From NCBI RefSeq assembly GCF_041146795.1, contig NC_135183.1, positions 13,988,840 through 14,052,839 on the forward strand: DNA of 64,000 nucleotides. The letters are read 5' to 3'. The notes beneath the pieces are model-generated. The model did no database searches, was not told the origin of the DNA, and saw only the letters and a program-made list of their open reading frames with translations. This document shows positions 1 to 64,000 of this stretch, piece by piece. Made by a program: the position numbers and the translations under genes. This DNA is from Maylandia zebra (lineage: Eukaryota > Chordata > Actinopteri > Cichliformes > Cichlidae). Position 1 is the first letter of the stretch, and each line of letters opens with the position of its first letter.

Positions 1-1150
1 GCAAAAGCTGTAACAGGATAAACTAATACAACAAGACACTGAGCCGTGTTTAAGTAGAAACTCTTTAATGACAGGATAGAAATTGATCTCTAACACACAA
101 AAGGTTTCTCAAGAGTCATGCTTGGTCAGAGAAAATGGATGAGCTCTCTCGCTGTGAACACTATGGCTGTAAATCCACAGCCTTTCCTTGGTCATCAAAG
201 GCCACTTTACATGAAAGATGACACTGCTGTAACCTCCTCGCCACATGCTCTGAACCGGCCACTGGAAATGTCAGGTAGTGCATGTTGACTCGCTGGCATT
301 TCAATAAACAACAGGTTTGAGGAGGATTGTGGCTTGTCGTGTTCCACGTCCTCAAAATAGTGTCTACAGCATGTGCCACACTTACAATATGTAAGAATTG
401 AATCTTAAAGTGCAAAGAAATGTCTCTTTGACATGACTAATAATTATATTTAATAGTACAATAATGAGTGCGAAGCATATGTTGAAACAAAGGGTGCAAT
501 TTCTAAAATATCTACCAAAGGCTTATGATTAACTGAATGATTCATAATTACAAAGAGTCTAATTTAGAGTTTTATACGAAAAGAAATGGTCATTTTGTCT
601 GAGTTGATTCGGTTGTACTCAGTTTATGTTTCGATACCGTCTCCTCTCACTCAGGTACCTCTGGGCTGGGGTCATTTTCTTGTGGATTGTTTGATTAATG
701 AAATTGGCTGTGCTGTCCGTCGGCAGGGACAGACCAAGCTCAAAGCCCCGTGGCTGAGAACATGAATTTCAGACATGACACTTAAATGTAAAGTGCCTTC
801 AGTGAACATAGACTAGAGCGGCAAAAGAAAGCTGAGAGGTCAGGGACGAGTGCAAATTAAATTAAGGAGATGCTGCAGTGACGAGTCATTCTGGTGAAAC
901 AGAATAAAGTGGGAGAGAGATTGGTGACGTGAAAGGAATCTAACTATAAACAAAGTTGCAAATGAACAGAGAGAAAATTTCAAACTAACATAATTATAAT
1001 ATACATTATTAATATTTAAGAATCCCAGGTGGAGAGAGAGAAGTTTTAAAAAAGCGACAGGCTAAACACATAGGTCAGGATAAAGAGTCTGATCATGTGA
1101 CAGTAGCATCCAGATAATGTTTAATACACTTGTCAGGGAGGCTATCATGC
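1..1150. other. Intergenic sequence, nothing recognised
   Basis: No open frame with family resemblance, no exon with paired splice sites and no clear repeat end was seen on either strand. The base composition is AT-rich, like the rest of the non-coding window. Confidence 0.5.
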
Positions 1151-1154
1151 AGAG

Positions 1155-2443
1155 TGTTTTTATTTTTCCCCATGGGATGGACGTAGAGACCTAAAATTCA
1201 TTTCAGATACACAACATAACCATCCCTCCCAAACAGTGGTCACAAATCAGTCCAAATGTGTGGTAGTGGGCACATCTGCTATATTGAGATAATCCATCCC
1301 ACCTCACAGGTGTGCCACATCAGGATGCTGATCTGACATCATGAGTAGTGCACAGGTGTACCTCAGACTGCCCACAACAAAAGGCCACCCTGGAATGTGC
1401 AGTTTTGTCTCACAGCAAAATGCCACAGATGCCACAAGCAATGAGGGAGCGTGCAATTGGCATGCTGACAGCAGGAATGTCAACCAGATCTGTCGCCCGT
1501 GCATTGAATGTTCATTTCTCAACCATAAGCCGTCTCCACAGGCGTTTCAGAGAATATGGCAGCAAATCCAACCGGCCTCACAACCGCAGACCTCGTGTAA
1601 CCACACCAGCCCAGGACCTCCACATCCAGCAGGTTCACCTCCAAGATCGTCTGAGACCAGCCACCCAAACAATTTCTGCACAAACTGTCAGAAACCGTCT
1701 CAGGGACGCTCAACTGCATGCCCGTCGTCCTCATCGGGGTCTTGACCTGACTCCAGCTCGTCGCCGTAACAGACTTGTGTGGGCAAATGCTCACATTCGA
1801 TGGCGTCTGGCACGTTGGAGAGGTGTGCGCTTCACGGATGAATCATGGTTCACATTGTTCAGGGCAGATGGCAGCTGAGAATGTCCCAGTTCTTGCATGG
1901 CCAGCATACTCACCGGACATGTCACCCATTGAGCATGTTCGGGATGTGCTTGACCGGCGTATACGACAGCGTGTACCAGTTCCCACGAATATCCAACAAC
2001 CTCGCACAGCCATTGAAGTGGAGTGGACCAACATTCCACAGGCCACAATTGACAATCTGATAGACTCCATGCGACGATGTGTTGCACTTCATGAGGCAAA
2101 TGGTGGTCACACCAGATACTGACCGGTTCTGGGTCCCCAGACCCCCAATAGCGCAAAAAACTGCACATTCCAGGGTGTCCTTTTGTTGTGGGCAGTCTGA
2201 GGTACACCTGTGCACTACTCATGATGTCAGATCAGCATCCTGATGCGGCACACCTGTGAGGTGGGATGGATTATCTCAATATAGCAGATGTGCCCACTAC
2301 CACACATTTGGACTGATTTGTGACCACTGTTTGGGAGGGATGGTTATATTGTGTATCTGGAATGAATTTTAGGTCTCTACGTCCATCCCATGGGGAATGG
2401 GAGCAGTAACAAAGGTGTTGCGTTTATATTTTTGTTGAGTGTA
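1155..2443 (+). mobile_element. Tc1/mariner-like DNA transposon, internally deleted
   Basis: Two long inverted repeats of roughly 250 bp flank the element (about 1160-1415 and 2145-2415). They read through the same words in opposite orientation, for example TGAGGTGGGATGGATTATCT on the right against its complement on the left. The right end finishes in GTTGAGTGTA, ending on a TA as expected for Tc1/mariner target sites. The extreme left end is not matched and seems eroded. The element is non-autonomous because its transposase is deleted internally. Confidence 0.85.
1420..2122 (+). pseudogene. Tc1-like transposase, internally deleted
   Basis: The reading frame begins MPQMPQAMRERAIGML and carries the paired helix-turn-helix region of Tc1 transposases (MSTRSVARALNVHFSTISRL), then the first catalytic aspartate in FTDESWF. 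It stops at about 1878 just after FRADG. A different frame then resumes with the C-terminal third, including SPDMSPIEH, which holds the last catalytic acidic position. The middle catalytic block (the QDNA-type motif) is absent. The reading is that an internal deletion of about 100 codons also shifted the frame. The protein cannot be an active transposase. Confidence 0.85.
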
Positions 2444-5400
2444 GCTTTGATTTCACACCCCAGTGACGATGCTGTTCCATATGATGATGTGCCTTTCAAG
2501 CCCTGAGCTCCAGTCTAGTTGATTGCTTTACTGCTACTGTACCTACTCTCTGTGGGGCTTGTTGAAGCTGCATGGTAGACTGAAACAGCATAGACAAAGA
2601 GGCCCCACTGACACGCATTTCAATTAGAACAGAGAGAATGTTTGCTTTTCTCACTGCTACACGTTTAAAATCTGCAATACTGTGTGGTCCACATATCCCA
2701 CACACAAAACCCAGTAAAATATCTAACATTGGCTAGCTATGACCATCTTCTTGAATTAATATTAATAACTGATAGTGATCAGAATATATCACAGTTTTGA
2801 TTAGTCCTGATGTGATTATTATTTTTCCTCTATAGGAAACATGACTCTTGAGACTTTTTAAATTAAGTATAATTTACAAAATCTGCATGAGCACAAGAAC
2901 ATGGATAGATGGATGAGTCTTGATGTCCATACGTTGGGTTTTCTATAAAAAACACATTTGTCAGAGTGTGGTTAATAGAGCCAAAGGACTTGTTGTTTTA
3001 TGTCTGACGGCATTTTCCACATTTTATGACAAGAAACTTAGGTGATTAATTTTTTGGTAATACTCTGTTGGTAAAAACCAAGTTGTATCATCAATAAATG
3101 GGTCTTAGCTTCATTTTAGCAAGACTTCAGAAATTTTGAACCTTTCAAAACTCTTTTTAAAACCACTTTCAGGAAGCAGTGGACAGAGGAGGCAGGAAGT
3201 CTTTTACTCAGAACTGTGGGAAGTCCATCAATTTAGACCTGTCAAGGAGGTGAAGGAGGGCTAATTGTCTGGTGCTGGATTATGAAGTTCACTTCCACTG
3301 GTCAGCTTGGAATCATAGTCTCTTCCAAGAGAGTGCAGAACCATCTGGCTTGTTAGATATCTCACCTCCGTCAAAGTTCTGGGTATGCTGAAGTCAAATG
3401 GTGAAATGTTTGCAGGAAATTTAGTGGGGGGTGCAAACAACACTTACTGTTTAAGAAATACAGGACATTAAAACATGTGGCCGGGACAATCACGAAATGA
3501 CAACTAATTTAAACTAATTTCAGTGTTATTCAAACACACCAAAGACACAGACAGAGAGAGAGAGAGAGAGACAGAGAAACAAGAGCATATTTAATGTGAG
3601 CAGTTAGATGTGAGGAATATAGCATACAGTGAAAGTCTTATCAAGATGGTCAAATAGGCAGAGATCTAGATCAGGTCTGAGGGACTTTGGAATCTATTTA
3701 TAAATTCAGTTTAATATTTTATCATTTGCTCTTTCACTTGACTAATGTAGGTATACTTGCCACTGTAAATACATTGAGGCAAGAATTGTGTGAATGCTCC
3801 TGTCAGCAGTGCACTCTGGTTCCTAAACACAGAGGACAATAAGGCAGAACTGAGGGCCTCTGAAAAGTATAGAACAACCACAAGTGAATAATGATGTGGT
3901 GCGCTCCATCTGAAAATGATGGAATAGGAAAATGTACAACACCTGCAGGTATGTTACAGTTTGCTTTAAGAAATGTTCTCATTTTTGTATTGCTCAACTC
4001 CAAATATGCATTTTGAAATTCATAAATGAGGCAAACACCCAGATACTTACCTCCTTAACGCTTTCCTTCTTAATCCATGCAAGTTTTTTTTTTTAATCAA
4101 AAGTGCATGGAATCCCTTGATCAATTATGTGTTCTAATTTTAAACAGTCGTTTTGTATATATAAATACACCAGCGTAATTTCAAAATAATCATATATTTT
4201 AATCCTAACTGCATCCATAACAGCCTCAAAATGACCTTACATGAACTTAACCACAATTGTAGTCTCTCGCTGCACGTCATCACCATGTATTCTTTCCATG
4301 TTACGAATTGCCAGCAAAGAAAAACTGTATTATGAATTTTACTGCAATCAGTTCACAATCTCCCAACCTATTCAGCCAGGAATCATTGAAAATATTTGTA
4401 CAATACACATAGCACAGCATTTGAAAGGTTTTCTTTTTCCATTTCTAAATTGCATCTGTCATTAAGAAAAACTGAGGATTAAATTTACTAAATTGTGAAC
4501 TAGTCTGTGGTTATTTATGTCAAAAGAATTTAAATGAGCTTCTTTTTTATCCTATTTTTAAGTTATATTGTGTTATTTACTACCCAGGAGCAATAATAAC
4601 ATATTGGCATGTTTGCTTTAAATACCTCTTAAGGTGAAATGACTGTGATAAGACCAGGTAAGAGCAGAGATAAATTAACAGCAAGCATTCAAGGTTTCAT
4701 AAGCCTGGAAACCAAAAACAATTCAGACTAAGCTTTTGTTCCCATGACAGCAGCAGCAGGAGGAGGACTCGGTCTGCAGTGAAAATCTACTGATGAGTTT
4801 GATATGTACTATGTGTGCCACACAGTGCATTACATAATCTTAAGGGAGCGTGTGTATGTCGCAGTTGCAAGGACAGAATTAACTCTGTTTTTACAGCAAG
4901 CGTGTCTTGCGCAATGCATTGTTGTGATTAGAAATCCATTGACTGATGTTATCGCATTGTTTGATTTCAGGGGAGGAGTCAAGGGGAGAGAAAACAAGAA
5001 ATCTTGTTCGAAGACAGACACTGATGTTGAAATTCAGATCACACACACGCCTGCAAACCATGTTGCTCACTGGGGGGGTGGGGGGTGGGGGGCAGGAATG
5101 TGACAGGGTAGACTATGAGTCTAAATGACAGAGGAAAAGCGATATACATTTAAATCACTTGCATGTAATTAGATGACTTTCAGCAAAGTCACAGGACTGA
5201 GGAGCTGTCATCGAAAGAAAAATCCATCACATAAAGTCTGTAGCATATAATCATATATTATCAGTGATTGAACTTAGATATTGCTTGTTTGTAAATATGA
5301 GGAAAAAACAAACAAGCAAAGCCTTATAGCCTCATTATTGCACAGCTATACCTAAAACCATACAATATTTACAAAAAAAAACCCCGACTGTTGACCTGGG

Positions 5401-7859
5401 TCAGCTTAAGTTCAGATCAACAGGATAGCAGATAATGTTGGCTCATCAATGTTATCTCGCCAGATAAAAGTAGGCTGTGGTTCACCAGAACAGTTTTGTC
5501 TGATCAGTCTGTCTGTGGTGTGGTAAAATCTACAACACAGATAAGCCAATGTTGATGTTGTTTCCTTACAGACAGTCTCTCACAAAGGAACAAATACTGA
5601 TCATATCGTTCCAGTAAAGTAAGCCAATGAGACATTTGCTTTTGACACAACAGCTTTGATTTGATAGATAATTATGTTATGAAATTGTTTGTTTATTTGT
5701 ATTAACATGTTAAAATGCATTGGACTTATATACAGTAAATCATGTTCCTGTCTCATTGTGTTTAGGGAACTTAGTTGTCCATTTTGTTGACGCTATCTTA
5801 CACCTTATTTTTCAAGACATTTTTATCAGATAGCAGAGTCGAGAGGAAACAGGGTTAACTGCGCAACCATTTTAGCAACATGTATCTTGACAACAGCCTA
5901 TCCTGAATTCTTTAATTGATTAATGTGCTTAAGATTCAACACAAATTTGAATGCCAAAGAGTGGTCTTAATGTTATCAGATATAGGTCATTGCACAGTCA
6001 ACATTCCTGGGTCTAATGAACATGTTAGACATGAAGGATTTTCAACTCGAACTATATTGATATTAAACTTTGACTGAAATTCTCTTTTTTCTTATTTTGT
6101 TTTGTTGTTGTTGTTGTTGTTTTTCCCTTGTGAGTTTATGTTCTTGTTGTTTTATATTGTTGACTTTTACATAAAGCAAAATCAGTATTATTATTAATAT
6201 TAGAGTCAGATTCAATTGAATCTGTTTTGCTACCGACTCATAATAACACATGTCAGAATTTCATGTCAGCAATACCTGACACAAACAATTTAGTGCTCAT
6301 AACTCTCTCTTCTTTGATCCTTCGTCATCACAAAACTGTCCAGCAGCAACTGTGTCAGCAATGTTTATTGTTGTCAGTTTGTGAATTTCAGTTTCAAATC
6401 TGTGAGGTTCTGGGTGGATACTGGAGTAGTTAATTGCATTTTCTGTTTCATGTGCATTTCTGTGTATGTAGATGGAAACGGATCTTGATGAACTAAAGTC
6501 ACTTTGAGGACAACATGTGACTGCAATTGGTTGCAGACCTGGTCCCCATCTTCAAAGCAACCACTTCAAAAGGCATCAAGATCACTGCAAACAGTTGCAA
6601 TACTTTTGGCGTGCTATGCTCTCTAATAACTGTTTTTCCCAGTGTGACTATAGCGTTAATGGTGATCTCATAGAGTGGCTCACAGAGTGATGATCAAACA
6701 ATAGTAATCATCCAATTCTATAACTTTGATTTAAAACTAATTTTTAGCCAAGATTACATGTTGACACTGGGCTTTTCACCGAACAGTAGCACAGTACAAA
6801 TCAGGTGTATTAGCTACGTTAATCTGCCTAAGAAGATAGGAAATAAGCACCCTGTACAACTTGCTTCTGAATTCCCCGTATCTGGTGATTATATCTAAAG
6901 TTTTTTAAAAGGTTCATTTTAAGGCTAATTCCAATAATATGGCTGTAACAGTGACCAGGCAGCCAAGCACATATTATACACCCCAACAGACAAAATAATC
7001 TCAAAAACACACAATCACAGAAATAAGCTATTTTAAGAAATAAGTAGGCCAATAAGTGCTTTTCTGGTGCCAGCAGCTTTGCCCTCAAGAAACTTCTACT
7101 GCTGGATCCTGGTTTGTCTCAGTTTTATTGGGACAGTTGTCTGTCTTTATAAAGACTCTCTTTACTTTGTAGTATCCCTGAAACAGCACTACACCACTTC
7201 ACTTATCTGTGTCACGTTTGAATAATGTGGTATGGTGACAAATGTGTACACAGAATGAAGGTGGGTGCATGCAGATAGAGCCAGGTGAGAGAAAGAGAGG
7301 CAGACAGCAAGCCAGATGAAGAGCCTCATGATTCTGTAACTGCTACTCTCACTTGTTTGCACACTAAAACAGATGGATCAGTGAATTACAAACACACATA
7401 TGCACAGAGAGAGAGTTATTCATCACAACATAGCACAGCAGATTACAGACCTAGTGCCTGTGCTTTTCTGCCAGCTCAAATATTTAAGGGTGGAAATGTT
7501 CCCATATTGAACAGTATTGCAGTGCAGTTTTAGATTCATTCATTCAATAAATTATTACTAAACCATGACTTCCTCTGACTATCCAGAAAGCTTTGAGTTA
7601 AACTGTTCATAATGGATATCCTCACAAAATTCAACGAGTTGCTTGTATGATTTTTGTTTGGATTTTAGTTTTGAATTCAAGGCAAAGTAAAATGTATATA
7701 TTTCTGTTGTTATAATGTGCTTTTTATTGTGCAGACTTTTTATATTGTGCTATATTTGACCTTTTCCTTCCCTCCTCCCCATCTAGATGATTCCACACAT
7801 TAAGAGAGATGAAAAGGCGTCTTCACGCTGTGAAGAAAGGCTAAAGAGAAAGAAAATTT
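2444..7859. other. Intergenic sequence with simple repeats only
   Basis: No gene was recognised. Small features are a (GA)n run at about 3553-3573, a G-rich run at 5071-5092 with three tracts of six or seven G separated by single T (a possible G-quadruplex), and a (GTT)n run at 6101-6120. Short open frames in this stretch lack family resemblance, splice context or codon bias. Confidence 0.45.
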
Positions 7860-8550
7860 TTGAAGGTGTGTGCTGTAGCAGGCAGGACTCGTACACGGAA
7901 TGAAAACTTAAAGTGGCAACCTTTATTGATGGATGACTTTCCATAGAAAATAAACTCTCAAAACACAAACCAAAACCTAGAACATGAAAACTAGAGACTA
8001 AACTGGAAACTAGAAAATAAGAAACCCAAACAAGGAAAACAAACCAGGGACTGAACACAAGAATTTCATCAGGAACATGAAGGGGGGAAAACACAGCACA
8101 GAGAGGGTATGACGGGACACAGGGCTTTAATGCACAAGCAAGACAACGAGGCACTGGGAACAGGTGGGAACACAGCTGGAACAAATCAGACATAACAAGA
8201 CAAAGGAAGTATAGCAGAATACATTGACAAAGGACACCGACTGTCAAAGTAAAAGAGGAAGCATAACTCAGAGACACGGACTTGACACAGACATAAAAAC
8301 ATGACACACTGTGGAACAGTTGGAACATGAAGCACAGAGACAAAAGTAACAAGACGTGGGACACAGGGAAGACATAGAGATAGAAAACTAAGACTAGGCA
8401 TATAACACACAGAGAGCAGAAACAGAACAGAAAGCTAGAAACCAGGAACTGTAAATACAGTACAAAACAAAAAAACACATAATTCAAAGAGTATAACTGA
8501 ACCCCCAAAACACAAGCACTGGGTCATCAGACCCAGTGGCGTGACAAAAA
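7860..8550 (-). repeat. Interspersed LTR-like repeat, minus orientation
   Basis: Read on the minus strand this segment shares an ordered series of words with 37.84-38.19 kb: an ACCTGTT..C block, GCTTGTG.ATT.AAG, a CCGTGT-type block, then AATAAA (complement of 7922-7927) followed by CGAGTCCTGC. A TATA-like word followed by a poly(A) signal suggests a long terminal repeat, but no terminal TG/CA with target duplication could be fixed. One strand is very purine-rich, which leaves a 241-codon frame open on the other. That frame is a composition artefact. Confidence 0.5.
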
Positions 8551-9715
8551 TCCTGTTGCCTAGTTGGGATTGTTGTTTTGCCCACTGTCCAACTTCTTTG
8601 TTTCAACCAGTCCTCCCTGCTGCTGTCAGAATGTTTGAGCGTGTTTATTCTGGGTCAGAGGAGGTCAATGAACTGGGGTCGTTTCTCTGAACCAAGCTCA
8701 ATGCCCTCCATTGATCAGGAAATGAGGGAGTGAGGCACTGAAACACTTTTAGCTCCTTTTGTTGTTTGTTTGTTGTTTACTGTCCTGAAATATTTGACTT
8801 GCGTGTGTGTTTGGGTCATGCATCGTTGCAGGGGCCCAGAAGAAAAACGATTTGCTATATAAACAGTTGATGGAGACAGATGGGGCAAGAGCACTAACAC
8901 GTTTAGGGGGGGAAAGCAGAATAGAAGAAAGGGAAATCGTTTGTGCCATCAGTTTTGGTTGGAGAATATTTGTAATAAAAAGTGAGAGATTTGATGATTA
9001 CAAGCTGAGAGGGTAATATTTGTCCTACATGTCTGGCTCTCAGTTTTCCATCAGTATTTTGATATAAATTCTAGGGTGAATTGTTCCATGTGTACTATCT
9101 AAAAAGGAATCAAGTGCAGAGAGCAGCAGATACAGATCAGTGCTGAATATCAAATTCAGAGATGTTTTCACTGCATTGGAGGTAAATGGAGCCTTTGCCA
9201 CTTACCAGATGGTACCGCATTCAAAATCTGATGTTATTTTACTACATTCGTAATTTAATCAAAATCTCCAACGTCAGTTCAGTTTAATTCCCAATATAGT
9301 GTTCAGCTGCTGTAGATGGTTCTTGCGGCTTGGCAGTTCTATTTTGACCTCTACTTGTTAAGTTTCCTCAACTTTTTTAAGGACACACTCCACACCATAA
9401 CAAATTATACCACATCTGGGGGTTAACAGCTGCTTTGATATCATGGTTGGGAAAAAATAGTGCTTTATTCTTGTCAAACTGTGTTGTTTTTTGGGCATTT
9501 TTCCTAAATTCAACCAACGAAATGGGAAGAATGAATTTGTTTTTGTGTTAGGTTGCTAACATGCCTAAATAGTCAGTTTATAAATATTTTTGTTTGTTTT
9601 TGTTACACTAATACAAAACAAGTAGAAGAACAAGTGAAAGGTTTGGTGCCAGCAGACCACCACTATAAAGATACCCTGTTAGAATCATCCTTGCAGCAGA
9701 GGTGGAGGAAGAACT
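8551..9715. other. Intergenic sequence, nothing recognised
   Basis: No coding exon or identifiable repeat boundary was seen between the LTR-like repeat and the second Tc1-like element. Confidence 0.45.
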
Positions 9716-11278
9716 CAGGGAGTGCAGAATTATTAGGCAAGTTGTATTTTTGAGGAATAATTTTATTATTGAACAACAGCCATGTTCTCAATGAACCCAA
9801 AAAACTCATTAATATCAAAGCTGAATGTTTTTGGAAGTAGTTTTTAGTTTGTTTTTAGTTTTAGCTATTTTAGGGGGATATCTGTGTGTGCAGGTGACTA
9901 TTACTGTGCATAATTATTAGGCAACTTAACAAAAAACAAATATATACCCATTTCAATTATTTATTTTTACCAGTGAAACCAATATAACATCTCCACATTC
10001 ACAAATATACATTTCTGACATTCAAAAACAAAACAAAAACAAATCAGCGACCAATATAGCCACCTTTCTTTGCAAGGACACTCAAAAGCCTGCCATCCAT
10101 GGATTCTGTCAGTGTTTTGATCTGTTCACCATCAACATTGCGTGCAGCAGCAACCACAGCCTCCCAGACACTGTTCAGAGAGGTGTACTGTTTGCCCTCC
10201 TTGTAAATCTCACATTTGATGATGGACCACAGGTTCTCAATGGGGTTCAGATCAGGTGAACAAGGTGGCCATGTCATTAGTTTTTCTTCTTTTATACCCT
10301 TTCTTGCCAGCCACGCTGTGGAGTACTTGGACGCGTGTGATGGAGCATTGTCCTGCATGGAAATCATGTTTTTCTTGAAGGATGCAGACTTCTTCCTGTA
10401 CCACTGCTTGAAGAAGGTGTCTTCCAGAAACTGGCAGTAGGACTGGGAGTTGAGCTTGACTCCATCCTCAACCCGAAAAGGCCCCACAAGCTCATCTTTG
10501 ATGATACCAGCCCAAACCAGTACTCCACCTCCACCTTGCTGACGTCTGAGTCGGACTGGAGCTCTCTGCCCTTTATCAATCCAGCCACGGGCCCATCCAT
10601 CTGGCCCATCAAGACTCACTCTCATTTCATCAGTCCATAAAACCTTAGAAAAATCGTTCTTGAGATATTTCTTGGCCCAGTCTTGACGTTTCAGCTTGTG
10701 TGTCTTGTTCAGTGGTGGTCGTCTTTCAGCCTTTCTTACCTTGGCCATGTCTCTGAGTATTGCACACCTTGTGCTTTTGGGCACTCCAGTGATGTTGCAG
10801 CTCTGAAATATGGCCAAACTGGTGGCAAGTGGTATCTAGGCAGCTGCACGCTTGACTTTCGTCGGTTCGTGGGCAGTTATTTTGCTCCTTGGTTTTTCCA
10901 CACGCTTCTTGCGACCCTGTTGACTATTTTGAATGAAACGCTTGATTGTTCGATGATCACGCTTCAGAAGCTTTGCAATTTTGAGACTGCTGCATCCCTC
11001 TGCAAGATATCTCACTATTTTTGACTTTTCTGAGCCTGTCAAGTCCTTCTTTTGACCCATTTTGCCAAAGGAAAGGACGTTGCCTAATAATTATGCACAC
11101 CTGATATAGGGTGTTGATGTCATTAGACCACACCCCTTCTCATTACAGAGATGCACATCACCTAACATGCTTAATTGGTAGTAGGCTTTCAAGCCTATAC
11201 AGCTTGGAGTAAGACAACATGCACGAAGAGGATGATGTGGACAAAATACTCATTTGCCTAATAATTCTGCACTCCCTG
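9716..11278 (-). mobile_element. Tc1/mariner-like transposon, near full length
   Basis: The outer inverted repeats are CAGGGAGTGCAGAATTATTA at 9716 and its complement ending at 11278. A TA follows the right end, but the left flank reads CT, so the target duplication is not intact. A second, inner copy of the same motif (GTGCATAATTATTAGGCAAC at about 9906, complement at about 11080) lies roughly 190 bp inside each end. This is the IR/DR arrangement known from Sleeping Beauty-type Tc1 elements. It encloses a transposase frame on the minus strand with one stop codon. Confidence 0.9.
10044..11060 (-). pseudogene. Tc1-like DDE transposase with one premature stop
   Basis: The frame starts MGQKKDLTGSEKSKIVRYLA with an N-terminal helix-turn-helix region (SSLKIAKLLKRDHRTIKRFI). 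It then meets a single in-frame TAG at 10836-10838 and continues in the same frame to the natural stop at 10044. The catalytic triad is visible as LWTDEMRV, MQDNAPSHAS and CSPDLNPIENLW, with aspartate or glutamate in each block. The length, about 337 residues, is the normal Tc1 size. Apart from the one nonsense codon no frameshift was seen, so the copy is young or recently inactivated. Confidence 0.88.
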
Positions 11279-11280
11279 TA

Positions 11281-13310
11281 TTGTCTTGTGTCTGGAAGAT
11301 AAGTGGATGATGGGGTGGGTGCAGTTTTCTCTGTGGTGGGGTCGGGTGGCGCTGCTGAACTGGAACCCGGTCAGGATGGGCCTGGGCCCCCTTTCCCTGG
11401 TGGGTTGCAGAGTGTGGGGGTGCCTACTGGGGTCAGCGGGGGAGCTGGCCCAAGGGAGGGGCCACTTGCCACTTGCCACGCTACACGTCATCCAGAAATC
11501 CATCAGGGTGTACAACCTCACCCCTGGCGTCGTTGCCCACCTCTCAATTTTAAATACACGTAGACATGGGAGGAAGGGGGCGATCGTGGCTCAAGAGTTG
11601 GGAGTTCGCCTTGTAATCGGAAGGTTGCCGGTTCGAGCCCCGGCTTGGACAGTCTCGGTCGTTGTGTCCTTGGGCAAGACACTTCACTCGTTGCCTACTG
11701 GTGGTGGTCAGAGGGCCCGGTGGCGCCAGTGTCCGGCAGCCTCGCCTCTGTCAGTGGTGGCTGTGGCTACAATGTAGCTTACCATCACCAGTGTGTGAAT
11801 GTGTGTGTGAATGGGTGGATGACTGGATATGTAAAGCGCTTTGGGGTCCTTAGGGACTAGTAAAGCGCTATATAAATACAGGCCATTTACCATTTACATT
11901 GAGGGCAAACAGGAGGGGCTATGGGCTTACCTGCTGCTCTCTGGCAGGTAGCTCCATGCCCCCCTGGGTTTTCACACATGCATCAACACTACATATGAGC
12001 GGGTGGACGGAGGTTTGGAGTCTTCACACACATCCCTGTTCTCTGCTGCCTGTTGGGGCGGGGGGGCTGGGAGGAGGAGTTGGCCATCCGACTGGGGTCT
12101 GGAGTGTGGGGCCTCCCTGCTGCTGCAGAGTCGGGGCGGTCTGCTTCTCTCCACCCCAGGGAAAAGGGTAACACTACCTGGGTCTGGATGCGGTTTCCCC
12201 CTCCGGGGGCAAGGGTACCTAGACCTGGAGTATAGAGTACGCTTGGGGAGTGTGATCGTGTGTACAGCGTCTCTTTATGTCTGTCTCCACGTTGGGTGAG
12301 TGCTGAGTAATTGCATATGAGAGCATGAGGGTGGGAATGGATGTTTGTATCTGTGTGTGCCTGTTTTTCTTTGTGTCTATATGTCAGGTCGGGTATCAGA
12401 CGGCACCTCTCTGGGGACATCTCAGGCCCTCCAAGGTATGGAGGCCTATCTCCCCCTACCACCACTTCCCCTGCCAGTGGCAGACGGCCTCAGACATCGG
12501 TGCATTGGTGGTTCTTTGTGTCCGGGGATGGGCGTCCAGGTACACACCAGCTCACTCCTGGTGGCTGCTTGTCGGGGCCTGGAGCCTGGGGTTCGATCGG
12601 GCTCCTTTGGGGGTGGGGTGCCCTCGGCCTCTCGGCCTGGGTCACTCTGGCACAGCTGGCTGCCGGCGGAGCTCACGGGTACGTCACTGCAACCCCCCGG
12701 CTTCTGCTCCGCGGCTGCTGAGCGACCCCTCATTTGGGGCTCTCCTCAGCTCTTTCTGGGATAGTGGTGCAGCTGCCCCTCCGTTGGTCTTCCTTGGTCT
12801 CCTTTGCTCTTGGGGCCTCTGGATGTCTGGAGTTTTGATCTCCTCCATACCTGCTTTATGCCCTGGAGGACGGGGCTATGGCCCCCACACCCTCTAGCAG
12901 ATCATTACATGAAGGAACCTTTTAAATACAAGCGCGCTCATGCTCACAGATGTACACACGGGTGCTCACACAAACAAACTACACCCTTTTTGGCTGTTAC
13001 CTCAAAGCACACTGTGCGCTGTCGATCTTACGTGCTGCACAATAATATTTAATATTTACTGTTATATTCACATAGATCATCACGATGATGTTGTTTATTA
13101 TATTGCTCTCTTTTTCTTTGCTTGTTTTCTCTTTTTTCTTTCTCAACAGGTGATCCAGGTGATTGATATATGTATTTTTAGTCTGTTTGTTTTGTTGCTT
13201 TAGCCCCGTCCCTCTTCCCCGCTCTTTTTCTTTCCTTCTTTCTTTCTCCCTTTTCTTTTCCCCAGTCAAGTCTGTCCCGTGTTCAGCAAATGAAAATTAA
13301 ATAAACAATA
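11281..13310 (+). repeat. GC-rich interspersed repeat of unknown class, split by a SINE
   Basis: This block is far richer in G and C than its surroundings and ends in an A-rich tail (AAATTAAATAAACAATAAAA) near 13290, suggesting a retrotransposed unit read on the plus strand. A tRNA-derived SINE at 11570-11890 interrupts it. Many overlapping frames are open because of the base composition, but none resembles reverse transcriptase, endonuclease, transposase or a host protein. I do not recognise the family. Confidence 0.45.
11570..11890 (+). mobile_element. tRNA-derived SINE (V-SINE-like)
   Basis: The 5' end carries RNA polymerase III promoter boxes: an A-box-like GTGGCTCAAGAGTTGG and a B box GGTTCGAGCCC. 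A central domain with TGTCCTTGGGCAAGACACTT follows, then a 3' part with GTAAAGCGCTTTGGGGTCC and AAAGCGCTATATAAATACAG. The same unit occurs inverted at 29.61-29.95 kb. The tRNA-like head lacks a foldable acceptor stem and is not a tRNA gene. Confidence 0.85.
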
Positions 13311-13660
13311 AAAGCAAAGGTGAATCAAATAGATCTATACAGCAAGGCTGGGATGGTCCATTTGGTAAAGTAAATCCGTTGGGCATCTTTCTTTGCCTTT
13401 AGACAACAATTCTGATGGCCAAATGAACCATGATAAGAACCAAACGGGACAGGCAAAAAAAAGAAAAAAAAAAAAAAAAGAATCATGCTTGCATATTGTG
13501 CAGTCAATATTTTATGATTTATGAATGTATACTTTGAAAAGGCTATATAATTTTCCAAACACAGGAATCCATTGAATAACACCAGTACCGATTTAATCAG
13601 GTCAACCTCTGAACATTGTTCTACTGTCCTGTTCTATGTAAATAGCACAGGACATATATA

Positions 13661-13719
13661 ATGTAATCATATATAATTTTGCCATTTGTTTTTGATGGCA
13701 AAATTATATATGATTACAT
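13661..13719. repeat. Perfect 25-bp stem hairpin
   Basis: ATGTAATCATATATAATTTT continued by GCCAT is followed after nine bases (TTGTTTTTG) by its exact complement. The transcript of either strand would form an uninterrupted 25-bp stem with a short loop. It may be a minimal palindromic MITE. The lack of bulges is unlike most animal microRNA precursors. Confidence 0.8.
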
Positions 13720-14289
13720 ACAAAATATGAGTTTTCCAAAAGATTTTCCAGGAGATGTGTTTACAAGAAATGGCTTGTTAAAAACTAAATTTAAAAAAAT
13801 CGATAGTTTATGTCCACTGAAATGTTCATGGGCTTGAAATAGACACAGAATTCATTTTTAATAGTTATGACAGTTAATGCACTTAATATACAGTTATAGA
13901 GTCAGGTCCATCATGGCTGTTGGCTAACCCATTACATTCCTAAGGTCAGATTTTGTGTCAAGTGAAGTGTCACTCTGCTCCCCTGCCTTTTTCTCATATT
14001 TAAAAGATCATGGCTCAATCAGGAAGAAATGACGGAATGAGCCTAAACTTATTCTCTAGGCTAGAATTCAGCTCTGGATCAAAACAAAAGCTGACGACAT
14101 TGTTTTGCACAGTATATCAAGACTCATTGATTAAAACTGTGACTGTTGTGTACAATATCTTTATTCATTTATTTTTTAACTATCATTATACAGGATTTGA
14201 TACTGAGGGCCAGTATAAATTGTTACCATGTGGTAGATTAGTCATTACTAAAATGTAGATAGTAAGCACCTAGACAAACCTACTGCTAT

Positions 14290-14600
14290 AGGTATTTACA
14301 CGCATACATCCATTATATACCCGCTCATCCAATTCAAGTTTGTGGGAGACTGGAGCCTATCCCAGCTGCCAGAGCAAGAGTTGGGGTAGGCCATGTACAG
14401 GTCACCAGTCTGTCACTGGGCTAACAGAGACAGACTGCCACTAACTGCTATTTAGCATCACCAATAAAGTTAACCCCACTAACTCTATTTGTTAGTGTTG
14501 TGGTAGGAAGCTAGAGTATTTGGAGAGAACCCATGTAGAAATGGGAGGAACAGCCAAACTCCACAGAAAGGTGTCAGATTGTTACATAAGGCTGATATGA
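14290..14600 (+). repeat. Interspersed repeat fragment
   Basis: Phrases such as GGAGCCTATCCCAGCTGCCA, CAGGTCACCAGTCTGTCACT and AGCCAAACTCCACAGAAAGG are typical of a repeat dispersed through teleost genomes. No ends or target duplication could be fixed. Confidence 0.5.
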
Positions 14601-15439
14601 AAAAAAGGTTCTCTGAATGCACAGCACAAACAGTACTGTTAAATCCGACAGATCATTTTTAACTTCTGCACTCAAGACAGACAATATCTAGTATCTGGTC
14701 AATACCTGCAGAAAGCTATTGCCTCACCCATGAGCTGAACACAGTCTTAGCTCTCATGACAAGTGGAGAAAACACATTTTGACAACATGAATTTATTTTA
14801 AAAAAAAAATCCAGATGACAGCATTGCTATTGCTTAGTAGAGCTGTCATGAGGATTTTTTTTAGCTTAAAACTGAGGACAAATGTTTTAATAAACAATCA
14901 CTTAGATGCTCTATGTTCAACTTTATATACAAAACTAGATTAAAACTACAGATTAAAAATGTAATGTTTGCTACTTTCTTGGACAGACACACACAGTGTC
15001 CTCTGTAGCACCTACAGATAACTAATCACCATGGCAACCAAATAGAGCCTCATTTCCTTCTCAGCTTCACCTCATTTAAGAATAACAATCATGCTACAGC
15101 ATCACTTTGTGCCCCCATGTAGTGCCATACCTAGCAGTTGATCACATATTCTGGTATTTGTCTTGCTGTGATCTGCTCTGTCTGCTATCCAGCAAGGTGT
15201 AACTGCTTACAGAGGTAATTAATGGCAACAAGCAGGACGCTTTATGACGTGCAAAGTTGCTTTTGATAGCATGCATAAATAAGCAGTAAACTGCTGCTCA
15301 CCACTGAGTCTGTTTAAAACAATTAATGAATGAGCCAATGGAGGAGATTAAAAACGGCTGCAGTCTGCACTCGAACATCCGCCTAATCATTGTTCATTGA
15401 TTCCTGTCCAAGACTAAAGGAGGACAATAAATGATGTGT

Positions 15440-15478
15440 AAAATTGTAACATTAAATGACTGTTAATGTTACAATTTT
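15440..15478. repeat. 16-bp stem hairpin
   Basis: AAAATTGTAACATTAA and its exact complement TTAATGTTACAATTTT are separated by seven bases. No function is evident. Confidence 0.75.
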
Positions 15479-15499
15479 GCTGGTAGCTCTTTTGCTGCT

Positions 15500-18040
15500 C
15501 TGGTTCGGTCTCCACCTATTCACAAGGAAAAATATTTGAGTCTGGGTCTGGTGATGGACAGTGACACTTAAAGGGACCCGTCAAATGACGTAAATAAATT
15601 CACAGTTATTTTCAGCTGTGTTACATAAAAATCTGACTGTTTTTACCACAAAGGCATCTCTTAACATAAGGTTTAAAGTTCCAGCGTTTTCTCATCTCAG
15701 ATAGTAATAGAAGACCATTTTGTCATGTTACAGGCAAGGTGTTGTTTGCACAGGGACCCTGAGTACAAAATTAACCACCAAGAGAGAACATTCAGATTTT
15801 AGAGGACTTCAAAACCCACATGAGAAAGCTAGAAGCTATTTCCGTTTTCGTTTTCCTATTTCCATTATGTTTTGCAGCGTTTTTCTTATTGCTGGTGTTT
15901 TCTTAAGTTGCAGTCCGTTTGGCCTCTCAGGGCCACCGTAAGATAGACTGAGTACTGATTTGATTTGCTAATTTACCTAAAAACAACCTTGATCACTAGT
16001 TGATTCAACAGCTTGACATTTTGTGTTCATAAAGACAAATGTTGCTTCCAGTAATACAGTAGCTATCAGTAATGTTATTTGACATTATCCATGTCTGAAA
16101 AATAAAGGTTTTTAGACTGTATTCTTTCATTCAGTATTAGATAACAAAAAGCAACAGTGCTGCAAATTGCTCAGCTTTATTGCCCTCAGTGTATATAACT
16201 AATTTAATACAAGGAGGAATGATGGCTGTATGTCCTCCCAGTGTCTGGTCCCCTGTGAAGGATGACGACTTGATGATTCAGCCACTGTCCAGAGCATGCG
16301 AGGGAGATGGTGTGGGCGTACACAGTGTTTACTTCCGTTAATTTGGACTTTAGGCAGGTAGGCAGACAACCAGAATCACATCAGTCTGCTTAATCGGACT
16401 GAATGAAGTCCTGGTTTCTGTTTTAAGCATTTGTAACAACCACTTTCTAAGCTGTGTATATTCTACAGATCATTTCCAGTATCACATAATGTCACTATGA
16501 CGCACTAAACACAACAGAAACTGAGCCCTGAGGAGGATAATTTTTCAACCACAACAGCCACAGTCTCACCCACCCACCCCCAGTCTTTTATTCACACACA
16601 CACAGACACACGCATCACAGCAGCAGCAACAATAGCCTGTCTCCAGTCTCCAGGCTGGCAAAGTAAAGGAATGGAAATGTATCAAGCCTAAAACATCTCC
16701 AGGGAGACATTGTGTGAAAGAGACACTACTTCACTTAGAAGAAATGCCACACAAGCTGATGACAAACGCAGAGTGGCTACTTATAGTAATAGAAAGCTGG
16801 GTGCTGCAGACCTCTGAGGCTCTTTGCTAATTATGCAAGTCAAAGCATTAGATCAATGACTTCAGGTAGCTTCAAATTATTATGTACCTTTATTAAAGGT
16901 GTTAACAGGGGAGAAAGTACACTGGTAGTAAATGTAAATGAAAGAAAGGAACTTTGCAGTCCACATCAAGGAAAAATGATAAAATAGCATATAATAACAT
17001 ATATAACATAAGGAGGCTTCAAAGACGATCATAACACAATTAGAAATTTAACTGATCTGTTCTTGTTGCATAGGTTTTAAAATTACCATTTTGAATTTTG
17101 ATCTTAAAAGTCACTAAAAAAAGAAAATTTTAGTGTCATTTAAGGTCAAAGATGACATTCATATTAGAGGTCACTATCTTTTTATAATCTGAATTACCAA
17201 CTGAACCACCAGCACAACTCCTGAAGAATTAAAACACCAACGATTTTTAAAAACACTCCTCTTCAGTGTGTCTGCCTCTGCATCACTGTCCTCACCATCA
17301 TCTGCAGATTCCCTAAATAAACCCATTCTCTTAGCATACATTGTAGCTATAGTCAAAAAATTGTATTAACTAAGTATCAGGTCATTTGAGTTCTGGTGTG
17401 GGGAGGCTGACCCACCAGAAAAATTCCAGCCCCTCAGAAAGAATTTTAGTTCTCTGCATTGCCCCATCTCCACATCCCTTTCTTTGTTCTGACAGGATTA
17501 AGTATACCTGCAGGAAATATGAACAACATGCTAACTGTCTAACCCCTGACCCCGTCCTGCTTATTCAGTGTCACTCATCCCCATATATCTTGTACCTGCC
17601 AAATCCCCCTGGAGTCTCACCAGCTGGTATCTCTTACTCTTCTAGTAAATACCTTACATCGCCTGCTGGTATTCACCAGCTTCGGCTAAAACATTAAAAG
17701 AAGATAGAGCCAGGAAATGTAGATTCTCTATTTTGCACATTACATTTTTGATGACAGGCAAATATACATACAAATAGACATTTGTAGAGTAATAAAACAT
17801 GTGCCCTAAATAAAAGCATTATGTGTAATAATGTATGCAAAAAGACATGGACCAGAGCCCTCAAAGAAGGCATCCATGGCAACACTGTGTCAAGCATCGC
17901 TTCTCAGAAGCTGTGAGATGTGAACATCCATAATCTCAACATGAGCTGAAACACTTTCAAACATCTTACTGCCTTGAATAGGTGGAATTAGCTCATCACA
18001 TACAGAAACAGATTTAGTGAAGATTACAAATGCTCGTCTT
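15500..18040. other. Intergenic sequence, nothing recognised
   Basis: No coding or RNA gene was seen. There is a short (CA)n-rich patch near 16593-16610. Short open frames have no family resemblance. Confidence 0.45.
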
Positions 18041-18044
18041 CTGA

Positions 18045-18405
18045 TAGTGGACTCTTATCTGTGCTTCTCCTACTAGACCTCAGTGCAGCGTTGAGTACTG
18101 CTGACCATATTTTAATTACAGAGAATGGAGCATGTGGTAGGTAAGTAAGGTAAAGCGCTGCAGTGGTTTGAATCATATCTATGGAAAAGACTCCAATTTG
18201 TCCACATAAATTGAGAGTCCTCTTCACACAGAGGAGTTACAAAAGGAAATTTTCCTTTTCCTGAAAGGGTGTTGTTTGATTGTTTGGGTTTCCTCTCTAT
18301 TTTTCTATGGTCTTTACATTATAAAATGCCTTATAATATAAAGTGCCTTGAGACAACTGTTGTTGTGATTTGGCGCTATAAAAAAACTGAACTGAAATAT
18401 CACTG
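18045..18405 (+). mobile_element. LINE reverse-transcriptase remnant with 3' tail
   Basis: Around 18055-18110 the plus strand encodes LLLLDLSAALSTADHILI, a degraded form of the reverse-transcriptase block that carries the first catalytic aspartate. About 200 bp later comes TTGGCGCTATAAAAAAACTG, a 3' tail typical of CR1/L2-group LINEs and the SINEs that borrow it. Most of the element between these pieces is deleted. Confidence 0.6.
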
Positions 18406-18409
18406 TGTT

Positions 18410-19420
18410 ATCTTAAATGATGTTTAAGGGGGAAACTATATTTCATGACCCAGTGACGCGCCCACAGAAACCACAACAGAAACATATGATAATTTAAATT
18501 CATTACTAAATAAAAAGTCATTAACAGATTTTTTCCCCCCTAACATTAGTGCAGCCTGATACTCCTGTTGATGTTTCCCGGTAATTATCTTCTTGATATT
18601 AAACCTGGTGGTATTGTACAGTGTTACACAATGGCGAGCTATAAAGAGTTAATCAGTGCAGCAGCTACTGCAGAATGGTCATGAAATGATTTTGCATAGA
18701 TTGTACCATCTTTCCAACAATCTTACTGCAAGAGCTGAGTTATAGGGTCATAGAAATAAATTACATCCAAAAAGGCCAATAAAAAGTGAGTCACACAGCA
18801 TCAGTACTGCTATGAAAATCTATTCCAACACAGGCTGTGAAAATAAAAATAAACACATTATCTTAACCAGTAAAGACATATATTTTATTGATAAGTATAT
18901 ACAGAATATGCAGTGTTGACTATCAATGTTAAGTGGACATTTTTGTGAGAAGATGTTAAAATAATGTCAGCATTCTTTTTAAAGTATGTGATTTTAAAAA
19001 AGTTTGGTTTTAAAAAAAAAATTTATCTTATATCTTATGAATGTTGCCAATCAACATGCCTGTGACTGTGTTCACACACACACATGATAAGACCACCATG
19101 CAAACCAAACACGTGCATTACATTATGTTTGGTGTTTCACATCCTCGACCCACTCATTACATGTTCACACGTTCAGGAAAATAAACAAAGGAGGGCTTTC
19201 AAGAGGTCACTTTTGTGTGTTCTCAATGCATGTGTGTGAAATGTGTCTGCTCTGTCTATTAAAGCTGGCGCCAGCGTTCACATCCGCCTCTGTAATGATG
19301 GATGATACAGGCACTAGTGATCATGAGTCTCTGAAGACTGTAGACTTGTTATCATTATCCACATTGGACTTTTCTCTCCAATAAGCCATGTGTAACTTAT
19401 TCTGCAAAATATAAAAATAA
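18410..19420. other. Intergenic sequence, nothing recognised
   Basis: AT-rich sequence with no exon or RNA gene that I can support. Confidence 0.45.
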
Positions 19421-19424
19421 ACTG

Positions 19425-19915
19425 AGTGTGTTGAGAAAGTGCAAGGAGTACTTTAAAGAGCTAAGGAATGAAGAAAATGAAAGAGCAAGTAGGACAGACG
19501 AAGGACAGTTATTAATTCAGGAAGTGCAGAGGATCTGTAAGGAAGTGAGGGCAGATATGAAGAGGATGAGGAGAGGAAAGGCTGTTGGTCCAGATAACAT
19601 ACCTGTGTACAGTAGGTGTGGAGCTGTCAAGGAGAGAGGGCAGTGGACTTTTGAACCAGATTGTTTAACACAGTCTTGGAGAGTGAGAGGGTGCCTGTGG
19701 AATGAAGAAGTTTACTGGTATCAATATTCAAGAACGTGGGTGATGTGCAGAGCTGAAGTAACTACAAAGGGATAAAGCTGATGAACCATAACATGAAGCC
19801 ATGGGAAGGAGTTGTTGAAGCTTTCTTAAGAAGAGAGGTGATGATCAGCGAGCAGCAGAACAGCTCGAAGCAGAGAAAGAGCACTACAGATGTGATGTTT
19901 GTTTTAAGAGCATTT
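19425..19915 (+). mobile_element. RTE-type LINE fragment, 5' and 3' truncated
   Basis: The plus strand encodes KEYFKELRNEENERASRT, then ADMKRMRRGKAVGPDNIPV. This is the start of the reverse-transcriptase domain in fish RTE-type LINEs, where GKAVGPDDIP is the conserved word. Further on, in another frame, come MKPWEGVVEA and RREVMISEQQ, also from that domain. An internal deletion and frameshifts separate the pieces, so this is a dead fragment. Confidence 0.75.
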
Positions 19916-22148
19916 TGCTAAATACTGATTGTTTCTTATATAGCACTTTCTGCTCTACCTGAACATTCAAAGTCTTTTATACAACTGGCCTTATTCACAC
20001 AACCACCTTTTACTATGACAAATGAGAGCAACTTGGGGTTGGAGTAGCCAGGGTTTACAAACCTTCCAATTAGTTAGATTAGAAGGCAGTCTTCATTTTA
20101 AGGACAAACCCTTCTTTAGAGCATCATACATGCACTTACCATTTTACTGTATATATTGAAGATTTAAAATATTGGGGGATATATCTATCTATCTTCATCA
20201 TTATTTTTTTAATTAGCTATCATTAGTTATTATCATAATAATAGTAATCTGTACTGTCAAACAGAGTTCAAAGAAAAGAAAAACAAATACATGTGAGACT
20301 GGAGAAATGAGGAGAATGAAAGCAAGCAGTTCATCTCATCAGATCTGTTTTGCAATCATCACAACAGCTTGTGAGCTCCTGCTGTAACTCCTTGCGGAAC
20401 GAACACACCTCCACTTCGAGCAGATTTAGTTTGGGCCTGCATGCTCACTCTTGTCACCTTCTGTTATTATATTGCGTTTACAGTCAGGTGCATCAGATGT
20501 GCTGCACTGTATGTGTGTTACTAGTATCATGTCTGCAGTGGAAATGCAGGCAGGCAGGCTGAACAGGCGGCAGATGGCCAAACAAACAGACAATTGGTGG
20601 TGGAGATTGGATTAATACAAGGATCTAATTACATTTGAGAAACCAGAGAAAACACGTAAGGAAAAATTAAAAGTGGCATCCAAATGATGCCTGGGTTTCA
20701 TAGCAACCTTGGCACAAACACAAGAAGTCTGAAGTTTACAACAAAAGCTCTTTGGTGGTTGTCACAGTAATTAGGGCTTAAACAAAAAAGACTATTTTTA
20801 GTAATCGTCTGTCAATAAAATCTCTGGAATCTCTCATAAACCAAAGGGTCTGAAGTGGCCCTCCAGGCCAACAATATTGATCTCTTTATAAAAGATTCAG
20901 TTAAGTGTAGACATGTATTAATTAAAAAGCATTCATTAGGTAATAAATTCAGTTATTGATTCTGTGGTGCTACAGATATATCTTCTTTCCTGTTGTGAAA
21001 GTGTCAAAAAAATATATACATCTCAATAAAAAAAAATAGATTTTCTCTATACAGTTAATTGTTTATCTTCAGTTGACTTTTGGTTTTTTGCATCTAAAAA
21101 GAACAGTTGTTCTAAACACTTGTATGTAATTACATGTTGAGTGTAAGCCAGGATCTTAGTATGTGGAGACTTACGCTCTGTTATATTTTCAGCCATATTG
21201 GAGGAACAGTTCGCAAACTGTAATATTTATGTTTCAGTTTGCATGCATAAGGCAAGAGGTGTATTTCTGTGTGAACTGTACATATGAGTTGTATTGGTCT
21301 TGATATTCTTCAACTCTGATCAAGAAAGACAATTAGCTTAATTCCCTAGCTCTTTTTACATGTCCACAGTTGCCACTAGTCTACAAAGCACCACACTAAG
21401 GTGAGAAACTATTTGATTAATCATTCAATTTTGGGTAAAAATGGCTTGCAGTGTATTCAGTGTAATACCATTATAAAATAGAAAACAAATGTACACTAAT
21501 ATCCTTCTTTTGGTTTTTAATTGTGAGATCTATGTGTGAATAGAACTAAACATGATGAATGTTTAATTTCTCACCTTGTTTTTTCTTTCCAGTAAAGCTG
21601 AAGACTGAATTTCTGTGAAGCCTCTCTGTGGTTTCCCTGGGTGATGGAGGCTAGATGGAGGCAGCAGGATTTTAGGAGGGCTGTGGGGCTTTACTTTTGA
21701 GGAATAAGCCCTCTCTCTTCTCTCCCCTGAGCAACTGGAGTGGAATAATTACATAGCATGTGCAAAACTGAACCGGGACAATAAATGGTCCTTGTGAAAG
21801 AATAGACTGGGTGGTAAGGAGAGACATGAAGCAGAGAAAAAAGAAAGATGGCTGCCAGATCATTTGGGTAACTGTGGAGACCTGCACAGCAGTCATCACA
21901 TTGTTTACAACTGAGAATTTAATGCATCGTTCAGTAATGAGCAGCCAGCCAATGGCCTGTGATCTGAAGCTCAGTTATTCACTCACTGGGCTGAACTCCA
22001 GGCAGAAAAAAGCTGGAGGAGTCCCTCCGGATGGAAACAAAGCCAGCTCCCATTGCTATTTTTCACTTTATTCTTTTGCAGTCAAGTGTAATTCATTATG
22101 TGTGTCTGTAAAATGCATGTGACATGAGTATTTCTCATATACTGCCCT

Positions 22149-22150
<2 letters not shown>
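19916..22150. other. Intergenic sequence, nothing coding recognised
   Basis: Around 19925-20060 there is a repeat scrap (TATAGCACTTTCTGCTCTAC) related in wording to 27930-28010. Nothing else was supported. Confidence 0.4.
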
Positions 22151-22190
<40 letters not shown>

Positions 22191-22272
22191 ATATATATCT
22201 ATACATCTCTCTCTATATATAGAGAGAGATATCTCTCTCTCTATATATATATATATATGTATATATATATAA
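22151..22272. repeat. Compound microsatellite (GT)n-(TA)n-(GA/CT)n
   Basis: About 38 bp of GT repeats pass into TA and CT/GA runs that form small palindromes (CTCTCTATATATAGAGAG), then a TA tract directly abutting the 3' end of an R4-like LINE. Confidence 0.9.
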
Positions 22273-22606
22273 AAAAAACACCCAGCACGCCCCTGCGGGC
22301 GGTTTATCCTTCAAGCTCGGGTCCTCTACCAGAGGCCTGGGAGCTTGAGGGTCCTGCGCAGTATCTTAGCTGTTCCCAGGACTGCGCTCTTCTGGACAGA
22401 GATCTCCGATGTTATTCCCGGGATCTGCTGGAGCCACTCGCCTAGCTTGGGAGTCACCGCACCTAGTGCTCCGATTACCACGGGGACCACCGTTACCTTC
22501 ACCCTCCACATCCTCTCGAGCTCTTCTCTGAGCCCTTGGTATTTCTCCAGCTTCTCGTGTTCGTAGTGATCGATGTAGCGGTTCCGAATGACAGCAATAT
22601 CAGGAA

Positions 22607-22641
<35 letters not shown>

Positions 22642-23273
22642 GTCCATGTTGTACGCCACATCCTCATTGAGTTCCTGATGAAGGCTCTTAGGGTCCCATT
22701 GATCTTGTACAATTCTAGGCATTCCAGTATCCAGCTGTGGGGCATTGAGTCATAGGCCTTCTTGTAATCAATCCAGGCAGTGCACAGGTTGGTCAGTCTG
22801 GTCTTGCAGTCTCGGCTGACTGTTCTGTCTACCAGTAGCTGGTGTTTTGCGCCTCTGGTATTCTTGCCAATTCCTTTCTGTGTCCCGCTCATGTATTGAC
22901 CCATGTGCCTGTTCATCTTAGGCGATATGATGCCTGACAGGAGCTTCCATGTAGTACTGAGGCAGGTTATTGGTCGGTAGTTGGAGGGGACCGGTCCCTT
23001 CTTGGGGTCCTTGGGGATCAGGACCGTCCGGCCTTCGGTTAGCCATTCCGGGTGTCTCTCGTTAACTAGCAGCTGGTTCATTTGTGCTGCCAGACGCTCG
23101 TGGAGTGCAGTCAGCTTCTTCAGCCAGTAGGCGTGAACCATGTCAGGCGGTAGGCGTGAACCACCTGGTGCTGTCCAACTCTTCATACTGGAGACCCTTT
23201 CTTGGATATCTGCCACTGTGATGCTTACTGGACCCTGTTCAGGGAGGTCGCTGTGGTCTGCCCTCAGATCCAC
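22273..23273 (-). mobile_element. R4/Dong-like LINE, chimeric remnant in TA repeats
   Basis: On the minus strand, 23273-22640 encodes part of a reverse transcriptase (RTVLIPKDPKKGPVPSNYRP and WIDYKKAYDSMPHSWI). After a (TA)n tract (about 22609-22637) comes a 46-bp piece in the opposite orientation, then the C-terminal part ending [13 protein letters not shown]. The same C-terminal part occurs at 35.69-36.30 kb, where the order of the short piece is normal. R4/Dong elements have a single ORF with a C-terminal restriction-like endonuclease and prefer simple-repeat targets. The middle of the ORF is missing, so the copy is dead. Confidence 0.82.
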
Positions 23274-24290
23274 TAGCCACTGAGCATTGCCGTTAGTTTT
23301 AACAGTTTATGGCTCAGGTGACTGGAGTGTTTGATGATCCTCCCAGCTTTCCTCGGGCACCGCTTCCTGTAGATGTCCTGGAGGGAGGGAAGTTCACTTC
23401 CAATTATCCTTTCGGCACACCAGACCACTCTCTGGAGAGCTTTGCGGTTGTAAGCGGTGCTGTTGCTATACCTGGTGGTGATGCATCCAGTGAGGATGCT
23501 CTCAATGGCATAGCGGTAGAAGGTCCTGAGGATGCGGGGACTCATGCTGAATCTTTTCAGTCTCCTGAGAAAGAAGAGGCATTGCTGCACCTTCTTCACT
23601 GTATTGTTTATGTGTACTGACCATGTAAGATCCTCCGCCAGATGTACACCTAGAAAAGAGAAGCTACTCACTCTCTCCACAGCACTGCTGTTGATGGTGA
23701 TGGGGGTGTGTGCTTCTCTGCACCCTCAGAAGTCCACTATCAACTCTGTTGTTTTTGTGACGTTGAGGGTGAGATGGTTGTCTCGGCACCAGTATGTCAG
23801 GGTGCTGACCTCCTCCTTGTAAGACCCACCACTGTAGTGTTGTCCGCATACCTTACAATGATGTTGGAGTTGCTTGTGTCTGTGCAGTTATAGGTGTAGA
23901 GTGAGTACAGGAGAGGGCTCAGTACACACACCTGTGGGGCACCAGTGTTCATTATGACGGGATACGAGGTGATGCTGCCCAGACTGACCGCTTGGAATCT
24001 GTCAGACAGGACGTTAAGGATCCAGCTGCACAGAGAGCTCGTCAGAGCTGCCTAGATCTTGCCTTTTCCTGTCCAGCTTCGAGGGAACGATGGTATTGAA
24101 TGCTGAGCTGTAATCGGCAAACAGCATTCTCACATACATGTCTCTGTTCTCCAGGTGCGAGAGGGCAGTATGTAGTGGCAGGGCTATGGTGTCATCAGTG
24201 GACCTGTTGTGGCAGTAAGCAAATTGTAGAGGGTCCAGTGAGTCGGGTAGTGCAGAGCAGATGAAGTGAATGTGAATGGCCAAAATGCAA
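23273..24290 (-). mobile_element. L2-like LINE reverse-transcriptase fragment
   Basis: The minus strand encodes LQFAYCHNRSTDDTIALPLH and FADYSSAFNTIVPSKL near 24.1-24.25 kb. After frameshifts it encodes MERVSSFSFLGVHLAEDLTW to DIYRKRCPRKAGRIIK at 23.68-23.3 kb. This is the order of a non-LTR reverse transcriptase and its C-terminal thumb region. The better preserved relative at 31.45-32.99 kb shares VERVSSF.FLGVH and DIYRKRC. The copy is broken in several frames and directly abuts the R4-like piece. Confidence 0.8.
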
Positions 24291-26270
24291 TGGTAGGTGT
24301 GTGTGGCTGGAGTTCTTTCTCTCTACCATCACCAAGAGATTGTTAATATGATAAAAGAGATCAGAAATTGTTCAGTAAATTACATTTTTTTGGCATGGCT
24401 TTAAGAATATTTGTAGACTGAAACCCTGAAAACAATCACTGAAAATTATATTCAGTCCTTAAGTCGAAAGCTTGTTACACTGTGGGATTTTGGCCTGTCT
24501 AAAAACCAAAGTTGTATCCCAGGGAAAAATTTAGAATCCCTGCAAATTTCAAACACTGACTTTGTAGATCAATGAGATCATTGCATTACTGTATCTAGGG
24601 AGCTGGAGCAAGATGGATGTACTGTATGAACAATCTGACAAAACAGGATGAAAACACATTGAAGAATTATAGTATCTTTGGTCACAGCTCCAAAACGGTG
24701 GTTCGGTGTTATGTAGTGAGAGAGGTTCAATATTGGTAATTTCACAAATTAAGAATGATCACAAAATGTGATTCCAGTTTTAACATACGCCTACTAACAA
24801 ACAAGCAACAGAAATGCACAGGCTGTTCAGAAGCTTGCTTGCACGATGTGTCCTCCAGCTGTTATGATAATGGAGCCAAAGACCATGTAGAATGAAAACG
24901 GATAGCTTAGGAATCGTAGCAGTATGTTTCAGGCTGTGATACAGTGCGTGTTATCATTGTCTTTGTGTCTTACCCAAGTTTAGTCCATTTGCAACTTGGA
25001 AATAAATTTTAAGATTTCTGATATTTCCCTTTTTGTTTCCGCCTTAAAGTGGATACATGAGTTCAACTGACACTTTTCACATGTGGAGGAAAATACATTT
25101 ATAACTGATATGAAGAGAGGACACTGATAATACACAGACAGATAAAACAGAGATGAAAGCACAGACCAACCACCCTCCTCCAAGTATCTGCTTATTTTGT
25201 TGCTGCTGGTCAGCAGCAGCAGCCACCAACCACCTACAGGCAAAGTAGCACATTTAAAGGAAAAGCTGACAATGACTCCTGGTGGTGACCAGGAGTCATG
25301 TTTTCAGTTTTTCTTCTAATGATGTTTTTTTGGATTGAATTTAGAAAATATATTTGGATTTTATAGTTATCTTGAACAAAACAGAAATCATCACATTGTT
25401 TGGAGCAATTTTCCCAAAAAGATTTTTATGAAAACACACATGGAGAAAATAAAAACATTAAAAAGTATAATTTAACAAATAAACACTTGGGTCAGTGACT
25501 GAAAAGTAATGATAAAGTTTAAGATGTTACTATTTCAAAATAAAATCTCCACCACAATCAAACATTACAGTGAAGTGAATACATTTGAAGAAAGACTGAA
25601 GTAGCTGTAACCTGTGACACAAAGGTGTACATTTGATAGTATGCAAGAAATCAAAACCTTTGCCTGTTATACTAAAAGTACAAAATGTAATTGTGAATAA
25701 AGAAAAAATGTTCCCAGATCATTTTCACTTCACTAAAATGTTTCAGCTTAAATGAACTTCTGCATTTGCTGTGTATATGATTGAGTTACAGACCACTGGG
25801 CACAAACGTTTGATGGGTCCTAGCTCCTTACATGACTACTGCTTTCTTACACTGTCAATCCAAATACTGACGTCATTACTCTGGTCCAATCATCTTCTCG
25901 CTTGCCTTCTTTGAGCCAATTAGCCTCTGCTTTGCATGGTTTAAATTGGTGCTCTCCACCATTCTTCCTTTCAGACTCCTCCCCATTGCTATCTCAGACA
26001 CAGAGGAGTTCTGTCCTACCTCGATGAAAATACAAACTTCCTCGATCTAAATGACACAAAGTAAAGTTTGGGAGGGTTTAGGCTCCCAGTGAGCAGAGGG
26101 TAATTCAATATAAATCCATCTACTTACCAAGTTTACACTGGGACATGTGTCTTTTTTTATTCTGTTTTTTGTAACAGTGGTGATTTGAGTGTAAAAAAAT
26201 ATGAATTAATGAAATTTAGTTTAAGGTGGGACACAAAGATCATGTAGTGACTTAGCCATTCATGGAGATG
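24291..26270. other. Intergenic sequence with one small hairpin
   Basis: Nothing coding was recognised. At 25272-25299 ATGACTCCTGGT and its exact complement flank a four-base loop, a 12-bp perfect hairpin. Confidence 0.45.
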
Positions 26271-26274
26271 CAAC

Positions 26275-26830
26275 AATGTAGTGTTGTGAAAAAGTACTTG
26301 TCCCCTTCTTTTCTTCATTTTTTGTGATTTTGTCACAAAAATGACACGAGTAAGTACAAAATGTAGTTTTTTATGTTGATGGTTGATGATGATTTAATTT
26401 ATTAAGGGAAAAAAGCTATCCAAACCTAACTGGCCATGTGTGAAAAAGTAATTGCCAGTGCCATCCTTGGCATAAAGTGTGATAACCAGTAATGAGTCTT
26501 TCACATGGCTGTGGAGGAATTTTGGCCCACTCATTGAAGAATTGTTTTAATTTAACCACAATGGAGTGTTTTTGAGCATGAATGTCCTGTTTAAGGTCAT
26601 GCCAAATCCTCTCAATCAGATTCAAGTCCAGATTGTGACTAGACCACTCCAAGACCTTTGTTTTGTTGTTTTAGCTATTCAGTGGGAAGTTTGCTGTTGT
26701 GTTTTGGATCATTGACCTGCTTCCTAAGCTGTGTGTACTTGAGCTTCAGAGCACGAATTGTTGGCCACACAGTCCTTCAGGATTTTCTGGTATAGAGCAA
26801 AATTCATGGTGTGGCACTGTTTTTTACTTC
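26275..26830 (-). mobile_element. Degenerate Tc1-like element fragment
   Basis: The minus strand around 26416-26652 encodes NLDLNLIERIWHDLKQDI, which matches the SPDLNPIE..W.DLK block at the C-terminus of Tc1-type transposases with substitutions. The plus-strand word GTTGTGAAAAAGTACTTGTC near 26283 and a near repeat at about 26440 (GTGTGAAAAAGTAATTGCC) resemble terminal repeats of fish Tc1-derived sequences. There is no intact catalytic core. Confidence 0.6.
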
Positions 26831-26875
26831 AAGTCATGTTTCTCTATTGCTATTGCTTTATGCTATTATGCGTTT

Positions 26876-26960
26876 TAAACTAAACTACAGTGTAGTTTAA
26901 CTAAACTAAACTACACTGTAGTTTAGTTTAGTTAAGGTTAAACTAAACTAAACTTTAGCC
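26876..26960. repeat. Cluster of overlapping palindromes
   Basis: AAACTAAACTACA.TGTAGTTTAGTTT words repeat in alternating orientation, giving several possible hairpins. It is a simple low-complexity palindrome with no assigned function. Confidence 0.65.
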
Positions 26961-27547
26961 CATCCTGGAAGACGGCAACAACCAGTTTACTGCCAACACT
27001 TACTTATCACTCATGCTTTCGCTTATGTCCAGATCTGTCCTGCTTCCACGGCATCTCCACACCAGACTAGCAGCTATTTATAAACACAATATACTTTTAC
27101 ACAAAGTGATCACTAAAAATCTTAGTGTTTTAATTACCAACAGTTTAACTTCAGTGTAATCAACCAAAATCAGTTACTGCAGAGTGGTGGGGCTGCTTTC
27201 AAGGGCTCCCTTAATCACACGGATTTGCCACATATTTGTTTTGGATTTTTTTTTAACATTTATTTTTATCCCAAATGCCCCACTGACACAGCCCTCAAGA
27301 GATCTGTGGTTCCTCCCGGGACTGCGTCAGGGGGCTTTTGCTTGTTAGGGAAAGGTGTGAAAGGGAGAGTGGCTAAACTGCTGGTGCAGAGTATCAGTGC
27401 ATAATCTGGTTAAAATGACAGATTAAGGTTTAAAGAGATCTCTATCTATACAGTAGTATTCACAGTTGATTTTATGTACAGTAACTACATTATTGGTTAC
27501 ATTGTGCTGCAAAGGAAGCAACAGCATTATTATTAAAAGGTGTTTCC

Positions 27548-27553
27548 TTTATT
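27548..27553 (-). terminator. Poly(A) signal of aminotransferase-like copy A
   Basis: AATAAA on the minus strand lies about 19 nt after the TGA at 27572-27574. If used, it gives an unusually short 3' untranslated region. No competing signal sits closer to the stop. Confidence 0.55.
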
Positions 27554-27571
27554 CTGTTGTTGACATTTTTA

Positions 27572-30500
27572 TCAGGCAAGTTTTTCCAGCAGGCGATGGT
27601 GGAAAGAACGAAGGCGTGCCAAGATCTCCTCCAGAGTGGAAGGAGGAGTCAAAATACACAGCCTGAGAGAGAAGGAAAAAGAAACACACCAACACAACAT
27701 TAACATATACTACCTTGAAAAAGAACAGTCACATGAAAACTACTTACATTTTTAATGTGTTTAGATCACCAAGCATTTGACCTTTGGAATAGTGCCTGCA
27801 TTTGCTCGATTTTACCAATTTTAAATATATACAACGAAACTAAATAGAGCCCTACATTTCATAAAGTTACAAATAAAGGATCCAGATTGTGTGCTAATTA
27901 TTAGAACCTAATTATTAGTATCTGATTAACTAGTACTTATATAGCATTTCTTGCACTTGCTCTAACTGAGCACTAGAAGCACTTTATTACAAGACATGTT
28001 TCCCTATTCACACACATTCATATAATGCTTTAATCTGTACTAAAGTGTTAGCCAGTAAGCGTGGCTTCACAGAAAGATCTGTGAAACTGGTTTATTTTAT
28101 TATATGTCTTTGTGTTGTTTCTGTGCTGCTAACCAACCAGGCTAGCAATAGCTGACAACTCTGTAATATGGCCACTTCTGGCTTTAAAAAACAACAACAA
28201 CAACACAGTTAGGGACTTGAATGTTAACATTGAGGCTTCAGAAACCAAAGAGTGACAGTTCGTGGGTTAACTTAATCTTTTACATACAGTTTGCTATTTA
28301 AGATTTTTCAAAAACCTCTTTAAATAATGCGGTAGGAATGAGAATGCAATTCCAATAAAATTAAGCAATTAGCAATCAAAAAAGACCCAAGTAAAAATGT
28401 TAATGAGATAATGGTCAGCACAACAGCATCAGCAAACTGTTTATTTTGTCTACAAATCATTCTCTACATTTTTTCACAAAATCACACATTTAGGGGACTA
28501 AGGGCTAATTAAAGATCTGACTAGAAACATAAAATAAAATTTTACCTGATGTGATAGTTTTTATCTTCCTGTCCATTCTCACAACCTGCCCCCACACAAA
28601 TACCCTCTTCTCTCAGCAACCTCTGACAGTAAAGCACATCCGCCTTCACTTCCAGCCTCTGAAATTAAAGACAGTAAAACATTGTATCAATTTATGATTT
28701 TCACTGTTACATAAAAATGCAAGCAATTAAATGCTGGATTTTTAATGTTAACAATTTTTTTTACTCATATATACTGCTCAAAAAATGAAGGGAACACTTG
28801 AAAAATCCTAACTTTTCCTGACTGAAATCCTTACTTTTGGTAAGATTATAAATCTCGCTCATCCAAGTTGTGGGAGACGAAAAAATGCTTCTCCCGCTAA
28901 ATTGATTCTTTCATTCACCCAAGTGACAGAAGAAGTGACTTGGGTGAGATCCAAGTGAAGAGAGACCTTTTTTTCTTCAGCGTGCATTTATGTTCCCAAA
29001 CTGGGAAGTCTAATGTGATGTGGGGCAGTTTATAAGTTAATATAAACTGCAGTGGGCTTTTATTTTGACATTATTTTAATCTTAAAAGCAAAGCTGTAAA
29101 AACATACTGGATTAAATTTTACCCCTGAAATTTAAAAAAGTAGGAATGTAAAGTTCCCTGAAATCGAATTAAAAAACAAACAGGCACACAATCAGAATAA
29201 CATCCATATTTTTATCTTTGAAATCTCACCTTAGCCTCCTCTACGATGTGAGGTGGCAAGTGTACCCGGGGATAAAGAAAGAGTCCTGCCATTGATGGCT
29301 GACAGCTCATCCCTTCTACTCTATTCAGAAACTCACACGCCCGTTTAGCATTCTGGGAAAGAGTATCCTCAATATGATGAATCTCCTTTAAGAATAAAAT
29401 AAATATTACTGTAGGCTGGGGAGCTCCTTGAAAAACACTCATTTACTCAACTGCAGTTTTATTCAACATATTGTATCTCATATCCTCTTGGATGCTATGG
29501 CTCACTGGGTCATGCTGACGCTGCACCAATGCTGTAAATATTCACAAGACTTTGGATTCACCTAACAGAGTATATCAGGGAAAGGAACAATCCCCCTGCC
29601 AGTTTAACAGTTCAAGTGTTATGGTAATGGTAAATGGTAAATGGCCTGCATTTGTATAGCGCTTTTCTAGTCCATAGGACCCCAAAGCGCTTTACACTAC
29701 ATTCAGTCATCCACCCATTCACACACTGGCGATAGCAAGCTACATTGTAGCCACAGTTGCCCTGGGGCGCACTGACAGAGGCGAGGCTGCCGGACACTGG
29801 CGCCACCGGGCCCTCTGACCACCACCAGTAGGCAAACACGGGGTTAGTATCTTGCCCAAGGATATTTGGCATGCAGCCAGGGTGCAGCCTGGGATCGAAC
29901 TACCGACCTTCTGATTAGTGGCTGACCTGCTCTGCCACCTGAGCTACAGCCACCCTCAAACACCCTTATTGGGATGTTTACATGCCTACATGCATTGAGT
30001 TGCTGCTATGTGATTGGCTGATTAGATATTTGCATTAATAGCTGAGTCGGTGTACCTTATAAAGCATCTGCTAAATGTACCATGACAACATGTAATGTGG
30101 ATGCTGCGGCTTATGATGATAAACCAACAGCAAATCTAATTTCTCTGCAGTTTCCTTTAGTTTTGTGAATGTGTTTATCCTTGTTAAGCTCCTTATTGCA
30201 TTTTTCCTACAGCATAACTGTTTTGTCTCCATGATTACACTTTAATACAATGCATTTACCAGAGATCCTTTTTGATTAAATAAAGACGTTACCATAGGAC
30301 AGTCCCCTTACCTGTGTGTATGAGTTATAGGAAGAATCTTCAGGTCTAGGTGGATTAACACTAAGTTCCAGTGCCAGCTGTGGTAACACTGAAGCGCTGG
30401 AAATGACAGTTAAGTACTTTTTCACTGCTGGGTCAATGTTGATTACCTCCATATACCCTCCTCTCAGACCACCCCTAAACAAAGCAAATGCAGAGTTTAA

Positions 30501-33500
30501 TAAACAGCATTGATTAACACTGATGAATGCTCTATCATTCAGGAAAGGAAATTCCAAAAGGTTAATTGTATTGATCTGGACATTGTATTTTCAGAGGCAG
30601 AGAAAACGCTTCTCGAACTCATTCCAGTGACTCCTTCAGTCACTCAAACCAGTGACTGACTAGGATGAGTGACAGAATCAACTTTGTAGGGTGTTCTTAT
30701 ATTCCCATCAGCAGTCGATTTGTATATTAAAAATGGACCCTATCGAGATGTCAACCACTTTTATGCTTTTAGGCAAAAGTGATCATATTTAGACATGAGT
30801 GTTCATTTATCAACTAACAGTAGCAAGCTTGGTTAGAAAGTCCATAAACTGTACAAGTACATAGATATCTGTGAAATAGAGCTAACTAATAAGGACATTG
30901 GGATAATAGGGACAATGACTAACACATGTTGAGGTTAGACATTGATCATTGAATGACACTCACTCTCCTATGTGGGCTGTGGAAATTGAATGGAAAGACA
31001 CCAGCTCCATTGTCTCAGCATACATTTTACCCATCTCAGACAGCACTTTCTTGTAGGAAATAAATTCTTTGTCCTGGCCGTACACACTATCCTGGTGCAC
31101 CTAGACAGTACAAGTGAACATCAAAAGAAAAAGTGAAAAGTGAAAACCTGCACAACTCCTCCAAAGGGCAAGGGCTAAACTAAAACAATGAGGTTTTATG
31201 ATATTTGAATTACTACGTGCTGACCTCGAGCTGCTTTTATAATAGCCCACTGCTTTCTGACCTTGGAACTATGATCTTGAAGGATTACATACTAAAATTG
31301 TGTATTTTATTGTCTTTACCCATATGGTTGGAGAAGAATTTGCTTATGTGTGATTTTCTGAAACATTATAGCATCATTGTGGTAATAAAAACTGTTGTAT
31401 AGCTCTCTCCATGCCCTTTTTAATATGACATATTACTTAACATGGTTTCTTGAAGTCAACCTTGGATGCTAACAATGAAAGTTTGAAGACAATCAGTTCC
31501 CTCATCTGCAAATGGTTACTGGACTTCCTGACCAACCGCCCCCAACATGTCCGGCTGGATAACCGCTGCTCATCTACCATCACAATGAACACCGGTGTAC
31601 CACAAGGCTGTGTGATGAGCCCTTTCCTCTACTCCCTCTTCACCCACGACTGCAGACCTGCTGATGGTTCCAACACCATCATTAAGTTTGCAGATGACAC
31701 CACGGTGATTGGCCTCATCAGTGACAACGATGAGGCCGCCTACAGGGAGGAGGTGGATCGTCTGGCTGAGTGGTGCGACACAAACAACCTGCTGCTTAAC
31801 ACCGAGAAGACCAAGGAGCTCATCGTGGACTACAGGAGGAATGCTGACCCACATCCACCCATCCACATTAAGGGGACGGCTGTGGAGCGTGTGAGCAGCT
31901 TCAAGTTCCTGGGAGTCCACATCTCCGAGGATCTCACCTGGACGACCAACTGCTCCAAGCTGGTCAAGAAGGCTCACCAGCGCCTCTTCTTCTTGAGGAC
32001 TCTGAGGAAGAACCACCTGTCCTCAGACATCCTGGTGAACTTCTATCGCTGCACCATCGAGAGCATCCTGACCAACTGTATAACAGTCTGGTACGGGAAC
32101 TGCTCTGCCTCGGACCGGAAGGTGTTGCAGAGGGTCGTGAAAACTGCCCAGCGCATCGCCGGAGCACCACTTCCTGCCATAAAAGACATCTACAGGAAGC
32201 GGTGTCTGAAAAGGGCTGGGAAAATCATCAAAGACCCCAGTCACCCATCACATGGACTCTTCACCCTCCTGCCCTCTGGGAGGCGCCACAGGAGCCTCCG
32301 GACTAAGACCACCAGGTACCGGAACAGCTTCTTCCCCACAGCTGTCAGACTCCTGAACTCTGCCTCCTGACATCTGACCCACGTTAACTCATGGACTGAA
32401 CATACACACACACACACACACACACACAATGGACAACTGTACCCTCAAACACACAATAATAACATGGAGTGAACCACCACTCACAACCACTAGCACTTTA
32501 TATAGCCTCTGTAGAAATTATCCACACCCTCACTTACCTTAACTGCACTACTGTATAGCCCTGTGTAAACAATCATTCTGTACATACGATAATTTTTAAC
32601 CCTACAACTGTTTACAACTTGCATAGTTCCCATTTCTGTATAGCTGTATATCTCAGATTTCTGTAAAGTTATTTATTTCATATTCTGTATAGTTTTTCAT
32701 ATTTATATCCTGTCCATATCCTGTCCATAGCTTGTACTCACTACAGCCTGTACATACTTATAGTTATAGAATATTCACAACATACTTCATACCGTGTACA
32801 TTATAACATAATAGACCCATTTCTGTAATATACTTACATATCTATATTATTGCTAATATATATTGTAATATATCTATATCACTAAGCACTTCTGGGTGGA
32901 TGCAAACTGCATTTCGTTGCCCTGTACCTGTGCATGTGCAATGACAATAAAGTTGAATTCTATTCTATTCTATTCTATTCTAAAAAAAATTGTGGGTAAT
33001 ATAAGTTTGTTTTGTTTTTTTTTACATATTTTTATATTTGGTTTCACTTGATTTTCACAAACATTAAGTCAGCTCGAGCTGTTACTGGTAGCTACCATCA
33101 CACAAACTTTGTACATGATATTTTGAAAACTGTGGAGGTTAGACTGCTAACAAACAGGCAGGCAAAAACAGCCAGACTGATGATGTACTCTTTCTCTTTG
33201 AGGGGAGAGTAAACGTTATGCTTGTGGTCACCTCTTCAGCCAGTATGATGAGGCCATTGGTAGCAGCAAAGTGAATCACCTTCTCAATAGTTTCTCTGTC
33301 TTGCACGTAACCTACCAGGGGAAAAGTCACATTATTGAATGAGCTTCTATGAAGTAGCTGTAAACCACAAATCCACATGTGCAGTGCAAACAGCTAGAAA
33401 GAGACTCACATTTTAGTTTTTATTTAACTCTTAGGCTTTAAGACAGTTGACCTCTTAGCATGATATAGTTTTAAAAAGAGGACGAGGATTCTCTTAACGT

Positions 33501-33834
33501 ATACACGAATATAGAATAGATCAAAAGCTGTGCAGGATGTACCAACAATGGGCTGCTCACCTGTAGGTTTTCCTGGGTTGCTGATGTATATGGCTTTGGG
33601 CTCACAGTGGACTCTTCCAGCCTCTAAAGCTCTATGCAGCTCATCCAGGTTTACAGCCCAGCCTTGTTCTTCAAAAAGACGGTATGGAACCAGTGCCAGC
33701 CCAGTCATGTCCAGCAGCATGGGCAGAGTATGTGGACAGGGCATGGGGGTCAGCACACCTGTCTGAGTTTTGCCCTCTCCGCTGGTAAGCAGGTTCAAAA
33801 ACACCTATAGTGCAAAAATTATGTTGTTTTTGTC

Positions 33835-33894
<60 letters not shown>

Positions 33895-35617
33895 GATGAA
33901 AATAGTGGGTAGTTTTGTGCATGATCAAAAGATGTGGTTGCAGCAAAGTGGTGAATTCACAGTAAGGAATGGTGTGGGACTGATACACAGTGGCGGTGGT
34001 GCTCATGGTCAGTGTTCGGTTACATCAAGCATAGCAGAGATTAATTTTAATTTAAGCTGAAGAGAGTTGATTACAGCTTAGACTCATTCACTCAAGTCCT
34101 CCTTTATGCCAGTTATATACTATGATAAAGACACTGTTAGTGTAGGAAATAGAAATCAGTCTAAATAGCTGGGGGGTTTTTTGTTTTTCATTCACTGCTT
34201 GTATCCTAGATACAGATTCAAGCTAAGTACATTTGTATTCTCGTGTGCTGATATTTTTATATTAAGATACCAGCAGGTTCAGTTGCCTTTGTATAAAAAT
34301 AGATGGTAGAATTGTCCTTCAAGGAGCTACCTTTTACTTTCTTACTCTGAGTACATTTCAGAGTCTGCACTTGTTCGCTTCTGCAACTTCTTAAGTGAAG
34401 AAGTTGCAGAAGTACGTTAACTTTTACTGCATTTTACTTTTCCTTTTTCTTGGCTTTGCCAAGTGGTTACATTTCTGGTGGTTACAAGTTAAAGGAATGG
34501 TTGGCCTGCGTCTCACAATCAGGATTTAAAGTGTCTGTCAGAGTCCAGAGAATAAGAATGATTTGCTAAGAAACACACCACATCACTCACAGATTACATC
34601 TGGTGGAACACCTTTCCAAGAATTGGCCAATTTTTAAGCATTTCTTAAGTAACTAATTATACAAAGCAGAAAGATATAGCTTTATTTTAAAAAGAAAACA
34701 AAAAGAAACCTTCATTAAAATGTTCAGTATAAAGTGTCACACCGACAAACTCTTCTGTAATCCAGTAGTTAAGATAATGTCTTCTGGATGAGAAGGCACG
34801 CCACCATCTCGCCTTGTGATAAATTCAGAAATGCTTTTCTGGACTTGTGGTAAACCACCGGAGGTTGTGGAGTATGAACCTGTCACAGGCAAAGTGATTA
34901 GACTGGCCAGCAGAAGCATTTATACTCACTTTGTGCATTGCTTGCAGATATAATTGTTTTTTCTCACCCACACTCCCTCCAGAACACATGTCCAGAAGCT
35001 TCTGTGCCCTTTGCCTGACATCCAGAGGAAGGCTTTTTTCTTTGAGGAGCTCAGGGTACAGACACACTGCCATAACCTAAGAAAGCAATCAGAAAGTGAT
35101 GTGCTCAGGTTGACAGAGAAGTGCAGGTAAAATTCACAGATGATACATAAAACACCAACCTGGCGAATAAATGAGATAGGTGGCATTCCTGCCTTGTGTG
35201 GATCACCTGAGCTGACATCAATCACACTCTTGAAGGGTTTTTTTACACTCTGGAAAAATACATCAGTGTTTATCAATATTGACCGTTTTTTAAATTGACA
35301 GCTAAATTCTATCTATGCCAATCATGTACTTATCTCTTTAACCCTTTGACATTTGGTTTTCCCTTGGCTAATTTAAACTATATAGAGATAGAGAATGAAT
35401 TCAATATTAACCATATATGACATAACCATAGCTTATACTTGTGGTTAAAAATGTACACTCATCCTCATCCATTTCCTTGACGTGGAGGTCAAGGAAATGC
35501 TGGCCTTTTTTTTTGAATAAGTAGAAGAATAAGAGAGCACAAGGGAAAAAATAGTCTGATCTGTGGCCTTAATATTTATTTGGTTTTCAGACATTTCATT
35601 TGTAGTAACTATCAAGT

Positions 35618-35690
<73 letters not shown>

Positions 35691-36299
35691 CCAGAGACAA
35701 TCCAGCACATAACAGCAGGGTGCAAGATGCTAGCAGGCAAGGCATACATGGAACGCCATAACCAAGTGGCCGGCATAGTGTACAGGAACATCTGTGCCGA
35801 GTATAACCTGGAAGTCCCGAGGTCAAAATGGGAGATGCCCCCAAGGGTGGTGGAGAATGACCGAGCTAAGATCCTGTGGGACTTCCAGATACAGACGGAC
35901 AAAATGGTGGTGGCTAACCAACCGGACATAGTGGTGGTAGACAAACAGAAGAAGACGGCCGTAGTGATCGATGTAGCGGTTCCGAATGACAGCGATATCA
36001 GGAAGAAGGAACACGAGAAGCTGGAGAAATACCAAGGGCTCAGAGAGGAGCTCGAGAGGATGTGGAGGGTGAAGGTAACGGTGGTCCCCGTGGTAATCGG
36101 AGCACTAGGTGCGGTGACTCCCAAGATAGGCGAGTGGCTCCAGCAGATCCCGGGAACAACATCGGAGATCTCTGTCCAGAAGAGCGCAGTCCTGGGAACA
36201 GCTAAGATACTGCGCAGGACCCTCAAGCTCCCAGGCCTCTGGTAGAGGACCCGAGCTTGAAGGATAAACCGCCCGCAGGGGCGTGCTGGGTGTTGTTTG

Positions 36300-36377
<78 letters not shown>

Positions 36378-36618
36378 ACAGGTGGATATAATCCTTTGAC
36401 AAAAGAGGATAAGCTGCAGATGTGTGGTTGACCAAATTGAATGACTACTATTTACTATTAAACTGCTAACAATGACTCATAATTTATACTGTCTCTCAAC
36501 TTCTTTACAGCTGACTCACCTGTGCAATCTGCTCTGAGATGCATGCTGCTAGACCCTGCAGGTTCACTGGGGCTCGGATCCCACGCACCCTGGGATTCAC
36601 GTCCTGCACAGTGCTCAT
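27572..36618 (-). CDS. Alanine aminotransferase-like protein, copy A (lysine-less)
   Basis: Eleven coding exons join into one 472-residue frame: 36520-36618, 35160-35249, 34968-35076, 34743-34879, 33561-33804, 33232-33311, 30964-31100, 30312-30474, 29230-29385, 28546-28658, 27572-27662. Every intron is GT-AG. Blocks such as [44 protein letters not shown] and NYHIR follow the order of vertebrate alanine aminotransferase (GPT/GPT2), a cytosolic or mitochondrial PLP enzyme that interconverts alanine and 2-oxoglutarate with pyruvate and glutamate. The start ATG at 36618 matches the family's VNPRVRGIR beginning and leaves no targeting peptide. The PLP-binding lysine is Thr294. The cofactor Asn, Asp and Tyr are Lys224, Glu252 and His255, and the phosphate-cup ASD is LQK. 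Arg303 and the carboxylate-binding Arg443 remain. Known family chemistry therefore predicts no transaminase activity. The open frame and clean splice sites argue against a pseudogene. The gene is in tandem, same strand, with copy B. Confidence 0.9.
28776..28830. repeat. End fragment of a DNA transposon
   Basis: ATACTGCTCAAAAAATGAAG followed by GGAACACTTGAAAA is the wording of a common DNA-transposon end in fish. The rest of the element is not recognisable. It lies in the ninth intron of copy A. Confidence 0.45.
29611..29955 (-). mobile_element. tRNA-derived SINE (V-SINE-like), minus strand
   Basis: This is the complement of the SINE at 11.57-11.89 kb. It has a B-box-like GGTCGGTAGTTCGATCCC near 29900, the CTTGGGCAAGATAC core word, the GGACACTGGCGCCACCGGGC block shared with the other copy (read on the plus strand), and a 3' tail ending at GCGCTATACAAATGCAGGCC and TTTACC repeats at 29611. 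It lies in intron 8 of copy A. Confidence 0.85.
31445..32985 (+). mobile_element. L2-like LINE, 5'-truncated, antisense in copy A intron 6
   Basis: An uninterrupted frame to 32370 encodes the C-terminal part of a non-LTR reverse transcriptase. It has [20 protein letters not shown], the catalytic [13 protein letters not shown] (the second and third metal-binding aspartates), [33 protein letters not shown], and a terminal [19 protein letters not shown]. About 600 bp of 3' untranslated sequence follows, ending GACAATAAAGTTGAATTC and a (TTCTA)n tail at about 32957-32983. The N-terminal endonuclease and start of the RT are missing, as in most LINE copies. The long open frame suggests a recent insertion. 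Confidence 0.9.
32403..32428. repeat. (CA)n microsatellite
   Basis: A run of about 13 CA units inside the 3' untranslated part of the L2-like LINE. Confidence 0.9.
33830..33893. repeat. (TAA)n microsatellite
   Basis: About 21 uninterrupted TAA units in intron 4 of copy A, just upstream (in gene direction) of the exon starting at 33804. Confidence 0.95.
34378..34412. repeat. 15-bp stem hairpin in intron 4 of copy A
   Basis: CTTCTGCAACTTCTT and its exact complement AAGAAGTTGCAGAAG flank a five-base loop (AAGTG). No role is evident. Confidence 0.75.
35622..36375 (+). mobile_element. R4/Dong-like LINE 3' fragment embedded in (TA)n
   Basis: A TA tract (about 35622-35686) leads directly into an open frame beginning [20 protein letters not shown] and ending [13 protein letters not shown] at 36245. 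A short 3' tail (GGCGTGCTGGGTGTTGTTTG) and a second TA tract (36304-36374) follow. The frame contains a Cys/His knuckle (C and H spaced as in R4 elements) and [10 protein letters not shown]...AVVIDVAVP, which fits the PD-(D/E)XK restriction-like endonuclease of the R4 clade. It is 5'-truncated and lies in intron 1 of copy A, antisense to the gene. Insertion into TA repeats agrees with the clade's simple-repeat preference. Confidence 0.85.
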
Positions 36619-36676
36619 CTCTCCTGATTCAACTGTCTAACTGATCAAGGTCCAGTGAGAGGCCTGGAAATACACT

Positions 36677-36716
36677 CAGGAGGCGGGTACTTTGTAATTA
36701 GAATACCCGCCTCCTG
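36677..36716. promoter_or_regulatory. Inverted repeat upstream of copy A start codon
   Basis: CAGGAGGCGGGTA and its exact complement TACCCGCCTCCTG are separated by 14 bases, beginning 59 nt upstream of the ATG. Each arm contains a GGCGGG-like core that could bind Sp/KLF factors, or the arms could pair in a 5' untranslated RNA. The structure is seen directly and the role is inferred. Confidence 0.45.
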
Positions 36717-36760
36717 ATGAGTCTGGTCTTTAAGAGAAGACGGTGTCAGATTATTCAGCA

Positions 36761-36770
36761 CCTTTTAAAT
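36761..36770 (-). promoter_or_regulatory. TATA-like element of copy A
   Basis: The minus strand reads ATTTAAAAGG about 145 nt upstream of the start codon. This would place transcription initiation near 36735, upstream of the inverted repeat. Fit to a TATA box is moderate and no transcript evidence is available. Confidence 0.3.
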
Positions 36771-37639
36771 TCAGATTTAGAAAAGAGCAAATGAGGAGAA
36801 ACTAATACGGAAGAAATATACTCTTTCCTTCAAAGTTGCTGCTGACTGGTACACTCCAGGCTAATCACAGTTTGCCAGTGGTAACGCAATAGTGTTATCT
36901 GATTATATCTGAAGTTTTTGTGCCTTAATTGTTAAACTGCCTTTAATATCTGAAATTGTCCATATGACTTTTTCAACTGTGACACTTTTTGTATAAATAA
37001 AGCTTAAAAATGAATTTTACATACTTGGATATCAGCATATGTTTGAATCGGAATCCTTTGTAGTTTTTCTGCAGTCTGTTCATTTTGTTCGCTTTTAAAT
37101 GTTTACCAGAGAAGTCTACTATTCTTAGAACTTGAACTTGTTCGTTTAAGACTTTTCCTACTTTAAAAACAAAAGAAATGTTTTAACCTTGTGACAAGCA
37201 GCACAGTCTGGAGTTTAAATATAAAACTAACTGCTTGTTACTGACTGACATAATGGGCCTTAAGTTCAAAAGTATAATCATACAGCAAAATAAGATCTTT
37301 TATTATTCCTTGGTGTAATAACGTTTTAAAGAGTTAGTACAAGCAGATATTGTCATGCCTTTTTAAAAAACTGAGTATATTTTAATCTGGGAGTATTTCC
37401 TGTAATTATATCTATTGTCGCTCTATGAATTATGTTAACTTTGCAGCTTTCTTCTTGTTTGATGGCAGATACTCCCTTCACCCTGGCCAAAAAGCCTAAA
37501 ATGACCAAAGAAAAGTGGGAAACAGCTAAACATGAGAGGTTTTTAGACAAAATTGGTGGTTTTTTTCCATTGATTAAGCACTTTTTCCAGCCAAGAGTGA
37601 TACCATATATGCCCTATAGCTGCAGAAAAGGCTAACATT

Positions 37640-37825
37640 GTTATCTTTTTACAAAAAAACCAGCTAAACATAAGAGGTTTTTGGACAAAGTGTGTGTTCT
37701 CCATTCTTTAAGCACCGGTTCGAGCACCAGTTCGAGCACCGTTTAAGCACCGGCACCATTTCAAAAGTACCGGTTTGGTACTGGTATTGGATAAAACCTA
37801 AACGATACCCATCCCTAGTGCTCAG
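37640..37825. repeat. DNA-element fragment ending CTAGGGATGGGTATCG
   Basis: Direct repeats of GAGCACCGGTT-type words pass into AAACCTAAACGATACCCATC at the right side, the complement of a transposon end common in fish. The other end was not identified. It lies in the spacer between copies A and B. Confidence 0.5.
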
Positions 37826-37839
37826 TGTGTCTGGTTTTG

Positions 37840-38190
37840 CTTCCCCTTGTCTCATTAGGTCTGATTCATCCCAGCTATCTTACCACCTGTTTCCATCCTC
37901 TCATTGTCCTGCTTGTGTATTTAAGTCCCGTGTTCCTTCCTGTTAGCTGTTATGTTGTACCTTCACTATACTGTGTTTCTTCCCTCCGCATTCCCACTTA
38001 ATTCCTAGTTGTCAGTTCCTCATTTATTTTGTAGTGTTTTAGTTTGAGTTTTTTAGTTTCAAGTTTTCTTTTTGTATTTGTAGTAAGTTATGTACAGCGA
38101 AATAAAAGCTGCTTCCTTTAGTTCATTCCTCTGTGTCCTGCGAGTCCTGCATTTGAATCCAATATCCTGCTTGCACACAAAACATGACAT
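37840..38190 (+). repeat. Interspersed LTR-like repeat, plus orientation
   Basis: This is related to 7.86-8.55 kb in opposite orientation. It has a TATTTAAGTCCC TATA-like word at 37918, AATAAA at 38101, and CGAGTCCTGC after it. The promoter-then-poly(A) order resembles an LTR, but no flanking duplication was found. Confidence 0.5.
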
Positions 38191-39275
38191 TAATCGTATG
38201 CTAATTGTTGCCTACCTACCGAGCTATGGTTAAGATAAGGTAAACACATTAGAAGAGCAAAGATGGAGGATGAGTGTTAGAAGGATGAGAAAATAAACTT
38301 TTTTCAGTAAAAGTTAATGTGGGAATCCCTGATAGGCAGAGACAAATGCAATCATATAGTAAAACAGACGCTGAAAATGGACCAGACTTCAGTCAAGACA
38401 ACATCTGAGATCCATCCACAACACAAGGTTAATTAAGCTCCATTCTGTCCATGTAATCTTTCAGATATACCACGTGTTCATGTGTGTGTTTAAACATTCA
38501 ACGATTACATTCCTTTTCAAGATAAATAAAGCACATAGAGACAACATGTTTCCATGCACCTCAATTTATTTAAGATTTCCACAACACATATGAATCAACG
38601 ATAAGACCTAGACAGTTATAATTCATCTAAAAGCGTCACTCTTAGCTTTGTTCACATTAACTGGAAAACCAAAAAATCTGTTTTATTTGTTGTTGGATAT
38701 CATCCACCTATGCTTTATTCAAATTTTTTATACAAGCCCAGATAAATGGTGTGGGTTGTATCATGAAGATCATAAAGAATGAAATTTCTGTACCACTTTG
38801 TTCGTGGCCCAGGTTAATAATGACTGACTCTAGTGTTGTAAGCTGACAGAGTGCTGGCTAACACTCTAACTTCTAAATAAAGTGCTCTGATTTGTAAAGC
38901 TGATATGATGGAGAAAAGGAAGGTTTTGCGTGTGAATGAGACCAGGAAAGAATGAGATGGACATCAATGATTTACTGTGGCACACAAAAAGGGAGCAGCT
39001 GAAAGAAGAAGAAGAAGAAGACGCTCACTACTGAGAATCATGAGCATCATGTCAAAACTTCAATATAGCCTATGAACTGTTGCAAAGCAGATGTTACTAT
39101 TGCAGAATGACACTGAAATCTTTCTAAAAAAAAATATTATTTTAGTTATACAGACAGTTATTTGAATTATCCTCTTGAGATACTTCACATAAATCTGACC
39201 AATCTCAAGTTTACACTTAGTTTAGGCCACCCTCCTCCACAGGGCACTATAAGCTGACTTCTTGCTTCTCTTTCT
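38191..39275. other. Spacer between the tandem aminotransferase-like genes
   Basis: No exon was found. The minus strand has AATAAA near 38711, a possible poly(A) signal for copy B about 565 nt after its stop. A (GAA)n run lies at about 39004-39020. Confidence 0.4.
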
Positions 39276-42200
39276 TTACACTTCTGTTGGGGTCACAGTG
39301 CCACCCATGAGACGGCAGTGAAAGGAGGTGAGGCGAGCTAGGACCTCTACCAGGGTGTAATGAGGAACAAGGATGCATAATCTGCGGGAGAGCACCACAA
39401 ACAAGAGTCAACTTTTTGAAGCAATACAACATGCAGTACAAACCTCAAAAGGTTTTATGATTTCATATACTTTACCTCAAATGGAAGCTGTCAGTCATTT
39501 CCCCATGTTCACCTGCACCAGCTAATACACCCTCCTCTTCCAGTAATTTCTGACAGTACAGAACATCAGCTTTCAGCCCCAATAACTGAAAACAGAAGTG
39601 CATATAGGACAGTATGGCTTTCAACTTTTGTACCATCAGAATGATGTTTTTTTTTTTTTAATATTCACATTTTTTTCACAATCCCTCAATAGTCTGTTTT
39701 CAAGGTTAAGCCATGTAAGGAATAAAGATGGAATCAGGTTCAAGTAAGGATAATGGTTTGGCATTCATTTGTAATGGCTAAACTTGGTGGTTAGACTTGG
39801 TATTCCATTAACATTGATAATAGACTGATGGAGAAAGAAAGATGGAAGATTGTTGGAACATTTCCCACCTTGGCCTGCTCCTTAATCCCACATGGTAAGT
39901 GCAGGCGAGGAAAAACATAGATTCCTCCAAGCACTGGCTGACACCTTACCCCTGGCAGTTTATTTAGGAGCTCCTGAACCCATTGAGCATTATGGGACAG
40001 AGTAGCCAGGATGAAGAAGGTCTCCTTTGTGAACAGAACAACCAGTAATTAAAAGTAAGAGTGTAACAGAGGACAACTGTTGGCTTTTGCTGTTTCCTCA
40101 CCTGCATGTATGTGTGATACGATGGGTCTCCAGATTGTGGCGGATTGACCATAAGATCCAAACCAAGCTGTCCTGTGACTGGAGTACTGATATCACCACA
40201 CAATGTGTTATCAAAATAATAAATCACCTCTGGATCCATATTAACTACCTCCATGTATCCAGCCCTCAGACCACACCTAAGATGCAGACACAGATTATCT
40301 TAATTAATTTATCAATATAATGCATTTAAAATTTGAGAAATGTCTAAACTATTCATTTAAATGCATGTATGGTATAAGAAGGCATGAAAAGTGAAGCTTG
40401 AAAGTATATTTCAAAGTGTATTTAGCCTACATTAATTCTAATGATCAGTATGTGGTTGCATAAACAAGCTATGCTATAGAAGCCTAAAGCCCTTTTCACA
40501 AAGGATACGGCGCATACAGTGATGCGCACAGAAACACATTCATTTCTATTGCTTGTGGTGCAGAATAATGGTTTACTGCTGCGTCAAGCAAAGTGCAGCG
40601 CAAGCATATCAGCAAAAGGTACTGACACATCCCGTGGTCAAAGTTCAAACCAGTTTAACTTTGACTGCTGCGCGTTGTTATGTAAATTTGTGCAACCAAT
40701 AAAAAAGAAGCCCACAGTTGCACTAAGTTCTATGAGGTGCCGTAAGGGACATTATTACTGAAACGCTCTCACACACACAACTGAAACGCTCTCACACACA
40801 CTACTGAAACGCTCTCACACACACTACTGAAACGCTCTCACACACACAACTGAAATTTTAGCTCTCACACACACAACTGAAACGCTCTCACACACACTAC
40901 TGAAACGCTCTCACACACACTACTGAAACGCTCTCACACACACTACTGAAACGCTCTCACACACACTACTGAAACGCTCTCACACACACTACTGAAATTT
41001 TAGCTCTCACACACACTACTGAAACGCTCTCACACACACTACTGAAACGCTCTCACACACACTACTGAAACGCTCTCACACACACTACTGAAATTTTAGC
41101 TCTCACACACACAACTGAAACGCTCTCACACATACAACTGAAACGCTCTCACACACACTACTGAAACGCTCTCACACACACAACTGAAACGCTCTCACAC
41201 ACACTACTGAAACGCTCTCACACACACCACTGAAACCAGAGGCATTTCCGCTGAACAGGAAGTTGTTTCCTGACAAGGAAACTGATGGAAAAAGTGGTAT
41301 ATTTCAAAACACTACAAGGATGTCTACTCAGCAACCTGCTAGTACAGCAGTCCCCAACCTTTTTTGCGCCACGTAAATGATATAAAAATAAAAAAACGAT
41401 AAATACCATGAAAACCATAAATAGAAATGTGTTCGAATTTTTGTGGAGGAATAAAACCCATTACATAGAAAGATCTCAGCTTGTGAAGGGATACAATAAA
41501 GGTGGTATCAAAACTCCAGAATTGGAATTTATGGTTGGCACCCTTAGAATTAAATGGTTAAAATCTTGTCTGTCACAGCCAGACTCTACTTAGCTCCACA
41601 TCCCATGATTCTTGTTTAATAAAATAGTATACAGGATTAGACTTTATTTTGAAATGTGATTTTGCGGCAAATAAAATCCCCATAAAGATATCAAACTTTA
41701 TAAAACAGACGTTGCATTTTTGGGAAAATGAGATTTACCCACAACTTCTCCCCATAATTCAACCTTATGGAATAATAGGGTAATAACACTTAATCAAAAA
41801 TCAATTTTCAAGAGTGACTGGTTTGAACAAAAATATTATATTCATAACAGATTTGTTGGATGATAACGGTGTCATTCTAAGTTACACAGACTTTTCAGAA
41901 AAATATTGTCTAAACTGTTCTCAAAGAGAATATAACAAATTTTGTGAACTGGTCCCACTGCCTCTGCTTCATTTGATTAAAATTTTTATGATATACAATA
42001 ATTTCTCATCAGTGCTCCCAAATTTATTGCTAGGGCAATGTCAGCTGTTTGATAAAAATGCAATAAGAAATTTGTTAGTAGTTTCTTCAAAGACAAAATA
42101 TTTCATAGTTACAACAGAATGGTTACATGGCATGGTTCTAATTTAGTTATTTCATATACACTGGATAAAGCATACTAAAAATTTATGAAATAGCCTATTC

Positions 42201-45200
42201 TACCTAAAGTTAAAGAAACACACTTTAAACAAAACTAATACTGTGGCAGAATTTCTAAAAAAAGAGATTTGGCTTTGAGGTGGATCAGTGTTCTTTTTGT
42301 ACTGATGAAAATGAAACCCTAGAACATCTTTTTTTCCCCTATGCCCTATCAGACAATGTATTTGGTGCAACTTAAAAAATTGGATTTCCCTAAATATTAA
42401 TGATGTGCCACTGTTTGAATTACATCATAATTTTTTTTATATGGCTCATCTAGCATTGGATGTCTCAGACATTATTAACATCATCATACTTTTGAGTAAA
42501 TATCATATCCATTGTGCTAAATGGAGGAACGCTAAGCCTTCTCTCCCTGGTTTTATTGATGATTTTAAGATATTTTTCTTTGCTAAAAAAAGACAAAAAG
42601 CACATATGCCATAAAAATAACCAGGATAATGCACGTTTCCCGCTATTCTAAATTTTGACTTATGCTGAGGCTAATATATTGTTAAGTAATGCAGCTGTCT
42701 CACTAAGGTCCAGAATCGATTTGTTCCACGATTCGATTCAATTCAATTCGATTTGATTATGGGGAATTTTGACAGTCAGAAATATTATAATTCAGATCAG
42801 TACATTTACATATTTTTGTATTTAAAAAAAGGAAGCTGACACATGCAAGACTTTATCAAAGGTGTGAGCATCACAGCAGATGCCTTTGTGTCAAAGTAGC
42901 TGAAGATAAAACACATAAAAACATGAAGGTGGTTTTCCTGGCCTGGGATTTTATAAAAAAATATTCTGCAGTACATCAAAAACGAAAGAAAACCATTAAT
43001 CAACATATGAACGTTACCTCTGATGTTACAGCGGTTTTATTAGAGACACGGCTAACGTTTTGCATTTTGCATAATTTAAAAAAGTTTAAATTTATTCAGT
43101 ATTGAACGGCAGAAATTAGGTTTTCTTTTCGGAAATATGTAAAATGGGAAAAAAAAAAAAACAGCGGCCGACTGCGCTGTAAACAACAGTAGACTTGTGC
43201 CTAACAAGCAAGCGAATAATGCAGAAAACAGATTTTTAAACGGAAAACTGTTCTTGAAGTACAGAGAGAGAGAAAGAGAGAGAGAGGGCTGTGCATGACG
43301 TGCGATTTTATCGTGGTGGAAGCAAAACAGTGAGGGAATTCATGACGATGTTTATGTGAAGCGCAGTTTGGATCTTCTTTTGCTGCTGGTTCAGTCAATA
43401 TTGTTTGGAGAGAGATAAAACTAACAGCTTTAGAATCGGCGCAAAAACGGCGTGAAAACAAAGCGCGGACCTGCCGACAGATCAGAATCAGTGAGCTGTT
43501 GGCTTTCAGCCCCGACTGTGTCCGTGCTGTCGGGTGAGAAAGGCGACATCTCACTGATTCTGATCCGCGGGTCCGCGCTGTGTGTTTACGTCTTTGTGCA
43601 GAAGCCGTGTACCTGCTCTGATTTACTGTCTTAGCTTTTTGGTGGTTGTTGAAATTTTGTGAGGTTTCACCAGAGATTCTGGCATTTCGGGCAAAATAAA
43701 TTTATATTAAAAAATCGATTCAGGATTTTAATGAATCGATTTCACGTTATCCAAGCCAGAATTGATTTTAATCAATAAATCGATTATAAAAACCCACCCC
43801 TAACTAACAGGTTGCTGAGTAGACATCTGTGTAGTGGTTTGTTTGAAATCTAACACTTTTTCCTTCAGTTTCCTTGTCAAGAATTAACTTCCTGTTTAAC
43901 TGAAATGCCTTCCTGTTTAACTGAAATGCCTTCCTGTTCAACTGAAACGCCTTCCTGTTCAACTGAAACACCTTCCTGTTTAACTGAAATGCCTTCCTGT
44001 TCAACTGAAATGCCTTCCTGTTCAACTGAAACACCTTCCTGTTCAACTGAAATGCCTTCCTGTTCAACTGAAACACCTTCCTGTTCAACTGAAATGCCTT
44101 CCTGTTCAACTGAAATGACTTGGTTTTTCAGTTGTGTGTTTGAGAGCGTTTCAGTTGTGTGTGTGAGAGCTAAAATTTCAGTAGTGTGTGTGAGAGCGTT
44201 TCAGTAGTGTGTGTGAGAGCGTTTCAGTAGTGTGTGTGAGAGCGTTTCAGTAGTGTGTGTGAGAGCGTTTCAGTTGTGTGTGTGAGAGCTAAAATTTCAG
44301 TAGTGTGTGTGAGAGCGTTTCAGTTGTGTGTGTGAGAGCGTTTCAGTAGTGTGTGTGAGAGCTAAAATTTCAGTAGTGTGTGTGAGAGCGTTTCAGTAGT
44401 GTGTGTAAGAGCGTTTCAGTTGTGTGTGTGAGAGCTAAAATTTCAGTAGTGTGTGTGAGAGCGTTTCAGTAGTGTGTGTGAGAGCGTTTCAGTAGTGTGT
44501 GTGAGAGCGTTTCAGTAGTGTGTGTGAGAGCTAAAATTTCAGTAGTGTGTGTGAGAGCGTTTCAGTAGTGTGTGTGAGAGCTAAAATTTCAGTAGTGTGT
44601 GTGAGAGCTAAAATTTCAGTAGTGTGTGTGAGAGCGTTTCAGTAGTGTGTGTGAGAGCGTTTCAGTAGTGTGTGTGAGAGCGTTTCAGTTGTGTGTGTGA
44701 GAGCGTTTCAGTAATAATGTCCCTTACGGCACCTCATAAAGTTCAACCATAGGATGAAGAAAAAAATTTTGCGCATATTCGAGTTGGGTGAACTTTTTGA
44801 CAGAAGTTAAGGTGCATAGTTTTTAAACTTCCAGAACTTCTTCTTTAAAGCTTTCTTCTTTGAGAGATACTTTTTTTTTCTTCACATTTGAACATAATAC
44901 AACACAAACTCTCAAAGAGGACACAAAGTCACAGAGATACATGTTTTGAAATGACACGGAGCTGGGGCATCTAGTACATGTAGAACGGCCATAAACAAAA
45001 CTGACATACAAGCAGAGCGCAGCGGCATTTTTAATAGATAAAAGGCAAATGGTTCGAACATGAATTAAGGCTGTAGATTGGGGAGAGCCTCAGGTGGGAC
45101 TGGCGGAGGCTCTCAGGCCAGGCAGATCTCCGTGTACTAATGACAAGCTTGTATAGCAGAGTGTGTCAGATATAGATAGAGCCAAAGCAGACCCAGCAGA

Positions 45201-48200
45201 CTTGCTGTGGTGCAAGTAGTGGTAGAATGGCCTGTTCTGGCTGGAACCAGGCTGGAACCAACTCCGGTGTTTCCTAGCATTTACTACAATTGATTCATTT
45301 GCAACTTCAGCCAAATAGCCCAAACACTCACTAACCTAACATCTCCCAAAATTCCTTTTCAGTGGATGCCTCCACTCAAGAAGCCTTTGACACACTCTTC
45401 GGTTCAGCCTCCATCCCCATTAAGCCACATCCATCTCAGGTAAAATGCACCCATATGCCTTTTTCTCTCGCTGTCTCTTTCCCAAAAAACAATAGACAAT
45501 GATGTTGGAGACATTGGCTAGAAGGAGTTGAGCACCCTTTTCTTTGCATGGACAGACCTTAGCCATGCCTTTTGCTCATCAAGCCATACAGATGCAATTT
45601 TTTCTGCACAAGTCTGGAGGCCTCCACCCGAGCCGGAGGTTTCTGCACCTGTTGGTCCCATCACCTCCGCCGGTCCACAGTGGAGCATCGCTGGACTGGC
45701 AATATCTCAATTATAAAGTATAGAAAATTGACTGAGGCCTAAAATGATATTATTACAAATATCTTTAAAAAAAACTACATTTTTGCGCCTCCGGCTTCCA
45801 GTTGAGCTCCAATGCCACCACTGTCCATGCGGCCATCCACCAGAACTTTTGTCTAGGATCCTGTTGGAAATTGTTGTTGACAAACATAAGAGACAGAACT
45901 CACTCTCTAATGCAGGTACTGGATAAAGAGTGGAAGGAGATCAGCTGCACTGTTTCTGCAAGCTCTATATCCATTTCAAACAGGACTTTCTTATAGGAAA
46001 TAAACTCTCTGTCCTTCCCATACACGCTGTCCTGGTACACCTGGAGTGCAGAGGAAAGAAACTGATAGATAAAGAAAACCTGACAAATGCATAATAAAAA
46101 GCCAATCTGAAAAGACAGCTCATGGTCACCTCATCAGCTAACAGTAGGACTCTCTCAGCTGCTGCGAACTGAATCACTTCCTCTATTGACTTCCTGTCCT
46201 GCACATGGCCTAGAAAGACAAAGGTAATATAAACAGTGATGAAAGAAGACTGTATCTCCATCTAATGTACAGTACAGTGCAATAGTTACACCATTTGGCA
46301 CATCCTCTACAGTGAAAATAACAAATAGCAAAGTTTTACAGATTACAGTCTAAAGTAAAATGTCAGTCATATATATTTAACCTCTTTAATATTCTGGATA
46401 TTTATAATTGAGCTATTTGTATATATTAGAGCTATTTCTAATATTTTGTAACTTTTTAATATATTGTATTATTGAATTTATTTCAGTCAGTTGCTGTCCA
46501 GCAACTGTAACCACATAATTTCCTTCGGGATTAATAAGGTGTGCTGATTCGGATTCTCATTTCACTTAGCTACTGTGTTTTACTTACCTGTGGGATTTCC
46601 CGGGTTGCTGATGTAAATGGCTCTGGGCTCACAGTACCCCCGAGCAGCCTTTAAAGCTTGATGCATGTTGTCCAGGTCTACAGCCCACCCTCTCTCCTCT
46701 GTCAGCTGGTACGGTACCAAGACTACCCCAGCCTCCTCCAGCACATTGTACAGCATGTGTGGGCAGGGCCCAGGTATCAGCACGCCTGTCCGAGTATTCC
46801 CCTCACCACTGGCCAGCAGTTTCACAGCAATCTTATAACAATAATCGAAAAAGCTATATTTTTTTCCTTTAGGGAGAGCAATCTTTTCTGTCACTTTTTG
46901 CTACAGGTTATTAAAAAATCAGGAATAAATGAAATAAAATAAATGTTTGAAGCAGAAAACAAAGTAAAACTGTTTCCCCTCGCAACTCCCTTTGCAACAA
47001 TGAGAGATCACTCACACATTTAAGCTTTTCTTTACAACTAACTCAATAAACTATGTTTAAAGGCTAAATTAATACAATACACCTGGTTGTTTCAAAGATT
47101 CTAAAAATATGTTACATGTAGAAGTAAAAATGTTTAAGCTGTTGTTTGAGAATATTTTGGTTATTTTGGTTGAGGTTTTTACAATGTGTAAAGACTGGAC
47201 ATTATTATTAATACAAATCATATTATTTTTCAGTTAAGTGCAAAGATAAAATGTGAAAGCTAAACAACTACTACAGTTTGCTATAGCAGAAGATACATAA
47301 AAAAGTCATGGAAAGGATTTCCACGTCATCAAATTGCTTTATTTCAGCATTATGCAGGTCTGTTATTCCAACTTAATGTACTTGAGTTGGCTTATTAATT
47401 AATGATGAATCAACTTATTTACTGCAGTTGAGTCCAGCTTAATTTAATTGAGTTGATCCAAGCCACGCAAATTACATTAGTCCAGCAAAAGCACTTAATG
47501 CTGATAAAAAGTCATTTATGAACAATAAATAGCAATAGCATACACGTGGTGTGTGTATAATTTCCTGCCTCTTGTGACCCTAGTGATTTTCCTGTGGTTT
47601 GTAATGATTTTGTGATATTGCTAGTCCAGGCAACTAACCAGTCTTGCTAGCTTGCATTATGTCATCTCAACAAGAATAAATTTAGCAAGTGTTATGCTGA
47701 TGAATTTGATGCAGATTGTATATGTTTCAACTATGTTCACTATAGAAACATCAAATTGTTTAGTTCAAATTACAACTTAGACTCTTTAAATGAAATAACT
47801 ATCCAATTTTAGTTTTTTGAGCGATGGTAAACCCTAAAGATTTGTGGGTGTGTGGTCTGAGTGATAGGTGTGTTCACTCAGATAACTGCACTTTCCAGCT
47901 GTCTGTTTTTATGCTATTGTGTCCTTTCAAAGCATTTTAAAAAAGATAAAGTGGCTGATAAAGTTGGACATTGCATCTTGCTTAAAATGTGTTTTATTGT
48001 GTGGCCTCCCTTGATGTTAGACATGTTTAATTATGTAGTGCAGCGGTCCCCAACCCCCCGGGCATCGGACCGGTTCGTGAGTCGTTTGGTATAGGCTGGG
48101 ACTGATCCACTGCCCTGTGACTTATAGGAATAGGTGGCTGAGATGAATGTCATATGTGCTGTTGATATTAGTTTACTTGTTTCTAGTTTTCACGGTGCTC

Positions 48201-51200
48201 CATGATTGTGAGAGGAATAAAAGAATTGTGGACATCAGTATGAAGCGTGGATTCTTTCGACCAGAGTAGATACATGTAGCATTTGTGTAACTAGAAATAG
48301 TACGAATAGTGTTCATAGTCATACCATTATAGCCCTTTGAGAGCCAGCAGAAATAAAGATGTTTTGGGCATATGAAGGAACTCCATCTCTTTTTGTGATG
48401 AACTCAGCGATGCTTTGCCTCACATGACGAAGACCAGAGGATGCAGTGTATGAACCTATCAAATTATAATTATTTAAGTATATTTCAATATACATGTGAG
48501 TTAAAATCCCAGACTCTCAAGTTTAAAATTCAGTTTGTACATGCAAATTTTTTAACCCTCACCCACACTTGCTCCGTCACAGGCCTCCAGGAGTTTCTGA
48601 GCTCTTATCTTGACATCCAGAGGAAAACATTTGTCTTCCAGCAGCTGAGGGTATATACACACTGCCAAGACCTGAGGAAGTAGGCCAGATTCAGAGAGGA
48701 GTTTGTAGACAAGACTTTTTGAACAAGGAAAGTGTTTTTAACACATTAAGAAGACAACATGGTTACAAATATAGGATATGTATGGTGCAAGAGTAATATA
48801 AAATGCAGGAATTAACAATAATCACTATACATTACATCCACTGCAGAAAGTAATGGACATAAATAAAGCACATGAAAATAAAATGGATAAATAAGATTAC
48901 ACTTAAAAAATCACAACTTATATGACAGATACACAAGTTTGACAGGAATGCTTACACAACACAAAAAGTTACACAACACAATTAATGAACACTAACCTGT
49001 CGAAGAAATGAAACATGTTGTAAATCAACTCTGTGGGGATCACCTGAGCTAACATCAATCACCTTCTTGAAGGGTTTCTGCGCCCCCTGCAGGACAACAC
49101 ATGTTTAAGACTCAATTCTCTAGACCCGAAACAGATTTTCTCATTTCTCGCAACATTTCTGAGGTTCTCAGCTCCCAAGTTAGCTAACAGTTTTAGAGAA
49201 ACAACTCAGTTAAAACAATTAACTCATAAATGAAGAAGCAGTTTGAATGTTTATTACAGCTGAAAGTTTCTTTGATTTAATGAAAACCAGCCTGGTTAAA
49301 ATATTTAGATTTTTAATCAAAATGGCAGTGGACCACAGAAGTGTGTTCCTCATCTTCAAATTTTCTTAACTCTTTAACCCTTAAGTAACCCCTGAAGTTC
49401 CTTTCTGAAGTGAGCCATTTCTGTCATATTTAACGCTTTTGGTTTAACTCTTTCACTGAGACTTCAACTTTGCTAGCTCTTCATTCCTCAAAGATTTTAT
49501 CCAAGCAGCTCCGCTATGTTTGAAATTGCTGCAAACCTGTTGTGTGTGTGCTCTGTGAATATGCTTACATATATCAGGGGCAAATATGGGTTTAATATCT
49601 TGCCCAAAGACACTCAGTTAATCAGACTTGAAGAATCAGGGACTGATATTGTGTTTAATTAAAAATATTAAGTAGGTTGAACTCAATTTTTAACAATTTG
49701 TTATTAGAACTCAATTTAAGTAAGTTACCAGTACTTTTTATGCAAAAACGCTGATCAACTCAATTTATTTGAGTTGTCTTAACTTAGAAAAACTAAGTAA
49801 GCTGGAAATGTTGCTTCTCAGTGCGGAAGGCTGAAAGACGTGTTTTGAAAGTGCCACGCCACTACTGTCCCCCTCCCTAGCATGGATGTTAATGTTAGCT
49901 ATGTTATATTGCTGCCTCTGTTCGGTGGTGTCGGGCCAAACGGACTTTAACGTGTGTTTGAACGAGCTGACGGTTCACTCGTTAAGCTGAAAGAAAGATG
50001 CTTTAATCACAGGAGTCACACATGTGTCCACTGAACCATCTGGGAACTCTTCTTGTTTCGTAATAACACAAATACTAAATCCTCCTTCTTTTGTGCTGTT
50101 TTGTAGCAGTGTATACACCTGAGACTGTCACCTGTCTGTCTGTGCTGCACTCTCTCTCTGTTTCTTTCTCTCTGTGTTGTGTAATAAAAGTATGAACATG
50201 TATTTATAAGTTACACTTGTGTTTGAATCCTGCAGCTTATCACACATTTGATTTCCATGTGTGACAACTGCAAGTGTCCAGAGTGATGACAGACTGAGGG
50301 ACCCACTGCTGCACATCATCTGTGAGGCATTGCACTCACTGAAGGAATAACTGAAGGAACAACATTTGTCTCATATATATGATACACCTATATATGCACT
50401 GTCAAAGATACTTGTCTTTGAGTGAAGATTTAAGGTGATAAGACATATAAATAACTGCAACTTGAATCTGTACTGAGGCTCAGTATTTGACACAGAGTTC
50501 ATGTTCACTGCTGTAATAGCTAATAATGATTAATATAATAACTATAATAATATTGGGCATATTATATTTACATTACCAAAGTGATATGACTTTAGTCTCA
50601 TGAACAACATTAGCTAATTGTTATTTACTAACTAATCTTGAAATAACTGTTCAGTACAGAAATGAAGCCCAAAAATCATGTTTTACTGTCCTGTGGTCTC
50701 AGCCTCAGATACTTATCAAATCACACAAAGCTCATGTAGAAACAAACAAACAAATGAACAAAATATGTTCTCCTTCATTTCTGTCAAGCAAAGTTGTATG
50801 ACACATTTCCAGCGGTTAGTATCATGGTTGCTAGGCAACCTGGGAAGCGCGACGGAGACTAGACCGTTGCATACAGACAAACTTGCTGTTTAATTTGCAA
50901 ATCGAGCTCAACACTGCCCCTAGCGTCCTGGAGCACTTCCGTTGTGTTTTGGAATTTGCATGTGTTTTGGAGTTTGCATGTGTTTTGCATTTTGCAAGTG
51001 TTTTGGAGTTTGCAAGTGTTTTGGAGTTTGCAAGTGTTTTGGATTTTGCAAGTGTTTTGGAGTTTGCAAGTGTTTTGGAGTTTGTACGTGTTTTGGAGTT
51101 TGCAAGTGTTTTGGAGTTTGCAAGTGTTTTGGAGTTTGTACGTGTTTTGGAGTTTGCAAGTGTTTTGGATTTTGCAAGTGTTTTGGAGTTTGTACGTGTT

Positions 51201-53737
51201 TTGGAGTTTGCAAGTGTTTTGGATTTTGCAAGTGTTTTGGAGTTTGTACGTGTTTTGGAGTTTGTGAGATTATAATATTATTTTATGCCATGTTATACCC
51301 CTAATTAAAGATTGTGAATTATTATGTAGTTTTAGTTTGCATTATTCTCCTGAATTAGAAGAAGGTGATAACTATTGCATTTGTTAAACTGATTTGCATT
51401 ACATTAGATTGCTGATTTATTGTGAATGAATGATATTGTTTTATGATGCATTATACTGCTGAGTTATAAGAAATACTGTTCGCAGAAAGTCATCGCCTTA
51501 TTTGTCTGATTAGAAGAGAACAGAACATACTGGAGTTTTCTGCCCCATCTCAGCAGGAGCAGATAAACAGGGAGCCAAGGTCGTAGCTTAGGCACTGTGT
51601 GAGAGAAAGCATGTGAATGTTTAGGCTTTTATGATAAGGTGGGGGCCACTAGAGGCTATAAGAGTTTGATCAATGCTCCACCATTTTGAGATCTGATGCT
51701 GTCTGCGTACGGTGTCCATCTCCCACGCGTGTGATCATTAAAATCATTGTTTGACTCAACCCGGCCGGACCAGTGTTGTTATTGTGGTTTTTCCTCTTGT
51801 GTCCATCCCCAATATTTGAATCCGTAACAAGTTTGCAAGTGTTTTGGATTTTGCAAGTGTTTTGGATTTTTCATGTGTTTTGGAGTTTGCAAGTGTTTTG
51901 GAGTTTGCAAGTGTTTTGGAGTTTGTACGTGTTTTGGAGTTTGCAAGTGTTTTGGAGTTTGCAAGTGTTTTGGAGTTTGCAAGTGTTTTGGAGTTTGCAA
52001 GTGTTTTGGAGTTTGTACGTGTTTTGGATTTTGCAAGTGTTTTGGAGTTCGCAAGTGTTTTGGAGTTTGTACATGTTTTGGAGTTTGCATGTGTTTTGGA
52101 GTTCGCAAGTGTTTTGGAGTTTGTACATGTTTTGGAGTTTGCATGTGTTTTGGAGTTTGCAAGTGTTTTGGAGTTTGCAAGTGTTTTGGAGTTTGCAAGT
52201 GTTTTGGAGTTTGTACGTGTTTTGGAGTTTGCAAGTGTTTTGGAGTTTGTACGTGCTTTGTCTCTAGGGGCCACCGTAAGAATGTAACCAAACTGTTTAT
52301 CATTGAGAAAGTGTGATGGAACATTAACATAGTGTTAGTTTTTAACCAGCTGTTGTTATTATTTAGCCAGTTTTTGTCTGTTGGAATCTTTCTCCTACAA
52401 CAGAACATAGATGTGATGCTTCATATCTTGAATATGGAGGAGCAGACATGAATTAAAATGTATCCTCACAGTATGCAAATGCCTACGGGGACTCTCTTCT
52501 CTTCTACATTTGGTATTTTACATTTGGCCCACATAAAACGTGATTAGTCTGATGAAAGAAGTCCTTCCCGACCACTGCATTCAAATAGAGTGGGACAACA
52601 TTGCTGCTTCCACAAACTGCAAACCCACTGATGTGTATTTTTAATAGATTAATTATATGTTTGTTGGAAGACGTAATTACACACCAACCTCCTATATATT
52701 TCGGAGTACACTATGGTTTTTGGCTATTTAATAGTGTAAAATAAATTACTGACTTCACCTTTAAAGGTGGTGTAACACTACTGCTGTGTATGTGGAGAAG
52801 ATGTAGACATTTGTTCACAACCCTGTGACAACCATTAAAAAATAAACAATTAAACAGGAATCTGTAACTCTCAATTTGTAAGACCTTCTGATTAGTAGAC
52901 GGCCTGCTTCAACATCTAAGGCACAGCCGCATAGTGTAGTTGCATGTTGTCACCTTACTGAGATGCTGTATGTTACTTTAACTCCTTTAATTTAGCACTC
53001 CTCAGTAGATCTAAGAGTGTGTAGATAACTGTAAATCCTGTAAGCAAGTAGAGCTGTCTTGTCACAAGTGATTTTTGTGGTTGTTTGCTATGACAGATCT
53101 GTAAATACCTTTTATGTGTAAATCAAGGAGTTTGGCAAGTGTCAACTTACCTATATTTACATCTCCAGTAGGGAAATGTATGCATTCTCATTTACACATT
53201 TGGCTACATGTTCTAAAAATAAATAAATTTAAAAAAAAACCACACATTGCGTTACCACTTGAAGAGAGGCTAGTCTTTCCCGATGTTTGCTACAGAGATT
53301 GCATTTACTTTATTCCACGGACACTTTTACTTAAAAGAAAGATATTTTGGATATATACGTTTGAGCTGATTGCCAGGACTTACCAGTGAAATCTCTTTTC
53401 TGATTCGTTCAGCCAGATTCTGAAGCATAGTTTGCGGAGAGTCTCTAAGCCCTCTCACTGTGGGGTTCACATGTTGAAGAGAAGTCATCATCTCCATGAA
53501 ACAGTTGAACTCAAATGTTGGAGCTGTCCATTTAAAACTATTGCAGTCCGAGGAGCTTTGCCAGACAGACACTGCTTCTTCCAAATTACTTTCTAGCACA
53601 GACTTTCCCAAAATGTGGGGCCCGCCCAAAGCCATTGCGGGGAGCGGGGGCAACGCTTGGACACTGCTAGCACAGGGCGCCACACAAATGCAAAGCAGGA
53701 GATGAAGCATCGCTGAATGTTTCCAAACCAACTTCAT
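39276..53737 (-). CDS. Alanine aminotransferase-like protein, copy B (lysine-less)
   Basis: Eleven coding exons form one open frame: 53384-53737, 48997-49086, 48563-48671, 48325-48455, 46588-46831, 46130-46209, 45904-46040, 40102-40276, 39869-40024, 39476-39585, 39276-39381. All introns are GT-AG, with the same phases as copy A and mostly identical exon lengths. Family blocks include [50 protein letters not shown] and SFHLRLCIL. The PLP lysine is Ser377 (FHSLSSTCIREC), and the phosphate-cup ASD is SQR. In contrast to copy A, the cofactor Asn307, Asp335 and Tyr338 remain, as does carboxylate Arg529. Starting at 53737 gives 563 residues with a hydrophobic leader (MLHLLLCICVA); starting at Met81 gives 483, close to the usual core. 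No transaminase activity is expected. Intron 7 (5.6 kb) holds a fold-back element and intron 1 a minisatellite. Confidence 0.88.
41408..42610 (+). mobile_element. L1-like LINE ORF2 C-terminal fragment
   Basis: The plus strand encodes INRNVFEFLWRNKTHYIERS and GGIKTPELEFMVGTLRIKWL, then after frameshifts NGVILSYTDFSEKYCLNCSQ. Order and wording match the C-terminal domain of fish L1-type ORF2, beyond the reverse transcriptase. The fragment is broken by several stops and frameshifts and lies inside the fold-back element. Confidence 0.65.
42700..43803. repeat. AATCGATT-rich non-autonomous element
   Basis: Repeated AATCGATT-type words lie at both sides (42710-42760 and 43712-43790), with CCACCCCTA at the right end; the complement TAGGGGTGGG is common at fish transposon ends. 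The middle carries an imperfect inverted repeat (43462-43578). No coding sequence was found. The class is uncertain (hAT-like or similar). Confidence 0.45.
46890..48320. other. Intron 4 of copy B
   Basis: No exon was found. A transposon scrap with GCGGTCCCCAACCCCCCGGG lies at about 48042-48062, related to CAGTCCCCAACC at 41348. Confidence 0.4.
50925..52272. repeat. 18-bp minisatellite, split by a solo LTR
   Basis: Two arrays (50944-51264 and 51830-52256) repeat the unit GTGTTTTGGAGTTTGCAA, with variants in which GCAA is GTAC or GCAT and GAG is GAT. Both arrays run in the same direction and are separated only by the LTR insertion. The outer flanks carry GCCCCTAG on the left (50917) and CTAGGGGC on the right (52264), suggesting the whole block is a small element with inverted ends. 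Because 18 is a multiple of three and the unit lacks stops, several frames on both strands stay open. These are not genes. Confidence 0.9.
51265..51829 (+). mobile_element. Solo LTR of an endogenous retrovirus-like element
   Basis: The segment begins TGAGATTATAAT and ends CCGTAACA (TG...CA). It is flanked by the 6-bp duplication AGTTTG (51259-51264 and 51830-51835). Inside are a TATA-like CTATAAGAG at 51656 and a poly(A)-type ATTAAA at 51737, in the order of a U3-R-U5 LTR read on the plus strand. No internal gag-pol-env sequence is present, so this is the product of LTR-LTR recombination. Confidence 0.78.
52273..53383. other. Intron 1 of copy B, proximal part
   Basis: Nothing coding was recognised between the minisatellite and the first coding exon of copy B. 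Confidence 0.4.
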
Positions 53738-55390
53738 TCTAAGCCAAAGACTAGAAAATATGGTGAAGCATATCTTCCCTTTCAGATGTTAGCTCTTTAT
53801 ACAGTAAAGTTACAGTGGGATACAAATAATATCAGGCTGATTCTGCCATCCTACCACGGTTTGGTCCCCCTGTCTAAACAGACAAATAGTATCCCACAGC
53901 TGTTTATGTTTTTAAACCCATTTTGCACAGAGAAGCATTTTTTGAAAAATGTATTGATAGCAATGTTGAATATTATTACACAGAATAAAAACAACTACAT
54001 GTAAAATAATTACACCGTGACGCCTCTGCCGTTCTAAATAGAGACAGTAACTGCGTGTTTATATGCAAGCGTGTAAAACCTGTAAATCTGAATATCTGCC
54101 ATTCTGCAATTCATCTCATGTAAACAATAACGTGACGCACAGCGTGACGTGAAAAAAGGCACATACCTTTGACGTTGCATGACGAACTCTGTATTCCTCC
54201 TCCACACGTAAACGCAAAAAAGGAGTTTTAAAATCTCAGTTTTCTGTGATTCGAAATGCCGTTTACGTGTGGACGAAACCGCTGCGTTTTCAAAAATACC
54301 CGTGTAGGTGCGGACGTAGCGTAAAAGAGTTAGTAGTTTATTTCCTTACTACCTGTAATTTATTGCAATTACTTGTATTTGCGTAACTGTTTACTAAATA
54401 TTTGAGGTGTGAAATAAACCGCAATGGAGCAAAATATGGGTGTGTGTGGTTGGAGGATGTGTTTGTGCGTGAGTGTGAGTGTGCGCGCGCGGGGGGGGGG
54501 GAGGAAAAAAAGTTTGGGAACCACCGCTTTTCTTTGCAAGCTCCTTTGACTACGATGACCTGGATGACTGAGAACCTTCACAGACATTTTGGGAACCACT
54601 GTTCTACCACAACAAATTAAAGAATAACTAACTGGTGGACCACTTCAACAGAATGAAATGGGACTGCAGGTTTAATATGTAATTCTTTGACCAGAAAGAG
54701 ACCTATGTACTGGTCTAAAAGAAAATAATGTAATGTAAAACCCAAGCAAGAATATTTATATATTAACTTGTATTTTTAAATAGATCACAATATTTTAGAA
54801 ATTTGTGGTTTTAATACGCAACTGTTTTTGCAGTTATTAATGACACCATTCCTTTTATAAGGCTCTTATTTAATTTACACTGGGGCTCCAGTCACATACA
54901 TATCAGCATGTTCCGAATAAATAAACAAGGGTCAATAAATATTTTTATCATATGACTACCTGTTGAACAAGCTCTTTGTAATGCTTGTAATGTAATGCTT
55001 TGACAAAATCAGAATAGAAATCTACTTCATTTGCCGATCAAGGATAAAAAGCTTGGCAACAACTATTCTTCAGAAATGCAACATAGGAATAAGGATAAAC
55101 ACCGTACAGAGGAAAAATAATAACTAATAAAACAACATTAAAATAAAGTGGGAAATCTTTTTACAGACAACTATGACAAAGTGCAAAAGTAGAATATTTT
55201 GGGAAGTTTGGAATGAAATGGATTGTGCTAGCCCATAACTTTGAATTTTCTTTAACTGGTAGCAGCATAGCAGCATTTAAACAGTTCTTAATTTGGTTCA
55301 CATAATGACTCAGTGAAAAATGTTGCTTATCAATTACTTGACACATATATAATTGTATAAGTTTAGCTTTTATACAACAGAGCAGACTTG
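53738..55390. other. Upstream region of copy B
   Basis: No exon was recognised. A DNA-element end lies near 54130-54320 (GCATGACGAACTCTG, then CGTTTACGTGTGGACGAAAC). A poly-G run lies at about 54489-54500 next to a (GC)n patch. A clear TATA box directly upstream of 53737 was not found. Confidence 0.4.
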
Positions 55391-55398
55391 GACTAGAC

Positions 55399-55624
55399 CA
55401 GGGGTGCCCAATCCCGGTCCTCGAGAGCTACCGTCCTGCAGCTTTTAGACGCATCCTTGTTCCCACACACCCGAATCAAATGAATGGCTTGTTATCAGGC
55501 CTTTGCCAAACATGATGGCATGCTGAAGAGGTAATCAAACCATTTGATTCAGCTGTGTTGGAGTAGGGATGCATCTAAAAGCTGCAGGATAGTAGCTCTT
55601 GAGGACTGGGATTGGGCAGCCCTG
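55399..55624. mobile_element. hAT-type MITE
   Basis: The element runs CAGGGGTGCCCAATCCCGGT ... ATTGGGCAGCCCTG with inverted ends and an internal inverted pair (CTGCAGCTTTTAGA and TCTAAAAGCTGCAG). An exact 8-bp duplication GACTAGAC flanks it (55391-55398 and 55625-55632), the size produced by hAT transposases. It is 226 bp long with no coding capacity. Confidence 0.92.
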
Positions 55625-55995
55625 GACTAGACGGTCCCTTTCCTGCCATGGGGTGAAATTACCTGAGACGGTTAACCAGGGCCCCACCCTGGAGCCATAC
55701 CTGAGGAGGGAGCTAGGTGGAGAGCGGCTGGTTGCCGCACGTTAGGGGACAGAATTTGTTTGGATGCAATTTTTTTTAATCATTAGAAGAAAAAAAAAGA
55801 AGAAAAAAATATATATATCAATAAAAATGTGATCACTCCTTTTTCTGGATTTTTGTTTTAAAATGAAAAGACACTCTGCCGATTACATGAAAGAGCTTTA
55901 TTAAATGGAAACTTGCACATGATTTGCAATGCAGAATAATAATACTGGACAGTTAGCATAGGTGCAGAGAGAAAAACACAACTTGTGTCAACCGC

Positions 55996-56250
55996 CTAAT
56001 ACACAATGGCTATAGGCCAAAACGATGACCTTTGCATAGAAGTCCCTACCCAGTGCAACTGCAGTGTAGGGAGAAAGAGAGGTTTGTGTCTACGGGGACA
56101 GTTAAAGGGAGCTCCAGGTACACAATAATAATTTCTACATAAAGTTATAGTATCTTCAATCTGAAGTCCGCTAGCATCCTTGTAGCACGTTCTTTTATCT
56201 ATTAAAACAGGATCTACAGCTGTCTGATAAATAAAAGAAGTTATATACAA
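55996..56250 (-). CDS. Possible small cysteine-containing protein or terminal exon
   Basis: An 84-codon frame reads MYITSFIYQTAVDPVLIDKR, then CYKDASGLQIEDTITLC and CVPGAPFNCPRR. It could also be a terminal exon beginning after the acceptor TTTATTTATCAG at 56224. AATAAA on the minus strand follows near 55897, about 100 nt after the stop, and a TATA-like CTTTATATTTAA lies near 56300. Four cysteines fall within about 35 residues. I recognise no family. The combination of acceptor, frame and poly(A) signal is suggestive but could be chance. Confidence 0.25.
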   Translation of the reverse strand: MYITSFIYQTAVDPVLIDKRTCYKDASGLQIEDTITLCRNYYCVPGAPFNCPRRHKPLFLPTLQLHWVGTSMQRSSFWPIAIVY

Positions 56251-56339
56251 TGAGAAATCAGACAGGGGAGGAGATGAAGTAGCTACAGGGGTGGGTGGTT
56301 AAATATAAAGTCATGCAGAGGGTCCAATCAAAGCTGCTT

Positions 56340-57769
56340 TTGGCAAATTCAGGACCAGTTGGGCCACATCTGTTGATTAAAGTCAGATGATGGAAACTGA
56401 TCTTGATCGATGGTTTAGAAACAAGGCATGAAATCAGAGCTGGCAGGTAAAAAGAATGCTTTACTAGGTTTTTTTTGTTGTTTTTTTCTTTGCTTGGTTT
56501 TTTTTTTTTTTAGTGATAGCCCTTTATTTGTGGGTGTTTCCCTGTAGAGGCGAACACATCTGAGCCCCTATGCAGACACCCAGGGGAGCGTTCTCGTCTC
56601 CTCCCCCACTCACTGTTCTCACACTTCTCTGAAGGTAGTATAGATAAATTTAGAGCCCTTTGAAGAAATATTAAAAAAAAACTTCTCTACGTGGTTTGGT
56701 GAGAATTTGTGCTCTCCCCGGCAGAACAAGAAAGTCTATGACAGAAGCCCCCACCACCTGGAGGCAGAGTTCAAGTGATCAACCGAGGACTTGGTCTTGA
56801 TTAGGAGGAACAGACTTGCATCTTTAGATCCCTTTAAACCCTATTTCATGGGTAGTGGTCAAAAACCAAATGAGCATGTTCCTCTAGACTGTAGATCGTT
56901 TTCCCTAAAAGGGAAATTATTCCAGTTGTAAAGAGAGCTCCTGTTCTTTCTTAAATACAAGAGTAATTACACTCCAGAACAAAGGCACATACAGGATACT
57001 TCCTTTTTGCTACAAGTGCCCTCTAACCCCTTTTTCCATCCATTACGAACAGTTTAATTTTTCATTCCCCACATTTGTGTAACCTGAGTTTTCGTCTCCC
57101 TTTTTATCCTGTTTTTCTTGGTAAAGCCTGAAACAAAGTAAGTGCAAATTTCAGGGGGAGCTTTGTAGGTAAATTATTGTTTAAATTGTACAGCATTCAT
57201 CTGAAAATGTCAAATGGAAATTTATATTGTGTTTGCATTTGAAAAAGTGCTAGCTGTATTTACTGCTGATTCCCACAATGACTCTTTATAATAATGGCAA
57301 ATAATAATTAAAGAATAATTTCATTATTTGTTATTGTACTGATTGTTTTTCCTTTTTAAATAACTTCCAGGTCCATCAAAATAATGAATAATGTCTGTTT
57401 TCATAAATATTTCATTTTCAAACACTTTCTTTTTCTCACCAATGGTTTAAACTTCCCCAGATTCCATTTCATTGGACACTATTGCCGAAAGTATTAGAAA
57501 CACGTTGTAGTTTTGTTATGCGATCTACTTTTCATGAAATCTGTCACAGAAAAACCAGTTTGCAATTAATATGTTTCAGCCTTTAGTCCACGATTGTTTT
57601 TATAGCTTAGTTTTATGTCTTTTCAGTCCATGAGATACTTATGTTTGTGTTTACTTTTTTCATTCTGCCCTCAGCACAGAACGTTGCTATACTATATGAT
57701 ATTTTCTCGTCAAAGAACATGTTTTCTTCACTTCTAAATGGATTGCATGTGGCTGCTGTAGAAAGCCTG
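56340..57769. other. Intergenic sequence, nothing recognised
   Basis: No exon, RNA gene or repeat boundary could be supported. Poly-T runs lie near 56467-56512. Confidence 0.4.
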
Positions 57770-57774
57770 CTAGA

Positions 57775-59112
57775 GTCCACTCCAGGAAGCAGGTTTATCT
57801 AACAACTCTTTGTTAACCCTGAGATGAGGAAAACGCCAGGTTTTCTGTTCCAGAAAGCGAGTTAACTTAAACTCAGTCACTGGGTAAACAGAACTAAACC
57901 CACTCAATGTCCTGCTGCTGAATCAGCTGACTGATACTCTGATTCAGCTCCTCATTCACTATGAAAGTGCATAGCACAGGTAATTCATTTAAGGAAATTT
58001 ACATTTTTAGAAAAACACAAATCCCAGTTAGACCTCAGTTAGCTGTTTTTAGATTTGAGTGCTTTTACCCTCACTCAGATCCATCTCTTCTGTGACCCTG
58101 TGGACAGCTGTGTAACTGTCAGCCTATCAACAAGTTTAGAGCACTGTAGCAATTACTGTTTATGTTAAATTGATCTGTATGAAGCGTTAGACAGACAACA
58201 CACTGGTCAATGAACTTCATTTCCCGTGTTGCTATCGGTCATACTATCAGTCACAGATGTTGGAGATGAATATTTGAATGAAGATTAGGCTGAAAGGGCA
58301 TTAAGAGTCTAAAAATGTATTTTAAATTGGCTTTTTAGGCAAAATGCGGTGTGTTCTGTAGATTTCATGTTGAAATGTGTTCACAGATTGATATTCAGTC
58401 ATTAACTCATTAAATTAAAGTCAAACATCAGGCTGAATGGTAGAGAGTCTGAAAATCAGAATTTGAATCTGATGTTTTCGACTAAAAAAATCACCTGAAT
58501 CTTTCTCATTGGATCAACTCAGACCCAGATTTGCCCACAGGTAGCCTATGATAGGCTCCACAATGGATCAAAAACTATGTTCAGGTTGGAGTCCACTTGC
58601 ACAACAGAAAAGATTAAAAATGGACAAGAATCACAGATTCATACTGGATCGGGCCTGGATTGAATTCGGCTTCAGTAATTTCCCAGTTCATGCGTTTTTG
58701 GTCCGTTTTGGATGCACATCTCATGTAAAGGACTGTGAACACGATAGAAAATTTTAAATTTCATATAAAAGTTTGTAAGGTCTGTAATGATAACAGACTG
58801 GTCCAAGCAAATTAAAATGAGTCCCCCCCCCCCCCCGATAAATGTCATAGTCAGCACTGGCACATGTTCACATTCCTCCATTCATTTGATTAAAATTGAG
58901 ACTCTGCACTATATTCCCCTGTTGCATTGTGGTATCTGATCTTCAGTGATGAGTGTTTCCTTTCTCTACTCATGCAAGTGAGTAGAGAAAGAAAACACTT
59001 ATGAGCAGTTCTGAAACTGAAAACCTTGAGCTTCTGATATCAGAGTTAATCAACTAAGAGTTTATCAGACTAACAGTTTATTGAATATGCTTCCTGGAAC
59101 CGAGCCCTGTTC
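57775..59112. mobile_element. Non-autonomous DNA element with about 100-bp inverted ends
   Basis: The left side reads CCAGGAAGCAGGTTTATCTA and continues to GAGATGAGG, AGGTTTTCTGTTCCAGAA. The complement of the right side reads CCAGGAAGCATATTCAATAA and continues through TCTGATATCAG, AAGGTTTTCAGTTTCAGAA. The two are clearly related inverted repeats. There is no coding sequence, and the class and target duplication are unresolved. Confidence 0.6.
59077..59082 (-). terminator. Candidate poly(A) signal of the PLC-gamma gene
   Basis: AATAAA on the minus strand lies about 105 nt after the TAA at 59188-59190. It sits inside the right inverted repeat of the neighbouring DNA element. Confidence 0.45.
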
Positions 59113-59187
59113 TATTCAGGCTGTCACCACACAACCTATGAGGCACAGTTTGTGTTGGAGTTTAGCGCTCTCGGGTGGACGGGAGGA

Positions 59188-62100
59188 TTAGCTGCGCTTT
59201 GCTATCACCTGTTGTCTCAGCTTCTCCCTTCTCTTCTTCTCCATCAGCCTGAAAGAGCAGCAAGAAAAACAGTGACAGATTAGTGGAAGACAGACAGATA
59301 GCAGATGTAGCAGATACAGATGTAATTTGGAGATGTTAAATTAAAGCTTGCAGGAGCCACTGCTAAGGGACTAACCTGCGGTTGCGAGCCTCCACCAGCT
59401 CACTCAGCTGGTCCTGAGCGGCTCGGAGCTCCTCCAGACTTTGCTGATAGCTCAGGTCTGCGGAGCCTGACCTCTCCAGGAGAGAAACCTGGTTGGACAG
59501 CTCGCAGGTTCGATCTCGCAACCGCTGGATGGATGTGTACAAGTTCTCATCGTCTTCCTCCTTGTAGCCACAAGGTGGATAGAGAATACAACAGCTTTAT
59601 TTCAGAATGTAATACTTAACAGTGGGATTTGATAAATGTGGATTTGTAATGAATCATAAATTTTGAACATTTTTAACAATTCATGAATTTGTGACTTTTA
59701 GTGCCTAGTTGAAAAAAGAGGCTGTGTGATATTTGTTTTGTGGAAATAATGATGAAGACGTGTTCAAAAAGGTTATTTCACGCTGGAATTTTCACGTTCA
59801 GATGGTGGTGTTCAGCTTCAACTAACAGCAGTGCTGCTAACTGGAAATCCAGAAATCATCAAATATGACTGTGCTTAGTGAACTTTATTTGCTGATACCA
59901 TGTTATTTGTGGCTATGTATCTCACAGCGGTGAAAGTCAGGGGTTCTGTGTGTAGATTCCACATCAACAGATCTTTGAACTACAAATGGAAACCAAAAAT
60001 CTTGCCTCATGCCTGCAGAGTACTATTATTCAGATGTCCTGTTTGTTGCAGAGATAAAGTAGCCCAAACCTTAGCATTGACGATTTCTATGTGAACCAGA
60101 AGGGACGCTAGCTCGAGCTCCTCACTGTAGCTGTTCTTTAGAGGTACACTCCTGTAGCCTGGTAAAACAGAAAATTAAACCAATTCAATGTAAATTAAGA
60201 TTAGGAAATATTTCCAGAAACATTGCAATCTAAAAAATACAAAAATAAATAACTCATAAGTTTGTATTCTGGAGACATTTGCGCACTCACCTGTTTTGAG
60301 CAGACGGACTGGGTAGGTTGCCTGTGCCAGGAAGTTGGGATCGCTGAACATGTCCTCCTCGTAGACAGTGAAGCGCAGAAAGGCGAAGGTGGGGTTGTGG
60401 ATATCAAACACAAACTGCTTCTGCACCCACACAGGATTCAGACCATTATCAGCTAGGAGGGTGGAGAAAAGCAGAGGGTTAACACTGCAGTGAGTGCACA
60501 TAAACTGCTGAAATGTTGCATTTTCATTGCTGCTATGCAGCAGCTGTCTTACCTACAACATCTGTCTTGCACTTGTAGCTGTCATAGTCGGCTCCACAGA
60601 TTTCCAACTCTACAAAAGGACAGACAATGCTCCGACCATTCTTAGGCAGATGGCGAGCTCCCAGCACCTGGGAAACAGAGCAAGAATAAGCAAGACAGTG
60701 GGAAAATTGGACACTTAGAATATTAAAGTGGGCCAGGAGCACTTATAGACAAAGTAAAATCGGTCTGTATTTTTTAGAAATCAGCTGAAATTGGCTCATG
60801 ATCATATTGTCAGACAACTGACTTCATATGATATTTTTTTCACTCCGCTTTGAAAAAAGGGGGGAGCAAAAATACCACCTTCTGTATGAACTGATCTGCC
60901 AAAACGGTGGCTGAGTGTGACTTTGTGGCCTTTCTAACTCTAGCTATGGTCAGTTTCTTCCATTAACTTTCATTATGGTTCAAAGAACAATAAAAGTGTA
61001 GTTTTAAGCTTGTTCTCACCTAGAAAGGGAGCATGCCTGGACAATGTGAACTGCTCCTTTGCTTTCTCTTAGGATTGACTTAGCTGTACAATCAAACTCC
61101 CTCTATCCTGCTTATTTAATCTGACCTGTAATTGGATGGTGATTGGCTCCACGTGCAATGTGTCCTTGTCGAAAGGGTCAAACATGTCATCCCTCATGAT
61201 GTCAGGCTGGGGAACATAGCCACTCCCACCTCCAAGCATGAACAAAGCTTGGTTCAGCTGCATGGGTTTATCTACAAACAGACAGGTTTTAAAGAATGAG
61301 TGTAAAATTGTATTTAGCATCACTAATTGATTACTGATCCATCACAGGTTGAGTATGTGGACAGACTGCGGCCTGTTGTTCTTAGAGGCAAATAGGAGCT
61401 TTTCTGTTAAAGTAAGCCAGATGTTACACTGTATCAATGTCTCCCCCTGGTGGCCACTGCTTGAGTCAAATTTGTTAGGAATTTGTTAGCGATAACTTGC
61501 TCAGGAGCCAGGCCCGGGGAGCGTGCCTGAGGGCAAGCATCAGCCGAGTGTAAAGCAGTGGGAACAAGAGTCTGCACCTCCAAATCTGAGGCCATGGTAC
61601 TCAGCTGGAAAAGGTGTGTGTCCACTCCAGGTCAGGGACGAGTTCCTACCCTGAGTCGAGGAGTTTAAGTATCCAGGGTGACAGGTCACCAGTGATGGTA
61701 GAAGGGAGCGGGAGATCCACAGACAGATTGGTGCTGTGACTGCAGTGATGTGGATGCTGTTACGGTCTGTCGTGGTGAAGAGAGATCTGAGTATAAAAGT
61801 GAAGCTCTCGATTTACCAGTTGTTTTACGTCTCCACCCTCACCTATGGTCACAAGCTGTGGGTAGTGACCAAAAGAACAAGACTGTGGATAAAAACGGTG
61901 GAAATGAGCTTCCTCCGAAGAGTGGCTGGCCTCTCTCTTAGAGATAGGGTGAGAAGTACAGCCCTCCAGGAGGGGCTCAGAGTAGAGCAACTGCTCCCCC
62001 GCATCGAAAGGAGCCAGTTGAGGTGGTTCGGGCATCTGTCACGGATGCCTCCTAAGTGTCTCCCGGGTGAGGTGGGTCTGCCCGGCCTCTTGCTCCTCCT

Positions 62101-62841
62101 CACTCCTCCAATGGGAGGAGGCTACGGGACAGACCCAGAACACGCTGGAGAGATTATATCTCTCGGCTGGCCTCGGAACACCTTGGTGTTCTCCCACACA
62201 AGCTGGAGGAGGTAGCCAAAGAGAGGGAGGTCTGGGCTTCTCTACTTAGGCTGCTGCCCCCACAACCCAGCCCCAGATAAGTGGAAAAAGATGGATGGAT
62301 AAATTTCTCTGAGAACAGACATGAATTAGTGTCTGAGATGAGGAAAATCTTACAACTTGCCATCAACCCATGCTGTCTTGGACTCACTGTGTGGATAGAA
62401 AGGCTCTCTACAGTAATGCATCCACACACTAACCTGGGGTCTGGAAATTGAGTGCAACCAGCTGTGAGCCGCAGAGCCACATAGGTAGAGGGTCATAGTT
62501 GGAGGAGTCCAGCCTCTGTCCTCTGGGATAAATCCTGGAAAGCTGACGACGGTTGTACTGCAGAAAGCGTTTCCCTCGGCCACGGGTCGCAAACTTTTCT
62601 GCCTTTGTCTCCGGGAAGGAGGACATATCCCGGTAACATGCTCGCTCCGTCCCAATCTCTGCAAATGAAACAGGAAGTGAGACATGAGATTGCATACAGC
62701 AACAGTTTATAATGGTAAAAGAAATGAAATGGTATGGTCCTTACTGTCCTCATTGAAGGGCACTGGTCTGCAGTAGACCACGAGGTCAGACAGCTCCACT
62801 GCAATCTTCTTCCTCCTCTCCATCTGTTTCTCCTCCTGCAT
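59188..62841 (-). CDS. Phospholipase C-gamma, C-terminal part (plcg1/plcg2-like)
   Basis: Eight exons give the last 359 residues: 62745-62841, 62434-62658, 61126-61271, 60553-60667, 60291-60452, 60070-60158, 59376-59560, 59188-59248. All junctions are GT-AG and phases agree. The catalytic Y half is seen in [34 protein letters not shown] and [20 protein letters not shown]. The C2 domain follows ([62 protein letters not shown]), then a charged, probably coiled tail. PLC-gamma cleaves PIP2 to IP3 and diacylglycerol at the plasma membrane downstream of tyrosine kinases. The Y and C2 parts read closer to PLCG1, while the tail ([20 protein letters not shown]) resembles PLCG2, so the paralogue is left open. 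The X half, SH2/SH3 and PH parts lie beyond the right edge. Confidence 0.93.
61440..62310 (+). mobile_element. Rex3/RTE-like LINE 3' fragment in a PLC-gamma intron
   Basis: The plus strand encodes [20 protein letters not shown], then [19 protein letters not shown] and [16 protein letters not shown], the C-terminal region of fish Rex3/RTE ORFs. Upstream, GTCAGGGACGAGTTCCTACC belongs to the same element. The 3' end has a GATGGATGGAT tail, the GATG-repeat ending described for Rex3. It is 5'-truncated and frameshifted, and antisense to the host gene. Confidence 0.82.
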
Positions 62842-63335
62842 CTGTTACCATGGAGATGAGACAACCATACAAATATGAACATTTCTTAAACATATGTCAC
62901 ATTTTTTTCTGCAAACGGTTTTCACACCATGAAAACAACAACATGGACAACAAGGAGCAACATTCCTGACCGCTCCGCTCAGACTATGCATGTGACAAAT
63001 AAAGAATCTTGAATCTTGAACATGGCATCATCTTCTGACAACATTAACTATATTTTCTATAAACAACCGACATTATAACAGCATGTATCTGACATATGAG
63101 TATGAGGAAACTGTCAAGTTTGGAGTTTCACTATTTGACAAGGTTGTCCCGTAGAAAACTTTATACATTCACACTCTCTACTCTAGCTGAGATTACTGCT
63201 GGTGGTGTAGCAGTTTGATTCAAAAACATGCTTCAGCAGCTTCTAGGAATCCCATTTGGAATGTACCCACCTATGACCTACAACTCTTATATCAACTTAA
63301 ACTGACAGCAACTTCCAACTAAGTTCCCCATGTAT
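62842..63335. other. PLC-gamma intron, nothing recognised
   Basis: No exon was seen. ATGTGACAAATAAAGAATCT near 62991 resembles a LINE 3' tail. Confidence 0.4.
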
Positions 63336-63339
63336 CATT

Positions 63340-64000
63340 CTGTGATGTAAACAGTGGACTAGGAAACAGATCCAAGCATCTTGAGGGGATTGCTTTCTCC
63401 ACTGCCATGTTGAACCTAAATGCCCAGACCCGGTTACAGAGACAAAATCCAAGTGCATTTATTGCTATCGCTTGAGAATTTAACCACAACACCTTTGACA
63501 CCGCAATAACCACCTTCACCCAGCAGGCTAGCTGCCCCACCAAAAATGACAGGACAATAGATCTGCTCCAAACCTGATCCTCCCCCCCACACGCTTAGTC
63601 GTTTGGATCACAGCCTGGTTCACATCACTCTGTGCAATGCCCCTTTAGTCAAGAGATAGCCTGTGACCACAAGGACGGTGGGGAAATAATCAGTGGATGC
63701 TTTTGTGGCTCTCCAGGGCTGTTTTGAGGTGACTAATTGCCAAGCACTCTGTGGGAGGATATCGATGGGCTCACAGAATTAACCACAGACTACATAAATT
63801 TGTACACCGACTCCACAATTGCAACAGAGAGTGTGAAGTGTTATCCAAACAACAAGCCATGGGTAACAAAGGACATCAAAGCACTGCTCAACAGGAAAAA
63901 GAGAGCTTTGAGGTCTGCTAACAGGGAGGCAGTGAGAGAAGTTCAAAATGAACTGAAGGCATAAGTCAGGGAGGCCAAGGACAAATACAGGAGGGAGCTG
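63340..64000 (+). mobile_element. L2-like LINE fragment, continues past the window
   Basis: The plus strand encodes NTFDTAITTFTQQASCPTKN and DRTIDLL (end of the endonuclease domain). After frameshifts it encodes EDIDGLTELTTDYINLYTDS and NNKPWVTKDIKALLNRKKRA, the linker before the reverse transcriptase. It is similar in type to the 31.45-kb element but covers an earlier part of the ORF. Stops interrupt it, and it lies in an intron of the PLC-gamma gene. Confidence 0.75.

Follow-up and report, generated by a model that had tools for sequence, protein, structure and literature searches.

In fold type I aminotransferases, the active-site Lys forms a Schiff base with PLP, and the active sites sit at the dimer interface. 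Paralogues of PLP enzymes that lack this Lys are already known as a kind, and one of them, the serine palmitoyltransferase subunit SPTLC1/LCB1, belongs to another family, the alpha-oxoamine synthases. Closer to alanine aminotransferase (ALT), Saccharomyces cerevisiae Alt2 is described as an ALT paralogue without ALT activity that is kept for an unknown role (PMC3458083), and its sites for binding alanine and PLP are reported to be preserved (PMC5483587). An aspartate aminotransferase whose Lys was changed to Ala is described as catalytically dead, with activity regained when amines are added (PMC12018205). Here we describe two adjoining ALT-related genes, copies A and B, both on the minus strand of a 64,000-nt stretch of Maylandia zebra DNA (NC_135183.1; hereafter the window), which very probably represent a conserved Lys-less pseudo-transaminase under selection.

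Results

Copy A runs from 36618 to 27572, a span of 9 kb in the window, and consists of 11 exons with GT-AG boundaries at all ten introns and a single terminal stop, encoding 472 aa. The preliminary description of this locus had given an intact frame of 472 residues in eleven exons, which our gene model bears out; its positions were correct, and the strand had gone unstated. The predicted protein matches, at 100% identity across its 472 aa, a database protein of the same species (P0001; Cichlidae, Haplochromini) annotated as alanine aminotransferase 2. Copy B lies upstream of copy A, from 53488 to 39276, and its 11 exons encode 480 aa from the Met of MTSLQHVNP without an internal stop. A close relative of copy B, which also adjoins it in the tree, is a Haplochromis burtoni protein annotated as alanine aminotransferase 1 (P0253). 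The H. burtoni record begins 49 codons upstream of the MTSLQ of copy B, and the open frame upstream of copy B exon 1 (53489-53737) contains a possible hydrophobic, signal-like N-terminal start (MKLVWKHSAMLHLLLCICVAPCASSVQA). A tblastn search with the proteins of both copies against the whole 64-kb window found no convincing third copy.

Table 1. Exons of copies A and B and the codon at the Schiff-base Lys position (window coordinates)
Feature	Position	Strand
Copy A exon 1 (start Met)	36520..36618	minus
Copy A exon 2	35160..35249	minus
Copy A exon 3	34968..35076	minus
Copy A exon 4 (Tyr102, GLQK phosphate loop)	34743..34879	minus
Copy A exon 5 (Pro169; NPGKPTG with Lys224)	33561..33804	minus
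Copy A exon 6 (ends in AEE of AEEVH)	33232..33311	minus
Copy A exon 7 (holds Schiff-base Lys position)	30964..31100	minus
Copy A codon ACA (Thr294), Schiff-base Lys position	30978..30980	minus
Copy A exon 8 (Arg303)	30312..30474	minus
Copy A exon 9	29230..29385	minus
Copy A exon 10 (Arg443 codon shared across junction with exon 11)	28546..28658	minus
Copy A exon 11 (stop TGA)	27572..27662	minus
Copy B exon 1 (from Met of MTSLQHVNP; frame open upstream to 53737)	53384..53488	minus
Copy B exon 2	48997..49086	minus
Copy B exon 3	48563..48671	minus
Copy B exon 4 (GSQR)	48325..48455	minus
Copy B exon 5 (NPGNPTG kept)	46588..46831	minus
Copy B exon 6 (ADE of ADEVY kept)	46130..46209	minus
Copy B exon 7 (SFHSLSSTCIRE, Ser at Lys position)	45904..46040	minus
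Copy B exon 8	40102..40276	minus
Copy B exon 9	39869..40024	minus
Copy B exon 10	39476..39585	minus
Copy B exon 11 (stop TAA)	39276..39381	minus

Repeats and pieces of mobile elements lie in introns of both genes and elsewhere in the window. Intron 6 of copy A holds an inserted reverse transcriptase remnant in antisense orientation to the gene (31450-32370; RVT_1 and ALKBH8_N model match). Intron 7 of copy B holds a 4 kb stretch (40731-44738) with inverted minisatellite arrays (CTCTCACACACACTACTGAAACG) at both ends, and among its 183 inverted pairs the 25 longest show 92-99% complementarity; the stretch resembles a mobile element whose ends are made of repeats. Two short-unit arrays (GTTTTGGAGTTTGCAAGT and variants) with long spurious ORFs in several frames lie in intron 1 of copy B (about 50942-51275 and 51773-52274), and further mobile-element pieces, comprising a DDE_3 transposase, a Tc3-like transposase domain and a reverse transcriptase, lie at 10044-10817, 1348-1878 and 22326-23273.

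At the position where human and barley ALT carry the Schiff-base Lys, copy A has Thr294 (codon ACA), and human ALT2 (3ihj) aligns SFHSTSKGYMGE against this region without a gap, confirming the loss of the PLP Lys that had been proposed for copy A. The loss is not a peculiarity of this copy: exon 7 of copy B reads SFHSLSSTCIRE, with Ser in place of the Lys, and all other rows of the two orthologue groups lack the Lys as well. For the homologue survey, three protein searches (the best 120 of 459, of 2556 and of 538 matches) gave 275 homologues, nearly all from fish; 10 fused models longer than 560 aa were dropped, and copy B, human and barley were added, yielding an alignment of 268 rows. Sorted by identity to representatives, 64 rows fell into group A, 64 (including copy B) into group B, 108 into group C, 30 were early-branching and 2 formed the outgroup; the rows are 90% clusters with isoforms and partial models, and their counts are not species counts. 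Lys is present in 117 rows, human and barley included, and another residue in 151. The preliminary description had called for an alignment of orthologues, and in ours none of the 128 A and B rows has the Schiff-base Lys, compared with 104 of 108 in the related group C; because all 128 rows lack it, chance and sequencing error are excluded. Thr is also found in Oreochromis (P0005) and Archocentrus (P0006). The four group C rows without Lys have Gln (P0167, P0189, P0197) or Asn (P0234); the Gln rows include Chaetodon auriga and Chelmon rostratus, and the Asn row is Mola mola. Most of the named A/B rows bear the database names alanine aminotransferase or alanine transaminase, and no family-specific NCBIfam name was found among 39, 61 and 38 matched families, where each of the best 25 per set scored under its cut-off.

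The other pocket residues were named after their presumed equivalents in aspartate aminotransferase, the contacts being assigned here from sequence, and we take the ring-stacking aromatic to be the residue Tyr191 in the chain sequence of 3ihj. This position is Pro169 in copy A and Pro in 124 of the 128 A and B rows; in the Lys-bearing group C it is His (63), Tyr (39), Phe (3) or Gln (3) among 108 rows. The loss of the stacking Tyr is therefore no clean sign of a dead site, because group C is often without it too. Among the A and B rows, Asn224 (113/128), Asp or Glu at 252 (121/127) and Tyr255 (100/127) have loosened, and Tyr102, which reaches across the dimer (127/127), Ser291 (124/128), the PLP-phosphate residue Arg303 (126/128) and the substrate-carboxylate residue Arg443 (125/126) are kept. 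The ranking of the 473 alignment columns by variability in A and B agrees: the Lys column is at the 87th percentile, Asp252 at the 63rd and Tyr255 at the 59th, compared with 0 for Tyr102, the 15th for Ser291, the 9th for Arg303 and the 8th for Arg443, and 66 of the 473 columns are at least 97% conserved. Group C retains both the Asp and the Tyr of ADEVY in 108 of 108 rows, and copy B itself keeps NPGNPTG and ADEVY.

Lys224, Glu252, His255, GLQK for GASD, and the retained Arg303 and Arg443 are all present in copy A as previously described, and the two Arg residues turn out to be kept throughout the family. The claim that most cofactor contacts are lost stands for the Lys, which is gone family-wide, but it mixes changes of different ages and is overstated for the family as a whole: N224K occurs in 2 of 64 A rows, only the cichlid P0001 and P0003; Y255H occurs in 6 of 8 cichlid A rows, those of African species with a residue in this column, and apart from these in Solea P0054; D252E is a conservative change typical of group A; and the phosphate and carboxylate residues are 97-100% kept. 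Likewise, the change of ASD to LQK is real, but it is not in itself evidence of a dead site, because the Ser-to-Gln change and the loss of the Asp are common to relatives that keep the Lys. The group C counterpart of GASD is mostly GSQW, and the old Asp (position 142) is Lys or Arg in 100 of 125 A and B rows and Trp in all 107 group C rows.

In a tree of 55 proteins, calculated without the Lys column, groups A and B fall within a euteleost clade (support 100/100) in which only Hypomesus (P0244) keeps the Lys (SLSKSVLGE), which may reflect an early branch or a regain. Asn occupies the position in the salmonid, Aplochiton, Polymixia, Centroberyx and cod rows of this clade, and Thunnus P0044 (Ser) groups weakly with A (91/64). 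The A/B duplication is visible in the percomorph rows, and on this tree the Lys loss is several branchings older than the duplication. Asn or Arg is also found in a further clade, made up of elopomorphs, and the Lys is kept in the mormyrids P0265 and P0266, one tarpon (P0249) and one eel (P0271). At least four changes between Lys and not-Lys are required on the tree. The topology test does not reject just one euteleost loss that followed the Hypomesus split (p-AU 0.247). One clade of all deep Lys-less rows, euteleost and elopomorph, without Lys-bearing rows is rejected (p-AU 3.9e-5), which does not prove two losses, because the penalty may mostly stem from forcing Hypomesus P0244 outside the euteleosts.

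Copies A and B are 56.5% identical over 469 aligned residues, and a pairwise codon model gave an omega of 0.294 (dN 0.32, dS 1.11), a value that averages both branches and could mask recent relaxation on one of them; omega=1 was rejected (LRT 87.7, twice log-likelihood), supporting the earlier claim of an intact frame under selection. Because both copies and all A/B relatives are without Lys, this divergence took place, on the tree, in a protein that already lacked it. Constraint may be weakening in the cichlid lineage, given the continuing decay of ring contacts in its copy A (N224K, Y255H) and the long stem of copy B (0.27). The structure model shows the full ALT fold, the PF00155 (Aminotran_1_2) match scores 94.4 bits against a cut-off of 19.7, and the best matches by sequence and by fold are 3ihj and 3tcm. 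Two group A rows, P0033 and P0110, have frames of 456 and 467 aa on contigs of 1931 and 2666 bases (source marked 'lgn'); set against the 9 kb that the gene occupies in the window, such contigs look like spliced RNA.

Discussion

The locus apparently does not hold one broken gene; the sequences point to an old, kept family of apparently non-catalytic ALT relatives in many bony fishes. The preliminary description held that copy A cannot transaminate, and a loss of normal transamination is indeed likely by analogy with the Lys-to-Ala aspartate aminotransferase, which is reported to be dead and rescued by amines (PMC12018205). The case for a pseudo-transaminase rests on the Lys loss, the selection and the fold, and the frequent lack of the stacking Tyr in group C does not alter it.

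The explanation we favor, and consider probable, is an old teleost ALT-like pseudoenzyme family whose fold and anion-binding pocket would have been kept for ligand binding, pairing, or both. The family has lost the Schiff-base Lys, has Pro at the PLP ring-stacking position, and keeps the whole fold together with the residues that hold phosphate and carboxylate, the cross-dimer Tyr among them. The dimer pocket could bind an anionic ligand without covalent catalysis, either free PLP/PMP or, together with phosphate, an amino or keto acid. The protein would thereby serve in regulation or sensing, perhaps as the partner of an ALT paralogue that bears the Lys. A pocket that still binds anions would account for the conservation of the Arg, Ser and Tyr residues; the kept Arg and Tyr may also be structural only. 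Ligand binding as the retained function of the A/B family is proposed tentatively, as a serious possibility. It would be more speculative, and we are doubtful, to extend this to the whole euteleost Lys-less family as a non-covalent B6-, amino-acid- or keto-acid-binding regulator of alanine metabolism through most of euteleost history and the percomorph A/B duplication, with the Lys lost more than once (in euteleosts, in elopomorphs with eels, bonefish and tarpon, and in some of group C).

Pairing with a Lys-bearing paralogue would be the main rival to ligand binding, or an addition to it. By analogy with SPTLC1/LCB1, the Lys-less protein would be a regulatory subunit that pairs with and tunes a Lys-bearing ALT, either of group C or a classical GPT. 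The location of fold type I active sites at the dimer interface, the invariance of the cross-dimer Tyr102 (127/127) and the presence of Lys-bearing group C proteins in cichlids (P0191, P0202) all fit such a role. So does human LCB1, which is described as lacking the PLP Lys and forming a heterodimer with hLCB2 (PMC3794620). However, Arg303, Ser291 and Arg443 of the protein's own pocket are kept and would be needless in a pure scaffold, and we regard the subunit role as possible but rather unlikely. An enzyme with changed chemistry, in which the part of the Lys is taken by another residue, for example Lys224 of copy A or the Lys/Arg142 of the GSQx loop, or by an external amine, could explain the basic residue at 142 in 100 of 125 rows and would be in line with the reported amine rescue (PMC12018205); yet Lys224 occurs in just 2 of 64 A rows and Pro fills the ring-stacking site in 124 of 128 rows, making this improbable.

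A gene drifting towards a pseudogene, its frame still open by chance, might show just such changes as the further pocket substitutions of haplochromine copy A, or the RDGVPS for RDGGVPS (one codon fewer) and the Arg for the Gly of MGE in copy B. Against this stand the omega of 0.294 (LRT 87.7; A versus B, average of both branches), two 11-exon copies in one window with undamaged frames and splice sites, and the 66 of 473 columns that are at least 97% conserved, so that we consider such drift very improbable; a one-off decay of copy A is rejected by the homologue survey. The window represents one assembly only, as would be expected to matter if the Lys codon were an assembly, annotation or allele artefact, but the identical P0001 heads a 90% cluster of 16 member sequences, Thr recurs in Oreochromis and Archocentrus, and Lys occurs in 0 of 128 rows. 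The homologues thus reject an assembly error at this codon, and the chance of any artefact there is minimal.

If copies A and B are non-catalytic, their reading in databases as ALT enzymes is wrong. Genes with ALT names are listed in fish liver transcriptomes, and two 'alanine aminotransferase 2-like' genes, not assignable to group A, B or C, are reported to be induced in flounder liver (PMC5929548). The natural series of proteins with the Lys kept, lost early or lost recently offers a test bed for what becomes of a PLP fold after its chemistry is gone. A literature search of open PubMed Central, mostly titles and the starts of abstracts, showed no Lys-less fish ALT and no teleost version in two adjoining copies among the papers listed, and passages of PMC9309667 hold nothing on a Lys-less ALT; within the literature searched, the teleost ALT version in two adjoining copies appears to be new.

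Compared with catalytic ALT (fold type I, class I/II), copy A has the Aminotran_1_2 domain and the ALT fold, as well as the carboxylate Arg443 and the phosphate Arg303, but the Schiff-base Lys is replaced by Thr294 (Ser in copy B; Lys in none of the 128 A and B rows), and the aromatic PLP-ring stacker by Pro169, a non-strict marker that also varies in group C. The Lys, GASD, QYPLY, NPGNPTG and ADEVY of human GPT2/ALT2 (3ihj) correspond to Thr, GLQK, Pro169, Lys224 and AEEVH in copy A. The nearest Lys-bearing percomorph group is teleost group C (e.g. P0129, P0202, P0191), which shares GSQx for GASD with A and B but, unlike them, keeps the Lys (104/108) and the Asp and Tyr of ADEVY (each 108/108). 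By family, yeast Alt2 is the nearest precedent; its PLP site is reportedly kept (PMC5483587), whereas the Lys is absent from all 128 A and B rows. SPTLC1/LCB1 is, like copies A and B, a paralogue of a PLP enzyme without the PLP Lys, and its partner is described as shown (PMC3794620), whereas the pairing of the fish proteins with a Lys-bearing paralogue is suggested by analogy.
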